Part shown: positions 1 through 64,000 of the stretch, piece by piece
Layout: every line of letters begins with the position of its first letter
Numbering within the stretch: the first letter of the stretch is position 1
NCBI GenBank assembly: GCA_938035125.1
Contig: CALHNS010000035.1
Coordinates: 1 to 64,000, forward strand
Origin: an uncultured Granulosicoccaceae bacterium
Lineage (GTDB): Bacteria > Pseudomonadota > Gammaproteobacteria > Granulosicoccales > Granulosicoccaceae
Reading direction: 5' to 3'
Length of the DNA stretch: 64,000 nt
Notes under the pieces: generated by a model
Seen by the model: the letters and a program-made list of their open reading frames with translations, nothing else
Database searches by the model: none
What the model was told of the DNA's origin: nothing
Position numbers and translations under genes: made by a program

Positions 1-1073
1 CGGGCAAAGAGGTAGACAGCACCTGAGTCTTCAACAGAATTATCGTTTTCATCTCCGTTAATGCCTATTGCAGCACTGTCCTCGCTTTGCGCACCAACCG
101 CTAGCGTATTACCATCCGCGCTTAAGCTAACAGCCATACCAAATTCATCTGCTGTGTTTGTATTACTGGCTTTGAAATAACCAATGGCGTTAACCAAAGT
201 ACCTGTTACAAATACCGGCGTTGAATCCACACAACCTAACGCGTTACACGACTGAACCAAATACTGAGCATTGACTCGCTCATAGAGTGCAACGCGATGA
301 TCAAAACTGGACGTACTCGCGCTCAGCTGTCCACTGATGTCACTAAAGCCAGATACACCATCTGGGTTTTCCATAACCTTGTACAAAGCAGCATTAGAGC
401 TAGCTTGCCACGTAATACGAAATGTTTTATCGGGCACTAGCTCAAGAGACGCTTGCACCGGCATTGGAGCACCACCACCAACTGGATTCGTGCCAGCAAT
501 TAACTCATCCAAATTACTCACACCATCGTTGTCGTCATCCCAACGATCGGTGTTGAACTGATCAGCGGTTATCTGAACCATTTGTGAAATACCTGTTCCC
601 GTTCTAAAGGTATTTTCATAAGTACCCAAAGTGATACCTCCGTTTCGATCGGCAAATGTCACCGTCAAGAGGTTTGTCGTATTGGATCGAAAATTAACAG
701 AGACGCTCCAACTTTCATCACGTACAAACGGAGCGGTTGTATTGATGTCACCCCAATCTAATCTCACCTGCAGCTCGTTCGACATGTAAGCAGGCACCAT
801 GATGTCAAAATCAACACGAATTAGGGATTCACTTGATTCGCTCTCTGTGCCGTCTACCGGCACAATCAAAGCCGAGTTCATGTCGCTACTATCGGAAGAT
901 TCGTTCGTACCGTTACCGCTTTCAACGATGTTTTCCGTAGTTTGACTGTCAGCTCCTATTTGGTTTGATCCAGAATCGGATGACCCCGAACAGCCTGTAA
1001 CAGCCATAGCAATCACAACCACTAGAGAAGGAAATTGCATCGATTTAACTCGTAAATGTTTTTGGGTTTTCAT
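1..1073 (-). CDS. FG-GAP repeat lipoprotein, 5' part only
   Basis: The reverse strand is open from an ATG at 1073 to the window edge, so about 357 N-terminal residues are visible and the C-terminus is missing. The protein starts with a basic n-region, a hydrophobic stretch and a lipobox (VTGC, Cys about residue 28), so it should be an exported lipoprotein. A Ser/Asn/Asp-rich linker follows, then a beta-rich segment, a thrombospondin-type-3-like calcium-binding motif (DDDNDGVSNLDEL), a fibronectin-III-like segment and the first FG-GAP-type blades (DEFGMAVSLSADG, then EDSGAVYLF). FG-GAP repeats form integrin-alpha-like beta-propellers. The role is probably extracellular binding; the ligand is unknown. 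A second in-frame ATG at 1040 would shorten the n-region. Confidence 0.8.
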   Translation of the reverse strand, partial: MKTQKHLRVKSMQFPSLVVVIAMAVTGCSGSSDSGSNQIGADSQTTENIVESGNGTNESSDSSDMNSALIVPVDGTESESSESLIRVDFDIMVPAYMSNELQVRLDWGDINTTAPFVRDESWSVSVNFRSNTTNLLTVTFADRNGGITLGTYENTFRTGTGISQMVQITADQFNTDRWDDDNDGVSNLDELIAGTNPVGGGAPMPVQASLELVPDKTFRITWQASSNAALYKVMENPDGVSGFSDISGQLSASTSSFDHRVALYERVNAQYLVQSCNALGCVDSTPVFVTGTLVNAIGYFKASNTNTADEFGMAVSLSADGNTLAVGAQSEDSAAIGINGDENDNSVEDSGAVYLFA

Positions 1074-1403
1074 CGATTGGCTATCGTTTAATGTGATGAT
1101 AAAATTGCCGGAACGTAGCGGCATGCTGATCGAATTCAGACTAGCAAAAAACTGATCTTGTAGCCCGTAGATAGGATGGTACTATTGCCGTTGGTCACAC
1201 AGTTTTACAAGCAGAGCGCCAATGAAATACCACGGCATTAGAGTCTAGCTAAAATATTTCCCGCTCAGGTTATAAGCTCTAAATTTGCAAAATATGGTTC
1301 AAGCACTACCTCCCCACACTCCCAACCCAAAAAGAACAAGTAAACACCATCCCAATTGTGCATACTTGCATTCAACATAGCGCAGCGACAATCACAACTA
1401 ACA
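1074..1403. other. Intergenic region between divergent genes
   Basis: About 330 bases separate the leftward lipoprotein gene and the rightward peptide transporter operon, so promoters for both should lie here. The stretch is A+T-rich towards the right and has a short imperfect inverted repeat near 1108-1125 (TGCCG/CGGCA arms). I could not identify a convincing -35/-10 pair, an RNA gene or a small coding region. Confidence 0.4.
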
Positions 1404-2414
1404 GTGGGTTATTACCTCTTAAAACGTTTTTTGAATTACGCCATTTTATTGGTGGTTGCCACCAACCTGAGTTGGCTTTTGGCGGTTACTCAGCTTAATC
1501 CAAGATCATTGTATGAAGTGTCCAATCCTCCTATCGATCCTGTTTCCATAGAAAATAATCTCCTTTCACGAAACTTGAGCGACGCTGTGCCCCTAGGTGA
1601 GCGTTGGGTAATTTGGTCCAGCTCGATCTATCTGGAATGGAACTGGGGGCAGTCTCCACGAGGTGGTAATGTTGGGGAAGAGATTGGGCGACGCATCTGG
1701 GTTAGCGTAAGATTAATTACCTTAGGCTCTTTACTCGGAGCAGGCTTAGGCGTATTAATTGGCACCTGGAACGCCCGACGGCAATACGGTTTATCCGATC
1801 GAGTGTTCACATTTCTAGCTCTTCTAGGCTTATCGATTCCATCGTTTGTTATTGCAAACCTTTTGCAAGTTCTCGCCACTCAATTTAACGACATAACGAA
1901 CACACGATTTTTCGAGTTTGTGGGAGAAACAGGCTCGCACGGTAACTGGTTCGGTGCGCAGTTGTTGGATCGCCTACAACATTTGTTATTACCCACCATC
2001 GCATTAACGATTCTGGGCGCAGCCTTCTTTAGTAGAATTCAACGCAATGTCATGCTCGATTCATTAAATTCAGGATTTGTGCGAACGGCAAGAGCAAAAG
2101 GCCTAACACGTTCACAGGCAATAAACCGGCATGCTTTACGCGTATCGCTCATACCCACTAGCACCTATTTCGCTTTTAGCGTTGCCACGTTGTTTGTAGG
2201 TGCTGCGTTTATGGAAATCATATTCTCGTTTCACGGCATGGGTGAGTACGCGGTTCAAACCATTCAAGGGCACGATGTTCACGGGGCTGTAGCCACGGCT
2301 GCATTTGGTGGTGTGTGTGTTTTATCAGGTGCGCTGTTAGCCGATTTTATGGTTGCGTGGCTCGACCCTCGCGTTCGATCAGCCAGTAGTAGCGGGCCTA
2401 GCAACTATGGATGA
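1404..2414 (+). CDS. Peptide/nickel ABC transporter permease, DppB/OppB type
   Basis: Inner-membrane permease of a peptide-type (PepT family) ABC importer, about 336 residues. It begins with the family's usual basic residues and a first membrane helix (YLLKRFLNYAILL). A large periplasmic loop follows, then the binding-protein-dependent transport domain with about five more helices. The cytoplasmic EAA loop that docks the ATPase reads RTARAKGLTRSQAI, then HALRVSLIP. The reading frame extends upstream to a TTG at 1356, but the added residues have no family character and no ribosome site, so I prefer the GTG at 1404. The stop overlaps the next gene by 8 bases, which indicates translational coupling with the second permease. 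Confidence 0.85.
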   Translation: MGYYLLKRFLNYAILLVVATNLSWLLAVTQLNPRSLYEVSNPPIDPVSIENNLLSRNLSDAVPLGERWVIWSSSIYLEWNWGQSPRGGNVGEEIGRRIWVSVRLITLGSLLGAGLGVLIGTWNARRQYGLSDRVFTFLALLGLSIPSFVIANLLQVLATQFNDITNTRFFEFVGETGSHGNWFGAQLLDRLQHLLLPTIALTILGAAFFSRIQRNVMLDSLNSGFVRTARAKGLTRSQAINRHALRVSLIPTSTYFAFSVATLFVGAAFMEIIFSFHGMGEYAVQTIQGHDVHGAVATAAFGGVCVLSGALLADFMVAWLDPRVRSASSSGPSNYG

Positions 2415-3282
2415 TGTAGCAATAAAACCCAAGCGCTTGTTGCTCAAACGATTTTTGCGTAACAAAACCGCTGTAGTGGGTTTAATCATCATTATGGCGC
2501 TTATAGTATTAGCGCTTATCGGCCCCTGGTTATCGCCATTTTCCTACGATGATGTTGACAGGCAAGCGTACTTAAAGCCACCGAGCTTCCAGCACCCTAT
2601 GGGAACCACTCAATCGGGTCGTGACATGTGGGCGCTTACACTTCATGGGTTGCGTAAATCGTTGGTTATCGGATTGGTTGTTGCGTTACTCTCTACCGCC
2701 ATTGCAGCGGTTGTTGGCTCTTTTGCAGCCTACTACGGTGGCTGGCTTGAGCGATTTTCGTTATGGATTATCGACTTGCTACTGGTTATTCCCTCGTTCT
2801 TACTTATCGCATTAATTGCCGGTAATTCTTCTGGTGGTTCTTCGTCGTGGCTTTTGTTGGTGCTGCTTTTAACATTGTTTGGTTGGATGTTGTCAGCCCG
2901 AGTGGTTAGAAGCTTAACGCAATCGGTAAGACAAAACGAATACATCGCCGCTGCCCGCTATATGGGTTTATCAGGCCCAAAAATAATCGTTCGCCACATA
3001 CTGCCAAACATTGCCTCCTTACTGATTATCGATGCTACCTTAAACGTCAGTGGCGCCATATTGGCAGAAACGAGCCTTGCTTATTTCGGGTTTGGTGTGC
3101 AACCTCCTGATACTTCCTTGGGAACGCTATTAGGCGACGGTGCCAGACAACTGAGTAGTTTCCCTTGGTTGTTTGCAGGTCCTGCAACCATCATTGTGTT
3201 ACTGATTCTTTCGGTTAATGCTGTGGGCGACGGGCTGCGCGATGCGTTCGATCCTAGCTCTGAAGCTTCTGGCAAAGGATGA
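2407..3282 (+). CDS. Peptide/nickel ABC transporter permease, DppC/OppC type
   Basis: Second permease subunit, about 291 residues, partner of the DppB-type protein in the inner membrane. The N-terminus has the typical OppC_N segment: a basic stretch (KPKRLLLKRFLRNK) before the first helix, then a periplasmic loop with the family-like phrase HPMGTTQSGRDM. The transport domain follows with five helices and the EAA loop (YIAAARYMGLSGPKII). The ATG at 2407 lies inside the end of the upstream gene. A longer frame from 2353 is possible, but it would overlap the upstream gene more and adds nothing recognisable. Ten bases separate it from the ATPase gene, so the four genes from 1404 to 7225 look like one operon. 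Confidence 0.88.
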   Translation: MDDVAIKPKRLLLKRFLRNKTAVVGLIIIMALIVLALIGPWLSPFSYDDVDRQAYLKPPSFQHPMGTTQSGRDMWALTLHGLRKSLVIGLVVALLSTAIAAVVGSFAAYYGGWLERFSLWIIDLLLVIPSFLLIALIAGNSSGGSSSWLLLVLLLTLFGWMLSARVVRSLTQSVRQNEYIAAARYMGLSGPKIIVRHILPNIASLLIIDATLNVSGAILAETSLAYFGFGVQPPDTSLGTLLGDGARQLSSFPWLFAGPATIIVLLILSVNAVGDGLRDAFDPSSEASGKG

Positions 3283-3292
3283 ACCAAGCATA

Positions 3293-5440
3293 ATGCCGAC
3301 ACCCCTTCTCGAGGTACACAATCTCAATGTTCGTTACGCCAATGAGGCTGGCAGCCTGCATGCGGTTCGAGGACTAAGTTTTTCATTGCAAGCTGGCGAA
3401 ACACTGGCGTTGGTGGGTGAATCTGGTTCAGGAAAATCTGCAACGGCCACAGCTATCATGGGTCTGCAACCTGATAGTGCCCGAGTAGAGGGTTCGATTC
3501 GCTTACACGGGGAACAACTTGTCGGGGCCGATGATGCCACTCTATCTTTATTGCGCGGTAAAACTATGGCGATGGTGTTTCAGGATCCGCTATCTGCGAT
3601 GACACCGGTTTATACCGTTGGCGAGCAGCTGATGGAAACGATTCAGATTCACGCAAGTGGTTCACTTAACGATACCAGAGCGCAAGCTATAGAACTACTG
3701 GACTTAGTCGGTATTCCTGAACCGCATCAACGCATTAACGCCTACCCACATGAATTTTCAGGCGGTATGCGCCAACGCGTGTTAATCGCTATGGCGATTG
3801 CCAATAATCCAGATGTAATCATTGCAGACGAACCAACCACCGCATTGGATGTAACCATTCAAGCACAAGTACTTGATGTGTTGCAAACCGTGTGTGAAAA
3901 GACGAACGCAGCACTACTATTAATAACCCATGACTTAGGTGTTGTGGCGCGTGTTGCCGATAGAGCGATGGTTATGTACGCCGGTAAGATTGTTGAACAA
4001 GGCCGCGTTAACGACTTATTTTATAATTCGCAAATGCCTTACACCATGGGTTTACTCGGTTCCTTGCCGCGTATGGGTAATGCTCGAACCACTACCCTTA
4101 GCGCAATAAAAGGCAATCCACCGTCGCTACTCACACCACCAACAGGTTGTGCTTTTTCCTCACGCTGCCCGATGGCTGATTCAATGTGCTTCGAGCATGA
4201 ACCTTCATTAATAAAAGTGAGCGAACCGGAACATTGGTCAGCCTGTGTTCACCATGACATTATCAAGCGTGAATCGATTACGCATGTCGATCTTTTCCAG
4301 AGCAAAACTATAGAGGGGCGGACCATAGCACCGGTAACGAGTTCGCCAGATAAAAACGTTAAGGTGCTGGAAATGTCTTGTGTTAAAAAACACTACCCCC
4401 TGTATAAAGGCGGTGTGTTCAGACGACGAGTGGGTACCGTCTATGCGGTTGATGGTATCGATTTAACGATTTACCAAGGAGAAACCCTTGGGCTGGTTGG
4501 GGAATCTGGTTGTGGTAAGAGCACCACGACCCTATCAATACTGGATCTTAAACCACCCACACACGGAACGATTAGCTTATTTGGCGACGAAGTCCGCACA
4601 CTCGATTCGAAGCAGAGGCGATTAGCGTTACGTCGTAAGTTACAGATAGTTTTCCAAGACCCCATGTCATCACTAGACCCTAGAATGTCGGTGTTCGATC
4701 TTATCGCAGAACCTTTAAGGGTATTTAACTACAGTGCTGAAGACATGGCAGCCAGAGTCAATGACTTATTGCAGCTGGTAGGCTTGGATGCGAGTTACGT
4801 TGCAAGATTTGCTCAGCAATTATCCGGTGGTCAATCTCAGCGAGTCTGTATTGCGCGGGCTTTGGCACTGGAGCCGCAGTTACTGATTCTCGACGAGCCA
4901 GTATCAGCACTGGATGTATCCATTCGCGCAGGCATTGTCAATCTGTTACACGAGCTAAAGTTATCTCTTGGGCTTTCCTATCTATTCGTTGCCCATGATT
5001 TGGCTTTGATCAAACACATTGCCGATCGAGTTGCTGTGATGTATCTAGGCAAAATTGTAGAAACGGGCACTGTTGATGCGGTGTATGAACACCCGCGTCA
5101 TCCCTACACTCAATGTTTGTTGTCTGCCATGCCCATTGCTGATCCTAAGCTTGAGCGAAGCCGGGTTCGACAAATCCCGATTGGGGAATTGCCCAGCCCA
5201 GCCAGCCCACCCAAAGGCTGTCATTTTCATACCCGGTGCCCTAAGAAAACCACACTAACATCCGCTCAGCAGCGACTGTGTGTTGAGGTATCCCCAGATT
5301 TAAAGCCTGTACAGTTTTTACCAGTAAAGTCTACCCAAGAGTTACCGGTGTATGATAAGCATTTGGGTACTGAAACCCACTACGATAGAACTACAGAAAC
5401 CACGCCAGTGCATACGGCAGCTTGCCATTATAGTCAATAG
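3293..5440 (+). CDS. Fused double ATPase of peptide ABC importer (DppD-DppF type)
   Basis: A single chain of about 715 residues carries both nucleotide-binding domains that drive the importer. Domain 1 has Walker [10 protein letters not shown] (about residues 42-50), signature SGGMRQR and Walker B IIADEP. It ends with the Cys-containing oligopeptide-transporter C-terminal motif (CAFSSRCP, about residue 285). After a linker, domain 2 has Walker [10 protein letters not shown] (about residue 403), signature SGGQSQR, Walker B LILDEP and its own C-terminal motif (CHFHTRCP). Such fusions are known (YejF/GsiA type). The ATG at 3293 is chosen because an AAGGA lies upstream and the family start ([11 protein letters not shown]) follows directly; the frame stays open further upstream without support. 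Confidence 0.92.
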
Positions 5441-5459
5441 GTTTAACGAACTAAACCTA
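5438..5459. repeat. Inverted repeat between ATPase and binding-protein genes
   Basis: A perfect 8-base stem (TAGGTTTA / TAAACCTA) with a 6-base loop overlaps the stop codon of the ATPase gene. No T-run follows, so it does not look like a strong terminator. It could be a partial terminator or an mRNA-stabilising hairpin that sets the ratio of ATPase to binding protein. Confidence 0.45.
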
Positions 5460-5520
5460 ACTATCTGGTTTTATGTTGTATGTTCTCGTAGTAAGTGGTG
5501 CAATTTATTTAGCAGTAATC

Positions 5521-5533
5521 GGAGATTAACTTG
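5521..5533 (+). promoter_or_regulatory. Ribosome binding site selecting a TTG start
   Basis: GGAG at 5521-5524 is followed after six bases by TTG at 5531, which begins a standard lipoprotein signal peptide. No in-frame ATG lies nearby, so this site decides the start. Confidence 0.6.
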
Positions 5534-7225
5534 AAGCAATCTATCGCCAAGCTTTTTATAGTGGTTACCGCACTGGCCCTTACATCGTGTGGAAAATCAA
5601 AAGACTCCTCTTCCACCTCTGAAAATTCAGATGCAGGCGCAGGTGCGAACGCTGTTTCTGCAACCGCTCAAGATATCAATCCACACCCACGCGATTCGCT
5701 TAAAGGTGGAAAGATCACGCTTAGCGTGACAAACTTTGCCGAGAACTGGAACCCGATGCATGTCGATGGCAATAACCGTGATTACGCTGACGTCAGAAGC
5801 CCGCTGCTACCCGCGTTTTTCAATTTCGACGCAGCCGGTGTGCCCACACCCAATCCAGATTACATCCTATCGGTGGAAGTGGTTAATGAAGATCCAACAG
5901 CCGTTCGCTACAAGCTGAATCCGAAAGCTGTCTGGGGAGATGGCAGCCCAGTAGATGGTGACGATATGGTCGCAAAGTGGAAAGCTTGTAACGGCGAGGA
6001 TACAGAATTTAACTGTGCATCTACAGGCTCTATGGAACCCATAGAATCCATCACCTTCGGTGATGATAAGCACGATGTTACTGTCACATACAAGAGCACT
6101 TTTCCCGATTGGAGCCAAGGCTTCAGCGTTCCTGGTGTTGTTAAAGCCGAAAGCGTTACGAACCCCGAGATATTTAACAACGGTTGGAGTGAACTGAATA
6201 ATGATTGGTTATCGGGGCCTTTCAAAGTCGGTAATTTTGATGCCACTCAGAAAGTTATGACATTGGTACCCAATGATCGATGGTGGGGAGCGACACCGTT
6301 ACTCGATACTATTGTTTGGCGTTCAATAGCACCGGACGCTACCGCGCAGGCGTTTGCGAATCAGGAAATTGATGCCTTCGATATTGGCTCTGATCCAGAT
6401 GCGTTTCAAAGAGCAACACGTGTTGAAAACGCTGAGGTACGTAAAGCCGGTGGCCCCAACTTCAGACACTTCACCTTTAATTCAAAAGCGGGGCTGTTAC
6501 AGGATAAAACCATCCGTCAGGCAATCGTTTATGGCCTAGATAGACAAGCCATCGCAGCCAGTGATCTTGCCGGTATTGATTGGCCGGTAGCCCCATTGAA
6601 TAATCATGTGTTTTTACAAAGCCAAGCCGGTTTTGTTGATACCGCTAAGGCAACTGGCTTGGAATACAATCCAGAAAAAGCAAAAGCTGTATTGGATGAA
6701 GCCGGTTGGATAGTGGGTGAGGATGGAATTCGAGAAAAAGATAACCAGAAGCTCATCGTCAGTTTTTCTCAGCTAGCTACCGTTAAAGCCTCAGAGAATG
6801 AAGCCTTACAAGCGCAAAGCATGTTAAAGGAAATTGGCATTCAGCTAAATATTGTTACCGTTCCAGTAGCGCGCTTCGGACCAACGTTGACTGGTAAAGA
6901 ATTTGAAATAATCGCTTTTTCATGGATAGGCACGCCCTACCCGTTCAGCGGTATCAAGCAGATTTATGGCACCGGTTCGGAAAGTAATTTCGCTCAGTTG
7001 TCCTTACCAGAAGTTGATGAACTGGCAGAGCAGATTAGCGCTGAAACCAATCCTGAAAAGCGAATTGAACTTGCCAATGAAGCAGATCGAATTCTATGGG
7101 AGAACGTACACACCTTGCCCTTGTATCAACGCCCTGAGTTAATTGCTACTCGTCGAGACCTTGCTAACTACGGTGCATTTGGTATGAGTAGCATTCATTG
7201 GGAGGACGTTGGGTTTACTGAATAG
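5531..7225 (+). CDS. Peptide ABC transporter substrate-binding lipoprotein (SBP family 5)
   Basis: Periplasmic solute-binding component, 564 residues, last gene of the importer operon. The TTG start gives a short n-region with Lys residues, a hydrophobic core and lipobox LTSC with Cys20, so it should be a lipid-anchored binding protein. A Ser/Asn/Ala-rich linker follows. The body shows family-5 landmarks: KLNPKAVWGDGSPVDGDDMV, the central phrase FNSKAGLLQDKTIRQAIVYGLDR, and a C-terminal segment ending in LWENVHTLPLYQRPE. Family 5 binds oligopeptides, nickel or haem; the length and a fused ATPase point to peptides, but the ligand cannot be read from sequence. Confidence 0.9.
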   Translation: MKQSIAKLFIVVTALALTSCGKSKDSSSTSENSDAGAGANAVSATAQDINPHPRDSLKGGKITLSVTNFAENWNPMHVDGNNRDYADVRSPLLPAFFNFDAAGVPTPNPDYILSVEVVNEDPTAVRYKLNPKAVWGDGSPVDGDDMVAKWKACNGEDTEFNCASTGSMEPIESITFGDDKHDVTVTYKSTFPDWSQGFSVPGVVKAESVTNPEIFNNGWSELNNDWLSGPFKVGNFDATQKVMTLVPNDRWWGATPLLDTIVWRSIAPDATAQAFANQEIDAFDIGSDPDAFQRATRVENAEVRKAGGPNFRHFTFNSKAGLLQDKTIRQAIVYGLDRQAIAASDLAGIDWPVAPLNNHVFLQSQAGFVDTAKATGLEYNPEKAKAVLDEAGWIVGEDGIREKDNQKLIVSFSQLATVKASENEALQAQSMLKEIGIQLNIVTVPVARFGPTLTGKEFEIIAFSWIGTPYPFSGIKQIYGTGSESNFAQLSLPEVDELAEQISAETNPEKRIELANEADRILWENVHTLPLYQRPELIATRRDLANYGAFGMSSIHWEDVGFTE

Positions 7226-7272
7226 TATTTTCAATACTCTTTTAATTATCCAGCAGCCAGTTTTTTATGTAG

Positions 7273-7306
7273 CCCATTAATTTAAGCCGCCTGTAAAATT
7301 AATGGG
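7273..7306. terminator. Possible bidirectional terminator hairpin
   Basis: A perfect 11-base inverted repeat (CCCATTAATTT at 7273-7283, AAATTAATGGG at 7296-7306) with a 12-base loop sits between convergent genes and overlaps the stop codon of the leftward gene. The stem is A+T-rich and neither side has a clean T-run directly after it, although A-rich bases at 7261-7267 give a few U residues on the reverse transcript. Confidence 0.45.
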
Positions 7307-8093
7307 TTCCGAACTTACCTTGCATCTGTTTAAGCTGATCAACGGCTTGCGCCTCATTCGAAATTCCCTTAACCGATTTACGATAAACACCGCGAAGATG
7401 CCGTTTCAAATACGGTGTCACATCAGAATTTGGAATCTCCTTCAACTGACAGAACAACGCCAACGCATAAGTGGCTTCGGCCTCTGATAGATAGGCATCA
7501 CGTTGTGCATAAGGGTTATAGCAACTACCGCAACCGCCTCGAAAATTGTAAGCGCTGTTGGCAAACATAAACCCAAACCCTAGAAATATCGCTAACAACT
7601 CGGTGGCCTGAGGCCAATTATCGACACCTCCAGGTGGTGGAGCTTTTGCAATCCGCCCCATGTGATGCGACAAAATATGAGCGTAAGTGGCAATCATGCC
7701 TTCAGGATTATTGATCTGTTGTGGGTTATACGGAATAACCAATCGTTGATTATCTGCAACTGAATCATCAGCGATGCCGCGAGGCCCACGTAACGCCCCT
7801 TGAATGGTAATGTGCTGAGACTCAACTGACTGGCACTGTCTCTGATCTTGCACCACGGTGGGCCAGTGACTGATCCCAGCATAGCTCTTGACGCGATCAA
7901 AAATAATCTCGGCCATGCCATGAACGCTATCGACTTTACCTGGAAAGAATTCGTTTGTTGGGCGCACCAAAACCGTATCAGAAAAAAAAACTTCCGCATC
8001 AAAATTCTGCAATGCCCAGCCGAAGCCTTCGAAAATCCACTCGGATGCGGCTGGCTCGATGACAGGCTGTTTATCAAAAGGTCCGAAAGGCAT
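7299..8093 (-). CDS. Unknown protein with HxxxH motif, possible degenerate zincin
   Basis: 264 residues, no signal peptide, function not recognised. The centre carries TYAHILSHHMG (His139, His143, His144), followed about 22 residues later by ATELLAIFLGFGFMFANSA (Glu165). The arrangement recalls bacterial proteins with HExxH followed by a Glu in a helix of the kind 'D/E-LLAVFLGFGIF-AN', except that the catalytic Glu of HExxH is Ile here. Two cysteines follow (GGCGSCYNP, Cys188 and Cys191) and could bind metal. The resemblance is from memory of family patterns, not from a search. The gene lies downstream of the surface-protein operon in the same direction with a 111-base gap, and converges on the peptide importer. 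Confidence 0.65.
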   Translation of the reverse strand: MPFGPFDKQPVIEPAASEWIFEGFGWALQNFDAEVFFSDTVLVRPTNEFFPGKVDSVHGMAEIIFDRVKSYAGISHWPTVVQDQRQCQSVESQHITIQGALRGPRGIADDSVADNQRLVIPYNPQQINNPEGMIATYAHILSHHMGRIAKAPPPGGVDNWPQATELLAIFLGFGFMFANSAYNFRGGCGSCYNPYAQRDAYLSEAEATYALALFCQLKEIPNSDVTPYLKRHLRGVYRKSVKGISNEAQAVDQLKQMQGKFGTH

Positions 8094-8204
8094 GATGTTA
8101 TCTGGCTATACCGAAAATTAGCGTCATGATATCAATTTTCTTTGACTGAATCGGGCAAGCATATATTTAATCAAGCGCTCATTCCAAAAGTAGAAATAGC
8201 AAAA

Positions 8205-11200
8205 TTAGTAGGTTCCGATAAGATTGAAAAACCAACCCTTGGCATCAAAACTACTGCGGGTTAAGTCATCATCAAAGGAGGTGAAGTTATACCCCACCGA
8301 AAACGTTAAGTTATTCCCAACTCGTCGACCGATAGTAAACAATGCGCCTTGACGGACGCCTTCAGTGCTGGCAGAGCCTAGCCAGTGGTAGGCCACTGTG
8401 GCATCAACCCCTAGCAACGCTTTGTAACGTAATCGAGCCGATGCCAATGCGGCATCGTTGTCTATCCAAATCCCTGAGTTTCTTTGCAAACGAATCTCAC
8501 TTTTTCGATAGGCAAATTTCGCCCCGGTGCTCCAAACACGAGTTAAATCGTAAAGACCTTCAACACTTGCAATCGTCGAGCGTTGATCGGTGCGATCCGT
8601 TTGCGACAAGGGCGGAAGATCATTTAAGTACGTTAAGCGCCCAAGCATATTCAGCCGATCATTTTTTACCGGGCGATAGGCAAAGCCAACACCTGCTTCA
8701 ATAAATCGTGCGTCTTCGTCGAGTTTTCTGTCATCGGATACTGAACCGTTAAAAAGGCCCTGCCAACGAAAATCTGGTGAGCTTCGATAATCCAAGCGAT
8801 TCGTTGTAACCCATTGACGAATATCCGTTTCAGCGCCTTCATCCCAGCGAAATTCAAATTTTGAACTGGCCCGGGTTTTGTCATTTTGATAAACCACTCC
8901 TGTGGAAACCGTATCCCGTTCAATTTCATCAGGTGAATTGTTATCTATAACCGCTCTTTGTAGCGATAACGACACTGATGTATATTGGGTTAACTTTTGA
9001 TCAAGCCCAACGGTGTGAGCAAAACCATTTCGATCGTCTTCATCAGAGAATTGATGCTCTGAATACACCTTCAATTGGCTAGACAGGGTTTTACGCTGAC
9101 CCAATACAATCGTATTTCTTATGCTTTCGTTCTGATTAAGTGAATAGGTATAGTTAGAGTATAGGTTGTAAGAATCGCTTACCCCAACATCGACCCCTAA
9201 AATAGCGCTGTTTCCGCGCTCAGATGAGCTGAGCTCTCCGTTAATACCCAATCGATTATTTAAAGTGTACCCAGCCCCTACGGTGCTTCCGTTATTAGAG
9301 GTTTCAGACCCTGAATTTCTCAAAGTTTGCTGGTGTGCAGCGTAAACATTTAAATCATCGGTTACATCGAAATCGGCTTTTGCACCCGCAACCGAGGATG
9401 CACCCGTAGTATTCGCCACAAGATCTGTATCACGCACATCTCGAAGCTCACCCGATAAAGTCAGACGCTGCGTGGCTAAAAAATCGAGTTGTGCTGAAAG
9501 ACTGGTTTCTTCGTTTTGATCACGTCGTTCAATTTGCGTGGCACGAGCTGATACAACAATCCTATCGATTGGTGTTGTCACTAATTCGAATCCGGCATCC
9601 GTGGTATCAACATCCACATCGGTATTCGCTGTTGAAAAACCTGCCGAACGCCGCTTTGCCCACACACCGATATCAAATTGACGGCTTTGCGGTTTAAAAT
9701 CAGTGAGCGATGCTCTTGCCTCAATGCCCACAGCGTTTCCACTGAGAAAATCACCCGATCTTGTCACGGTATCAAAACTGAGCCCACCATCGCTAGATTC
9801 AAAACTACCCGAGGTTTGGGCCGATTCAGTTTCAGCCAATTCGGCTTTGATAAACGTTAGGTCCGATTTCTTCACCACCACATCGGCACCCAGTAATGAA
9901 TAATCACCACCTTCACGGCTTTCGAGCGCCGCGGTACCGCCGATCGCCACATGATCGCTTACCCATTTTTGGCCGCGTGCACCGGCGCTGGTGTCGTTTA
10001 AGTCAAGATTAGGCGGTACGTACTCATAATCTACAATTAAAAAGGTTTGGTTGCCAGCAAGCGGTTCATCACGAATGATGGACGGCCCGGATTGCGCCGC
10101 AACACTGAGTAACGGTCGTTGTAAAAGTATTCGCCCTTGAAAATTATCGATGGTGTAGTCTCGGCCCTCCACAAGGGTAATGCGTTCAACCACACGTTCA
10201 GTATCACTTTGACGCACTTCAACCGATACTTTCTCAGAGCCTGCAACAATATCGGTATCGCGCAAGTAATAAAGGCTGCCACCGGTGCCTAAGAATTCGT
10301 TGTGTCTAAAAAGACTTTGTGCTCTTGAACCAAACACACTAAGACTGTGCGTAGCATCGCCTAAACTCGTATCTTCAGTGCTGATATGACGCAGCTGTGC
10401 ACCGTACAAACTGCGATTAAACGATGAAAATTCAGTACCAGTAAAATTGGTATTGAAATTACCCCAGATAGCGCGAGAACGATCCCAATCGACTCGAACG
10501 TACAGCTTACCTTGGCTATCGGTATCGTCTATCAATTGAGAATCATCACCGTACACCGGATAATACTGATCAGGATCTAAGCGGCGAAAAATGCTATCTG
10601 GGTCTTTTCGGTGAAAATTATCAAATAGGTTCTCGATATCATCGGTTCCTGTATCCATTTGAGCGGTAACTAAATACTTCCCTTTCACTTTACCTTTTAA
10701 GTAAAACGCCAATCGGCCATCCACAAAGATATCGCCGCCATAATGCTGATCATCAACGGATAAAGGTTCAAGTGATCCGCTCACTTTATTCTCACCTACA
10801 GTAACATCAGCCAATCCCACCATGAATAGGTAATCACTGTTAACGTCCACTCGCAAGGATTTAAAGGGCGCGGTACCTTGCGCTGAACTTAAGCCTACAT
10901 CAAACGTATGTTCGCCATCGGGTTTTATAAATTCAATACCGAATCGGCCATCGTTGCCAACAATAATTGGGTGCTGATTGATGAGAAGTTTAGCGCCAGG
11001 TTTTAAATCTTGACCTAAAATTCGAACCATCGTACCTCGTACTAAAATAGATTCACGCACTAATCCGGACAATTCATCCACTTCTTTTTCTAATTCCTGA
11101 TTCACTAAAATATCAGGAATAGCAATTTCATCAGTGGCACCGGTTTCTATATCATCAAAAAACAACGTTTGACGTTCAGTTAGATCCGAGCGACCGTCCG

Positions 11201-11798
11201 CATCGCTTGCTCTTAGCGCATAATGTAATTGTAAGCCTGGCTTCAATTCTTTTTGAATACCGTCTAAATTCCATTCAATTTGCTGCCAACTTGCCGAAGC
11301 ATCCAATGGTTTAATGACTAGCGGCTTGGCCGTATCGGAGGCAAGCTGATCATAGATCAATAAATCCAAGGATTGAATGAAATGATCATAATTCGTGCTG
11401 ACTTCAAATACGATAGGCTTTTCAAGCTGCCCGTTATTGATCGAAACACGGTTTGATGTAGAGGCGTTTAACGTTCTTTGCAATGAGGTTGGATCTTGTG
11501 AAATCCACACCGCACCATTGGAATCCAACTGCGTAAGCCGAACCTCATTGGCAATTTCCTCAACCGGTACTTTACGCGTTAATGTAACGTCGGCTCGTCG
11601 ATTCTCAGCTCGCCCTTCCTCGGTACGATTCGTTGCACGAGGGTTCCCTTCACCCGATTTTATAATACGCAGAACATAAGGGGCAACGGTTTCACAATCC
11701 TCAGATTGGCACGGCTCGTCGTTAGCCGCTGTGAACCGTGGCATAAAGGCCAATCCACAGATTATGCACAGGGCCAGAGTCAAGGTACGCATTTTCAT
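8205..11798 (-). CDS. Large outer-membrane beta-barrel protein with OmpA-tail-like N-terminus
   Basis: 1197 residues with a clear signal peptide (cleavage near residue 25, FTAAND). Residues about 40-75 contain GEGNPRATN and EGRAENRRADVTL, which match the last strand and terminal segment of OmpA-type peptidoglycan-binding domains but without the rest of that domain. Residues about 80-330 are Ig-like and beta-rich. From about 340 on, alternating strands with repeated aromatic and polar residues form what looks like a large barrel, ending in an aromatic residue (FFNLIGTY), as outer-membrane porins do. It is the last gene of the four-gene operon. Its ATG overlaps the upstream stop by 4 bases, with GGAG 8 bases before it. 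Role unknown; it could anchor or export the repeat proteins. Confidence 0.75.
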   Translation of the reverse strand: MKMRTLTLALCIICGLAFMPRFTAANDEPCQSEDCETVAPYVLRIIKSGEGNPRATNRTEEGRAENRRADVTLTRKVPVEEIANEVRLTQLDSNGAVWISQDPTSLQRTLNASTSNRVSINNGQLEKPIVFEVSTNYDHFIQSLDLLIYDQLASDTAKPLVIKPLDASASWQQIEWNLDGIQKELKPGLQLHYALRASDADGRSDLTERQTLFFDDIETGATDEIAIPDILVNQELEKEVDELSGLVRESILVRGTMVRILGQDLKPGAKLLINQHPIIVGNDGRFGIEFIKPDGEHTFDVGLSSAQGTAPFKSLRVDVNSDYLFMVGLADVTVGENKVSGSLEPLSVDDQHYGGDIFVDGRLAFYLKGKVKGKYLVTAQMDTGTDDIENLFDNFHRKDPDSIFRRLDPDQYYPVYGDDSQLIDDTDSQGKLYVRVDWDRSRAIWGNFNTNFTGTEFSSFNRSLYGAQLRHISTEDTSLGDATHSLSVFGSRAQSLFRHNEFLGTGGSLYYLRDTDIVAGSEKVSVEVRQSDTERVVERITLVEGRDYTIDNFQGRILLQRPLLSVAAQSGPSIIRDEPLAGNQTFLIVDYEYVPPNLDLNDTSAGARGQKWVSDHVAIGGTAALESREGGDYSLLGADVVVKKSDLTFIKAELAETESAQTSGSFESSDGGLSFDTVTRSGDFLSGNAVGIEARASLTDFKPQSRQFDIGVWAKRRSAGFSTANTDVDVDTTDAGFELVTTPIDRIVVSARATQIERRDQNEETSLSAQLDFLATQRLTLSGELRDVRDTDLVANTTGASSVAGAKADFDVTDDLNVYAAHQQTLRNSGSETSNNGSTVGAGYTLNNRLGINGELSSSERGNSAILGVDVGVSDSYNLYSNYTYSLNQNESIRNTIVLGQRKTLSSQLKVYSEHQFSDEDDRNGFAHTVGLDQKLTQYTSVSLSLQRAVIDNNSPDEIERDTVSTGVVYQNDKTRASSKFEFRWDEGAETDIRQWVTTNRLDYRSSPDFRWQGLFNGSVSDDRKLDEDARFIEAGVGFAYRPVKNDRLNMLGRLTYLNDLPPLSQTDRTDQRSTIASVEGLYDLTRVWSTGAKFAYRKSEIRLQRNSGIWIDNDAALASARLRYKALLGVDATVAYHWLGSASTEGVRQGALFTIGRRVGNNLTFSVGYNFTSFDDDLTRSSFDAKGWFFNLIGTY

Positions 11799-14700
11799 CG
11801 CTCTTGCTCCTGATAAGCTTCAGGATTAACATCCACTGTTACCGACTCCATGGCGTGTTTGCCAAGCTTTTCTTCCAGCACACGTCGGATGGTTTCAGCG
11901 CGACGCTCGGCAAGATCTAGGTTGTATTGATAATCACCGATAGAATCCGTATGCGCCTCTATTAATATGGTTCCGCCTCCGTATTCACGCAGCTTTTTAA
12001 CAATATCGGCAACGATGCCTTGTTGATCGGCGCGAACGTCATAACGATCGGTATTAAAAAAGACGCTACCTAAAAGCACTTCCACACTGTGAGTTGCAAC
12101 ATCATTCGCCTCTGTCTGGCACAGTGGGCTGGTTTGGTTAACATACGGATCGGCACCAGGCAGTTTTACACCGAAATTGATTTTGTTCAGCGACGAATTT
12201 ACGATGCGAAGCACATACGGGTTTTCTGTGGTAAACGATGCACCTTGTGGCAAGGTTGCTGGGTCCACTTTAAGAACGAAGTTTTGCCCAATACCAGTCG
12301 TACCTGCATCAACATCTGGGATGCTATAACGACCGTAGGCATCGGTTTCTATCAATAATCCGGTAACGGTTGCTAGTCGGGCTCCTGGTATTCCAAGTTC
12401 ATTCACACCGTAGTTTTGAATGACTATTTGAAGAACATCCGTTGGTTCGCCGCCAGCACTGCCATACCCACTACGTGGGGTTGGAACATCCACGGTGTAT
12501 TGGGTGCACACACGAATGTCTTGCCCCGTTAAGCCTTGCGCCTTTTCACCGATGTGAGCTTCAGATATGGTGCCTTGATGATCGACACTGATTTTCGTCC
12601 CTTCTTGGGTGGACACCGAAAAGGCGTTGTTATTAGAGACTGGCATGTTCACTACCAGCGCACGATCAGATGGGTTAGCACTGACGCTGTCACGACCAGG
12701 TAAAGCCGGCAACAGCAGACTGTTCCAACCGTAGAAGTCACTTCGTAACACTACACCCGTTGCATCAGCAGGATCTTGGCTACCATCTTCATCTCGATCG
12801 TTAAACACCTTACCTACTAAAGTGGCTTGTTCCAAGACAGGATCGGGCACAACCGTCACACTTGCTGATACTGAGTTACTGGCAACGCCATTAGGGCCAC
12901 TAGCACTTGCCGTGTTTGTATAGTCTCCGGCAACGACGCCAACACCCACTCGCATTAAGTAGGTAATCTGAACCGTTTCAAGCGGATCAAGATCTATGGC
13001 ACCAAGCTGCATAGGATTGGAGCCGACTAAGGCGATGTTAGTGACCGTGTCATCATCGGTACCAAGCACCTCATCAGCTCCCGCTCGAATCAAACGGACC
13101 GATTCTTCAACTAACGCAAAATTAGGTGGCGGATTATCGACAATAACGATATCTAACGCAGGAACCTCGTTTGTGTTCTCTGCATTGATGGTGTAACCGG
13201 CAATGGACCCACGGGATACCGTGCGTTGATCAACCGTTTTACTTAATAATATCTGTGCATCGTTCGCTCTAGAATCAATCGGAATATGATTGAATACAAT
13301 ATTCTGATCACCAAATTCTAAAAAGAATTCTACAAAGTACTGTGTATTCTCGATCAACTGCGGTGCATCGGGTTGTACTTGTACTTCACAAGCATCCGAA
13401 TTTGGAATTGTATCCACTGTACAATTAGATTCAACTAGGGCTGCATCAAAGGTTTCTGATACCGCACAACCTAAGGTGGCATCACCGCAGCCTTCAGCGC
13501 CCGCTTGGCGAATAATGTTTGAATACCCGGCGCGGTAACTCTCTGGTACGTCAGCAATTACAATGCGATAGATTTCGCCATTCAAGCACGTTGGGTGCGC
13601 ACCCAAATTGACATTAAATGAGTAAAGGCCATCAGCTTCAGTGATTTGAGATTGCTGATTCTCGCGTAAGCAAAGCTCATCAACTGGTTGGCCGCTGCCA
13701 TTGATTAAATTTAGAGTAACACCAGCCACAGCTTGCCTAGATACACTGTCATATATGACACCGCCAGGATCCACTCGCAATGGAAGATTCACCAGATCAC
13801 CAGACCCAATGGGTCCGTTGGTGGTTTGGCTATCCATAAACACACCCGATTCGTTATAAAATTCAACGGTGTATTCCCCAGGCACTAGCCCTTCTACCCG
13901 GTAGTAGCCGTTAGCATCAGTAGTGGTCGTGGCAACTTCATTTCCTTGAGCATCCAGTATGCGTAGCGTCCAATTAACTTTTAGTTCCTCATTGGCGCCC
14001 ACTAACCCGTCACGATCACTGTCTAACCAAACGATACCTTCTATGGTGGCAGGTAACTCATAGGTGACGGTTACTAGGGCAACGTTCGATTCCAGATCAG
14101 TAGAATCCTTAACGGTGTACATCACAGGAGTTGGGTTTTCTATAAACCCAGGCTCTGGAAAGAAGGTGACATCACCAGTAAGAACATCCACTACCCAGGC
14201 ACCTTCACCTATCACCGTAAGCTCAAGCACAGAATTACCTGAGGCTGGGTCAATCAATCGCACGCTGGTGCTATCGATATTATTTTCAGGATCAGAATCA
14301 TTAGCCAACAACGCAAGTGTTACCGGTTGCGCTAAAGGTTGATTCAGCTTTTCATCATCAATGGCAATGGGAGCGGTTTGAGGATAATCAATAGTGATTT
14401 TCGCCTCATTCGACAACAATCCATTAAAATCTTCGATAGTATAAAAAATCGGTGTGGGGTCTAATAGAAATCCAGCGATTGGGGTAAAGGTTACAACGCC
14501 TGTGGCATTGTCTAGTATCCACTCGCCTTCACCTGCCACCGTTAACGAATCGTTATCACCATCGCCGTCTGTGTCAATCGCATCTGGGTGCACAAAATTC
14601 GTTCGAGTAACATCGATATCGTTCTCAGGATCTCTATCAACACCGCTTCCGTTATCAGCCAGCACATTCACTAACGTTGGGTTCGTAGGGCTTGCAACGA

Positions 14701-17344
14701 TGAGGTTTTGCTGAAAATCATCTTCTGCAATCGGTGCAGATTGCGGATAATCGATACTGAGCGTTGCCTCATTCGATACCAGCTCTGTTGCATCATTGAC
14801 GGTATAGACGATGGGTGTTGGATCGGCTGTGAACCCAGCTTCAGGTGTGAACGTCACCTCACCGTTAACATCATTAACCAACCAAGTGCCCTCATTAGGC
14901 ACCACCAATTGGTCGTTATCGCCATCGCCGTCCAAATCACTTGCATTAACTGAAACTAAATGTACGCTGGTTGGATCCAAATCACCGTTGGCATCGGTAT
15001 CATTCTGAGCACCTTCTAAGGTTACAGCTACCGCGCTGACAGGCGATTCAAACGCATCATCGATCGCAACGGGTGGAATACGTGTTAATGGAACCACCAC
15101 CATATCACTGTCATCTGATATTTCATTTCCTAACGGATCTGTTGCACTTACAGAAGCTTGATTAGTGATACTGGTAGTACCGATATCATCAATTGTGGCC
15201 GTTCGTGTGACAGTACAATTAAGTTGCTCAGTAGGTTGTAATGTAAATGGTATGGGTAAGGCGCACGTTAATGACCCAACATCGGCTGTTAGGTCAGTAA
15301 CACTGATATTACTGAGCACAACATTACCTGAATTCACTACCTGTAAGGTGTAGGTTAACGTATCACCTATGGTGGTAAAACCAGTGTCGTTGGTCGATTT
15401 AACCAATGTTATGGCAGGTGCTTGATTGATAGCGGTTGAAGCCGTATCACGTTGCGACCCAGCCTCAGCAGTTGCCACATCAACCGAATTTATAAGCGTT
15501 AAACCGGCATCAATATCTATTTGATTCGCCCCATATTGCGCGGTAAACACCCATGTTTCGCCCACATCAAGCACCCCATTCACACCGGTATCTACCACCG
15601 GGCCTGAGACAATTGCGCTGCTTCCATCAGGCAACGTATCGTTAACCACAATATTGGTTAATGAGGTGTTACCGGTGTTAACTACACTGATTTCATAATT
15701 CAGATCACTAGGTTCTGCGATCGTTATAGTGTCTACGGTTTTTTCAACCGTAAATGAAGGGCTTCTAGAGACTGTGGTTTGTGCCGTATCACTGACAACA
15801 GCATCAGCTGTTTCATCTGAGGTTACATCTACTCGATTAATCAAACTTAACCCTTGATCAATCTCAGCCTGTGATACGTTATAAACGGCTGTGAATTCCC
15901 ATGACTCACCTACATCCAACTGCCCGACTAAGCCAGAATCATTCGTAGGCCCTAATAGGGTTGCGTTAGAACCATCAGGTAACGTATCAATTGGTAGAAC
16001 ATTCGATAAACTGACGTTTCCGCTATTCTCTATAGTAATAACGTAATTCAATAATCCAGGAGCACTCAAGGTACTCGTATCTACCGCTTTCGCTACTGTA
16101 AAAGCAGGAGCTGTTGCAATATTCGTTGTGGCTGTGTCGGTGAATATCTCTGTCAATGTTTCATCAGTAGAAACAGCAATCGTATTAACCAACGCTACAC
16201 TTGCATCAATATCAGCTTGGCTAGCGTCGTAGGTTGTGGTGTATTCCCATACCTCACCCACATCGAGAGATCCGATAATGCCTGTATCGGAGATTGGGCC
16301 CACCAATACCGCATTACTGCCATCAGGTAAGGTGTCGATCGGGGTTACATTGGTTAATGTGGCATTACCGGTGTTTTCTATTGAAATCGAATACGTTAGT
16401 GTTGTTGGTTGTGCAATCTCTTGCGTATCCACGGTTTTTGTTACTAGCAACTGCGGTGCAAGCTCAATGCTCGTGGTCGCATCATCTTGTCGAGTAACGC
16501 CTGGCATTTCAACCGCTGTAACTGACACTTCATTTGTTAACAAAGCCCCAGTATCAATATCAGATTGAGTAGCCGAATAAGTTCCAGTGTATGTCCATAT
16601 TTCTCCCACATCCAAGGCATTGGCAATTCCTGCATCGGTTGCAGGACCCGTTAACGTGCCTAACGAGCCATCCGGCAAATTATCAACTAACGCAACACCG
16701 GTTAATGTTTGATTCCCTGTATTTTTAATGTCAATGGTGTAGGTCAATAACGAGGGGGTATTTACAACGGCCTTATCCACCTGCTTACTCACAGTAAAAT
16801 CAGGCCCTTGAGTAATGGCGACGAAAGCGGTATCGCTCAGTGGGTCTAGTTCGTTGGTTGTGACAGTAACCAGGTTATCAATATCGCCATCACCGCCACC
16901 AAAATTATCTATATCGGCTTGAGTGATCGCATAGGAACCTGTGAATACCCACACTTCATTACCATCTAAAATATTGTCATTATTCGTATCTCCACTGCTG
17001 AGTGATAAATCAGCGGCAGGAATAATCGAATCATTAAGCGTCACACCGGTTAAAGGCAGAAGGCCTAAATTATCTAAGGTAATCGTGTAATTAATAACCT
17101 CCCCGGCTTTAGTCGGGGTTGATAACTGCGAACCATCGGCCACCTTCTCAATAGATAATCCTTTAGGCTGAACCAACACGGTACCCGTGTTGTTACTGCC
17201 ATTATTTTCAAACTGAGCGGGGGCCGAAAGTACAATTCCAGTATTGGTAAAATCGGTTTCGGTTAATGCGTACACAGAAGCCAGCCCTGTTCCGAAGAAC
17301 AGAGCTGACGTTGCACTAATAAATTTAACCAGAAAACGATTCAT
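11795..17344 (-). CDS. Giant surface protein with DUF11, cadherin-like, SdrD-B-like and OmpA-type domains
   Basis: 1849 residues with an N-terminal signal peptide (cleavage near SVYA-LTETDF). In order: six DUF11-type modules (about residues 65-755, with recurring LPDGS and LDVGE.W phrases); three tandem repeats starting P(V/I)A.DD with Asp-rich loops such as DGDGDND (about 755-1095); an SdrD-B/prealbumin-like module (GIVWLDSDRDG, about 1098); a further carbohydrate-binding-like module; another DUF11 (about 1363); a second SdrD-like module (GKVFNDRDEDGSQDP, about 1511); and an OmpA-type domain (about 1755-1849, with FFNTDRYDV, EAHTDSIG and AERRAE). The OmpA domain stops before its usual NRRVEI end. 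The peptidoglycan-contact Asp and Arg are present. Inferred to span from peptidoglycan through the outer membrane to the outside. Confidence 0.85.
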   Translation of the reverse strand: MNRFLVKFISATSALFFGTGLASVYALTETDFTNTGIVLSAPAQFENNGSNNTGTVLVQPKGLSIEKVADGSQLSTPTKAGEVINYTITLDNLGLLPLTGVTLNDSIIPAADLSLSSGDTNNDNILDGNEVWVFTGSYAITQADIDNFGGGDGDIDNLVTVTTNELDPLSDTAFVAITQGPDFTVSKQVDKAVVNTPSLLTYTIDIKNTGNQTLTGVALVDNLPDGSLGTLTGPATDAGIANALDVGEIWTYTGTYSATQSDIDTGALLTNEVSVTAVEMPGVTRQDDATTSIELAPQLLVTKTVDTQEIAQPTTLTYSISIENTGNATLTNVTPIDTLPDGSNAVLVGPISDTGIIGSLDVGEVWEYTTTYDASQADIDASVALVNTIAVSTDETLTEIFTDTATTNIATAPAFTVAKAVDTSTLSAPGLLNYVITIENSGNVSLSNVLPIDTLPDGSNATLLGPTNDSGLVGQLDVGESWEFTAVYNVSQAEIDQGLSLINRVDVTSDETADAVVSDTAQTTVSRSPSFTVEKTVDTITIAEPSDLNYEISVVNTGNTSLTNIVVNDTLPDGSSAIVSGPVVDTGVNGVLDVGETWVFTAQYGANQIDIDAGLTLINSVDVATAEAGSQRDTASTAINQAPAITLVKSTNDTGFTTIGDTLTYTLQVVNSGNVVLSNISVTDLTADVGSLTCALPIPFTLQPTEQLNCTVTRTATIDDIGTTSITNQASVSATDPLGNEISDDSDMVVVPLTRIPPVAIDDAFESPVSAVAVTLEGAQNDTDANGDLDPTSVHLVSVNASDLDGDGDNDQLVVPNEGTWLVNDVNGEVTFTPEAGFTADPTPIVYTVNDATELVSNEATLSIDYPQSAPIAEDDFQQNLIVASPTNPTLVNVLADNGSGVDRDPENDIDVTRTNFVHPDAIDTDGDGDNDSLTVAGEGEWILDNATGVVTFTPIAGFLLDPTPIFYTIEDFNGLLSNEAKITIDYPQTAPIAIDDEKLNQPLAQPVTLALLANDSDPENNIDSTSVRLIDPASGNSVLELTVIGEGAWVVDVLTGDVTFFPEPGFIENPTPVMYTVKDSTDLESNVALVTVTYELPATIEGIVWLDSDRDGLVGANEELKVNWTLRILDAQGNEVATTTTDANGYYRVEGLVPGEYTVEFYNESGVFMDSQTTNGPIGSGDLVNLPLRVDPGGVIYDSVSRQAVAGVTLNLINGSGQPVDELCLRENQQSQITEADGLYSFNVNLGAHPTCLNGEIYRIVIADVPESYRAGYSNIIRQAGAEGCGDATLGCAVSETFDAALVESNCTVDTIPNSDACEVQVQPDAPQLIENTQYFVEFFLEFGDQNIVFNHIPIDSRANDAQILLSKTVDQRTVSRGSIAGYTINAENTNEVPALDIVIVDNPPPNFALVEESVRLIRAGADEVLGTDDDTVTNIALVGSNPMQLGAIDLDPLETVQITYLMRVGVGVVAGDYTNTASASGPNGVASNSVSASVTVVPDPVLEQATLVGKVFNDRDEDGSQDPADATGVVLRSDFYGWNSLLLPALPGRDSVSANPSDRALVVNMPVSNNNAFSVSTQEGTKISVDHQGTISEAHIGEKAQGLTGQDIRVCTQYTVDVPTPRSGYGSAGGEPTDVLQIVIQNYGVNELGIPGARLATVTGLLIETDAYGRYSIPDVDAGTTGIGQNFVLKVDPATLPQGASFTTENPYVLRIVNSSLNKINFGVKLPGADPYVNQTSPLCQTEANDVATHSVEVLLGSVFFNTDRYDVRADQQGIVADIVKKLREYGGGTILIEAHTDSIGDYQYNLDLAERRAETIRRVLEEKLGKHAMESVTVDVNPEAYQEQER

Positions 17345-17351
17345 TTACGTT

Positions 17352-19688
17352 TTACGGGGCTAGGACAACAGCTTGGAAAGTCAGCACGACAGGAGCACCC
17401 ACAGGCACCGCATTAATCGTCCATGTCAAGCCAGCACCGGTAGGATCACTATCGTCGGTCACGTCACCGCCACCAATAGAGCCTGGAACGTAAGTAAATC
17501 CTGCAGGAACCGGATCGAGAACCGTTACATCGGTTGCTAAATCTGGCCCAGCATTAGTGACTTCTAAATTAAAAGTTATGGTGTCTCCAATATTCGGCGT
17601 ACCATCATTAACGGTTTTGGCAATCGATAGATCAATGCCTAAGTCATTATTATCAATGGCACAGGTCACATCAGCACCTGGTAGTAGCGTAATATCTGTT
17701 CCAGTGGCAACCCCTGCACTTGGCAAGTTGGTTGTTAATCCATTGGCATCAGTACAGGCCCAAGTGCCTTCAGAATAAGCCGCTAAATCCAGCTCACTGA
17801 TATTGATAACCGTGTTTGCCAAAACAGTATTGGCAGCCCCACTAATAACTTCAACTCCATCAATAGAGATATCAAAATCATCAACAACTTGATCACCACC
17901 ATTGTCATTAATTACGTTCTTAACCAACGTAAGAACAGGCGCAATATCGTCATTGCTGATATTACAAGTTACTTGCGAACCTTGTTTTAGCTGGAATATT
18001 TCACCCGCTGCCGCACCAGCTGTGGGTAAGCCTGTAGTAAGCCCTGTTGCGTCTGAACATTCCCAAACGCCTGCGGTGTAACCAGGTAATTCTAGCTCAG
18101 ATATTTCAATATCTGCATTCGCTGCTACGATATTTGATCCGCCATTGGGTACCACAACACCATCAATGGATATATTAAAATCACTGACTAATTTGTCACC
18201 ACCATCATCATTAACAACCACTTTTGCAAGCGTTAGAGTGGGCGCGATATCATCATTGGTAATTCTACAAATAACTTCTGCACCAGGCGCAAGCGATATA
18301 TTCTCACCCGTTGCAACACCTGCCGCCGGTAAGCCTTGCGTTAAACCATTGGAATCCACACAAGACCATTCACCTTCTGTGTAACCTGGCAAATCCAATT
18401 CACTGATAAGGATTGTTGAATTAGCGAGCACGGTATTCGCTATGCCATTATTAACAATGGTACCGTCGATAGAGAGTTCAAAATCAGCTACCGTTAGGTC
18501 ACCACCATCATCGCTAACTAGATTTTTAGCAAGTGTTAATGTGGGTGCAATATCATCATTAGAAATGGCACAATTTACATCACTACCTACGCTTAACGTA
18601 ATAACTTCACCCGTAGCTAAGCCCGCTGTTGGCAATGTGGTTGTAAGCCCATTGGCATCTACACAAGACCATGTACCTTCAACATAACCTGGTAGATCCA
18701 GTTCCGAGATAGTGATAGCTGAATTGGCTAATACGGTATTCGGAGAACCCGCTGCCACGACGGTACCATCTATAGAAAGATCGAAATCAACCGTTGATTT
18801 CAAACCACCGTCATCATTAATAACTGTTTTCGCAAGCGTTAATATTGGAGCTATATCATCGTTGCTTATTTCACAGGTAACATCAGCACCAGAGGCAAGC
18901 GTTATCACTTCCCCAGTGGCTAAACCTGCTGTGGGTAACCCGGCGGTTAAACCATTGGCATCAGAACATTCCCATGTACCTTCGGTATAACCATCAACCA
19001 ACAGCTCACTAATAGTAATGGGAGTATTTGAGGCAACGGTTGTAGGTGTTCCGCTAGCTACAACACTGCCATCCACTGACAGAGAAAAATCGGCATCGGT
19101 CAGTAAACCACCATCGTCGTTAACCACATTTTTCGCAAGCGTTAATGTAGGCGCAATATCGTCATTACGAATACGACAAACCGTTTGCTCACCAAAGGCC
19201 AGTGTCACCGAACCAGAATCAAACAGAGTGCTTCCCATGGTTCCAACAGAACAATTCCAATCGCCCTCGGTATACCCGTCGAAATCTATTTCTGATAATG
19301 TGTATACACCGGGAGGCACATAGATCGTTTCAGAGGTATAGGTAGTGGCATCACCGGTAACCACACCGGCATCGAATGTTAAGGCACCCGCGCTCGTTGC
19401 TACACCAAAGTCACCTAATACGCCTACCCCACCATCGTCATTCACCACTTGCTTGACAATAATAATTTCTGCGTTCGGTATAATTTGAACCGTATCGACA
19501 TTATTTATTGTGTTGGTTTCAAATTGAGAGCTTGACGCCACCACGGTCGACTGATTTAAATAATCTGAAAGCGTTAAAGACCAAGCGGTGAGCGGCACCG
19601 TTATGCCCACAAACAATAAAGCTAACTTTGCTTTCAGCGAAGTTCGCTTTTTGATTCTCTTAAATTTTTCGTACAGTCGTAGTTTCAT
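17352..19688 (-). CDS. Exported protein with six prealbumin-like repeats and a DUF11 domain
   Basis: 778 residues. A long basic n-region (KFKRIKKR) precedes a hydrophobic core and a probable cleavage at TAWS-LTLSDY. Residues about 76-684 are six repeats of roughly 100 residues. Each runs from a strand like LTLAK.V.NDDGG through ISEL...GYTEG.W.C to a C..SNDDIAP boundary. This is the prealbumin-like/SpaA-type fold used as spacer modules in adhesins, with one Cys pair per repeat. The last 94 residues form a DUF11 module ending in VLTFQAVVLAP, with no visible sorting signal after it. An AAGGAAAGG ribosome site precedes the ATG. It lies 7 bases upstream of the giant gene and 14 downstream of the first operon gene. 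Confidence 0.85.
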   Translation of the reverse strand: MKLRLYEKFKRIKKRTSLKAKLALLFVGITVPLTAWSLTLSDYLNQSTVVASSSQFETNTINNVDTVQIIPNAEIIIVKQVVNDDGGVGVLGDFGVATSAGALTFDAGVVTGDATTYTSETIYVPPGVYTLSEIDFDGYTEGDWNCSVGTMGSTLFDSGSVTLAFGEQTVCRIRNDDIAPTLTLAKNVVNDDGGLLTDADFSLSVDGSVVASGTPTTVASNTPITISELLVDGYTEGTWECSDANGLTAGLPTAGLATGEVITLASGADVTCEISNDDIAPILTLAKTVINDDGGLKSTVDFDLSIDGTVVAAGSPNTVLANSAITISELDLPGYVEGTWSCVDANGLTTTLPTAGLATGEVITLSVGSDVNCAISNDDIAPTLTLAKNLVSDDGGDLTVADFELSIDGTIVNNGIANTVLANSTILISELDLPGYTEGEWSCVDSNGLTQGLPAAGVATGENISLAPGAEVICRITNDDIAPTLTLAKVVVNDDGGDKLVSDFNISIDGVVVPNGGSNIVAANADIEISELELPGYTAGVWECSDATGLTTGLPTAGAAAGEIFQLKQGSQVTCNISNDDIAPVLTLVKNVINDNGGDQVVDDFDISIDGVEVISGAANTVLANTVINISELDLAAYSEGTWACTDANGLTTNLPSAGVATGTDITLLPGADVTCAIDNNDLGIDLSIAKTVNDGTPNIGDTITFNLEVTNAGPDLATDVTVLDPVPAGFTYVPGSIGGGDVTDDSDPTGAGLTWTINAVPVGAPVVLTFQAVVLAP
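17637..19463 (-). repeat. Six in-frame coding repeats of about 300 bases
   Basis: The DNA coding for the six prealbumin-like modules forms a tandem array of about 305-base units. Protein similarity between units is high at the NDDGG, GYTEG and SNDDIAP landmarks, while synonymous positions differ, so the array is old rather than freshly duplicated. Homologous recombination could still change the copy number. Confidence 0.7.
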
Positions 19689-19702
19689 ATTAAAACCTTT
19701 CC

Positions 19703-21589
19703 TTAAGGTGCCAACACAGTTGCCTGAAACGTCAACGACGTTGAGGCACCGGAAGCGAGCGAATTAATGGTCCAAATCAAACCTGTACCCGTGGGATCAC
19801 TGTCATCTCGCACATCGCCCCCTGCCATTGAGGCTGCGATGTAGGAAAAACCAGCAGGGATTGGATCGAATACTTGAACATCAGTGGCCGTATCGGGGCC
19901 GATGTTGTTTACAGTTAATGTATATGTCAGCGCATCGCCAACATTGGGTGCGGTATTATCAACCGTCTTATTAATACGTAAATCTATTCCAAGGTCATCA
20001 TTTAGAAAAAAACAAGTGACGTTCTCACCAGCACTGATTTTTACACCATCAGAACCATCGCTATCAATGCCATCACATTTAATTCCCTGTAGCGTATAGC
20101 CTGGCACATCGCTCTCACCAAGATCATATACTCCTGGAAATACAGGAACCGAGGTAATAGATGCATCGCCAGTTACGCCACTGTTTGACCCACTAGGCCC
20201 AGAATATTTTAAGGTGAAATCTGTAGCAACTGCGCTACCACCAGAATTATTCGTTACTTGCTTAACAAGGGTAAGCGTTGCAACTAAATCATCATCATTT
20301 ACGATAGTGCAGGTAACATCATCGCCAACACTAATCTCAACTCTGGAACCTGCAAAATTGGTTGCCCCGGTGCAGCTCCAGCTGCCCGCGGTATACCCAA
20401 ATACGGATGGTTCAGACAACACATAAATACCTGGTGAAACAGGCGCATTGGTCACATCAGGCGTGCCACTAACACCACTTACCGTAACCGGACCTGCAGC
20501 AGTTAATGGAAAATCGAGCAGCGTAGCGGTACCGCCATGATCGTTAATTAATTCTTTTTCAAGCGTAATTTCTGCGCCCGAAAACGCCCAGTAATAAAGA
20601 GGTTCTGTTGTATGGTTTCGCGTTCTATCACCGGCAACTTCTTCTTCATCTACCGCCAAAACAATCAAATTGGGTGGTAAAGGATCAGCGCCATATAAGA
20701 CAGCCCATGAGCCATTTACTCCATCCATACGTGCCTGAGTGACAACAGCGATGTTGTGATCAGCATTCAAAGAATAGCTGCGCCCTGTATTCGCCGCATT
20801 GTTACCAGTAATGCGATCGGCACCGAGCGCAAGCTCATAAAACACATTATTAACAGTGCCGCTGCCTGCATCGGCAACGATATAACCAATGGTTTCAGGA
20901 TTTCTTGAATCCGCAATCATCCCTATTTGTTTACCAACACAAACACTGTCTGTGGGGCCGTTAAAGAAAGGTTGTCTTAACCTACTTGTGCAATCATTAA
21001 CGTATATCGTGCTAGCACGATTATCGTTATAACTGATGACTTGACCCAGTACGACAGGATCGGTGTAACTGTGCACAAGGCTAGAGGTAACATCTTCAAC
21101 CAGCGATGGATCCCAAGCCCCATCGGTTGCGTTCTGACCACTGGTTTGATCTGATAACACACTGTGCGCTTCCACCAATCGCCCATCTGGAAAGGTATGC
21201 GCACCTTCGTCCACAACAATGCAGTGCACATCTGTAGTTGACGTAGGGCCATCTTCCCATCCTTGCACCCTAACCTGAAACGAATTAGCTGTTATGTTTC
21301 GAATTCTAGTGGCGGCAGGTGGATCAACATAGTTACCGGCCGTGCCTGCGAAGGTACCTAAAACATGTGAGCAAACCGGGATGGCATTAGCGTATGTATT
21401 CTCTAGTGAAACCGTTGTCCACGACGTGCTTACACCCGAAACTAGGACTGCCTCAAAATACGGGGTTAATGTCAACGCGCGAGCTTGATTGGTAAATGCA
21501 CACAGGCACACCAACAAGGCCATTTTTATCAGGGCAATTGAGTTTTTGTGTAAGAACTGCAAACTATGCAGAACAAAATCAATACGCAT
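19703..21589 (-). CDS. Exported lectin-like protein with prealbumin-like and DUF11 domains
   Basis: About 628 residues, first gene of the surface operon. An ATG at 21589 is preceded in frame by a GTG at 21592; neither has an obvious ribosome site. The signal peptide is long, with likely cleavage at ARA-LTLTPY. Residues about 45-340 hold a repeated pattern (SWTTVSLENTY, then CSHV; YTDPVVLGQV; ETIGYIVADAG; RNHTTEPLYYWAF) that resembles H-type-lectin-like modules often found in front of DUF11 domains in marine bacteria. Two prealbumin-like repeats follow, with the GYT...C...NDD pattern. The last 94 residues are a DUF11 module almost matching that of the next gene and ending LTFQATVLAP. Likely a sugar- or surface-binding tip protein; the ligand is unknown. 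Confidence 0.8.
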   Translation of the reverse strand: MRIDFVLHSLQFLHKNSIALIKMALLVCLCAFTNQARALTLTPYFEAVLVSGVSTSWTTVSLENTYANAIPVCSHVLGTFAGTAGNYVDPPAATRIRNITANSFQVRVQGWEDGPTSTTDVHCIVVDEGAHTFPDGRLVEAHSVLSDQTSGQNATDGAWDPSLVEDVTSSLVHSYTDPVVLGQVISYNDNRASTIYVNDCTSRLRQPFFNGPTDSVCVGKQIGMIADSRNPETIGYIVADAGSGTVNNVFYELALGADRITGNNAANTGRSYSLNADHNIAVVTQARMDGVNGSWAVLYGADPLPPNLIVLAVDEEEVAGDRTRNHTTEPLYYWAFSGAEITLEKELINDHGGTATLLDFPLTAAGPVTVSGVSGTPDVTNAPVSPGIYVLSEPSVFGYTAGSWSCTGATNFAGSRVEISVGDDVTCTIVNDDDLVATLTLVKQVTNNSGGSAVATDFTLKYSGPSGSNSGVTGDASITSVPVFPGVYDLGESDVPGYTLQGIKCDGIDSDGSDGVKISAGENVTCFFLNDDLGIDLRINKTVDNTAPNVGDALTYTLTVNNIGPDTATDVQVFDPIPAGFSYIAASMAGGDVRDDSDPTGTGLIWTINSLASGASTSLTFQATVLAP

Positions 21590-22041
21590 CACATTTTAAG
21601 TAAACGACGAATCGCCTACGCTACATTTCATTGTGATGGGGTTATTTCAAGCAACGCGCCAGTTTAAGCGTGTTCGTATTTTTTTAAAATTATGATCGAA
21701 TTGCAAAGAATCAGCCGTACCCACATTGGTATAGCAACTGAGAATAAGAGTACGGTTAATCGACAATGTGTTAGGTGTATAACAATCTTTTTCGATGATC
21801 TATAACTTATCGTACACCTTTTACTATACTTATTGATAGGTAATAAAATTACGCTCACATAGGAATATTTACTAATCCTTGCGACAGATGGGAACCGCGC
21901 TACCCATTGAGAATACAACGACACCGTTGCGTCAATATATCGTCATTACGCACGTCAACACATTCATATAAATTCAACTTAGGTATAGGCACAGAATTTC
22001 TGGTTTGACACGGTAAAGAACGCCAACACAAGTAAGTAAAC
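21590..22041. other. Intergenic region upstream of the surface operon
   Basis: About 450 A+T-rich bases between the Rieske/CMD operon and the surface operon, both leftward. The operon promoter should be here, but I could not pick a convincing hexamer pair. A leftward 86-codon frame at 21664-21924 lacks a ribosome site and has an unnatural composition. No RNA gene or repeat was recognised. Confidence 0.4.
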
Positions 22042-22437
22042 TTATAAATGGCCGGTGTCCTCTAGAACCTTTCTCGCCACACGAAAACATTCTAACGCCA
22101 TGGGTGCGCCACAATATATTCCAATGACATGGATGATTGCTCGAATCTCCTCTTTGGATACGCCATTGTTAATGGCTCCACGGCAATGGGTTTCCCATTC
22201 GTGCATTCGCCCTAACGCACCGATCATGGCCAAATTCATCATGGAGCGGGTTTTTACATCAATGACCTCATCGCCCCAGCCAAATCCCCAGGCCCATGCC
22301 GTCATCGCTTGTTGAAACGGCCGCGTGAAATCATCTGCAGCCGCTAAATTTTTTTCAACGTATTCAGCTCCTAATGTAGCTTTTCGTTTCTCTAAACCTT
22401 TTTTAAAAAGATCTTCATCAAATGCGTCATTAGACAT
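22042..22437 (-). CDS. Carboxymuconolactone decarboxylase family protein
   Basis: 131 residues from the ATG at 22437, which has AAGG 8 bases before it. An in-frame TTG at 22473 would add 12 residues without support. The protein resembles PcaC/CMD: TRPFQQAMTAWAWGFGWGD, then DVKTRSMMNLAMIGALGR, and WETHCRGAINNGVSKEEIRAIIHVIGIYCGAP. PcaC decarboxylates 4-carboxymuconolactone in aromatic degradation, but many members of this fold are AhpD-like or of unknown activity. It follows the Rieske oxygenase gene in the same direction and is probably cotranscribed with it and the RpiR regulator. No other beta-ketoadipate gene is nearby, so the aromatic role is uncertain. Confidence 0.82.
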   Translation of the reverse strand: MSNDAFDEDLFKKGLEKRKATLGAEYVEKNLAAADDFTRPFQQAMTAWAWGFGWGDEVIDVKTRSMMNLAMIGALGRMHEWETHCRGAINNGVSKEEIRAIIHVIGIYCGAPMALECFRVARKVLEDTGHL

Positions 22438-22522
22438 ACCGTGGGCCTTGTGAATAATTGGTGTATTGATCAAACACGTTATAAATTATCAATTTATAAA
22501 ACATCTATTGTTTAACGCGTTC

Positions 22523-23617
22523 TTATAGGTCTACTACAGATTCTCTCATCCAGGACTGCAGCGCAGCAATCGAATGTTCTGATTTTACCCCACCGTTTGG
22601 GTCAAGCACTAATGGCCCTGGTACATAACCACGACTGTTTAATCCCCGTTGCACCGATTCCACTAAGTGAATATCTTCTTCTACTGTAGTGTCTCGATCT
22701 TGTACCGCTAACTGACGCAGCACATCATGATCAGAATCTTCCGTGCCGAACCAGCCGCGATGAATCTCAACGTTTTCATGATCGACGGGGCGCCAGTGAT
22801 AGGTATTCAACACGTTGCCAGGGTATACCTGAAATGACATCATCGGCCAAAGAAACCAAGATGAATAATGCCCAGCGAACTCGTTAGCGTTCACATCGAT
22901 AGGGTACGTCATCTTATCCAAATTCTGGCATTCGGTAGTGTGCCGTAAACAATACCCTTGTGGCTGAATATCGTAGGTACTGGCTTTGACAATACCGTTT
23001 GCAAACGTTGGGTGGTTTAACTGGCAGTGATAGCATTCTGAATAATTTTCAACTGATACCTTCCAGTTGCATTTTTCGCTAGCTTGCACCCATTCTACGG
23101 CTTCCAAGCGATCAATATCAGGCACAAACGCTGATAATTCTTCGGCTACATTCGGAAACCATTCACTCATCGGCTTCGCTAAAGCATCTAGATTTGCAAA
23201 TATAAATCCGCAAAAATTCTCAATGCGTATCTCACTTAAACAAATCGCTGTTTTATCAAACCCTGGCACGGTATTTATATTGGGCCCAGATCGCAATTGC
23301 CCAGTTAATTCATATGACCAAGCATGATAGGGACAAACGAGTATTTTTGTATTGCCAGCCCCTTTAAGAAGCTGATGGGCTCGATGTTGGCAAACGTTGT
23401 AATACCCCTTTATTTCACCTTCCTGAGTTCTTATACAAAAAAGGGATTCACCAGCTAACTCAAAGCAAAAATAATCACCTGCTTTTTTTAGCTTCGAAAC
23501 ATGTCCAGCGTATTGCCAGGTGTTCGCAAACACTCCAAATTGTTCAGCCTTATAAATGGCAGGGTCGGTGTAATAGCGTGCTTCTAGTGATCTTATGGGC
23601 AGTGTATGTTTACTCAT
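22523..23617 (-). CDS. Rieske-type oxygenase alpha subunit, quaternary-amine class
   Basis: 364 residues. The N-terminal Rieske [2Fe-2S] site is complete: Cys76-x-His78 (CQHRAH) and Cys95-x2-His98 (CPYHAW). The catalytic domain has the mononuclear iron motif ENYSECYHCQLNHP with His197 and His202; the acidic ligand probably lies in DRDTTVEED near residue 314. This pattern (NYxECYHC) is shared by glycine betaine monooxygenase, stachydrine demethylase and carnitine oxygenase. A reductase partner is not encoded next to it. The ATG shares one base with the stop of the RpiR regulator gene, so the two are translationally coupled. Context with a dimethylglycine-dehydrogenase-like enzyme favours N-demethylation of a betaine. 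Confidence 0.85.
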   Translation of the reverse strand: MSKHTLPIRSLEARYYTDPAIYKAEQFGVFANTWQYAGHVSKLKKAGDYFCFELAGESLFCIRTQEGEIKGYYNVCQHRAHQLLKGAGNTKILVCPYHAWSYELTGQLRSGPNINTVPGFDKTAICLSEIRIENFCGFIFANLDALAKPMSEWFPNVAEELSAFVPDIDRLEAVEWVQASEKCNWKVSVENYSECYHCQLNHPTFANGIVKASTYDIQPQGYCLRHTTECQNLDKMTYPIDVNANEFAGHYSSWFLWPMMSFQVYPGNVLNTYHWRPVDHENVEIHRGWFGTEDSDHDVLRQLAVQDRDTTVEEDIHLVESVQRGLNSRGYVPGPLVLDPNGGVKSEHSIAALQSWMRESVVDL

Positions 23618-24522
23618 TAGGCATCTTCCGAATACAGGCCAAGCTTGTGCCGGCGATCATGGAACGTTCTTACTCTATCCACCACCTTAGGCTTACCAAC
23701 ACCCACAACGAAGGACAGTAAAGTCTCAAGCAGTGCAATGGTTGAAACCGATGAAGGGAAAAATTGAGGAGTATCAACCGCCACCACAAATCCAAATTCA
23801 GAGCCGCGAATAATAGGAGACGCTAAACTATCGGAAATACCGATAATGGTTAATCCTTGTTCACGAGCGATTCTCACCGTCTCTACCACTTCTTGGCGAT
23901 ACGGTTTACAAGTTACTGCAATAAGCAAATCACGTTGATCAGCCCACGCTAAATCATCACTGGCGGTGCTACCGCTACGCGGTATGGCGGTTACCTGTTT
24001 CATTCCAGTGCTTGCAAGGTAGGCAAAGTTCTGTGCATTAAAATGATTCACACCTACACCCAATGTGTACGTATTTCGTGATGCGACCACGGCGCGAGCA
24101 GCGGCCTGCATTTTTTTACTGTCAATTCCTGCAAAGGTGTCTTCAATATTTCCAATAGCCGCACTGACCATGCTTCGATAGTGCTCACCCAACTGCCCGC
24201 GTTGTCCTAATGACTGTAACCATTCGGCGCGATCTGGAAAATGGGTAACACCTTGCTTCACCTCTTCCCTAAATGGTTCGCGAAAATCCTCGTAACCATC
24301 AAACCCAATGGACTGAGCCATCCTGACTAAGGTGTTCGGTTTCACATCGGCCGCGTGTGCAATTTCACGAATGGAGGATACGCTTACATCGTTTGGATTT
24401 GTCAGCACATACGAGGCAGCTTTTCGCACTTCAGGTGACAGCGTATCAATTACTTCTGATAGGGAAATCAATACTTGCGTGCTTTGCCAGGCAGACGATG
24501 ATGGTACAGATATACTATTCAT
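23617..24522 (-). CDS. RpiR family transcriptional regulator (HTH plus SIS)
   Basis: About 301 residues from the ATG at 24522. The N-terminal RpiR helix-turn-helix is seen in VSSIREIAHAADVKPNTLVRMAQSIGFDGYEDFRE. The C-terminal half is a SIS sugar/phospho-ligand-type domain (TYTLGVGVNHFNAQNFAYLA, then DLLIAVTCKPYRQEVVETVRIARE). RpiR regulators control catabolic operons in response to a metabolite. The gene lies between the leftward Rieske operon and the rightward flavoprotein operon and probably controls both. The frame extends to a GTG at 24582, but that codon abuts its AGGAGG with no spacing, which is unsuitable. Confidence 0.85.
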   Translation of the reverse strand: MNSISVPSSSAWQSTQVLISLSEVIDTLSPEVRKAASYVLTNPNDVSVSSIREIAHAADVKPNTLVRMAQSIGFDGYEDFREPFREEVKQGVTHFPDRAEWLQSLGQRGQLGEHYRSMVSAAIGNIEDTFAGIDSKKMQAAARAVVASRNTYTLGVGVNHFNAQNFAYLASTGMKQVTAIPRSGSTASDDLAWADQRDLLIAVTCKPYRQEVVETVRIAREQGLTIIGISDSLASPIIRGSEFGFVVAVDTPQFFPSSVSTIALLETLLSFVVGVGKPKVVDRVRTFHDRRHKLGLYSEDA

Positions 24523-24559
24523 GGTTGACAAGGGTACATTTGTATCAATAGAATCGCAA

Positions 24560-24588
24560 CTACTGATATCCCATAAACCCACCCTCCT
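24560..24588 (-). promoter_or_regulatory. Perfect Shine-Dalgarno with four-codon leader ORF before the RpiR gene
   Basis: On the reverse strand an AGGAGG (24588-24583) is followed after exactly 8 bases by ATG at 24574 and a stop after four codons (peptide MGYQ, stop TAG at 24562-24560). It is out of frame with the regulator, whose best ATG lies 37 bases further. It may be a leader peptide controlling the regulator, or the remnant of a shifted original start. Confidence 0.4.
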
Positions 24589-24594
24589 ATTGAT

Positions 24595-27045
24595 ATGAAT
24601 TCATCCCCCATTCCGTCTCAAGCAAAAGTGGTTATCGTCGGCGGCGGTGTAATGGGGTGTGGGTTGGCCTATCACTTAGCGCACGAGGGATGGTCAGACG
24701 TACTGTTATTAGAGAAAGCGGAGCTCACTTCAGGGTCCACTTGGCACGCCGCAGGGCAAATCACACATTCCACTTCCAGCTTCGGATTAGGTAAATGCGT
24801 GGATTACAACATTGGTTTGTATGCAGGCGCCTTACAAAAGGAAACCGGACAAGACGTTACCTGGCATGGCTGCGGCTCTTTTCGATTAGCCTACGAAGAA
24901 GATGAAATGGATTGGCTTCGTCATACATTAAGCGTGGGCCGATCGTTAGGCTTCAACATCGACTTAGTGGATCCTAATTTCATTCGACAAAAACACCCCT
25001 TTTATAACTTAGAGGGTGTGTTAGGCGCGCTCTATACACCCGATGATGGTCATGTAGATCCTTCAGGTGTTACGCAAGCCATGGCAACCGGTGCGCGACA
25101 ATTGGGCGTAAAAATCATTCGACGATGCCGCGCCACCGACATCAAACAAGACACTAACGGCGAATGGTTGGTGTCAACTGAGCGCGGTATTGTTCGCTGT
25201 GAACATGTGGTTAATGCTGGGGGCACTTACGCTCGGCAAATGGGTGAATGGTCTGGTTTGCAATTACCCATGACGTCCATGACTCACCACTATTTTGTTA
25301 CCGAAACGGTGCCTGAATTTGAAACCATCGATACCGAACTTCCTGTTATCCGGGATGATCGAGAAGTATCTGGTTACATTCGCATGGAGCAAAAATCTGG
25401 ATTAATTGGCATTTACGAAAAGCATAACCCCAACACCGTATGGGAAGACCATTGCCCATGGGAGGCTGAAAACGAGCTGTTTGAGCCTGACTACGAACGC
25501 GTGATGCCATGGCTTGAAAATGCATTAGAACGTATGCCGATTTTTGCAGAGCTTGGCATTAAGCGCGACGTACATGGAGCCATTTCACACCCACCCGACG
25601 GCAACCCGTTAATAGGTCCTGCGCCTGGTGTGCGTAACTACTGGTGCTGCTGCGGTACGCAAATCGGTATCGGTTGGGGGCCAGGGCTAACACGCGAACT
25701 TGCCCGCTGGATGGTGCACGGAGCGGCCGACATTTCCATGCGTGAATACGATCCTCGTCGCTTTGGTGATTACGCCACCAAAGATTGGCAAATCATCAAA
25801 GCCAAAGAAGACTATTGTTTGCGCCATGAAATTCCCTTTCCCCATTTTAACCGGTTAGCTGGTCGTCCAATAAAGGCCTCGCCGTTATACGCATCCTTAA
25901 AAAAACAAGGCGCAGTGTTTGAAGAAGTGTATGGACATGAGCGCGCGCGCTGGTTCGCAACCTCCACCGTTCCTCAACATGACCACTACTCGTTTAAGCG
26001 AAACGTGGTGCACGATGTGGTTGCAGGTGAAGTGGCAGCGGTGCGAAAAAGTGTTGGCATAATGGATATCTGCGCGTTTACCAAAGTGGAAGTATCTGGC
26101 GTTGGGGTTAACGATTGGTTAGAGTCGTTAGTAACCAACCGTCTCCCTCAAAAAGACGGTGGCATCGTGTTAACTCATTTTCTAAACGATGCGGGGCGAA
26201 TTGAATTAGAAGCTACTGTGATTCGTTTTGAAGAACATCGATATTACATCGTGTGTGCCGCCTTTTTCGAACAACGCTTATTGGATCATTTGAATCAGCA
26301 TCAACCCGCCGATGCTTCATTCCAAGTGGATAATTTATCTTACGATTGGGGTGCGCTGACGCTAAACGGGCCTAAGTCAAGAGACGTGTTAGCGGTATGC
26401 ACACCCGCACCATTGGATAACCAAAACTTTCCTTGGCTAAAAGCGCAGCATATCCAAATAGCAGGCGTTGCCTGTTGGGCGATGCGGTTGTCTTATGCTG
26501 GTGAACTTGGCTGGGAAATTCACACCGAACGTGACAACCTGAAAACGGTATACGAAGCTCTTTGGCATGCAGGGCAAGAATACGATATAAAAAATTACGG
26601 CTCTTTCGCAATGAACACCATGAGAATGGAAAAAATGTTTAAAGGCGCTGGTGAATTAACTAACGAGGTCACCTTGCCTGAAGCAGATGTCATGAGATTT
26701 GTAAAACTTGACAAAATGTTCATCGGTAAAGCCGCCACAGAACAAAGCGCCAGCAAAGATCTTCCCTGGATTTGTGCCTATTTGCGTATTGAGGATAACG
26801 GTATTGAAGACGGCCACGGCGGGGAAGCGGTATTACTTAATGGGCAAGTAGTGGGTTCAACAGCATCAGTAACCTATGGCCACACTGTGGGTTTTATTCT
26901 GGCGTTTGCTTATTTAAAGCCTATGGCCACCGCATCAGGCACTGAATTAACCGTCATTATCGCAGGCAAACCACGCAAGGCCACCGTACTTAATGAAGCG
27001 GCTTATGATCCAGACAGTGCCTTACCTCGCACCGACAGCGTATAA
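24595..27045 (+). CDS. Dimethylglycine/sarcosine dehydrogenase-like flavoprotein
   Basis: 816 residues. The N-terminal DAO domain has the dinucleotide motif VVIVGGGVMGCGLAYHL and the GSTWHAAG motif. His51 of that motif corresponds to the histidine that binds FAD covalently in dimethylglycine dehydrogenase. A middle FAO_M-like segment and a C-terminal glycine-cleavage-T (folate-binding) domain follow. The family oxidatively removes an N-methyl group and passes formaldehyde equivalents to tetrahydrofolate. It starts a rightward operon with the dehydrogenase, enolase-superfamily and aminotransferase genes. No ribosome site precedes the ATG, and the divergent regulator is close, so a leaderless transcript is possible. 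Substrate could be dimethylglycine, sarcosine or an N-methylated proline. Confidence 0.87.
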   Translation: MNSSPIPSQAKVVIVGGGVMGCGLAYHLAHEGWSDVLLLEKAELTSGSTWHAAGQITHSTSSFGLGKCVDYNIGLYAGALQKETGQDVTWHGCGSFRLAYEEDEMDWLRHTLSVGRSLGFNIDLVDPNFIRQKHPFYNLEGVLGALYTPDDGHVDPSGVTQAMATGARQLGVKIIRRCRATDIKQDTNGEWLVSTERGIVRCEHVVNAGGTYARQMGEWSGLQLPMTSMTHHYFVTETVPEFETIDTELPVIRDDREVSGYIRMEQKSGLIGIYEKHNPNTVWEDHCPWEAENELFEPDYERVMPWLENALERMPIFAELGIKRDVHGAISHPPDGNPLIGPAPGVRNYWCCCGTQIGIGWGPGLTRELARWMVHGAADISMREYDPRRFGDYATKDWQIIKAKEDYCLRHEIPFPHFNRLAGRPIKASPLYASLKKQGAVFEEVYGHERARWFATSTVPQHDHYSFKRNVVHDVVAGEVAAVRKSVGIMDICAFTKVEVSGVGVNDWLESLVTNRLPQKDGGIVLTHFLNDAGRIELEATVIRFEEHRYYIVCAAFFEQRLLDHLNQHQPADASFQVDNLSYDWGALTLNGPKSRDVLAVCTPAPLDNQNFPWLKAQHIQIAGVACWAMRLSYAGELGWEIHTERDNLKTVYEALWHAGQEYDIKNYGSFAMNTMRMEKMFKGAGELTNEVTLPEADVMRFVKLDKMFIGKAATEQSASKDLPWICAYLRIEDNGIEDGHGGEAVLLNGQVVGSTASVTYGHTVGFILAFAYLKPMATASGTELTVIIAGKPRKATVLNEAAYDPDSALPRTDSV

Positions 27046-27078
27046 ATTACACCTATAAATTTACGGTACAAAATTATC

Positions 27079-28173
27079 ATGACTCTAGCCACTATTATGA
27101 ACGCTATCGTGCTTACTGGCCACGGTGGAATGGATAAATTGGAATACCGAACTAACTACCCTGTGCCAACACCCGGTGATACCGATGTACTCATCAAGGT
27201 AGGCGCGTGTGGCATGAACAACACCGACGTTAATACTCGTTCGGGTTGGTATTCAAAGGGCGTTACTGAAGCTACTACCGGTGATGGTTACGACACGGTA
27301 GATTCTGACGACCCAAGCTGGGGCGGCGCACCTATAAGTTTCCCACGCATTCAAGGGGCTGATGTCTGCGGTGAAATCGTGGCAGTAGGTAGCGATGTTG
27401 ATAGCTCATTAATCGGCGAACGCGTCATTACCGATGGTTGGTTACGCGACTGGAATGATCCGATGAACAAGGATAAAACCGGTTACTTTGGTTCTGAACG
27501 CGATGGCGGCTATGCGCAATACACCGTTACCGATTATCGGAACGCAGGCATTATTCATAGTGAATTAACTGATGCAGAGCTTGCCACTTTTTCATGCTCG
27601 TACACAACAGCTGAAGGCATGTTAGCAAGGGCGAACGTTAATGCAGACGATGTGGTACTCGTAACGGGTGCATCTGGAGGCGTGGGCTCTGCCCTTGTGC
27701 AATTGGCTAAACGCCGCGGAGCAAAAGTTGTGGGAATGGCATCGGATGAAAAGCACGAAAGTGTGCTGGCTTTGGGTGCGGATGCCATGCTGCCCAGATC
27801 ACCTAACAATTTAAGCTCTGCACTAAAACAATGTATCGGACAAAGCACCGTAACGGTCGTAGCTGACATCGTTGGCGGCAAGGCCTTTTCTGCCATCATT
27901 GATGTGCTTTCTCGCGGCGGTCGCTATACCTGTTCAGGCGCTATCGCAGGCCCAATCGTTGATCTTGATTTACGCACGTTGTATCTCAGAGATTTAACAT
28001 TTACAGGCTCTACCGTGTTACCACCGTCAATCTTTAAAGACATTATCAGTTACATAGAACGCGGTGAAATCAAACCGGTGTTGTCAGCAACCTACCCGTT
28101 GGAGAAATTTCATGAGGCGCAAGCTGCGTTCATTGAAAAAAAGCACACCGGAAACATTGTTGTCACACCCTAG
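27079..28173 (+). CDS. MDR superfamily dehydrogenase/reductase
   Basis: 364 residues. The GroES-like N-terminal domain has a catalytic-zone Cys44 in GACGMNNTDVNTRSGWY. The Rossmann domain has the nucleotide motif VTGASGGVGSALVQLAKRRGA. The structural-zinc Cys cluster of classical alcohol dehydrogenases is not visible, so it is nearer to quinone-oxidoreductase-like or zinc-light members. It probably oxidises or reduces an intermediate of the neighbouring amine pathway using NAD(P). A second ATG at 27097 is also possible; neither start has a clear ribosome site. It lies 33 bases after the flavoprotein gene and is followed by a short tandem repeat. Confidence 0.82.
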   Translation: MTLATIMNAIVLTGHGGMDKLEYRTNYPVPTPGDTDVLIKVGACGMNNTDVNTRSGWYSKGVTEATTGDGYDTVDSDDPSWGGAPISFPRIQGADVCGEIVAVGSDVDSSLIGERVITDGWLRDWNDPMNKDKTGYFGSERDGGYAQYTVTDYRNAGIIHSELTDAELATFSCSYTTAEGMLARANVNADDVVLVTGASGGVGSALVQLAKRRGAKVVGMASDEKHESVLALGADAMLPRSPNNLSSALKQCIGQSTVTVVADIVGGKAFSAIIDVLSRGGRYTCSGAIAGPIVDLDLRTLYLRDLTFTGSTVLPPSIFKDIISYIERGEIKPVLSATYPLEKFHEAQAAFIEKKHTGNIVVTP

Positions 28174-28175
28174 TT

Positions 28176-28213
28176 GCTAAGCAGCTAAGCAGCCAAGTAA
28201 CCAAGTAACCAAA
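28176..28213. repeat. Tandem 8-base repeats after the MDR dehydrogenase stop
   Basis: Four full units of 8 bases plus a partial fifth, with drift along the array: GCTAAGCA twice, then GCCAAGTA, then ACCAAGTA. The array starts two bases after the TAG stop of the dehydrogenase and fills much of the 69-base gap to the next gene. Too short for CRISPR. Confidence 0.75.
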
Positions 28214-28242
28214 CCATTAAAAGCCCTTGCCGTAAACGTGCT

Positions 28243-29355
28243 ATGAAAATAACCCGCATCAGTGTTTTCCAGAAAAATTTACCCTTAAAAGATCCCTATT
28301 GGCTATCCGGTGGCCGTTTAAAGTTCGAAGTATTGGACGCAACCTTTATCAAAATTGAAACCGATAGTGAAATTGTAGGCTGGGGAGAAGGCACTCCGTG
28401 GGGGCATACCTATGTACCCGCTCACGGTCCTGGCATTCGAGCTGGAATAGAAACGATGGCCTCTTCCCTGTTGGGGCTTGATCCAAGAAAAATCGAACTG
28501 GTTGAGCGTGCAATGGATACCTGTTTACCCGGGCACCTATACGCAAAACAACCAGTTGATCTTGCCTGCTGGGATATTTTAGGCAAAGCAGCCGAGTTGC
28601 CCATTGCAGACCTTCTCGGAGGTATGCGCAACAGCGGAACACCTGCCGCATCGTCTGTATCCAGTGGTGAGCCAGAGTATATGATGGACATCATCAATCG
28701 CTATCGAAGCATGGGTTACGTGGCACACTCTGCCAAAGTAGGTGGCAGCGATACCGATAAAGATATTGAACGCATACGCCACCTTGAATCACAACGCCGT
28801 GATGGGGAAATCATTTTGTACGATGTGAATCGTGCATGGACACGACGTGAAGCTAGCATTGTGATGAACGCGGTTGCAGAATTTGGAGTTACCTTCGAAC
28901 AACCCAGTGAAACCCTGGATGATATCGCACAAATTCGCAGGGTAACAACCTCACCAATCAGTGTGGATGAATCGTTAGTGACCTTGCAAGATGCAACGCG
29001 CATTGCTCGTGATGGCATAGCCGATGTGTTTGGCATTAAGCTGAATCGCGTTGGTGGGTTAACCAAAGCCAGACGTATGCGTGATGTTGCTATGGCTCAC
29101 GGCATACAACTGTTTATCATGGCAACAGGCGGATCGGTTATGGCCGATACCGAAGCTGCTCATCTGGCGCAGTCCATACCCGAAGAATTCATACGCGCCT
29201 GTTGGTCTTGCCAAGACATGCTCACCATTGACATCGCTCCTGGCAGCGGCCCTCGTTGTGTTGATGGATTCATCACCATAGATGACACACCCGGATTAGC
29301 AGTAACACCAGATGAGTCTTTGCTTGGTGACCCTGTTGCTGTTTATCAATCATGA
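28243..29355 (+). CDS. Mandelate racemase/muconate lactonizing enzyme family, hydroxyproline-betaine epimerase-like
   Basis: 370 residues of the enolase superfamily. The metal ligands are readable as Asp194 (LYDVNRAW), Glu219 (FEQPSE) and Asp242 (SVDES). Candidate acid/base lysines are Lys165 (HSAKVGG) and Lys266 (GIKLNRVGG), one on each face, as in racemases and dehydratases. The N-terminal capping domain phrases GWGEGTPWGHTYVPAHGPG and GHLYAKQPVDLA resemble 4R-hydroxyproline betaine 2-epimerase (HpbD) and cis-3-hydroxyproline dehydratase, as I remember those sequences. The neighbouring Rieske and N-demethylase-like genes fit a betaine pathway. The exact reaction, epimerisation or dehydration, is not decidable here. 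Confidence 0.82.
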   Translation: MKITRISVFQKNLPLKDPYWLSGGRLKFEVLDATFIKIETDSEIVGWGEGTPWGHTYVPAHGPGIRAGIETMASSLLGLDPRKIELVERAMDTCLPGHLYAKQPVDLACWDILGKAAELPIADLLGGMRNSGTPAASSVSSGEPEYMMDIINRYRSMGYVAHSAKVGGSDTDKDIERIRHLESQRRDGEIILYDVNRAWTRREASIVMNAVAEFGVTFEQPSETLDDIAQIRRVTTSPISVDESLVTLQDATRIARDGIADVFGIKLNRVGGLTKARRMRDVAMAHGIQLFIMATGGSVMADTEAAHLAQSIPEEFIRACWSCQDMLTIDIAPGSGPRCVDGFITIDDTPGLAVTPDESLLGDPVAVYQS

Positions 29356-29365
29356 AGATATCCAA

Positions 29366-30631
29366 ATGAACAACGCTAATTGGGCCATGCGCGCACAGTC
29401 CGTTTTACCTGCCGGTGGGTTCGGTAACTTTGATCACAGTGTGTTTATCAAAAAAGGTAGCGGTTCGCGTGTTTGGGATGAACAAGACAACGAGTACATC
29501 GATTACTTAATTGGTTCAGGCCCCATGTTACTGGGCCATGGCAACGAAGAAGTGATTGACGTTGTACAAGAGCAAATCTCCAAAGGCATGACCTTCTTTG
29601 CCAACAACACAGCCGGAATCGAATTAGCAGAGCAAATAGTTGATGCCGTTGCGTGTGCAGAACAAGTGCGTTTTGTCACCTCGGGGGGAGAGGCGGATAT
29701 GTACGCCCTCAGGTTAGCGCGTGCTTATACCAATAGAAATAAAATCATGAAATTTGAAGGCGGCTATCATGGCATGAGCGCAGAAGCGCAGATGAGTTTA
29801 GCGCCCAGCATACAAGCAAATTTTCCCAACGCCGTGCCTGATAGCGCAGGCATTCCAGCCAGCGTACAAGATGATATGGTGATCGCACCATATAATGATA
29901 AAGAGACGGTAAAAGCCCTACTCGATGAATACGGTACAGAGATAGCCGCTATTATTGTTGAACCACTACAACGCATCATTCCTGCCCTACCGGGGTTTCT
30001 TTCATTTCTTCGAGAAGAGTGCACGCAACGCGGCATCGTTCTAATTTTCGATGAAATCGTTACAGGATTCCGCTTAGCCTATGGCGGTGCCCAAGAAGCT
30101 TACGGTGTTGTACCAGACCTTTGCACCTTAGGAAAAATTATTGGTGGTGGATTCCCATTAGCGGCTATTGCGGGTAAACAGTCCATCATGGCGCATTTTG
30201 ATGCATCGGTTGTTGGGCGTGATAAATTTTTAATGCAGCTTGGCACTTTATCGGGTAACCCAGTAGCGGCTAAAGCGGGCTTAAAAACAATGGAAATTCT
30301 GAAACGGCCCGGTAATTACGACACATTGAAAGCTCATGGTGTTCGTTTGCAAAAACTGTTTACTAAGCATTTAACCCATCACGGCCACCCCCATCAAGTT
30401 GTAGGTGAGCCAGAATTGTTTGATGTGTTATTTACTAGTAATCCGGTAATTGATTACCGCAGTGCGAATCAAGCCAATCAAGATAAAAGCAAGCGATTCA
30501 ATCACACACTTCGTACCCACGGTATATTGAAGTCACCGAGTAAAGTGTACCCTTGCCTAGCATTAACTGAGGCTGATTTTGAATGGACAGAGCAAGCCGT
30601 AGAAAAAGCCGCTGCTGAATTAAATAAATAA
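29366..30631 (+). CDS. Class III aminotransferase, glutamate-1-semialdehyde-aminomutase-like
   Basis: About 421 residues from the ATG at 29366, ten bases after the upstream stop. The frame extends further upstream into the preceding gene without support. PLP-fold landmarks are visible: an N-terminal SGPMLLGHG, the phosphate-binding TSGGEADMYALRLARAYT, KFEGGYHGMS, the acidic LIFDEIVTGFR and the Schiff-base Lys in LCTLGKIIGGGFP. The family transfers amino groups or moves them within the molecule. True GSAM works in haem synthesis, but this copy lies in a catabolic operon and is probably specialised for an amino or keto intermediate of the amine pathway. Confidence 0.85.
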   Translation: MNNANWAMRAQSVLPAGGFGNFDHSVFIKKGSGSRVWDEQDNEYIDYLIGSGPMLLGHGNEEVIDVVQEQISKGMTFFANNTAGIELAEQIVDAVACAEQVRFVTSGGEADMYALRLARAYTNRNKIMKFEGGYHGMSAEAQMSLAPSIQANFPNAVPDSAGIPASVQDDMVIAPYNDKETVKALLDEYGTEIAAIIVEPLQRIIPALPGFLSFLREECTQRGIVLIFDEIVTGFRLAYGGAQEAYGVVPDLCTLGKIIGGGFPLAAIAGKQSIMAHFDASVVGRDKFLMQLGTLSGNPVAAKAGLKTMEILKRPGNYDTLKAHGVRLQKLFTKHLTHHGHPHQVVGEPELFDVLFTSNPVIDYRSANQANQDKSKRFNHTLRTHGILKSPSKVYPCLALTEADFEWTEQAVEKAAAELNK

Positions 30632-30663
30632 ATTCACCGGTTGAGATGGACTCTCTTAGCATT

Positions 30664-31917
30664 CTAAAGACCATTGCAATTGGCGAAATACGTAACCGTT
30701 GCTGGCCAATCAGAGAACACCCCTATCACACCCACATCATTAGCTAGTGCGTCTAGCACCTTATAAACATCACCGTCATTGTTGATCACATCCGATACCG
30801 TTTGGTAATACCACCCGCCACCAGATTCTAATGACCCAGATCGCTCAAGCGTCCACGTGATGATCTGAAGACCTGCTTTTGTCGCCTCTTGTGCATACTG
30901 AGAAGGGACTATATCTTCTGAATTCGTTGAGGTTAACAGCACCCATAAAGGAGGTGCAATTGTGTTAACGCCCATAGCTTTTAAACGCTGCATCGAAGGT
31001 GTCCAGCTGCGTATCTTTTGTGGATTAAATCGAAATTGCGCGTATCGACCGTCTAAATATACTGCACGCTGCCCGTACTCTTGCGCATGGGTTAACCAGT
31101 ATTCAATATCGGTTAAATTAAACGATTGCATTCGTACATTGCGGCCTGGCACTTCCGCATCGATGTACTCATTCACCAATTGCTGCGCATAATCTTCTTG
31201 AGTGTAATCTCCCTCATAGGGCATGTTGACAGCGGCAGATTTTAATTCCGGTGACATCGCCACCCCTAAGCTTTTAAACAGCTCGATACTTTGCGCATGC
31301 GTTACCAATGTACCTTTCGTAACCAAAGCCTTTTCACCGGTATCCGCTTGCGGTGCTAAGTATGCTTCAATGGTATCCGCTGATTTATCAATAGAATCTC
31401 GTCGTCCTTCTAGCGTTAGAAATTCATCCACAGTGATATCGCTCGTGCAACATTGAGCGCTGGCTGGGGTGACTAACTCTCCTGTTTTTTTATGGTATTC
31501 AGCAGGGCTAAACGGAATCGAACATTTCTTTGCAAGCTCTGGGATTTCCAAAATATTCGTGGTGCTATGTAAATCACATTGCGAATGACGACAAACCAGC
31601 GCTCGATCTTTGGTAAACGTAACATCGCATTCAACGATGCCTGCCCCCATGTTAGCTGCCGCAACATAAGATTCCTTGGTGTGCTCTGGATACCGTAAGG
31701 GTGCGCCGCGATGGCCGATGGAAAACGCAGTTGATGTGGGCTCAAGATGCAAACAACCTTGCAATTGATTCTTAAGCGCACCTTCATCCATCAACTCAAT
31801 TAGCTGCACGGGCCTTTGGCCTAGTTCTACGTCGGCGGCGGTGCTTGTTGCCGGGAATAACCAAGTTAAAGCGATCAATCCATTAAAGAAACTGATTGTT
31901 GTGCATCGAACATTCAC
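30664..31917 (-). CDS. Secreted glycerophosphodiester phosphodiesterase
   Basis: 417 residues with a signal peptide (cleavage near TSTAA-D). The GDPD TIM-barrel signature is complete: HRGAPLRYPEHT with His69-Arg70, Glu78, then ECDVTFTKD with Glu96 and Asp98, and CRHSQCD with His111. The family hydrolyses glycerophosphodiesters, products of phospholipid breakdown, to glycerol-3-phosphate and an alcohol in the periplasm. A GTG start is chosen because AGGAG lies 7 bases upstream. The gene is monocistronic, converges on the aminotransferase, and has no transporter for the product next to it. Confidence 0.88.
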   Translation of the reverse strand: MNVRCTTISFFNGLIALTWLFPATSTAADVELGQRPVQLIELMDEGALKNQLQGCLHLEPTSTAFSIGHRGAPLRYPEHTKESYVAAANMGAGIVECDVTFTKDRALVCRHSQCDLHSTTNILEIPELAKKCSIPFSPAEYHKKTGELVTPASAQCCTSDITVDEFLTLEGRRDSIDKSADTIEAYLAPQADTGEKALVTKGTLVTHAQSIELFKSLGVAMSPELKSAAVNMPYEGDYTQEDYAQQLVNEYIDAEVPGRNVRMQSFNLTDIEYWLTHAQEYGQRAVYLDGRYAQFRFNPQKIRSWTPSMQRLKAMGVNTIAPPLWVLLTSTNSEDIVPSQYAQEATKAGLQIITWTLERSGSLESGGGWYYQTVSDVINNDGDVYKVLDALANDVGVIGVFSDWPATVTYFANCNGL

Positions 31918-31972
31918 GGATCATCTCCTAGAAAATGCCAGGTATGATGCAAGAGGTTTGCGATTACTACGC

Positions 31973-32686
31973 TTAGTATTTAACCGATAAATCCTGCAAC
32001 CAAAGCGGCATTACATCCAACAACCAAACTTCAATGTATCGCTGCCAATGGAAGAACAAGGTGATACCGACCAGCAGTAGCACCACCCCCATAATGGGTT
32101 TAGCCCAAGGCATGGCTTTACTTAAATTCGCATGGCGCGAGGTTAATACCTCTCTTGAGCCATAGGCTAAGGCCAATAAAATCGTTGCAACACCGAACCC
32201 AAAAAACAGCATGGTGGCTGCGGCTTGCAATAACCCTTCACCACTGGCAGCCAATCCAATGGCACCACCCAGCGTTGGGCCAATGCACGGTGACCAAACT
32301 GCACCTAACAAAACACCAATAGCCGCTTGGCCCGCAAGCCCACTGTCTTGCAATTTATCCAATCGACCGCTGGCGCTGTTCGCTAAGGGCGTTGCGGCAT
32401 TGCTTAACACCATGCCAGCTTTCGGGATAAGTAAAGCCAATCCAAACAAAATCATCATGATGGAGGCGATGCGGTTTAAGACAAATTCATCAAGGCCAAT
32501 TAAGTGACCGAACGCTGTAACAAATACGCCGAACACCGTAAACGATACAACCAAGCCTGCAGCCAATGCTACAGGACCCAACCTAGAGCTCTGCAACGCA
32601 GAAGCGATGATAATGGGCAACAGTGGCAACACACAGGGATTTATCAGTGTGAGTAAACCTGCCAGATAGGCCCAAAATAAAAACAT
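31973..32686 (-). CDS. CcdA/DsbD-type transmembrane thiol-electron carrier
   Basis: 237 residues with six predicted membrane helices. Two conserved cysteines sit in proline-flanked motifs: Cys18 in NPCVLPLLP and Cys134 in SPCIGP, the redox pair of the CcdA/DsbD membrane domain. It carries reducing power from cytoplasmic thioredoxin across the membrane to periplasmic thiol proteins. The upstream gene, 16 bases away, encodes an exported thioredoxin, which is very likely its partner. Together they would act like a split DsbD for cytochrome maturation, disulfide repair or peroxide reduction. Confidence 0.87.
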   Translation of the reverse strand: MFLFWAYLAGLLTLINPCVLPLLPIIIASALQSSRLGPVALAAGLVVSFTVFGVFVTAFGHLIGLDEFVLNRIASIMMILFGLALLIPKAGMVLSNAATPLANSASGRLDKLQDSGLAGQAAIGVLLGAVWSPCIGPTLGGAIGLAASGEGLLQAAATMLFFGFGVATILLALAYGSREVLTSRHANLSKAMPWAKPIMGVVLLLVGITLFFHWQRYIEVWLLDVMPLWLQDLSVKY

Positions 32687-32702
32687 CGATTAACGCTCGA
32701 AA

Positions 32703-33107
32703 TTAGGTTAAGGCTTTGAACAACGCTTCGATGGCTTCAGTGGAGGTTTGTGCAACCACTCGCCCAACCTCTTTACCTTCATTAAACATGACTAACGTGG
32801 AGCGACGCGGAATGCGCAATTGTTTGACAAAGTCAGCCCGGCCATACTGATCCCAATCTACGTTGATGACTTTAACGTTGGCGTAAGCTTCATTGGCTTT
32901 CATTAATTCACTGACAGCTCTCTCTTGACGTCGGCAGGTGCCACACCAATCGGCGTGAAAACCGACCAACAGCGGCTCACCACTGTCAATGGCGGCCTGA
33001 TAGGCCTCGGCAGAATATTCAATCGGATTATAGTTTGCGAATACTCGTTGGCCTGCGCTAAGTGCTGCAATCCCAAGCCCAGCTTTTAAAAGATCTCGTC
33101 TATTCAT
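32703..33107 (-). CDS. Tat-exported thioredoxin family protein
   Basis: About 134 residues. The ATG at 33107 starts a twin-arginine signal (MNRRDLLKAG) and a hydrophobic stretch ending near RVFA. A TTG two codons earlier is the alternative and lies closer to the AAGGA site. The thioredoxin core has the active site ADWCGTC. The position just before the conserved Thr of the active-site loop, normally a cis-proline, reads RRST, so Ser replaces Pro. This is a property of a subgroup of exported thioredoxins and may change substrate choice or redox potential. The CcdA-type membrane carrier follows in the same operon. Confidence 0.83.
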   Translation of the reverse strand: MNRRDLLKAGLGIAALSAGQRVFANYNPIEYSAEAYQAAIDSGEPLLVGFHADWCGTCRRQERAVSELMKANEAYANVKVINVDWDQYGRADFVKQLRIPRRSTLVMFNEGKEVGRVVAQTSTEAIEALFKALT

Positions 33108-33427
33108 GCTCAAAATGGTCCTTTAAGAATTGTAGGATGCTTAATTTTACGTTTTCGATAGTCCAATTAACGTGACATAGTCACAAGCAAAGAAACGGAC
33201 GTTATTTTGCGACTACTCGATAGGCGCTGCTTTGACCACCCCGCCCTAGTTCAGTTCCCTCTGATTACCCAGCCCAAAAAACTGTAAATGTCATTAGATG
33301 TTACTGAAATATTTTTGTGACAGTGACCGAGAATCGGCCTAAAATCGGGTGAACTTTTTCCGGTCAGATTCGTACCATTTTATACCCGTCTGTTTCAACA
33401 TAACAACTCAACAAAAGGAATCTTAGT
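33108..33427. other. Intergenic region between divergent thioredoxin and yceI-type genes
   Basis: About 320 bases. It holds a good sigma-70-type promoter for the rightward gene and an AAGGA ribosome site (33415-33419) 8 bases before the ATG at 33428. The part left of 33300 contains no recognised gene, RNA or repeat; the leftward promoter was not located. Confidence 0.5.
33317..33345 (+). promoter_or_regulatory. Sigma-70-type promoter of the YceI gene
   Basis: GTGACA at 33317-33322 and TAAAAT at 33340-33345 are each one base from consensus and are separated by 17 bases. The start codon is about 83 bases downstream. The spacer contains a small palindrome, CCGA-GAA-TCGG at 33327-33337, which could be an operator. 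Confidence 0.55.
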
Positions 33428-34027
33428 ATGCGTTTCGCTCGCCAACTCTCTTTCGCAGCAGCCTTACTTGGGGCAAGCTTCACTGCACAAGCCGTCGATC
33501 TCACACAAGTTCCATCAGGTGCTTACGCGGTTGACCCAACTCATGCCTACGTAAATTTTCAGTACACACACCTTGGCTTATCTCGCCCCATGCTTGGTTT
33601 TGATGACTTCACCGTCGATCTTAATCTGGACAATGCCGATGTCACTAAATCTAGCATCGCAGTAACGATCGATCCAAAAAGCATTCAAGCCGGTTCGGAT
33701 ATCTGGAAATCACACCTCACCGGTGGTGACTGGTTCGATGTGGGATCACATCCTGAAATCACCTTCGCATCCACATCAATTGAAAAAATGAGTGAAGACA
33801 CATTGAAAGTCATGGGTGACTTAACCGTTAAAGGCACCACAGCACCAGTGGAACTAGAAGTGACTTTGCATGCAGCCATGCCACACCCTTTTCAAGGATT
33901 TCCTGTCATTGGATTCTCTGCTAAGGGTCAATTACTTCGTTCAGCGTTCGGTTTAGGCAAATCATCACCCGCTGTCAGTGATGAAGTGGATTTACTCATT
34001 TCGGTAGAAGTTGCGCAAAAAGGCTAA
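33428..34027 (+). CDS. Periplasmic YceI family protein
   Basis: 199 residues with a signal peptide (cleavage after FTAQA). The mature part is the YceI lipocalin-like barrel: YAVDPTHAYVNFQYTHLG at the start, SHLTGGDWFDVGSHPEITF in the middle and VIGFSAKG near the end. YceI proteins bind polyisoprenoid or similar amphiphilic lipids in the periplasm and are often found beside cytochrome b561. That is the case here: the next gene is a b561-YceI fusion. Its own promoter and a strong terminator frame it as a single-gene transcript. Confidence 0.9.
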   Translation: MRFARQLSFAAALLGASFTAQAVDLTQVPSGAYAVDPTHAYVNFQYTHLGLSRPMLGFDDFTVDLNLDNADVTKSSIAVTIDPKSIQAGSDIWKSHLTGGDWFDVGSHPEITFASTSIEKMSEDTLKVMGDLTVKGTTAPVELEVTLHAAMPHPFQGFPVIGFSAKGQLLRSAFGLGKSSPAVSDEVDLLISVEVAQKG

Positions 34028-34103
34028 GTTCTGTTGCGTTCACTGAATGCACAAACTTACCAACACGCATGAAAAAGTTTGTGTAGTTTTACATGCGAAA
34101 AAG

Positions 34104-34145
34104 CCTCGGGCGATGCCATCGTGCATTCCGCCCGAGGTTTCGTTT
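34104..34145 (+). terminator. Rho-independent terminator after the YceI gene
   Basis: A perfect 9-base G+C-rich stem (CCTCGGGCG / CGCCCGAGG) with a 16-base loop that can pair further (ATGC/GCAT) is followed by TTTCGTTT. A-residues before the left arm may make it work on the other strand too. It also shows that the coding frame running through it is not translated. Confidence 0.82.
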
Positions 34146-34182
34146 AGGATACCCACTTTCAAGTTCTAAAGTTATCAGCCTT

Positions 34183-35337
34183 ATGACGTACACACACGTC
34201 GCCGTATTTATCCACTGGGTCACCGCTATCTTGATCATCGGCCTACTCGCCGTGGGTAAGTTCATGACGGGGCTAGACGATGCCGACCCGCTTCGCTTCT
34301 CGCTTACTCAAACCCACAAAACCATTGGCATCCTGGTTTTACTGTTATCCGGTTTACGTATTCTGTGGCGACTTACCCACAAGGCCCCGCCTCATCCTGC
34401 ACAAGCGCCGGCTTGGGAAAAATTCGCAGCCTCGCTGTCGCACTTTGCGTTTTATGTATTGATTTTGCTACTACCACTAAGTGGCTGGGCGATGGTATCG
34501 ATATCGGTTCTTGACATCGATACCTTGTTGTTCAACACCATTGAGTGGCCTCACCTACCTATCGCCGAATGGCTTAACCTTGCAAGCACCGAAGCTAAGG
34601 CAAGCTGGGAACATCATTTTCACAGCGCACACCACATTGCTGGCAATGTCCTTGCCGTATTAGTGCTGGTTCATGTTGGTGCCGCCCTTAAGCATCACTT
34701 TATCGATAAAGACGATGTGCTTCGCCGAATGAAACCGCGCATCACCGAGCCCGGTTTTTTAGGTGTGCTAGCCTTCGCAGCGGTTTGCATTGGCGCAGGC
34801 TATTTTGCGGTAACGCAAATCAGTAAATCCAGCGCCAGCACTTTGGTGGCTAGCGACAGCTCGGTTACCTTGCAAGCCGATGTGACTGGCTCCGAAACGG
34901 CCATCGTTTTTTCCAACAGTTCGATAAGCGCTCAGATTGACGCTAACAATCCAGCCAACAGCTCGTTAATGGTCACTGTCGATACGGCCACCGCAACCAG
35001 CACCAATTTGCAGGTGCAAGGCTCATTGCCTAATTCAGATTGGTTCGATGTAGACAATTTTCCGCAGGCTACTTTCCAGTCAACGAGCTTTACATCTGGT
35101 CAAGAACCGAACAGTTTAGAAGTCACCGGCGATTTAACGATCAAAGAGACCACCCGTTCGGTTGATTTCACCTTAATTATGACCACCGATGAGCAAACCG
35201 GTGAATCTAGCGCCAGAATCGATTTGCCCATCAACCGATTCGATTATCAGATAGGGCTTAAATCTCAACCTAACGAGGACTCCGTCGGGGCAATAGTGAC
35301 TATTCAGGTCAGATTCCAGCTAGGCAACAACGGGTAG
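34183..35337 (+). CDS. Cytochrome b561-YceI fusion protein
   Basis: About 384 residues. The ATG at 34183 directly precedes the family start MTYTHVAVFIHWVTAILI; a longer frame from 34093 would cross the terminator. The N-terminal half is a di-haem cytochrome b561 with four helices and haem-ligand histidines in AVFIHW, LTQTHKT and HFHSAHHIAGNVLAVLVLVH. A further helix (GFLGVLAFAAVCIGAGYFAV) leads to a periplasmic YceI-like domain (SDWFDVDNFPQATFQ, then EVTGDLTIKETTRSVDF). B561 moves electrons between quinol and periplasmic acceptors. The fused lipid-binding domain suggests a quinone or isoprenoid substrate delivered to the haem. Confidence 0.87.
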   Translation: MTYTHVAVFIHWVTAILIIGLLAVGKFMTGLDDADPLRFSLTQTHKTIGILVLLLSGLRILWRLTHKAPPHPAQAPAWEKFAASLSHFAFYVLILLLPLSGWAMVSISVLDIDTLLFNTIEWPHLPIAEWLNLASTEAKASWEHHFHSAHHIAGNVLAVLVLVHVGAALKHHFIDKDDVLRRMKPRITEPGFLGVLAFAAVCIGAGYFAVTQISKSSASTLVASDSSVTLQADVTGSETAIVFSNSSISAQIDANNPANSSLMVTVDTATATSTNLQVQGSLPNSDWFDVDNFPQATFQSTSFTSGQEPNSLEVTGDLTIKETTRSVDFTLIMTTDEQTGESSARIDLPINRFDYQIGLKSQPNEDSVGAIVTIQVRFQLGNNG

Positions 35338-35390
35338 AGTTTCAGTTGCTAAAATAAAGGATTGACCCGCACTATATAAGGAGCACCTCG

Positions 35391-38300
35391 GTGCCGATCA
35401 CCAAGATTCTGGTTGCAAATCGATCTGAAATCGCCATTCGCATTTTTCGCGCTGCAAATGAACTGGGGCTAAAAACCGTCGCGGTTTGGGCTGCAGAAGA
35501 TAAGCTGGCTTTGCACCGGTTTAAAGCAGACGAGGCGTATCAAATCGGCACAGGACTGCACCTTGAAGAAAATTTAGGGCCTATAGAATCCTATCTCTCT
35601 ATTGATGAGATTCTGCGTGTGGCAAAACAATCAGGCGCAGACGCCATTCACCCAGGCTACGGCCTACTCTCTGAAAGCCCAGAATTCGTTGATGCTTGCG
35701 ATGAAGCGGGCGTCACCTTCATTGGCCCCAGGGCTGATACGATGCGCTCCTTAGGCAATAAAGTGGCTGCAAGAAACTTAGCCATGAGTGCCGATGTGCC
35801 TGTGGTACCCGCAACAGAGCCCTTACCTGAAGACATGCCTACCATTAAAAAAATGGCGGCAGAAGTGGGCTACCCCATCATGCTTAAAGCCTCGTGGGGC
35901 GGCGGTGGTCGCGGCATGCGTGTGATCCGCAGCGAAAGCGATTTGGACACCGAAGTGGAAGAAGCACGCCGCGAAGCGCGAGCAGCGTTTGGTAAGGACG
36001 AAATCTACCTAGAAAAATTAGTAGAACGGGCGCGTCACGTTGAAGCTCAAATTTTGGGTGACACCCATGGCAACGTGGTGCATTTGTTTGAACGTGATTG
36101 CACCGTACAAAGGCGCAATCAAAAGATAGTTGAGCGTGCGCCTGCGCCCTATTTATCAGATGCTAAACGAGCCGAGATTGCCGAATACGCTTTACGCATT
36201 GGTAAAACCACCAGCTATGTCGGCGCGGGAACCGTTGAATTTTTAATGAACATGGAAACCGAGGATTTCTACTTCATTGAAGTGAACCCTCGCGTGCAAG
36301 TGGAACACACGGTCACAGAAGAAGTCACCGGCATCGATATTATTAAAGCGCAAATTCATTTAGTGGAAGGCCACCCGATTGGCTCTAAAGAATCTGGAGT
36401 TCCTGCGCAAGAGAACATCAAATTAAACGGCCACGCTATGCAGTGCCGAATAACCACTGAAGATCCTGAGCAAAATTTTGTGCCCGATTACGGCCGCATC
36501 ACAGCCTACCGAGGCGCTGCAGGCTTCGGCATTCGTCTTGACGGCGGTACCGCGTATTCAGGAGCAATAATCAATCGCTTTTATGATCCCTTACTTGAAA
36601 AAGTAACCGCTTGGGCACCTACACCCGATGAAACCATTAAACGCATGGATCGTGCGCTACGTGAATTTCGAATTCGTGGTGTGGCGACCAATTTAACGTT
36701 TTTAGAAAACGTGATTGGGCACCCTAAATTTCTTGATAACAGTTACACCACCAAATTCATCGATTCAACACCCGAATTATTCGATCAAGTTAAGCGACAA
36801 GATCGAGCCACCAAACTCTTAACCTATATTGCTGATGTATCGGTTAATGGCCACCCTGATGTACGCGACAGAGCCAAACCCAGAGCAGGCAGTGGCAGGC
36901 CGCGTGCGCCCTATTTCGGCACGCCGATAGTTGATGGCACCAAACAAATTTTGGACAACCAAGGCCCAAAAGCGTTGTCTCAATGGTTACGTGATCAAAA
37001 ACAAATTCTGTTTACTGACACCACCATGCGCGATGCGCCGCAATCACTTCTGGCAACCCGTATGCGAACCTATGACATCGCCCACGTTGCCGAAAGTTAT
37101 TCGCGATCTTTACCTAATCTTCTGTCCTTAGAATGTTGGGGCGGCGCCACCTTTGATGTCAGTATGCGATTCTTAACCGAAGACCCATGGGAACGACTCG
37201 CGATGATTCGCGAACGCACCCCGAACCTATTGCTTCAGTGTTTAATTCGCGGAGCAAATGGGGTGGGCTATACCAATTACCCTGACAACGTCGTTAAGTA
37301 CTTCGTTAAAGAGGCCGCTGCAGGCGGTATGGATTTATTCCGAATCTTTGATTGCTTTAACTGGGTAGATAACATGCGCGTGTCGATGGATGCCGTGTTA
37401 GCAGAAGACAAACTGTGCGAAGCCGCCATCTGTTACACCGGCGACATGATGGATCCAAAACAAAAGCAGTACACCATCGATTACTACCTGAAGTTAGCTG
37501 AACAACTCACCGCAGCTGGTGCGCACATCATCGCCATAAAAGACATGGCTGGTTTAATGAAACCGAACGCTGCCCGTCAGTTGTTCCCCGCACTTCGTGA
37601 AGCCACCGACCTGCCTATTCATTACCACACGCACGACACCTCTGGCATCAGTGCTGCCACCGTCTTAGCCGCAATCGATTCAGGTGTTGATGCAGTTGAT
37701 GCAGCAATGGATGCATTCTCAGGCACCACCTCACAACCCGCGCTAGGTTCTTTGATTGCCGCGTTACAAGGCCATGAGCGCGATCCGAATTTAGACTTAG
37801 ACGCGGTACAACGCATTTCACTGTATTGGGAAGCGGTACGTGAGCAATATGCCGCCTTTGAAAGTGACTTAAAAAGCCCTGCTTCTGAAGTGTACTTACA
37901 TGAAATGCCCGGTGGTCAATTTACGAACTTAAAAGAACAAGCACGTTCGTTAGGATTAGCCCCGCGCTGGCACGAAGTGGCAAAAGCCTATCGTGAAGTG
38001 AATGATTTATTTGGAGACATTGTAAAAGTAACCCCGTCATCCAAAGTGGTGGGTGATATGGCGCTGATGATGGTAAGTCAAGACTTAACCATTGACGATG
38101 TGGCCGATCCTGACAAAGACATCGCTTTCCCCGATTCGGTGGTGTCGCTAATGAAAAACGAACTCAGCCAGGTGCCTAATGGTTGGCCAGAAGAATTACA
38201 GGCCAAAGTGCTAAAAGATGAAAAAGCATTTGAAGGTCGTGCCAGCGCTGAGATGCCACCAGCGGATCTAGAAGCAACGCGCAAAGAAGTAGCTGAGGAG

Positions 38301-38852
38301 ATCGGACGCGAAGTATCCGATCAAGATTTAGCAGCCTATTTGATGTACCCCAAGGTGTTTACAGAATTTCAAAACGCCCAAGAAAACTACGGCCCTACTA
38401 GCGTGTTACCCACAGGGGTTTACTACTACGGTGTTAATGTCGGTGATGAAATTTTAGTTGAAATTGAACATGGTAAAACCCTGGTTATACGATGCGTAGC
38501 GCGCGGCGAAACCAATGAAAAAGGCTTGGTAAGAGTCTTCTTTGAATTAAACGGCCAACCTCGATCCATTCAGGTACCCGATCGAATTCACGGAGCAGAA
38601 GGCATACAAGCCAGACCCAAAGCCGATGCCGATGATCCATTGCAAGTTGGCGCCCCCATGCCAGGTGTTATTTCAACGGTAAATGTATCTAAAGGGCAAA
38701 CCGTCTCTGCAGGTGACGTGTTGTTATCGATTGAAGCAATGAAAATGGAAACCGCCATATACGCTGATGCCGATGGCGTAGTGGACGATTTACTGGTAAG
38801 CCCTGGCGATCAAATTGATGCAAAGGATTTATTGGTAAAGCTTACAGCTTAA
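35391..38852 (+). CDS. pyc: Pyruvate carboxylase, single chain
   Basis: 1153 residues, the full length for the single-polypeptide enzyme that makes oxaloacetate from pyruvate, bicarbonate and ATP. A biotin carboxylase domain (about 1-460) has KASWGGGGRGMRVI and EVNPRVQVEHTVTEE. A carboxyltransferase domain (about 535-820) has FTDTTMRDAPQSLLATRMRT, FRIFDCFNWVDNM and AIKDMAGLMKP. The conserved carboxylase region follows. A biotinyl domain ends the protein with Lys1118 in EAMKMET. The GTG start has AAGGAG 8 bases upstream. It is transcribed alone, followed by a convergent gene. It replenishes the citric acid cycle during growth on three-carbon compounds. Confidence 0.96.
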   Translation: MPITKILVANRSEIAIRIFRAANELGLKTVAVWAAEDKLALHRFKADEAYQIGTGLHLEENLGPIESYLSIDEILRVAKQSGADAIHPGYGLLSESPEFVDACDEAGVTFIGPRADTMRSLGNKVAARNLAMSADVPVVPATEPLPEDMPTIKKMAAEVGYPIMLKASWGGGGRGMRVIRSESDLDTEVEEARREARAAFGKDEIYLEKLVERARHVEAQILGDTHGNVVHLFERDCTVQRRNQKIVERAPAPYLSDAKRAEIAEYALRIGKTTSYVGAGTVEFLMNMETEDFYFIEVNPRVQVEHTVTEEVTGIDIIKAQIHLVEGHPIGSKESGVPAQENIKLNGHAMQCRITTEDPEQNFVPDYGRITAYRGAAGFGIRLDGGTAYSGAIINRFYDPLLEKVTAWAPTPDETIKRMDRALREFRIRGVATNLTFLENVIGHPKFLDNSYTTKFIDSTPELFDQVKRQDRATKLLTYIADVSVNGHPDVRDRAKPRAGSGRPRAPYFGTPIVDGTKQILDNQGPKALSQWLRDQKQILFTDTTMRDAPQSLLATRMRTYDIAHVAESYSRSLPNLLSLECWGGATFDVSMRFLTEDPWERLAMIRERTPNLLLQCLIRGANGVGYTNYPDNVVKYFVKEAAAGGMDLFRIFDCFNWVDNMRVSMDAVLAEDKLCEAAICYTGDMMDPKQKQYTIDYYLKLAEQLTAAGAHIIAIKDMAGLMKPNAARQLFPALREATDLPIHYHTHDTSGISAATVLAAIDSGVDAVDAAMDAFSGTTSQPALGSLIAALQGHERDPNLDLDAVQRISLYWEAVREQYAAFESDLKSPASEVYLHEMPGGQFTNLKEQARSLGLAPRWHEVAKAYREVNDLFGDIVKVTPSSKVVGDMALMMVSQDLTIDDVADPDKDIAFPDSVVSLMKNELSQVPNGWPEELQAKVLKDEKAFEGRASAEMPPADLEATRKEVAEEIGREVSDQDLAAYLMYPKVFTEFQNAQENYGPTSVLPTGVYYYGVNVGDEILVEIEHGKTLVIRCVARGETNEKGLVRVFFELNGQPRSIQVPDRIHGAEGIQARPKADADDPLQVGAPMPGVISTVNVSKGQTVSAGDVLLSIEAMKMETAIYADADGVVDDLLVSPGDQIDAKDLLVKLTA

Positions 38853-38868
38853 GAAATTGCACTAGAAA

Positions 38869-39711
38869 TTAATCAATGTAATTATCAGAACGAAGGCCAA
38901 CGCGTTCGTAATGAATGGGCAAGGCACGCCCATACAGCTGTTTACACCGCTCAGGGGTGGCCACCATATTGGCTTTATCCACATAAGAAAATATGGCCAC
39001 ATACCTTGGTGTATTCCCTTGAAGCGGCGCTACTCTATGTAAGGAATAGCGCCCTTTAAACAATTGAAGATCACCAGGTTCTAATTCAAGCTTCACAACG
39101 TTTTCTGATGTTCCATCCAAAACTTTTCGTACCTCGGAAAAATTCTCACCATTGATACGAATGTTAGGCGCATATTCAAACGTACCGCCTGTATCAGCGT
39201 TTTGAATAGCCAAGGTTACGGTGAAATTGTTAGTATCAAAATGCCAAGGAAACCCGTTACCTTCATCCGCCATATTTATAATCACATCAGCTAACGGATC
39301 TGCATATCGATAAAATTTTTCTTGTTCTAAACAATCTTGTATGAACGGGTCAAAAGCATGGAAATTGTGCACCGAACGAAGCGGGCCCGTCTTTTTGAAA
39401 TTATCCGCTGCAATAAAATTATTAGAGCGTTCAAAAAAAGCACGGCGCGGATCATCCGTTGAGAGCGATGGATCATCTTTTGTAAAATAAGGATTGGTGC
39501 GATTATATGAACGATGGCCTTTTGAAGATACGCTATCGGCTTCCACTTGCAAATCAGCAATACCTTTCGCTGATAAAAAGCCTTTTAACACAGCACAACC
39601 ATCGCTTGCTAACTTAGCTCTTGTGCTGCTAATTAATTTTTCTCGCTCTGGGCCTGCCAGATGTATCGGGTATCGATCTAAGTTAATCAGCTCTGATGCA
39701 TCAATAGTCAC
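38869..39711 (-). CDS. 2-oxoglutarate/Fe(II)-dependent oxygenase, PhyH-like
   Basis: 280 residues, no signal peptide. The double-stranded beta-helix iron ligands are readable: His157 and Asp159 in FPWHFDTN, and His225 in YSLHRVAP, with Arg236 a likely 2-oxoglutarate contact (TPRYVAIFSY). It resembles the phytanoyl-CoA/BesD-HalD group. In the halogenase members the Asp is Gly or Ala; here Asp is kept, so hydroxylation is expected. The substrate is unknown. It lies convergent to pyruvate carboxylase and 23 bases downstream of a DUF6151 gene, with which it may be cotranscribed. Confidence 0.8.
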   Translation of the reverse strand: MTIDASELINLDRYPIHLAGPEREKLISSTRAKLASDGCAVLKGFLSAKGIADLQVEADSVSSKGHRSYNRTNPYFTKDDPSLSTDDPRRAFFERSNNFIAADNFKKTGPLRSVHNFHAFDPFIQDCLEQEKFYRYADPLADVIINMADEGNGFPWHFDTNNFTVTLAIQNADTGGTFEYAPNIRINGENFSEVRKVLDGTSENVVKLELEPGDLQLFKGRYSLHRVAPLQGNTPRYVAIFSYVDKANMVATPERCKQLYGRALPIHYERVGLRSDNYID

Positions 39712-39734
39712 GTAGAACCTCTTTAAAAGCTCGT

Positions 39735-40307
39735 TTACAAATTGACAATAATCGGTTTAACACGCGGCCGTTTGTCATTGCCAAAGAATACCGATGGTGT
39801 TTGCCTTCCCTTTATATTTTCTATTAACTGATTTTTTATAATTTTTGCGATAAGACCTAATGGAAACTTGGGAGATGATGTAGGGTAATCGGGTGTGCCG
39901 ATGGCGTGTTGTGTTTGAACATAAGCCTTCACCGGGCCCAATACCTCATCGCGATTATCAACGTTCATAAAGGTATGAATAATACCAGCAAAGGCCATTT
40001 TCGCACTAATCGTATTGGCTACAGGCGTATTGCAACAACTCGTATACCACCGAAGCGGGCCTTTTTTAGACAACCGCAAACAGTGCAATTTGTCCTGTCC
40101 TTCTTCTACGGTTATTTGAGATTGGGTAGCTTGAAAAACCTCTGTTCCGCCAAATTGATCTAACGTGATGGATTCCTGCCCTAAATGATTCGCAAATTCT
40201 TGGCAACTGTCGCAGCAGCACACCACGCGTAGGCCTTTACGAGGATTAATATCGTGAGCCGTGCCTTTTACCTGGCCGCAGCGACATTGAAGTGGAATCG
40301 ATGTCAT
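39735..40307 (-). CDS. DUF6151 family protein, Cys-rich
   Basis: 190 residues. The N-terminus is Cys-rich: CRCGQ at about residue 8-12 and CCCDSCQEF about 20 residues later, with another Cys pair at SCCNTPVANT. The layout is like the zinc-binding Mss4-type fold of glutathione-dependent formaldehyde-activating (GFA) proteins, of which DUF6151 is a relative. The activity is not established. It precedes the 2-oxoglutarate oxygenase gene in the same direction and follows a MarR regulator, so the three genes may be one transcription unit. Confidence 0.75.
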   Translation of the reverse strand: MTSIPLQCRCGQVKGTAHDINPRKGLRVVCCCDSCQEFANHLGQESITLDQFGGTEVFQATQSQITVEEGQDKLHCLRLSKKGPLRWYTSCCNTPVANTISAKMAFAGIIHTFMNVDNRDEVLGPVKAYVQTQHAIGTPDYPTSSPKFPLGLIAKIIKNQLIENIKGRQTPSVFFGNDKRPRVKPIIVNL

Positions 40308-40370
40308 CAGGAATTATCCAAAGGTTGAAATTACACTAAGCGCGAATATGGCATTTATCGTTTTACTCAT

Positions 40371-40811
40371 TTATCGTCTTACTAACGCAAGTTCGTTTAA
40401 CATGTTTACCCAATCTGATGGCGGAGGGTCGGTAATATCGAACCCTGAAATTTCATCATGCACCAATTGATCTGCATCACTCACTAGCGCTTTACCGGCA
40501 TCGGTTAACGAAGCAATACTTTGCCTAGCATCGCGTTCGCCTTTTTCCGTTATGACATAGCCAATTTTTTCTAATGGTTTCAGCGCACGAGTGATCGCTG
40601 ACGGCGTTAAATGAACAGCGCTTGCAAGTTCAACCCGTGTTGCCGAAGCATTATGGCATTCACCCAAATGCTTTAATAAGCAATATTCAGTGAAACTTAC
40701 GCCTTTAACGTTAGACACCACACGGCTGAGCCTACCCTCTACGCTGTTCGCGGCGGCTAACAAAGAAAATATCAGTTCAGATTGTTCATTCATAATAGGT
40801 TCAAGATACAT
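40371..40811 (-). CDS. MarR family transcriptional regulator
   Basis: 146 residues, or 140 if translation begins at the second ATG (40793). The winged helix is clear: LASAVHLTPSAITRALKPLEKIGYVITEKGERDARQ spans recognition helix and wing, with the usual Asp-x-Arg in the wing. MarR proteins repress neighbouring transporter or stress genes and release DNA when a small molecule binds. The divergent EamA exporter is the obvious target, and the 99-base gap between them, including a tandem repeat, should hold the operator. Confidence 0.87.
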   Translation of the reverse strand: MYLEPIMNEQSELIFSLLAAANSVEGRLSRVVSNVKGVSFTEYCLLKHLGECHNASATRVELASAVHLTPSAITRALKPLEKIGYVITEKGERDARQSIASLTDAGKALVSDADQLVHDEISGFDITDPPPSDWVNMLNELALVRR

Positions 40812-40850
40812 GATTACTCACGTATTTGCAAAGTAAATTCGTTTTATCAG

Positions 40851-40871
40851 GCACCAGGCACCAGGCACCAG
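40851..40871. repeat. Three tandem GCACCAG units
   Basis: A 7-base unit is repeated exactly three times between the divergent MarR and EamA genes, followed by a T-rich stretch. It might contribute to a regulator binding site or be a slippage product. Confidence 0.7.
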
Positions 40872-40910
40872 CTTTTTTGAACCTATATCCAAGTAGCAGT
40901 TATCCACAGC

Positions 40911-41870
40911 GTGCAACAATCTGAGCGATATACTGGCCAATCGGACAAACGCCTTTCAAAAGAAGCCCACTGCATGTTTTTACTTCTTATTGTTGTTCTG
41001 GTTTGGGGGTTTTCTTGGTTCGCAATTACCTTGCAGCTGGGCGTGGTTCATCCCATGGTATCTATCAGCTGGCGCTTTCTTATCGCAGGGATTGTGCTGT
41101 TGATTTGGTTAAAAGCCAAAAATCAATTTGTTTTACCAAGCCGAATTCATTTACCCAAGGTGCTGGCGCTTAGCGTTTTACTGTTTTGTTTTAACTTCAC
41201 TTGTTTCTACTTTGCTACAAGCTTTGTAACATCAGGATTGGTATCGGTTGTTTTTGCAGCCGCTGTGTTTATAACCGTACTTAACCAATGGATTTGGCGT
41301 CGAATGGTGCCAGAGAAAAAAACGTTCGTTGGTGCGCTTTTGGGTATAAGTGGTATTGCATTACTATTCGCACCATCAATAGCTGACAACATAAATTCTG
41401 GCGAAATTTATACGGTTGTAGGTTTGGCACTTTCGTTTTTAGGCACGTGGTTTTTTTCTGTGGGTAACTTAGTGTCGGCCTCATTATCAAGAACCACTCA
41501 CTTGCCCAGTACCATTGCCGTCTCAATGCTTATAGGGGCCGCAACCAGTGCGGTTATCTCACTGATGTTAGGGCAATCACTGGCATTACCGAATAACCTA
41601 ATCTACCTAACCGCGCTTGTTTACTTAGCCATCGGTGCATCCGTAATTGGTTTTGTTGCTTATTTAACGCTGGTGGCGCAACAAGGTGCTGCAAAGGCAG
41701 GTTACGCAACGATTTTATTTCCTATTATCGCATTAGCCGTATCCACGGCAATGGAAGGCTACCAATGGTCGGTTAGTGCAGGAATTGGCGTAGGGTTAGC
41801 CACTTTAGGGGCAGTAATCGTATTCTCCCCGTCAGTACTACCAAATAAAACTACCACCAAAACTATTTAG
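40911..41870 (+). CDS. EamA/DMT family exporter
   Basis: 319 residues with ten predicted helices in two EamA halves. The first helix carries the family's VWGFSWFAITL. The second repeat starts around TVVGLALSFLGTWFFSVGNL. The family exports amino acids, metabolites or drugs out of the cytoplasm. The GTG start at 40911 has no ribosome site; the ATG at 40974, just before helix 1, is the alternative and has a weak AGAAG upstream. It is divergent from a MarR regulator, which probably controls it. Confidence 0.83.
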   Translation: MQQSERYTGQSDKRLSKEAHCMFLLLIVVLVWGFSWFAITLQLGVVHPMVSISWRFLIAGIVLLIWLKAKNQFVLPSRIHLPKVLALSVLLFCFNFTCFYFATSFVTSGLVSVVFAAAVFITVLNQWIWRRMVPEKKTFVGALLGISGIALLFAPSIADNINSGEIYTVVGLALSFLGTWFFSVGNLVSASLSRTTHLPSTIAVSMLIGAATSAVISLMLGQSLALPNNLIYLTALVYLAIGASVIGFVAYLTLVAQQGAAKAGYATILFPIIALAVSTAMEGYQWSVSAGIGVGLATLGAVIVFSPSVLPNKTTTKTI

Positions 41871-41909
41871 CCGATCTGACTTACTCGGCCAAATCAACAG
41901 CTAAAATCA

Positions 41910-43634
41910 TCAATCCGAGACAGTGATGTTATTAGCCACATTACGCTCTTGCGCATGAGGAAGTAAATCGGCTGTAATAGTGACGCTTTCGCCCGCTACT
42001 GCGTTGATTGCAAATTTTCTTTGCAGCAATAAATTGTTTTCACATTCTATAGCACTCTGCCCTGCCCCACCAAAGCTTGTGCACACTTCATCACTACCAG
42101 AACGACATTGAAGTTCATTCAACGCATCGTTGGTGTATTCGCAAGCAACGTCGGCAAACGTAGTGGTATTACCAAAGAAATCAAATGTGGGGGTGCTTGT
42201 TGCCTCAGTTGATGCAAAGGTGGCACCGCCACTTAAGCTCACTGTAAAATCAAAATCGCCTGAGCTTAACCGGCTTCCCTGATTACCGATTGATACGTAA
42301 AATTCTTGCACCGTAGAACCTGCTCCCGATTGTGAGCTAAGAACAGTGATTTGACGATCCACCAACCAACCGTTGTCCCTAACATCGGTGGGGTTAGATC
42401 CAGCGGCTAATTCTTCTAAGGTCGTTAATCCATCTTGATCTAAATCATCATTAGCATCAGATTCTTCTAAGACATAAGCCAATTCATAGCCATCAGTTAA
42501 GCCATCAGCATCTGAATCACTCATGGGTAATAGGCCACCTAAACGCACAGCACTTAACGCTTGACTAACCACATCTTGTTCTACACCAGAGAGTAAGCCT
42601 GTGACCTCAGCAAAAGCAACGGCATCGATGTGTACTTGTAAATCTGTGCTGTCAACATCACTTGGAAGAGTTTGAAACTCTTTCTTAAATTCTAACGCAT
42701 TACCTTCTGCGCCGGCAATTTGCACAGCATGGCCAGGATTACTCGCCAACCTATCTTGCGACACATTAACAACTCCATATTCTGAATGCGCAAGGATTGT
42801 TGAGTAAACAGTTTCATCTGCATCATCACTGAACAAAGCAGCACAACGAGTGCCTGCATCGTCGCTGTATAAAGTAGTCTCTAAATTTTCAAACAACCAA
42901 GTAGTTCCACTATCGGTATTTTCTGCACTGAAATACCCAAGTGCAGCACCAGCAGCATCACAAGATGCACCAGCAGGAAAGGCTTCAACACCGTTAAATA
43001 CCCAAGTCGAACTGTCAGCATGAGAAACGGATACATTATCGTACTCAAAATAATGCGCTGGCACGCCGTTGTTTAATGCGGCAGAACCGCTAGCGAATAC
43101 TACGGCACCATCAATGAATTTGCCTTCCATTAAACAGTTGGTGTACGTCAAGTTAACGATTCTAAGTGTTTCATCGCGGGGTGTTATTTCGCTTACGCCC
43201 CAGTTCATTAAACCAGAGCCATCGCTGTTAGCACATAATTGATAATCTGGTTCTGTGCTATTGACTAGCCCAACTAAACCACCCGGTGAATGGCGCATCA
43301 AGGTTGAAGATAAATAGCCAGATGAAAACAGCTTGTTGTCGCCAGCACTCAACGGCCCAAACAACACCATATCTAAAATGCTATCAGCATTAGCATCGGA
43401 GAATTCTGCGCGTTCATTATTACCGGTATAACTGTCAAAAACCGCTTGTGCAGCATCATCAAACGGGCCGTAGCTTCTGGTAGGGCCATTTAGAAATTCA
43501 GATATCTCTTCAGAAGCCGCCCCAATAAGCAGCTGTTCATTACTACTATCATCTGATTTTGAGCAACCAATAGCAATAAGAATAGGCAGGCTCAACGCAA
43601 GCACACGTTGGGTTTTATAGGTAAGTAATGCCAC
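41910..43634 (-). CDS. Lipoprotein with calcium-binding-type repeat, function unknown
   Basis: About 574 residues from the GTG at 43634, which has GGAAAG upstream; a TTG at 43664 is the longer alternative. The signal peptide ends with lipobox AIGC, so it is an exported lipoprotein. A long N-terminal region of about 370 residues matches no fold I recognise. Then comes a thrombospondin-3-like segment (DSDADGLTDGYEL and DQDGLTTLEELAAGSNP), and a C-terminal Ig-like domain with four to five cysteines. The Asp-rich segment resembles one in the FG-GAP lipoprotein at the left edge. The gene is transcribed alone and converges on the EamA exporter. Presumably on the cell surface. Confidence 0.72.
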   Translation of the reverse strand: MALLTYKTQRVLALSLPILIAIGCSKSDDSSNEQLLIGAASEEISEFLNGPTRSYGPFDDAAQAVFDSYTGNNERAEFSDANADSILDMVLFGPLSAGDNKLFSSGYLSSTLMRHSPGGLVGLVNSTEPDYQLCANSDGSGLMNWGVSEITPRDETLRIVNLTYTNCLMEGKFIDGAVVFASGSAALNNGVPAHYFEYDNVSVSHADSSTWVFNGVEAFPAGASCDAAGAALGYFSAENTDSGTTWLFENLETTLYSDDAGTRCAALFSDDADETVYSTILAHSEYGVVNVSQDRLASNPGHAVQIAGAEGNALEFKKEFQTLPSDVDSTDLQVHIDAVAFAEVTGLLSGVEQDVVSQALSAVRLGGLLPMSDSDADGLTDGYELAYVLEESDANDDLDQDGLTTLEELAAGSNPTDVRDNGWLVDRQITVLSSQSGAGSTVQEFYVSIGNQGSRLSSGDFDFTVSLSGGATFASTEATSTPTFDFFGNTTTFADVACEYTNDALNELQCRSGSDEVCTSFGGAGQSAIECENNLLLQRKFAINAVAGESVTITADLLPHAQERNVANNITVSD

Positions 43635-43749
43635 TGTGAGACTTTCCGTGATGAAGCGAATCAATGAGTCGTTATCTAACTAACGACCAAGACGCTCGGG
43701 GATTCACGGGGTTTTCACTATACTGAGGAAGGTTTGTGAATGTATTCAC

Positions 43750-43781
43750 AAAAAAGGCGGTGCTACGAACGCAGCACCGCC
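43750..43781 (-). terminator. Rho-independent terminator of the LivK-type gene
   Basis: A perfect 9-base stem (GGCGGTGCT / AGCACCGCC) with an 8-base loop is followed, read on the reverse strand, by six T residues. It starts 27 bases after the stop of the binding-protein gene. Confidence 0.88.
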
Positions 43782-43808
43782 TGAACAGCTGTAAGATTAA
43801 ACTGAAAC

Positions 43809-45011
43809 TTAGCGGAAATTAACGACGTCGAACTTACCGCCTTTCACTTCCTGCTCTTTATAAGAGCCGTTAGTTTCACCTACATCGGTCAGTTCAACGT
43901 TAGTTGCACCGACATAATCAATTTCGCCGCCGTTGGCTAGAATTTCTAAGCCTTTAGCTAATTCACCTGGCAAAATCTCTTCACCTGGACCATTCGCAAC
44001 AGCCATAATGTTAGCCGCGATAGTTTCACGATCCGCTTTGCCACCTTTTTGCATAGCAAGAACGATTAACGCAGCTGCATCGTATGATTCAGGAACAAAA
44101 GGTCCATTCTCTACACCGCTAGCAGCAAGTACACCAGGCAATGCATCTGCACCAGCAGAATCAACACCTGGCAGAGTGAATACAGCACCTTCAAGATCTT
44201 CACCAATGGCTTCAATCAATGAATCGCCAACCATGCCATCGCCGCCAACAAAGTTAGAGAACGCATCGGTATCGATCGAACCTTGAATGATGCCTTTACC
44301 GCCTTGGTCAACGTAGCCAAGTACAACCAGCGTATCACTGCCACCCGCGGCAAGCGCTGCTACTTCAGCAGAGTAATCCGCTTTGCCATCTTCGTGCGCT
44401 GCTGTGATCAGCACTTTACCGCCAGACGCTTTATAGGCTGCAGCGAATGAGTCGGCTAAGCCTTTGCCGTAGTCGTTGTTGGTGTAGGTAACCGCAACAT
44501 CTTCAATGCCGCGATCGGATAATACGTCAGCCAATACTTCACCTTGACGTGCATCTGAAGGCGCTGTTCTAAAAAACAAACCGTTATCTTCAATAGTGGT
44601 TAATGCAGGAGATGTGGCTGAAGGTGAGATTAACGGTAAGCCGTTTGGAACAGCGACGTTATTCGTTACTGCGATGGTGACACCGGAACAATCAGCGCCC
44701 ACAAGTGCAACGATGTTATCTGATGTAACCAATCGTTCAGCAGCGGCAGTAGCAGCCGATGAATCAACACAGGTGCTATCAGCACGTACTGGCTCAACTG
44801 TTGTACCACCCAATAATTTGCCACTGTCGCTGGCTTCTTTTAGTGCAGCCTCTGCACCACCTGCCATGCTGGGCGTCAGTGATTCAATGGGGCCTGTGAA
44901 GCCAAGCAAAATGCCGACTTTGACAGAATCTTGACTGAAAGCAGCGGGGCTAACGGCCATTGCAGCAACGAGGCTTGCACCTAGCACTGTGCGGTTGAAT
45001 GGGTTGTTCAT
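43809..45011 (-). CDS. Branched-chain amino-acid-type ABC substrate-binding protein
   Basis: 400 residues with a signal peptide (cleavage after AAFSQ or AAFA-like, near residue 27). The two-lobed periplasmic-binding fold I is seen in VKVGILLGFTGPIESL, ALVGADCSGVTIAV, LPLISPSATSP, and VAVTYTNNDYGKGLADSF. One cysteine pair (STCVD and ADCSG) could form a disulfide. It is LivK-like, so the ligand is probably an amino acid or a similar compound. AGGAG lies 9 bases before the ATG and a strong terminator follows the stop. No permease or ATPase gene adjoins it; the liv genes at the right edge are 17 kb away. The sarcosine oxidase operon lies just upstream. Confidence 0.9.
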   Translation of the reverse strand: MNNPFNRTVLGASLVAAMAVSPAAFSQDSVKVGILLGFTGPIESLTPSMAGGAEAALKEASDSGKLLGGTTVEPVRADSTCVDSSAATAAAERLVTSDNIVALVGADCSGVTIAVTNNVAVPNGLPLISPSATSPALTTIEDNGLFFRTAPSDARQGEVLADVLSDRGIEDVAVTYTNNDYGKGLADSFAAAYKASGGKVLITAAHEDGKADYSAEVAALAAGGSDTLVVLGYVDQGGKGIIQGSIDTDAFSNFVGGDGMVGDSLIEAIGEDLEGAVFTLPGVDSAGADALPGVLAASGVENGPFVPESYDAAALIVLAMQKGGKADRETIAANIMAVANGPGEEILPGELAKGLEILANGGEIDYVGATNVELTDVGETNGSYKEQEVKGGKFDVVNFR

Positions 45012-45124
45012 TAATGGACTCTCCTAAGTGTGTGGCCCAATAATACCTGAAGTCACCCTTTACGCAGAGCCGTAAACCATGAATTTTCCTCGAATGCGCC
45101 GCCAGCAAGATACAAACGGGCTGA

Positions 45125-46057
45125 TTATCGTAATGGGATGAAAATTTCTGTGACGAGGTTGTTTTCTGGTGTGGTGGTAGGATCGTTCACGTAGCGCTCG
45201 TAAGGCTTGCAACGCTTGGAGGCTTTGAGCTTTTGATGACGCATATCAGACATAGCCAAAGCCCAAGCGTTTCCAATGTGCCGATACGGGCCGGTGTACA
45301 CCACTTTGAAAGCGGTGCCCATCAGAATCTCCCCTACCTCTAGTGCGCCAGTATTCTCCGCATCTTCAATATTGACAGGCATAGCAGCGGTGTAACGACA
45401 TCGGCTATTGGCCACGTCCATAGTTTGATAAACCGAAAACGGTAAACCGTCGGATGATACATCCTCTTTGGCAAAGCGCTCTTTTAATTGACTGAAGGAA
45501 CGTCCCATGGCCTCACCGATTTCGCTCATCGGCACCTCTTCAGTTATGCCCAAGTAGGAATAAGCAGGGCTATCAACCACACCAACAGGGTCGATGTCAC
45601 AAACGATTTCACCTTGTTCAATAAAATCTTTTAACAAGGTCAAGCCCCGTGTGTAATCCATGGTAATCATTCCCTTCATGGTCTTAACCATGAAGAACAT
45701 GAAAAACGGTAACCCGCTGTCCATCACCCATTCCACATCGGTGGCACCGCCTGCATCGGTTAATGTAAAACCCACATCGGCTTTTGATTTAAACGGTTTT
45801 AAAAAGGTTAACTTTGCATCTAATTGAGTCGGCGATAGGTCAGTCCAAACCATTTCACCTGAACCCACCTTTTCACCTTGCCAGCGATAACCATGCCCCA
45901 ATTGGTCTGGCAACCCTTCGTATTCAAGTTGAGCACCGGGCTCCATCCTTAACCACGGAGACCAAATAGGCCACGAGTTAAAGTCGGTTATGACTTTGCG
46001 CACCTCTTCCAATGGGCTGTTGATACGTATATTGGCACTCACATGAAAATCGGGCAT
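45125..46057 (-). CDS. SRPBCC (START-like) and GyrI-like ligand-binding fusion protein
   Basis: 310 residues. The N-terminal about 150 residues look like a polyketide-cyclase/SRPBCC domain (SANIRINSPLEEVRKVITDF with NSWPIWSPW), which binds hydrophobic ligands. The C-terminal about 155 residues look like the GyrI/AraC-effector-binding fold (YLGITEEVPMSEIG and VVYTGPYRHIGNAWALAMSD). There is no DNA-binding domain. The gene lies 13 bases after soxG in the same direction, so it is probably the last gene of the sarcosine oxidase operon. Such fusions are widespread, but their role is unknown. Confidence 0.78.
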   Translation of the reverse strand: MPDFHVSANIRINSPLEEVRKVITDFNSWPIWSPWLRMEPGAQLEYEGLPDQLGHGYRWQGEKVGSGEMVWTDLSPTQLDAKLTFLKPFKSKADVGFTLTDAGGATDVEWVMDSGLPFFMFFMVKTMKGMITMDYTRGLTLLKDFIEQGEIVCDIDPVGVVDSPAYSYLGITEEVPMSEIGEAMGRSFSQLKERFAKEDVSSDGLPFSVYQTMDVANSRCRYTAAMPVNIEDAENTGALEVGEILMGTAFKVVYTGPYRHIGNAWALAMSDMRHQKLKASKRCKPYERYVNDPTTTPENNLVTEIFIPLR

Positions 46058-46070
46058 AGTGATGTTGTTC

Positions 46071-46742
46071 CTATATTTTCAATCCGTATTCCCTTGCAGC
46101 ATTTTGCAACCACAGCCAAGTGTAATCTGCAAAACTACGACGAGCGATAATGTGCCATTTTTCCTCACCAGTACGCAACAGATGTACGGATGTTTTACCA
46201 AACGCTGTTCCAACCACTTTACCTAAGGGAAAGTTTTTATCGCGTAAATCGTAACCGGTACTTTTCTTTAATACGTTAATTGCATCCGCCCCGGAGATAT
46301 CTAAAAGCGTATAACCGCCGGACACATTGACAACGGCATGGCTTAATTCACCAACAGCTGATAAGGCGTTGCGAATATTTTGTTCGTTTTCAAACGCCTG
46401 TTCAATCGGGCATAGCAGACGCCATTCATCGGGTGAAACCCAAGCCAAACTGGGCCCTGATGAGCTGGCAGGGTTTCCTGTTGATTTTAACGTGCTTGGC
46501 AAGCCAATACCTAACACGGGTTCGATAGCTTTCGAGGCCGCACTTAAGTCGCCGCGAATACGTAACACCAACTGGCCAGTTAATTCGCGCTCGGTTAAGC
46601 GCACGCCTGCATTTTGCGTTGCTGTGCCCGAGCTGGAATTGCCATCGAGCTGGGCATGATGCAGTGGTGTTTGAGCCAAGGATGCATCGTTTGCATACTG
46701 GTTGGCAACCACAGTGACTTCATTCGTATTCATCCGCTTCAC
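46071..46742 (-). CDS. soxG: Sarcosine oxidase gamma subunit
   Basis: 223 residues. SoxG is the small subunit of heterotetrameric sarcosine oxidase, with a GcvT-like fold. The C-terminal phrases SPDEWRLLCP, NVSGGYTLLDISG and WLWLQNAAREYGL fit the family. The N-terminal 50 residues are Ser/Thr/Asn-rich and less conserved. The start overlaps the end of soxA by 4 bases, so the two are translationally coupled. With the alpha, beta and delta subunits it oxidises sarcosine to glycine and transfers the methyl group to tetrahydrofolate, releasing hydrogen peroxide. Confidence 0.88.
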   Translation of the reverse strand: MKRMNTNEVTVVANQYANDASLAQTPLHHAQLDGNSSSGTATQNAGVRLTERELTGQLVLRIRGDLSAASKAIEPVLGIGLPSTLKSTGNPASSSGPSLAWVSPDEWRLLCPIEQAFENEQNIRNALSAVGELSHAVVNVSGGYTLLDISGADAINVLKKSTGYDLRDKNFPLGKVVGTAFGKTSVHLLRTGEEKWHIIARRSFADYTWLWLQNAAREYGLKI

Positions 46743-49700
46743 CCTTTCTGCGCGTCGTTGTTCGGATCGTAGAAATTAGGCGAGCAAATTTCTGCATGCA
46801 CGATGCGACCGTCTAACAATGGAAACGCGATGGTATCCCCATAGCGATCAATACCACCTTTTATCAAAGCCATCGCAATACTTCTATCAAGCGCCATACT
46901 GTAATAGCTTGAGGTTACGTGGCCAAGCATCGGCACCGGAGTATCATCAGGATCAGTATCGAGTTCTACCGCTTGCGCACCTTCAGGTAACACAACCTCT
47001 GGTTTCTTCGTTTTCAAACCAACCAATTGCTTACGGTTATCGCGCACGCAATCTTCACGCGCCATACCACGCTTACCAATGAAGCTAAACGGCTTGTTGT
47101 TATTCACAGCCCATCCGTGATCAAGATCCATCGGTGTTACCGAACCATCGGTATCCTGGCCAACAATGATAAATCCCTTCTCGGCACGCAATACGTGCAT
47201 GGTTTCCGTTCCATAAGGGGTTAAATCAAATTCTTTCCCAGCCTCTAATAAACAATCCCAAACGTGTGCGCCGTAGTGAGCCGGTACGTTTATTTCAAAG
47301 CTTAATTCACCGGTGAAAGAAATTCGGAATACACGAGCTGGAACGCCTGCAACGGTACCCGGCTTCCAGTCCATAAAGCCGAAGGACTCAGCTGACAAGT
47401 CTATGTCTTGACACAACTTTGCCAATAACTTGCGTGAATTAGGGCCTGAAATCGTCATGGTTGACCAATGATCAGTAACGCTGGTAAAGAACACATCCAG
47501 CTCTGGCCAATCGGTTTGATGATAAATCTCTAACCAATTTAAAACGGTTGCCGCGCCACCAGAGGTGGTGGTCATATGAAAATGATGATCACTTAAACAC
47601 GCGGTTACCCCGTCGTCCATCACCATACCGTCTTCACCACACATCAAACCATAGCGGCAACGACCTGGAGCAAGCTTTGCCCAAGCGTTGGTGTAAACAC
47701 GACCCAGAAATTCTCGCGCGTCGGGTCCTTGTATATCGATTTTTCCCAAAGTGGAGGCATCTAATAAGCCCACGCTGGTTCGAGTGGCCCTGCCTTCACG
47801 TCGCACCGCCTCATCCATGGTTTCATTCCCAACAGGGAAATACCAAGGTCGTTTCCACTGCCCTACATCTTCAAATTCAGCCCCATTATCAAGATGAGAT
47901 TGCTGCATGGCGGTAAAACGTTTCGGATCGAATAAGGGCCCAACGTGTGCACCCGATACCGCGCCAAAACTTACCGGTGCATAGTTCGGACGAAACGTGG
48001 TGGTCCCGGTTTCTTCAATGGCTTTACCTAATTGCTGGGCAGCAATAGCAAGCCCGTTGATGTTGCCAGTTTTACCTTGATCGGTTCCAAACCCTAATGC
48101 GGTGTAACGCTTAACGTGCTCAATGTTCTCAAAACCTTCTTGCGTGGCCATATGAATAGCGGCTGCAGTAACATCGTTTTGCATATCAACAAATTGCTTT
48201 GGAGCACGCGAAGGTTTATGAGTATGAGGCGCTAAATAAAGCGCTTGCGTGGCAGCCACTTTAGGATCTGTGGTTGTTGGCACCGCAAAAGAGGCTGAAC
48301 TTGGTGCATCCATTTGGTTTGCAGCAATGAACGCGCTGGCAGCTTTTGCGCCTGCATCAACGCCTCCTGCTAAACACTCGGAGAGCGCATGGCGGCCAGT
48401 AACACTACCGCAGAAGTGCCGCGCCTCGAAAGTTTTTCCCGGTACAAAACCAATCGCCTGTTCATCCCAAACAGGGCGCGTACCCGTATGGCTGGATAAA
48501 TGAACCACGGGGCTATAACCGCCAGAAGTTGCCACCGTATCGCATTCAACCGACCTTGGCTCACCTTCTACTTTGGAGCCATCGGCATTGATTCGTGCGA
48601 TGTACACACCACTTACGCGTTTACTGCCGGTAGCTTCGGTTACCACGCTGCCCGTCAATACGGTTAAGCCTGCATCTACCGCCGCTTGATGTGCATCGCT
48701 GGATACGTTTTGCCGAGAATCAGCAATCGCCGTAACTTTTAAGCCTGCTTCATGCCAAGCCATAGCCGCTTCGTAGCCACTGTCGTTGTTGGTGCCAACC
48801 ACAAGCACCTTGCCAGGGGCTACCGCAAACTGCTTAACGTAAGTCACAATCGCACCCGCAGTTAGGCAACCAGGCACATCGTTATTCGCAAACACGATGG
48901 GGCGCTCATGAGCACCCGTTGCCAATACTAATTCGCTGGCTCTTACTTTATGCATTCGTTGACGTACCGCATCGATTCGATCTTTCGGTGCAAGATGGTC
49001 TTGACGCAATTCAACAGCTGTTAAAAAATTATGATCATGACAACCGTTTACTAGGGTGTTCAACAACACCTTCACATTCGGCATGCGCTTAAGTTCTGCC
49101 ATTGCTGACTCGACCCACTGAGTCGCTGGCACACCATCAATGAGTTGGGCCGTCGCACGGGCGGTGATTTCACCACCGGCTTTGGAATGATTATCGACCA
49201 GCATCACATCTACACCGGTTTTTGCAGCAGCCATTGCTGCGCATAGTCCTGAAGGCCCCGCACCCACCACCATGACATCGGTGTGATGGTTCATATGATC
49301 ATAGGTTTCGGTATCTGGCTCTTTCGGGCTACGGCCAAGACCGGCTGCTTTTCGGATAACCGCTTCATAAGTCATCCAAAACGAGGCAGGGAACATAAAC
49401 GTTTTGTAGTAAAAACCAGGGCCCATCACGCTGCCACCAACTTTACCCACAAGCCCCATGAAATCAGAATTAACGCTAGGCCAACCCTTCACACTGGAGC
49501 AGGCCAAACCTTCAAACAAGGGTTGTTCTGTGGCTCGAACGTTGGGCGTTTGTGTGCCGCCTTTTTTACCCAACTGTAAAATGGCATTCGGCTCATCAAT
49601 GCCTGCTGTCATGATGCCGCGCGGACGCGAATACTTAAAACTTCGTCCCACGATATCAATGCCGTTAGCCAACAAAGCCGATGCAACCGTATCGCCCTCA

Positions 49701-49816
49701 TACCCTTGTAAAGGGGATCCGTTGTAAGTAAAGCGCAGTGGTTTAGCACGATCAATATCGCCACCTGTGCTTAAACGTCGAACCTGTTGGATACGTAACT
49801 CACGATCGGTAATCAT
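46739..49816 (-). CDS. soxA: Sarcosine oxidase alpha subunit
   Basis: 1025 residues, the usual size for the alpha subunit. The N-terminal ferredoxin-like domain (RPLRFTYNGSPLQGYEGDTV) is followed by a NAD-binding Rossmann domain with VMVVGAGPSGLCAAMAAA, about residue 181. The C-terminal half is a glycine-cleavage-T/folate domain (TRTSVGLLDASTLGKI and RVFRISFTGELSFEI). It oxidises the methyl-bearing amine with the beta subunit and delivers the one-carbon unit to tetrahydrofolate. It overlaps soxD at its start and soxG at its end by 4 bases each, so the operon is tightly coupled. Confidence 0.95.
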   Translation of the reverse strand: MITDRELRIQQVRRLSTGGDIDRAKPLRFTYNGSPLQGYEGDTVASALLANGIDIVGRSFKYSRPRGIMTAGIDEPNAILQLGKKGGTQTPNVRATEQPLFEGLACSSVKGWPSVNSDFMGLVGKVGGSVMGPGFYYKTFMFPASFWMTYEAVIRKAAGLGRSPKEPDTETYDHMNHHTDVMVVGAGPSGLCAAMAAAKTGVDVMLVDNHSKAGGEITARATAQLIDGVPATQWVESAMAELKRMPNVKVLLNTLVNGCHDHNFLTAVELRQDHLAPKDRIDAVRQRMHKVRASELVLATGAHERPIVFANNDVPGCLTAGAIVTYVKQFAVAPGKVLVVGTNNDSGYEAAMAWHEAGLKVTAIADSRQNVSSDAHQAAVDAGLTVLTGSVVTEATGSKRVSGVYIARINADGSKVEGEPRSVECDTVATSGGYSPVVHLSSHTGTRPVWDEQAIGFVPGKTFEARHFCGSVTGRHALSECLAGGVDAGAKAASAFIAANQMDAPSSASFAVPTTTDPKVAATQALYLAPHTHKPSRAPKQFVDMQNDVTAAAIHMATQEGFENIEHVKRYTALGFGTDQGKTGNINGLAIAAQQLGKAIEETGTTTFRPNYAPVSFGAVSGAHVGPLFDPKRFTAMQQSHLDNGAEFEDVGQWKRPWYFPVGNETMDEAVRREGRATRTSVGLLDASTLGKIDIQGPDAREFLGRVYTNAWAKLAPGRCRYGLMCGEDGMVMDDGVTACLSDHHFHMTTTSGGAATVLNWLEIYHQTDWPELDVFFTSVTDHWSTMTISGPNSRKLLAKLCQDIDLSAESFGFMDWKPGTVAGVPARVFRISFTGELSFEINVPAHYGAHVWDCLLEAGKEFDLTPYGTETMHVLRAEKGFIIVGQDTDGSVTPMDLDHGWAVNNNKPFSFIGKRGMAREDCVRDNRKQLVGLKTKKPEVVLPEGAQAVELDTDPDDTPVPMLGHVTSSYYSMALDRSIAMALIKGGIDRYGDTIAFPLLDGRIVHAEICSPNFYDPNNDAQKG

Positions 49817-50163
49817 GCGCCTTCTCCACCGCTGGGTTCGTGCGCACGTTTGGCGCCTTTGGCAATGCGCGGCTCGCTAACACCTGCAGGTAACTCCAAC
49901 CACTCACCGGCTTTGTAGGTGCCATAAATTTCATAACTCACCGTATCGCGCAGCACATTAAAAAATTTGCCACACCCAGCACTGTGATGCCACAGCTCAC
50001 GGTGAGCACCGCGCGCACTGATGCGATAGTTTATGTACTCACCCCATTGCTCATCACTCATACCATCTGGGTCGAGCGGGCGTGGTAGATGAGCTTGGCC
50101 TGAGGCGTGGAATTCTTCTTCTTCACGATGTTCATCGCAATAAGGACAGTGAATTAAAAACAT
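49813..50163 (-). CDS. soxD: Sarcosine oxidase delta subunit
   Basis: About 116 residues from the ATG at 50163, one base after the stop of soxB; a longer frame from 50199 overlaps soxB and adds nothing. This small zinc subunit keeps the family ligands: Cys6 and Cys9 in HCPYCDE, and His and Cys in WHHSAGCGKFF. It binds zinc and holds the heterotetramer together. Its C-terminus (GAKRAHEPSGGEGA) is basic and flexible. It sits between soxB and soxA in the usual order. Confidence 0.93.
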   Translation of the reverse strand: MFLIHCPYCDEHREEEEFHASGQAHLPRPLDPDGMSDEQWGEYINYRISARGAHRELWHHSAGCGKFFNVLRDTVSYEIYGTYKAGEWLELPAGVSEPRIAKGAKRAHEPSGGEGA

Positions 50164-50164
50164 A

Positions 50165-51418
50165 TTAGTGAGCCACCCCGGCTGCGCCGTGTTCATCAAT
50201 TAATGCGCCACTGATAAATCGATTCATAGTGAATGCTTTGGCAATATCGTTTGGATATCCGTTAGCCAATAGATCGGCAAACACATGCCCTGATCCTGGC
50301 GTCGCTTTAAACCCTCCAGTACCCCAACCGCAATTAAAAAATAAATTCTCAACCGGTGTGGCTGAGATAATGGGACACGCATCGGGGGTTGTGTCCACTA
50401 TGCCGCCCCACTGACGATTCATAGGCACTCGGCTGAATGCTGGGAACAGCTCTAGTATGGCTTGGGCTGTATGTTCAATAACAGGATAAGAACCGCGCTG
50501 ACCGTAACCCACATAGCCATCAATGCCTGCACCGATAACCAAATCCCCTTTATCCGATTGCGAGATGTATCCGTGCACCGCGTTAGACATAACCACCGTA
50601 TCGAGTACAGGCTTTAAGGGTTCGGATACAAACGCTTGAAGTGGATGCGATTCTAGTGGCATCTGAAACCCAGCCATGGCAGCAACTACGCTGGAATTAC
50701 CCGCCGTTACGCAGCCAATGCGATCGGCCTTTATATCGCCGTGCTGCTTAGTGCTAACCCCAACGGCCGCTCCATCTTCGATAATAAAATCGGTGACTTC
50801 GCATTGCTGGATGATATCCACACCGTATGAATCTGCACCGCGTGCAAAACCCCAAGCAACTGCATCGTGACGAGCAACACCTGCTCTTGGTTGCCACGAT
50901 GCACCCATAACCGGGTAACGTGTGTTCTCGGAGCAGTCCATCATAGGCACAATGTGTTTTACGCCTTTAGCATCCAGCACTTCACCGTCAATCCCATTTA
51001 ATCGATTGGCGTGCACGCGGCGTTCGATATCACGCATGTCTTGTAAGTTATGGCCTAAATTCAACACGCCGCGCTGACTGAACATGACGTTGTAATTTAA
51101 TTCTTGCGACAACCCTTCCCATAACTTCATGGCGTGTTCATATAAAGCAGCGGCTTCGTCCCACAAATAGTTAGAGCGAACAATGGTGGTGTTACGACCT
51201 GTGTTACCGCCGCCAATCCAGCCCTTTTCAAGCACGGCGATGTTGACTTTATCGTGCAGTTTGGCCAAGTAAAACGCGGTGGCTAATCCGTGGCCTCCGC
51301 CACCCACAACGATGATGTCGTAATGGGGTTTCGGTTTCGGATTGCGCCACATGCGCTGCCAGTTTTCCTGGTGCTCAAATGCCTGCTTGAGCAGACCAAA
51401 GCCAGAGTAACGATTCAT
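50165..51418 (-). CDS. soxB: Sarcosine oxidase beta subunit
   Basis: 417 residues. The catalytic flavoprotein subunit begins with the FAD dinucleotide motif DIIVVGGGGHGLATAFYLAK (about residues 34-53). His184, in VARHDAVAWGFARGAD, matches the His that binds FMN covalently in the beta subunit. The C-terminal DAO domain ends with LFFNCGWGTGGFKATPGSG. It holds the catalytic site for sarcosine oxidation and starts the soxBDAG operon. A TATACT at 51447-51452 is a possible -10 box about 28 bases upstream, without a good -35. Confidence 0.95.
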   Translation of the reverse strand: MNRYSGFGLLKQAFEHQENWQRMWRNPKPKPHYDIIVVGGGGHGLATAFYLAKLHDKVNIAVLEKGWIGGGNTGRNTTIVRSNYLWDEAAALYEHAMKLWEGLSQELNYNVMFSQRGVLNLGHNLQDMRDIERRVHANRLNGIDGEVLDAKGVKHIVPMMDCSENTRYPVMGASWQPRAGVARHDAVAWGFARGADSYGVDIIQQCEVTDFIIEDGAAVGVSTKQHGDIKADRIGCVTAGNSSVVAAMAGFQMPLESHPLQAFVSEPLKPVLDTVVMSNAVHGYISQSDKGDLVIGAGIDGYVGYGQRGSYPVIEHTAQAILELFPAFSRVPMNRQWGGIVDTTPDACPIISATPVENLFFNCGWGTGGFKATPGSGHVFADLLANGYPNDIAKAFTMNRFISGALIDEHGAAGVAH

Positions 51419-51735
51419 GGTAATACCGCTAGGTTGTATGAGGCTGAGTATAGCTCTAATAACGCACTATGAGCGATGGCTTATGGCCCTTCAAGAGCAC
51501 CAGAGAATCAGCTTTATAAGCACCAGCAGGTGTCTATTTCACAGTACTGGATGTCGCATGGCGAACACCTCTGAGCAGCCAGCCTTTTTCCATGACGTAA
51601 TCGAAGTTTTTAGACTTCGTTTGCAGGATATTAATCTGCAAAAGCACGCAATCTTGCACAGATGCGGTTTAATAGCGAACCTAGGTTTAACCAAAGCGTG
51701 CCGAGCGGTCCGAAAACTGCACATCCCTTATCCTC
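51419..51735. other. Intergenic region upstream of soxB and the small unknown gene
   Basis: About 317 bases between divergent genes. It should hold the sox operon promoter; a possible TATACT -10 box lies at 51447-51452 on the reverse strand. A rightward frame spanning 51417-52148 and a leftward 61-codon frame look like chance openings, with unnatural composition. No RNA gene was recognised. Confidence 0.4.
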
Positions 51736-52080
51736 ATGAGCGCTTCTCATTCCAACAATCCGCTATTGCGCACCGAGCTCCCCGCCGAAGATGTGGTGGA
51801 GATTCGCGGTGCATTGACCGAATTGGACCCACACAGCCTAGAGCAGCGCCGCGCGTCCTTGAAAAACATGCTGGAAAGCTCTTTAGCCCGCTACGATTCG
51901 GTTATGCGGCGCAGGCTGCCAAGCCTTGCCCCCGGAGTCAAAGTCAGTGTTTTACGAGGCCCTTTAATGCATCAAGTGGCGGTCGTAAAAGAAGCCGATT
52001 ACATTTCAGAACGCGCCTTGGTGGTTCCAGACAAAGGGCAAGCTCAATGGATTCGATTTGGTGCGCTTGGTCCCGCTTAA
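51736..52080 (+). CDS. Small protein with a KOW-like C-terminus, function unknown
   Basis: 114 residues, no signal peptide. The N-terminal half is charged and probably alpha-helical (LDPHSLEQRRASLKNMLESS). The C-terminal half, LAPGVKVSVLRGPLMHQVAV, looks like a short KOW/SH3-type beta-barrel strand pair. It reads like a real protein, unlike the overlapping longer frame in another phase. There is no visible ribosome site. The stop codon lies inside a tandem 13-base duplication. It is monocistronic between soxB and the RND operon. No function can be named. Confidence 0.55.
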   Translation: MSASHSNNPLLRTELPAEDVVEIRGALTELDPHSLEQRRASLKNMLESSLARYDSVMRRRLPSLAPGVKVSVLRGPLMHQVAVVKEADYISERALVVPDKGQAQWIRFGALGPA

Positions 52081-52100
52081 GGGGCCTGCTTAAGGGGCCG
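52075..52100. repeat. Tandem 13-base duplication over a stop codon
   Basis: Two copies of GCTTAAGGGGCC(T/G), one mismatch at the last base. The first copy contains the TAA stop of the small gene at 51736. A related GGCCTGCTT sequence follows directly. Confidence 0.7.
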
Positions 52101-52171
52101 GGCCTGCTTGACCCTCCCAACACTACCTTGGGATGTTATCGCTCTTAACGTTAACTTTCTGCGCAGATGCC

Positions 52172-53257
52172 TTATTGCGTTGGCACTCTAAAGTCTACAT
52201 TTTCCCACGACTCTAACAGGGTCATGATGGAGCCATCAGATTGTGTAACCGAATAGGTGAAGGTTGCAGGGTCACCGGTTTCAAAATTAAAATCAATTCG
52301 AGAACGGTCCGAATGCATTAACGTTGTGGTGCCAGAACTTGGAATGTTGGCATTGTTGAACACAGACACATCAGTAAAACTGTAATCAACATACTCATCG
52401 CTGTCTTGATCATTAAACCGGGTTGAACCGGTTAATGTACGCGCCCCGTTTGTGCTCATTTGCCCTGTGACATTCACCATTGAAAACGCATCGATATCGC
52501 CATTAACAGCCAATTCAACATTATCACTAGTAACGGTGAATTCTTCACCCCTAAATTCAATGTCAACGGTTCCATTAAACACAAAGGTTGAATCGTTAAA
52601 CCAAGCCGTAACTGAGCGTAAGCCCACACGAACATTTTCAGCATTACCGCTATTGTCTGAAGCTAGAACAATATCTCCATTGAGCACATAGCCCAAACTG
52701 CCACACCCACTGAACACCACAGAACCTGCATTGATGGCGGTGCCGTTCATATCAAACGACGATTCCACCGAACCCTCATCGCAGCTCACCTTGTTAGCCA
52801 TGCGATTGGATATCTGCAGCGTGTCATTGGTTGATGCGGTGTTCACTGTGGTTACAGCGGCATACTCATTGGCCACCACATCACTGATTGAGGCGATCAA
52901 TGAAATAAGTAAACTCCCATTGATATCGGTTTGGCTTAATGCATTTAAGGGGTGGAAAAAATCGGTTTGAGCCGCAGCACTGGTTGATGGCGCCCCGGTG
53001 GCGTTTTCTGCACCAGTATCTTCAGGCAAAGCGGCGCCCAGAATGGGGTTGTTACCGGGTAAGGGTAATGCACCGGCCAAAGGGAAATTTTGTTGATTAA
53101 CCGCTGTGATATTACTGCCGTCGGGTCCAATGACAGGAATCGATGTGCTGGTTATGACGCTATTTTCACCCGTTATCGGGCCACTGCCATCACCACAGGC
53201 CGACAGTATCGCCGCGGTTGAGATTGCAATCATTGCCAAACGGGGTTGAAATGCCAT
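52172..53257 (-). CDS. Lipoprotein of unknown function
   Basis: 361 residues with a lipoprotein signal peptide (lipobox LSAC, Cys21). A Ser/Pro/Thr-rich linker of about 75 residues precedes a beta-rich domain of about 260 residues, with two cysteines (SCDEGSVES and FSGCGSLGY) and repeated strands such as GTVDIEFRGEEFTVTSDNVEL. No known family was recognised. It is the last leftward gene after the MMPL exporter, with a 95-base gap, and may belong to that operon. Location is probably the periplasmic or outer face of the envelope. Confidence 0.65.
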   Translation of the reverse strand: MAFQPRLAMIAISTAAILSACGDGSGPITGENSVITSTSIPVIGPDGSNITAVNQQNFPLAGALPLPGNNPILGAALPEDTGAENATGAPSTSAAAQTDFFHPLNALSQTDINGSLLISLIASISDVVANEYAAVTTVNTASTNDTLQISNRMANKVSCDEGSVESSFDMNGTAINAGSVVFSGCGSLGYVLNGDIVLASDNSGNAENVRVGLRSVTAWFNDSTFVFNGTVDIEFRGEEFTVTSDNVELAVNGDIDAFSMVNVTGQMSTNGARTLTGSTRFNDQDSDEYVDYSFTDVSVFNNANIPSSGTTTLMHSDRSRIDFNFETGDPATFTYSVTQSDGSIMTLLESWENVDFRVPTQ

Positions 53258-53352
53258 GACTAGATTCGCTAAAGGTCTATTTTAACGAAACGCATGCAAG
53301 TTTCGGCCCCAACGCCCTCATAGCGCCGCTTTACAGCCTATTTAAGGCTAAA

Positions 53353-55518
53353 TTAGTCTGGTTTTAGGAGCGTGGGAGGCAACAACAGGGCTGTTGCGAC
53401 AAACCCAATTCCAAGCGCTGCTGAAGTGGCAAAGCCCAACACAGCCACACTGGGAATGTCGCTAAATGCCAGCGCGATAAAGCCTGCAATACTTGATAAT
53501 GTGGCTAGGTGCAAAACGGTTAAACAGTCTTCAATAGCGAACAATTTCTTGTTTTTTTCATGTTGCGACGATACGAGTAAGTGAAGTGCATTATCCACAC
53601 TTAAGCCGATAACCAAGGTCATCATGACCACACCCGCATGCCTTAATGGTTCGCCAAGAATAACCAAAACAGCAAAAAAACCAGCCATGCTAAAAACCAC
53701 AGGCAAAGCTGCCAACCCGCTTAATCGATAGGATTTTAATACGGCGCCAACAGCAAAACCTAACACCAATAAAGTTAACAACACACTTCGCCAAGCATCA
53801 CCAAAAAGAGAATCAGAAGCTTCACTTACCAATACCGGCATTCCTGTTACAGGGCCTGCTTGCAATTGAAATTCATCCGCAAATTGTTGTACTTTTTCAT
53901 CTAATTGAACCACCGCATCGTCTGAATTTTGTAACCACTGCGTGACAGACTCCGGTGCAAATAGCACAACTTGATTACCCTCTCGCCACAAGGTACTTAA
54001 CAAAGGGGGTGGTAAGTAGGATAAGCGTTGCTCATAGGCCTCGCCTGGTGTTAAACCCAAAACATCCACCAATGAAAACCAACGCAATGGCCTATCACCC
54101 GCACTGGCCACCGTTTCTTTAGCGGTGGTATTAACTGTATTTGTATTTGTATCTATTGCGGTTGCGGTTGCTTCAGAAATCATTGACTCATTCAGCGCTT
54201 GCTGAAACTGCGCAAGCTGTTCGATAAAATGCTCAGTCGTTAAGCTCGCGTCACTAGGTGACAGCAACAGTTGAAGCGGTAAATACCCTGAAAATTGCTC
54301 TTCAGCTAGCGATAGCGTGGATGCGACTTCATTTGATTTGGGTAAATTCTCAGTGATTGAAAAACCGGTTTTAAGCTGGCTTGCGAAAAATAACAGCACG
54401 CCAAAACTGATGATGCCGCAAACCAGTTTAGCGTGAGTGAAAGAGGTCTCTTTCAGTGTTAATGACCAAGGTTTAACCCCTTTCCAGTGGGCTAGCTGTG
54501 CACTGTTTTCGTTATGAGAGAACCCAACCAACCATAACACCCAAACGCAAAACCCAACCGCAATACCTGCCAACAACGCGATAGCGAATTGTTGAATGAC
54601 CACAGAACTTGCAAACCATAAGGCAATCGCTGCGGCGCCGGTCGTTACGCTGGTTAAACTGCAGGCTACGATCAATGATTTTCGGCCACGCCCGCCTCTT
54701 ATTGCATGCAATGTGTCGGTAAAAACCACGAGAAAAACAACCAACAAAACCGCTTGTGACAGTAGCGTTAACGACACACCCATCCAGCCCATCAACCCCA
54801 CGGTGCCAATCACGGCCATTGTGGGCACACACAATAAAATCATTACAGACTTCAGGTTTCTAACGGCCCATGCAGCCACAACCGCGCCAAACAATAAAGC
54901 AACGAGGGTGACATGCAACAATTCCTGCACAACATCGCGTTTTATCGCTTGCTCAACCATTGGATTGCCTGCCAACGACCAACGGATGCCACTATCTTCA
55001 GGGTAGGCGTTACTTAGAATCGATTCAATCTCTTTGATGGTGTCTTTTACAGCTTCTGTGCTAACCAATGTGATGCTCATTTGCGCAGCAGTTAAGGAAG
55101 GCGATACCATGCGCCCTGGCAAATAATCATCTTGTTGCAACAACGCCTTAACATCTTCAACGATTCCAGAATCGCTGCCGGTATCAGCATCACTTATTAT
55201 GCGGCGCAAAGCATTGGATAATAAAGGTGGGGAAAATAACGACCCAACAAACGACACTTGCGGCAAAGTACCCAACGGTTTTAGCACCGACTGGTAACGT
55301 CGTAAATGTTCTGCATCTAATACATCGGCTTGAGTGAAAACCAATAGCTGCAGCTGCTCTGATGGAAACTGTTCTAAACGACTTACATAAGCTTGATAAC
55401 GATCGGACGTTGAGGCAACCAATTGCGATGGATCGCCATTGATAGATACCCGAAAAAGCCCAATAAACAAAAGAACCAGCACCACAACCAGCGCAACTCG
55501 CGCCCGAAATTCAAGCAC
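53353..55518 (-). CDS. MMPL-type RND superfamily exporter
   Basis: 721 residues, short for the superfamily. It has one N-terminal helix, a periplasmic domain of about 170 residues, five helices (from VVQELLHVTLVALLFGAVVAA), a second periplasmic domain and six more helices. The acidic helix residues used for proton transfer appear in VVFTDTLHAIRG and LVIGLSVDNALHLL. MMPL-type members move lipids or hydrophobic compounds across the inner membrane. GTG is the only reasonable start. It begins 7 bases after the AcrB-type pump gene stops, so both are in one transcript, a less common arrangement. Confidence 0.82.
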   Translation of the reverse strand: MLEFRARVALVVVLVLLFIGLFRVSINGDPSQLVASTSDRYQAYVSRLEQFPSEQLQLLVFTQADVLDAEHLRRYQSVLKPLGTLPQVSFVGSLFSPPLLSNALRRIISDADTGSDSGIVEDVKALLQQDDYLPGRMVSPSLTAAQMSITLVSTEAVKDTIKEIESILSNAYPEDSGIRWSLAGNPMVEQAIKRDVVQELLHVTLVALLFGAVVAAWAVRNLKSVMILLCVPTMAVIGTVGLMGWMGVSLTLLSQAVLLVVFLVVFTDTLHAIRGGRGRKSLIVACSLTSVTTGAAAIALWFASSVVIQQFAIALLAGIAVGFCVWVLWLVGFSHNENSAQLAHWKGVKPWSLTLKETSFTHAKLVCGIISFGVLLFFASQLKTGFSITENLPKSNEVASTLSLAEEQFSGYLPLQLLLSPSDASLTTEHFIEQLAQFQQALNESMISEATATAIDTNTNTVNTTAKETVASAGDRPLRWFSLVDVLGLTPGEAYEQRLSYLPPPLLSTLWREGNQVVLFAPESVTQWLQNSDDAVVQLDEKVQQFADEFQLQAGPVTGMPVLVSEASDSLFGDAWRSVLLTLLVLGFAVGAVLKSYRLSGLAALPVVFSMAGFFAVLVILGEPLRHAGVVMMTLVIGLSVDNALHLLVSSQHEKNKKLFAIEDCLTVLHLATLSSIAGFIALAFSDIPSVAVLGFATSAALGIGFVATALLLPPTLLKPD

Positions 55519-55525
55519 GTTAGGT

Positions 55526-58500
55526 TTACCCTTCTCTGGCTACTTTACCCAGCCCGCCTACCCAGCTATCAGCTTTTCGTAAGGCCGAACCGATATCAGA
55601 AAATACAAGATACATAACCGGGATGAACAGCAAAGTAACAACCGTTGCAAACAAAATCCCAAACCCTAAAGATACGGCCATAGGAATAAGAAATTGCGCT
55701 TGGGTACTACTTTCAAAAATCAAGGGGACTAAACCAAAGAAGGTGGTTAAGGAGGTAAGAATTACCGCCCTGAATCGGGCAACCCCTGCGTTACGAACCG
55801 CATCGAATAGATGCACACCTTCGGCCCTACGTTTATTAACGTAGTCGACCAAAACCAGGGAATCGTTTACCACCACACCGCATAAGGCCAGCATGCCCAT
55901 ATAACTCATGATGCTTAGATTCATACCCATTACCACATGGCCTAATATGCCTCCGACAATGCCAAATGGAATAACTAACATCACCATAATGGGTTGTACA
56001 TAACTTCGAAACGGAATAGCCAGCAAGGTATAAATGACCAGTAACACAAACATTATTCCAAACTTCAAACTACCAAACGAATCGGCTTGTTCACGAGCCT
56101 CGCCTTCTAAGCTGAATCGTAAATTCGGGAAACTTTCAGAAAGCTCGGCGGCATACTCAGTTAAGCCGGCTTTAATGCCTTCAATGTTAGCCACTTCTTT
56201 ATTAACATCAGCCTGCACGTTAACCGTTCGGCGCCGATCCACACGCTTTATCACGGAAAACCCTCGGCCGCGAGACACATCGGCCACACTGGCCAATCGC
56301 ACGCGTTCACCACTTGGTGTTACCAGTAACATGCGCTCGACGTTCGTTATCGACACCCTGTCCTCAGTTGGGTATCGAACCACCACTTGCACATCGTCTC
56401 GACCGCGTTGAAAACTTTGCACTTCGGTGCCTAAAAAAGCGTTTCTTACTTGGCTTGCCACATTGCTTAACGTTAGACCTAATTGCTCGCCATTGGGGTT
56501 TAACGACAATTGAATTTCCTGCTTCCCACCTTCAAACGTATCACTGACATCGGTGATGCCATCAAAGGTGTACAACTGAGCTTTCATTAAGCCAGCTGCC
56601 TCTCTTAGTTCATCAAAATCAAAACCTGAAATCTGTACATCGATAGGGCTACCACCTCGACCAATTTCTGCACGGTAGGTTAAATTTTTCGCACCGGGTA
56701 TCGATCCTATGCGTTGACGAAGTTCGCGCACTAGCTCTGAGCTTGTAACATCTAACGTGCGCTCTTCAGGTGGCATGATTTCAAACATCACACGGCCACG
56801 ATGACTGCCACGTGATCCGCCACCGGCACTACCCGCCGTAGACAGAACGCTTTCAATCACACTACGGTTTGTTTCCGGATCTATGTATTCACTTTGTAAA
56901 TCAACCACCACTTGAGTCATGCGATCAATGTGACGCTGGGTTACTTCAAACGGCGTACCCTCTGGCATTTCTAGCGAGGCTCGCGCCACCTCACTTTGTA
57001 CTCTAGGAAAGAAGATAAAACGCACATGACCTGCGCTAACCATACTGAAAACTATTAACGCAACACCGATAAAACCTGCCAGCACGGTGTAACGATAACC
57101 TAAGCAAAACGCTAAAGCCGGTCGATACAGTTTATGAATGCACCATTCAAAACCGTCGGCCACTTTGTGCTGCATGCGAGCGAATATATTGGGCCGTTTT
57201 TTAGTATGAAAATCTAAATGGCTGAGATGCGATGGCAAAATAAATTTAGATTCAACAATGGAGAACAACAGCACAGGAATCACTATCAATGAAATTTGAG
57301 CAAATATTTGCCCACGTGCGCCTTCTATCAGTAATAGCGGAATGAATGCCGCTACCGTGGTTAATACGCCAAACGTTACCGGAACCGCCACTTCATTGGT
57401 GCCTTCAATGGCGGCCTGAACCCGATTTGGATTGCGCTTCATGTGGGTGTAAATATTTTCACCGGTCACAATCGCATCATCCACCACAATGCCCAGCACC
57501 AGGATGAACGCAAACAAACTGATAAGGTTTATGGTGACACCCAGAAACGGCATCATGGCAATGCCGCCCAATATGGACACCGGCACCCCCACAAACACCC
57601 ACACAGCCACCCAGAACCGAAGAAATAAGGTGAGTAAGCAAATGATTAGAAATCCGCCGAATAACGCGCTTTCTAACAGCGTGTTTAAACGAGCCTTGAC
57701 CACACGAGATGAATCACGCCAATAACCTAGCGTCACCCCAAAAGGCATCGTCTCTGTCGCTTCTACTAAATACTCTTTAACCGCATTCGACACCTGTATG
57801 GCACTTTGTAAACCGGTGCGAAACACATCGACTTCGACACTACTTTGCCCGTTGAAGGTTTGCTTTAAAGAGGTTTCATCGAACCCATCGGTTATGGAGG
57901 CCACATCGGCTAAGGTAATACGGGTTCCATCAGCACCAGTACGAACCACCACTTTTTCAAAATCTTCAACGCTGTAAGCTTGGCCTGCAGTTCTTAACAA
58001 AACCTCACCACCGGCGGTGCGAATAGCGCCTGTGGAAAGTTCTAACGAACTATCAGAGATAGCGCGCGATACATCGGCAAGCGTAAGCTGATATTGCGAT
58101 AACGTTTTTTCAGAGACTTCAATCGCTAGTTCAAAATCTCTAGCACCCGATACTTGCACAGAAGACACCGAGGGTAAGGATTCAATATCATCTCGCACGC
58201 GATTGGCTATTTGCACCAGTTCAGCCTCAGGCAATGCGCCTGAAATTATCACGCTAATAACCTCTCGACTGCGAGAAGGCACGTACACGCTCGGGGTATC
58301 AGCATCAGCTGGGAAATCCCCTATTTGATCAACCCGTTGTCGCACCTCATCTAATAATTTATCTATGTCGGCATCGGATTGCGTGGACACAAAAATTGAA
58401 CCCAGTCCTTCAACAGCCGTTGAGGTTATTTGTTTAATACCTTGTAAGTCTTGAATGGCTTCTTCGACCTTAACCGTGACACCGTTTTCAACTTCAACAG

Positions 58501-58672
58501 GCGTTGCACCGCGATACGGCACCTGAATGGTGATTCGATCCAGTTCAAAAGACGGGAAAACTTCCAACGGCAGCCGTGATGCCAAAGTCACCGCCCCTGC
58601 CACAACAATGAAAACCATCATAAGGTTTGCAGCAACTGGATTGCGCGTAAACCAACTGACTAATGAGTGCAT
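55526..58672 (-). CDS. AcrB-type RND efflux pump
   Basis: 1048 residues, full length. The first helix and the typical AcrB-like start (NPVAANLMMVFIVVAG, then LPLEVFPSFELDRI) are present. Helix 4 has the proton-relay pair in LGIVVDDAIVTGENIY. Porter-domain phrases include QVSGARDFELAIEV and FEGGKQEIQLSLNPNG. It is the inner-membrane, proton-driven component of a tripartite exporter. The membrane-fusion protein gene is directly upstream (27-base gap). No outer-membrane channel gene is nearby, so a TolC-like partner must be encoded elsewhere. The substrate is unknown. Confidence 0.93.
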   Translation of the reverse strand: MHSLVSWFTRNPVAANLMMVFIVVAGAVTLASRLPLEVFPSFELDRITIQVPYRGATPVEVENGVTVKVEEAIQDLQGIKQITSTAVEGLGSIFVSTQSDADIDKLLDEVRQRVDQIGDFPADADTPSVYVPSRSREVISVIISGALPEAELVQIANRVRDDIESLPSVSSVQVSGARDFELAIEVSEKTLSQYQLTLADVSRAISDSSLELSTGAIRTAGGEVLLRTAGQAYSVEDFEKVVVRTGADGTRITLADVASITDGFDETSLKQTFNGQSSVEVDVFRTGLQSAIQVSNAVKEYLVEATETMPFGVTLGYWRDSSRVVKARLNTLLESALFGGFLIICLLTLFLRFWVAVWVFVGVPVSILGGIAMMPFLGVTINLISLFAFILVLGIVVDDAIVTGENIYTHMKRNPNRVQAAIEGTNEVAVPVTFGVLTTVAAFIPLLLIEGARGQIFAQISLIVIPVLLFSIVESKFILPSHLSHLDFHTKKRPNIFARMQHKVADGFEWCIHKLYRPALAFCLGYRYTVLAGFIGVALIVFSMVSAGHVRFIFFPRVQSEVARASLEMPEGTPFEVTQRHIDRMTQVVVDLQSEYIDPETNRSVIESVLSTAGSAGGGSRGSHRGRVMFEIMPPEERTLDVTSSELVRELRQRIGSIPGAKNLTYRAEIGRGGSPIDVQISGFDFDELREAAGLMKAQLYTFDGITDVSDTFEGGKQEIQLSLNPNGEQLGLTLSNVASQVRNAFLGTEVQSFQRGRDDVQVVVRYPTEDRVSITNVERMLLVTPSGERVRLASVADVSRGRGFSVIKRVDRRRTVNVQADVNKEVANIEGIKAGLTEYAAELSESFPNLRFSLEGEAREQADSFGSLKFGIMFVLLVIYTLLAIPFRSYVQPIMVMLVIPFGIVGGILGHVVMGMNLSIMSYMGMLALCGVVVNDSLVLVDYVNKRRAEGVHLFDAVRNAGVARFRAVILTSLTTFFGLVPLIFESSTQAQFLIPMAVSLGFGILFATVVTLLFIPVMYLVFSDIGSALRKADSWVGGLGKVAREG

Positions 58673-58699
58673 GTTCGGTATCCGAGTTTGAAGTGCTGC

Positions 58700-59980
58700 T
58701 TAGGTACGGTCTTGTTTGGGTTGCTTACCACCTTCACCACGCCGCTCTCCATCTTGTTTACCATTTGGGCCTTGGCCAGTATTTTCACCGCGTTGGCCTT
58801 TGCCTTGCCCTTGCCCATTACCTTGCCCACGTTTTGCAGGTGGTGGGGCAACGCCATCAATAATCGCGCGCACCGGCGTATCGTTTACAACCGTACCCAA
58901 TGGTGTGGTAACTAAAACAGCACCAGGCTCTAAGCCCCCGGTTACCGCCACAACGCTTGAGTCGCCCCAAGCTACATCCACTGGTTGACGAACAATTTTT
59001 GATTCTTCAGTCACTAACACCACTTCGTTTTCAGCACGCAATGCCGCTCTGGGGATAACAAACACATCATTTAACGTAGTTGCAGCGATTCGCGCATTAA
59101 CGTATTGACCCACTCGCAATGGGCTGGTTGATACCGTTTCAGGGTTATTGATGCGGGCGATGACATTCAATTGCTGACTGCCAGCATCAAACCCTTCGAT
59201 GCGTTCTATTCGCCCATCCCACTCATGCTCGGTAATACCGATCGTGGCGCGTAGTGTTACCTCGGTTTTATCTGCGCTATCGATATTTAACCAACTGACT
59301 TGCCGACTGGACAACGGCAAACGAACATCCACAGCCGCTAATGAATAGATGCGGCCAATCGCTGTACCTCGGTTAACGAACTGGCCTTGATCCACGTTTG
59401 CCTCCAACACAATTCCATCATAAGGGGCAACCATAACCGCTCGATCCAAATCCAATTGCGCTCGTTCCACTTGTGCCGATGCTGATCGCACATTCGCTCG
59501 AGCCGCAGCCACTTGAGGTTTTCGTAAAGTCAGAGCGGAGGCTTGTTGATTGCCTCGTAGAGATTCCCACTCGCGTTTGGACACCTCGGCTTGGGCTTGC
59601 TCTTGCTGTAAAGCTGCTTGAGCTTGGGCTAAATTTGCATTCGCCTGAGTGAGTGCGATCTCAAAATCACGCTTATCGAGCTCTACCAGAATATCGCCTT
59701 CGGCAAATCGGCCACCTGGGACAAGATTTTTCGACACAGTAACCACAGAACCTGCAACCTCAGGGACAAGCGTTGTGGCCTGAGCAGGTTCCACCGTGCC
59801 TTGGCTATCTAGAGAGATGGGAAAACTGCTTAGTTTAAGCGTTTCAGCTTCCACGGACTGAATGGAGGGCGGCGCCCCGCGGCGGCGAGCCTCAGGCTCA
59901 GTTTCCACCATCTTTTTAGAGACAAATATGCAGCCAATGAGAACCAGCACCGGCAAAATGATTTTGAGCAATAAATTCAT
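58700..59980 (-). CDS. RND periplasmic adaptor (membrane-fusion protein)
   Basis: 426 residues. The N-terminal hydrophobic segment ends LIGC (Cys17), either a lipid anchor or an uncleaved helix. The lipoyl and hairpin domains follow (EVAGSVVTVSKNLVPGGRF, then an Ala/Gln-rich coiled coil around residue 115-165). A beta-barrel and a membrane-proximal domain follow (VFVIPRAALRAENEVVLVTE). The last 50 residues are a Gly/Gln/Lys-rich basic tail not typical of the family. It starts the operon adaptor-pump-MMPL. It links the pump to an outer-membrane channel. Confidence 0.9.
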   Translation of the reverse strand: MNLLLKIILPVLVLIGCIFVSKKMVETEPEARRRGAPPSIQSVEAETLKLSSFPISLDSQGTVEPAQATTLVPEVAGSVVTVSKNLVPGGRFAEGDILVELDKRDFEIALTQANANLAQAQAALQQEQAQAEVSKREWESLRGNQQASALTLRKPQVAAARANVRSASAQVERAQLDLDRAVMVAPYDGIVLEANVDQGQFVNRGTAIGRIYSLAAVDVRLPLSSRQVSWLNIDSADKTEVTLRATIGITEHEWDGRIERIEGFDAGSQQLNVIARINNPETVSTSPLRVGQYVNARIAATTLNDVFVIPRAALRAENEVVLVTEESKIVRQPVDVAWGDSSVVAVTGGLEPGAVLVTTPLGTVVNDTPVRAIIDGVAPPPAKRGQGNGQGQGKGQRGENTGQGPNGKQDGERRGEGGKQPKQDRT

Positions 59981-60172
59981 AAAAAGTGGGCAAATTCCAC
60001 GGATGCTTGTAATAAGTGAGAGTACGCAAACAAACCAACATCAGACCACTGCAATACTCCGGCCTTTATACCTTATTTGAGAACCTTAAGAGGTCATTAA
60101 CGCACGCGAGGTTCCCGCAAACACCGACGCGTTCGATACAATAGTAGGTTACGCCAAATCCAGCCGGATTCT

Positions 60173-62401
60173 ATGCAATTACCACCTATCCAACGCACTC
60201 GTCTTTTGTATGAGTACCCTGCTTACTGGGCGGAGTGTTTTGGCCGAGCCCCAATGCTGCCCACCTCCCAACAAGAGATGGAAGAGCTAGGCTGGGACAG
60301 CTGCGACATCATCATCGTAACCGGCGATGCCTACGTTGATCATCCTAGCTTTGGCATGGCCATTTGCGGACGCTTATTAGAAGCGCACGGCTTCCGAGTG
60401 GGCATTATCGCTCAGCCCAATTGGCAATCGGCTGAACCGTTTGCAGCCCTAGGAAAACCCAATCTTTTCTTCGGCGTCACCGCCGGCAACATGGATTCCA
60501 TGATTAACCGCTACACAGCGGATAGAAAAATTCGTAACGACGATGCTTATTCACCCGATGACGTCGGCGGTAAACGTCCAGATCGCGCATCCGTGGTGTA
60601 CTCCCAGCGATGCCGAGAAGCGTTTTCTGATGTACCTGTCGTTATTGGTGGTATCGAAGCCAGCTTGCGCCGAATTGCCCATTACGATTACTGGCAAGAC
60701 GAGGTTCGTCGATCTATCTTGGCCGATGCCCATGCCGATTTACTGGTATACGGCAACGGTGAACGCGCCATCGTTGATATCGCCCACCGATTAGCGGCAG
60801 GGCATTCTATAAATTCACTCACCGATTTACGTGGCACCGCCTACTTCGTTGATGAACTGCCTGCAAATTGGACCGTTATCGATTCCAGTAAAGTGGATAA
60901 ACCGGGCCGCATAGAAAAGCAAACGAACCCTTACGAATACGTTGAAGAGAACGCAGACGCCGATTGCAACAGTAGTAAAGCGTCCGGTAACTCAGAAAAT
61001 AAAAACGAGCAAAGCGGCGCATCAGTTGTGCAATTTGTTAGTACAGAAGAACGGCGGCAACTGAACGCCGATGTTCGCGCCTCAACCGTGCTTCGTTTGC
61101 CATCGTTTGAGATGGTTAAAAACGATCCTGTGTTGTACGCACACGCTAACCGGGTTCTTCACTTAGAAACAAATCCTGGTAACGCAAGAGCCTTGGTGCA
61201 AAATCAAGGTGGGCGAAAATTATGGATTAATCCGCCTCCTGTGCCGTTATCAACCGAAGAGATGGACTACGTTTTCGATCAACCGTTCGCTCGTATCCCT
61301 CACCCTTCTTATAACGGTGCGCGTATACCTGCTTACGAAATGATTCGCTTTTCAGTAAACATCATGCGCGGCTGTTTCGGCGGTTGCACGTTTTGTTCTA
61401 TCACAGAACACGAAGGACGAAAAATCCAAAATCGATCGGAAGATTCGATCATTCGCGAAATTGAAACCATGCGCGATAAAGTGCCTGGGTTCACTGGCGT
61501 GGTATCTGACTTAGGCGGGCCAACAGCGAATATGTATCGCCTTGCGTGTAAGTCAAAAGAAATTGAATCCAATTGCCGCCTACCTTCCTGTGTATACCCT
61601 GGTATTTGCAGTAACTTAAATACCGACCATTCGCCGTTAATTAGTTTGTACAAACGAGCGCGTGAATTGCCTGGTGTTAAAAAGGTGCTTATCGCCTCAG
61701 GGCTAAGATACGACTTAGCGGTGGAATCACCTGAATACGTAGAAGAATTGGTAACACACCATGTTGGGGGTTATTTAAAAATTGCCCCAGAGCATACTGA
61801 ATCTGCAGCACTAGATAAAATGATGAAGCCTGGCATCGGTGCTTACGATGAATTCAAACGGTTGTTTGAAAAATTTTCCAAAAAGGCAGGCAAACAACAG
61901 TACTTGATACCTTATTTTATTGCCGCCCACCCAGGCACTCGCGATGAAGACATGATGAATCTTGCGCTGTGGTTAAAGCGAAATGATTTTCGCGCCGATC
62001 AAGTGCAAAATTTTTACCCATCCCCAATGGCCACGGCCACGACCATGTACTACACCGGTAAGAATCCATTAAAGCGCATTCGCTCTAAAGATGACGAGGA
62101 AGTGTTTGTAGCAAAATCGGCCCAGCAAAGGCGGTTACATAAAGCATTTCTTCGCTACCACGATCCAAACAACTGGCCCATGCTGCGTGAGGCATTAAAG
62201 CGAATGGGACGTGCCGACCTTATCGGTAACGGTGAGCAGCAGCTCATTCCAAAATATCAGCCGCGAACCGACGGCAGTTATCAGTCGGCACGAAGAAAAA
62301 ACAGTACCTCCGCGGGTGCACAACGCACTCCACGTGGCAAGCGCCCCACCAAGCCTTTGCTAACACAGCACACCGGGCTTCCGCCGCGAAAACATAAGTA
62401 A
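60173..62401 (+). CDS. ygiQ: YgiQ family radical SAM protein
   Basis: 742 residues, the usual length. An N-terminal segment typical of the family ([21 protein letters not shown], then [20 protein letters not shown]) precedes a B12-binding-like region. The radical SAM cluster motif is CFGGCTFC at about residues 400-407. The C-terminal region ends with a basic tail. YgiQ enzymes carry [4Fe-4S] clusters and cleave SAM; their reaction is not established. A TACAAT at 60137-60142 is a possible -10 box. The stop codon lies within a 12-base tandem repeat. It is divergent from the RND operon. Confidence 0.92.
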
Positions 62402-62423
62402 GCAGATAAGTAAGCAGATAAGT
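62394..62423. repeat. Tandem 12-base repeat over the ygiQ stop codon
   Basis: The unit ATAAGTAAGCAG is repeated two and a half times, starting seven bases before the end of ygiQ, so the stop TAA falls in the first unit. The repeat contains stop codons in several frames and fills most of the gap to livG. Confidence 0.75.
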
Positions 62424-62437
62424 CAAAGCGTAAAAAC

Positions 62438-63226
62438 ATGATAAAAGTTGACCAACTGGTCAAGCACTTCGGCGGCGTGAAGGCTGTTAACGGAGTTAGC
62501 TTAACCATTGAAGAAGGCACTATCACCGGATTAATCGGTCCGAACGGCGCTGGAAAAACCACGCTATTCAACTGCATCGCGGGTGCCTTTCCTCCCACAG
62601 CTGGCAACATTTATTTAGACGGTGAAGACATCACCGGGTTAAAGCCGCATGAATTATTTTCTCGCGGCCTACTGCGCACCTTTCAAATCGCTCACGAATT
62701 TAGCACCTTAACCGTGCGCGATAACTTAATGATGGTACCGGGCGAGCAGCCCGGTGAATCACTTTGGAACGCGTGTTTATTTCCAAAGCGTGCCAACATG
62801 CGTGAAAAAGAAATCAATGAGCGCGTTGATGACATCGTTGATTTTCTAAACATCAAACACGTTGAACATGAACTGGCGGGTAACTTATCCGGTGGGCAGA
62901 AAAAATTATTAGAACTTGGCCGAACCATGATGGTGGATGCCAAAATTGTGTTTCTTGATGAAGTAGGTGCCGGGGTGAATCGAACGCTGTTAAACACGAT
63001 TGGTGATGCCATTCAACGCCTTAATAAAGAACGCGGCTACACCTTTTGCATGATTGAACACGACATGGCATTCATTAGCAGGTTGTGCGATCCAGTGATT
63101 GTAATGGCTGAAGGTGAAGTGCTGGCTACAGGAACCGCTGCCGAGGTGCAACAGGATGAAGGCGTTATCGAAGCCTACTTAGGCGGCGGGCGCAAAGTGG
63201 CTCGAAAAACAGGAGCACCCTCATGA
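62438..63226 (+). CDS. livG: Branched-chain amino-acid-type ABC transporter ATPase, LivG
   Basis: 262 residues. ATP-binding subunit with Walker A GPNGAGKTT (34-42), signature NLSGGQKK and Walker B IVFLDEVGAGV. The C-terminal LivG extension (MAEGEVLATGTAAEVQ, then VIEAYLGGG) is present. It powers uptake of an amino-acid-like solute together with LivF and the permeases. The livF start overlaps its end by 4 bases. It begins an operon that continues off the right edge. Confidence 0.92.
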   Translation: MIKVDQLVKHFGGVKAVNGVSLTIEEGTITGLIGPNGAGKTTLFNCIAGAFPPTAGNIYLDGEDITGLKPHELFSRGLLRTFQIAHEFSTLTVRDNLMMVPGEQPGESLWNACLFPKRANMREKEINERVDDIVDFLNIKHVEHELAGNLSGGQKKLLELGRTMMVDAKIVFLDEVGAGVNRTLLNTIGDAIQRLNKERGYTFCMIEHDMAFISRLCDPVIVMAEGEVLATGTAAEVQQDEGVIEAYLGGGRKVARKTGAPS

Positions 63227-63927
63227 GTTTATTAGTGGGGGAATCGATGGTGGGTGGTTATGGCAAAACCACCATACTGCACAACTGCACCATCCAGGTC
63301 GATCGCGGCGAAATTGCCGTTATCGTTGGCCCAAACGGCGCTGGAAAATCCACGGCGATGAAAGCTCTGTTTGGTATGCTCGATTTATCTGAAGGTGCTG
63401 TCACATTAGATGGTGAAAACATCACAAGCCTAAGCCCGCAAGAACGGGTAACGAAAGGTATGGGGTTCGTGCCGCAAACCAACAACGTGTTCGTCAGCAT
63501 GAGCGTAGAAGAGAATTTACAAATGGGCGCTTTCACTCGCGACGATGATTTTCAAGACACCATCGATCAAGTTTATGAGCTGTTTCCAATCTTAGGTGAA
63601 AAGCGCAAGCAAGCCGCCGGTGAACTCTCTGGCGGGCAACGCCAACAAGTGGCGGTTGGGCGTGCCCTTATGACCAAACCCACAGTGCTCATGCTTGATG
63701 AACCCACCGCCGGTGTGTCTCCCATTGTTATGGATGAATTGTTCGATCGAATTATGGAAGTTCGTAATACTGGCATTGCGGTGTTAATGGTGGAACAAAA
63801 TGCACGCCAAGCGTTAGAAATTGCTGATACGGGTTATGTTCTGGTTACCGGTGAGAATAAATACACCGACACAGGGGCAGCCCTTCTTGCTGATGCCGAA
63901 GTTCGCAAAACGTTTTTAGGGGGCTAA
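63223..63927 (+). CDS. livF: Branched-chain amino-acid-type ABC transporter ATPase, LivF
   Basis: 234 residues, typical for LivF. Walker A GPNGAGKST, the LivF hallmark GMGFVPQTNNVF, signature LSGGQRQQVAVGRALM and Walker B VLMLDEPTAGVSP. It pairs with LivG to hydrolyse ATP for the importer. The ATG overlaps the livG stop, with AGGAG seven bases upstream. The permease gene follows after 4 bases. Confidence 0.93.
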   Translation: MSLLVGESMVGGYGKTTILHNCTIQVDRGEIAVIVGPNGAGKSTAMKALFGMLDLSEGAVTLDGENITSLSPQERVTKGMGFVPQTNNVFVSMSVEENLQMGAFTRDDDFQDTIDQVYELFPILGEKRKQAAGELSGGQRQQVAVGRALMTKPTVLMLDEPTAGVSPIVMDELFDRIMEVRNTGIAVLMVEQNARQALEIADTGYVLVTGENKYTDTGAALLADAEVRKTFLGG

Positions 63928-63931
63928 GGCG

Positions 63932-64000
63932 ATGTCAACAGATACGATGAACGCGTTGGTACTAATAGCCAACTTTATATTGGTACCGGGCATTACCTAC
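63932..64000 (+). CDS. livH: Start of LivH-like permease, cut by window edge
   Basis: The ATG at 63932 opens a frame of 23 codons to the window end; the peptide starts MSTDTMNALVLIANFILVPG and looks like the first helix of a LivH-type permease. A run of G residues (about 63919-63923) can serve as ribosome site. The assignment rests mainly on gene order after livF. Confidence 0.6.
   Translation, partial: MSTDTMNALVLIANFILVPGITY

Follow-up and report, generated by a model that had tools for sequence, protein, structure and literature searches.

An OmpA-type peptidoglycan-binding domain divided between a giant repeat protein and a barrel protein encoded by overlapping genes in Granulosicoccaceae

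In type V secretion, a passenger is combined with an outer-membrane barrel, as in autotransporters and two-partner secretion. Chaperone-usher pilins rely on donor-strand complementation, in which a single strand is donated to an Ig-like fold. Myxobacterial outer membrane exchange uses TraA-TraB, a surface receptor with an OmpA-domain partner; TraB has a whole OmpA domain, and we know of no split OmpA domain in that system. A further arrangement is described in a report on AtaA (PMC13082670), according to which this giant surface adhesin is held non-covalently by a second, peptidoglycan-binding protein. The adhesin's own trimeric barrel binds the periplasmic TpgA, which has its own peptidoglycan-binding domain (PMC13082670). 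As for the OmpA-type domain itself, PMC7192894 names Asp, Asn and Arg as the side chains that contact the wall and, with PorE, shows that the fold can accept a foreign strand. Among open-licence PubMed Central papers, we found no description of a split OmpA domain or of the gene pair presented here, in which an OmpA-type domain is divided over two proteins and the division is conserved.

The divided domain and its two genes

The window, i.e., the whole 64,000-nucleotide stretch of DNA analysed, lies on contig C35 of an incomplete source genome (3.54 Mb, 92.5% complete). A four-gene run on its minus strand comprises P0004 (629 aa), P0003 (778 aa), A (P0002, 1849 aa) and B (P0001, 1197 aa), with the following features; the OmpA piece of B is referred to as its head.

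19703..21592, minus strand: P0004 (629 aa), upstream neighbour with SpaA-like and DUF11 domains
17352..19688, minus strand: P0003 (778 aa), upstream neighbour with SpaA-like and DUF11 repeats
11795..17344, minus strand: gene A (P0002, 1849 aa), with a signal-like N-terminus, DUF11/DUF7507/CshA-type/SdrD_B repeats and a C-terminal truncated OmpA domain
11798..12112, minus strand: A residues 1745-1849, the OmpA piece from strand 1 through strand 3, including wall-contact EAHTDS, YN and ERRA, without helix 3 and strand 4
11864-12061, minus strand: PF00691 match in A, from the profile search
11807..11810, minus strand: GGAG, a ribosome-binding-like site for B within the final codons of A
11795..11798, minus strand: ATGA, the 4-base overlap of the A stop and the B start
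8205..11798, minus strand: gene B (P0001, 1197 aa), with a signal-like N-terminus, the OmpA C-terminal piece, an Ig-like domain and a large outer-membrane barrel
11727..11798, minus strand: B residues 1-24, signal-peptide-like as judged by eye
11580..11684, minus strand: B residues 39-73, supplying what A lacks of the OmpA domain (strand 3', helix 3, and strand 4 bearing NRR)
11151..11480, minus strand: B residues 107-216, a beta-rich domain in the interval from head to barrel, modelled with a pLDDT of ~80
8208..10901, minus strand: B residues ~300-1197, outer-membrane barrel with approximate limits (PF13505 at 809-971, the remainder putative)

The gene order P0004-P0003-A-B recurs in loci L003-L005, L130 and L131. 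DUF11, DUF7507, CshA-type or SpaA-like repeats occur in A, P0003 and P0004, and their kind suggests repeats as in surface fibres. The barrel family PF13505 is found in B at 29.9 bits (Pfam cut-off 28.7), and the three matches that Pfam gives for B at E ≤ 10 do not include a POTRA domain. A link to type 11 secretion through DUF11 was considered and dropped, the apparent mention of DUF11 in PMC12282271 being mostly of DUF1194, which is irrelevant here.

The first-pass annotation had placed an OmpA-type domain across the two overlapping genes, with its missing end on B behind a signal-like N-terminus, and both claims are borne out, including the coordinates, the 4-base overlap and the motifs. The C-terminus of A has EAHTDSIG and AERRAE, and the chain stops at ..VTVDVNPEAYQEQER; in B, the signal-like N-terminus is followed by PYVLRIIKSGEGNPRATNRTEEGRAENRRADVTL. 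The Pfam profile PF00691 covers positions 1-67 of 98 in A, which thus does not contain a full OmpA domain: helix 3 and strand 4 with the NRR-like end are missing from A and are located in B instead. All three wall-contact residues (Asp, Asn and Arg) are on A. Pfam gives no OmpA match in the window's B, and nine NCBIfam models (E ≤ 0.05) align their C-terminal parts to it, within residues 38-76; these are models of OmpA-type lipoproteins, MotD, T6SS TssL/DotU forms and one 'hypothetical protein'. The YiaD model (206 positions) spans the junction, positions 102-168 aligning to A and 171-205 to B, with an E-value against B of 3.7e-4 for the whole protein and 2.2e-5 for the first 120 residues.

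The first-pass annotation had proposed a PF00691 search with each piece and with the two joined. That the pieces complement each other was also seen with a profile built on intact OmpA domains of this genome. Of 23 extracted domains, some of them repeats of one domain, the 15 with an NRR-like end went into this profile (111 columns). It scored A at 60.1 bits (columns 5-72 of 111), B at 24.4 bits (columns 79-110) and the two joined at 89.3 bits (columns 5-110), while 27 control joins of A with other stretches of B reached 59.7 bits at most. Therefore, the complementarity is not due to chance. A join at B's own copy of strand 3 likewise gave a full-length match, at 87.3 bits. Indeed, both pieces have a candidate strand 3 (VTVDV in A, YVLRIIKSG in B), so that the cut duplicates a strand. 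Twenty-four OmpA matches in this genome are above the cut-off, of which 23 end at profile position 87-98 and the window's alone at 67; a further three matches that miss the cut-off end at 74-76.

Profiles made from the sets of A and B pieces align to complementary ranges of the same solved OmpA domains, for example 9v99_A (118; A 15-77, B 86-115), 5u1h_A (123; A 3-83, B 92-121) and 3td3_A (123; A 15-81, B 98-121). In the AF2 model of the A half alone, the order is beta-alpha-beta-alpha-beta without the last helix and strand, at fair confidence (pLDDT 70-85). Being modelled fairly on its own, the A half may do without B. The head of B alone is disordered in its AF2 model, the B model being poor overall (mean pLDDT 35), and the E-values from Foldseek, at 0.005 for the best and never under 0.001, are modest.

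Conservation and joint fate of the two pieces

Split-type B is present in 20 of the 48 Granulosicoccaceae genomes, with one copy (G014) cut by a contig end. Apart from these, G031 has one chain, and G001 and G010 have fragments only. Matches to the A half (E < 1e-16) are found in these 20 genomes and in G001, whose A sits at a contig end. Thus, A half and B co-occur in the same 20 of 48 genomes, with fragments of both in G001. The A/B overlap is 4 bases in all 20 pairs (17 ATGA, 3 GTGA), and GGAG precedes the B start at every one of the 20 junctions. A look at homologous loci had been suggested as a check, with a sequencing error as a possible cause of the split. The split recurs in 20/20 family pairs and in other families, and since all 20 pairs share the 4-base overlap, it is not a sequencing error.

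The two pieces stand out from their surroundings. In B, the mean pairwise identity is 0.55 for the head, as against 0.18 for the signal region, 0.24 immediately ahead of the head and 0.25 immediately behind it. In A, the values are 0.67 for strand 1-helix 1, 0.56 for strand 2-helix 2 and 0.40 for strand 3 and the tail, and 0.24 for the linker preceding the OmpA piece. PF00691 matches 19 of the 20 A tails of the family, the remaining one likely being that of G058. For the B heads, single OmpA-end NCBIfam models match up to 16/20 and Pfam OmpA 0/20. An interchain disulfide was considered in view of a Cys shortly before strand 1 of A and a frequent C-x4-C before the head of B, and was rejected for lack of co-occurrence over the 20 pairs: G012, G027 and G035 have the A Cys without the B motif, and G060 and G064 the reverse.

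Beyond the family, the B profile matched 49 of 369 genomes drawn from the class at E ≤ 1e-20, some over part of the length. Family f13 has matches at E ≤ 1e-100 in 33/119 genomes; three f13 matches of type III length (G535:C64, G606, G566) were left aside. With B starts picked mechanically, the 29 readable f13 junctions overlap by 4 bases in 16 cases and by 11 bases in two, and B begins 4-15 bases after the A stop in 11. The A halves of f13/f108 match the type I halves with E 1.3e-22, and their heads match the type I heads with E 2.9e-15, the latter score coming partly from a conserved stretch behind the head. PF00691 matches 30/30 of the f13/f108 A tails. The f13/f108 heads have diverged: no single OmpA-end model matches more than 6/30 of them, their profile retrieves no OmpA domain from the PDB at E ≤ 1, and the head of L094 (G481) is hardly matched. 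There are two tandem truncated OmpA halves in each f13/f108 A and one head in each B, and no head was found for the first of the two halves.

If the two pieces were parts of one functional unit, they would be expected to decay together. For 63 loci, profile alignments were used to read the Asp/Asn/Arg wall-contact columns of A and the RR signature of B; 61 of these loci have both parts (L116 and L137 were dropped, A not being found in the available DNA); type III pairs are outside this count. Under the Asp-Asn-Arg rule, 57 pairs keep both signatures, four (G058, G173, G481 and G608) have lost both and none is mixed. Under the Asp+Arg rule, the numbers are 57, three and one (G058), with a Fisher p of 1.1e-4 when counted by sequences. 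In L105, the first Arg alone of the B signature is kept (RQ). The four losses are independent on the tree, with four changes for each piece, and the sign test gives p 0.125, the lowest value that four pairs can give. Joint loss agrees with this expectation; it would equally result from wall binding having become superfluous in the lineages concerned.

Some relatives have A and B in one frame. In G159 (an open frame of 11,777 codons) and G173 (2,579), a signal-peptide-like stretch with an AxA-type end, as judged by eye, separates the two OmpA pieces, and these are most simply explained as fusions of a once-split pair. In G148, a type III form with one frame, this stretch is absent, and G031 has a continuous OmpA domain in its single chain. 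The order in the one-chain relatives is passenger, OmpA domain, barrel. We considered an ancestral status for G031, but to the eye its domain is closer to the OmpA repeats in the B proteins of type III, and we therefore draw no direction of change from it.

A tree of the barrel, made by a quick method from 79 rows and 450 columns, was rooted on four type IV one-chain barrels with an OmpA domain, type IV relatives having the intact domain and the barrel in one chain. One group with support 99 comprises 52 rows labelled as split, G159, G173, G031 and the cut contig G085; here L116 is counted as split without its A, and G085 is cut before the head. Its sister group, of 19 rows, consists for the most part of two-gene pairs whose A tails are decayed (type III), a label given by default to rows not read otherwise and with the A of G382, G478 and G464 left unread. 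The A tails of type III are similar to the A halves of f13/f108 (probability 74, E 2.8e-5) and match the type I halves weakly (E 0.01; P 0.002-0.007); their best OmpA match in the PDB, at E 0.35, is not significant, and no match to the type I heads is seen for the type III B element around QRCTDVAL (P 0.15). We therefore rejected the type III pairs as proven cases of split OmpA, the type I match being weak and the PDB match not significant. That they are split OmpA domains is possible on these comparisons.

Proposed assembly and its alternatives

The conserved split, the island of conservation at the head of B, the co-occurrence of the two genes and the joint retention or loss of the signatures make functional coupling of the two pieces likely. 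We think it probable that A and B, once exported, complete one OmpA fold in trans, by which the surface protein is docked on the barrel and, in most lineages, the wall anchor is made. The complementary profile coverage with its additive score, the complete state of the other above-cut-off OmpA domains of the genome, the one-frame relatives G159 and G173, the AF2 models of the two pieces and the foreign strand in PorE also speak for this. In this mechanism, A and B would be the two halves of one surface-display machine that is cut inside its periplasmic OmpA-type peptidoglycan-binding domain. Translational coupling would cause the chains to be made together and each would be exported separately, A possibly through B. 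The C-terminus of A and the head of B would then meet in the periplasm to complete the fold, thereby linking surface protein and barrel without a covalent bond. Because the contact residues are on A and the closing strand is on B, the wall anchor would form only with both partners present.

Counting against completion in trans are the tandem halves with one head in f13/f108, the candidate strand 3 on both chains, the divergence of the f13/f108 heads, the mixed pair under the Asp+Arg rule together with the sign test, the second possible cause of joint loss, the fair confidence at which the A half is modelled alone, the modest Foldseek E-values and the poor B model.

The pieces might be kept and yet work apart, with A folding and binding peptidoglycan alone and the head of B serving as a separate short element, for instance an assembly or docking signal for another partner. 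Such a division of labour would suit the presence of all three contacts (Asp, Asn and Arg, after PMC7192894) on A, the confidence at which the A half is modelled alone, and the extra truncated half in f13/f108 A for which a second head was not found. We nevertheless consider it unlikely, given that the head of B matches the missing OmpA end itself and that retention and loss of the signature residues coincide in the two pieces.

Two further explanations were weighed. As a relic, it would be an old one-chain protein cut by a new start and stop, with one or both pieces disused. The strong conservation of both pieces in 57/61 pairs from several families, and of the head far above its flanking stretches, makes this very improbable, even though the type IV relatives combine an intact OmpA domain with the barrel in a single chain and four pairs are decayed in both pieces. 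Alternatively, one continuous chain could be produced, be it that the sequence is in error or that recoding (frameshift) takes place, as the 4-base overlap of genes in different frames would permit. We give this hardly any credence: the same junction is present in 20/20 family pairs, a GGAG site lies ahead of B, and after recoding the ~24 signal-like residues ahead of the head would fall inside the domain.

Returning to trans-completion, the two readings offered in the first-pass annotation, an old domain that was split and a split fold that locks the chains together, may be one and the same. The one-chain relatives, with passenger, OmpA domain and barrel in this order, appear autotransporter-like, and the split pair would be such a protein cut at its periplasmic joint. 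Extending this, we tentatively envisage, as something possible though short of probable, a gammaproteobacterial display system in which the giant passenger and the barrel of an autotransporter-like protein are exported as two chains and rejoined by the split peptidoglycan-binding domain completed in trans, so that barrel docking and wall anchoring are a single, assembly-dependent event. In type III, the decayed half at the A C-terminus may persist as a pure docking element, wall binding having moved to complete OmpA domains in B.

If true, the pair would be a natural split envelope protein in which a classic wall-binding fold doubles as the lock between fibre and barrel. It would account for how a giant two-gene surface protein is held, with a built-in check that limits anchoring to paired chains, and would provide a natural split-fold pair for measuring affinity, periplasmic folding and the response to force. 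The relatives form an evolutionary series for the change from domain to interface, namely the intact domain in one chain, split pairs, and a single frame in which a signal-like segment separates the pieces.

Comparison with known systems

Once the pieces of A and B are joined, the order of the fold and the wall-contact residues are the same as in the OmpA/Pal/MotB domain (PF00691). The difference is the division over two chains, both presumably exported, whereas 23 of the 24 above-cut-off cases in this genome are single chains.

The passenger-like repeats and the outer-membrane barrel resemble type V secretion, as does the order of passenger, OmpA domain and barrel in the one-chain relatives. 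Unlike in type Va, there are two chains in the window, with one chain in G031, G159, G173 and type IV. Unlike in two-partner secretion, no POTRA was found in B, and the link would be the split wall-binding domain. With TraA-TraB, the locus shares the pairing of a surface protein with an OmpA-domain partner, and a TraB model is among the NCBIfam matches. The likeness to donor-strand complementation, judged here from the complementarity of the sequences, is that a segment of the partner would complete an incomplete fold; unlike the pilin, the recipient has the alpha/beta fold of OmpA and is short of helix 3 and strand 4.

On the TpgA-family model NF047726, A scores 34.8 bits (cut-off 350) and B is not listed for it. 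AtaA-TpgA (PMC13082670) is nevertheless the nearest working parallel, a giant adhesin being retained there by a peptidoglycan-binding partner. Unlike in AtaA-TpgA, barrel and fibre are separate chains here, and the wall domain is divided between the two.

Single-chain relatives of the split pair

The two OmpA pieces, which the window divides between the surface protein A (P0002) and the barrel protein B (P0001), lie within one open frame in genome G159. This frame on contig C2 (L044, L079) comprises 11,777 codons. In it, a giant repeat protein is continuous with the barrel and with the two OmpA pieces, which are separated by a signal-like stretch. The genome from which the window derives also carries a one-chain paralogue of 2052 codons (L029, G000:C19; locus bases about 2765–8920), in which DUF11-like repeats and a related barrel are found within the same chain, and in which no OmpA piece was seen by eye. 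It is followed by a 207-codon OmpA protein at C19:107160–107447. In many family genomes, one-chain barrels of about 2000 codons give weak matches.

Variation in the OmpA elements of A and B

In f13 and f108, two other families with split pairs, the C-termini of the A proteins (L045, L047, L098–L126) carry two truncated OmpA halves in tandem, and the peptidoglycan-contact motif is mostly gone from the first. A second head for the extra half was looked for in the f13/f108 B proteins, and none was found. The B proteins of type III, the sister group in the barrel tree (L053–L065), often contain one to three complete OmpA domains, followed by a degenerate element with QRCTDVAL. Immediately N-terminal to the OmpA head of B lies a C-x4-C pair (window 11683–11726; B residues 25–39), which precedes the head in most pairs from the Granulosicoccaceae and in almost every f13/f108 protein.

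Neighbouring genes

Downstream of B, three genus g2 genomes (L014, L015, L018) have a gene with a lipoprotein-like start or OmpA-like motifs. Upstream of A, P0003 and P0004 (window 17352–21592) both terminate in a DUF11 domain with near-identical final residues (..LTFQAVVLAP). This ending, which recurs slightly altered in L003–L005, L130 and L131, might serve as a signal for assembly or sorting.
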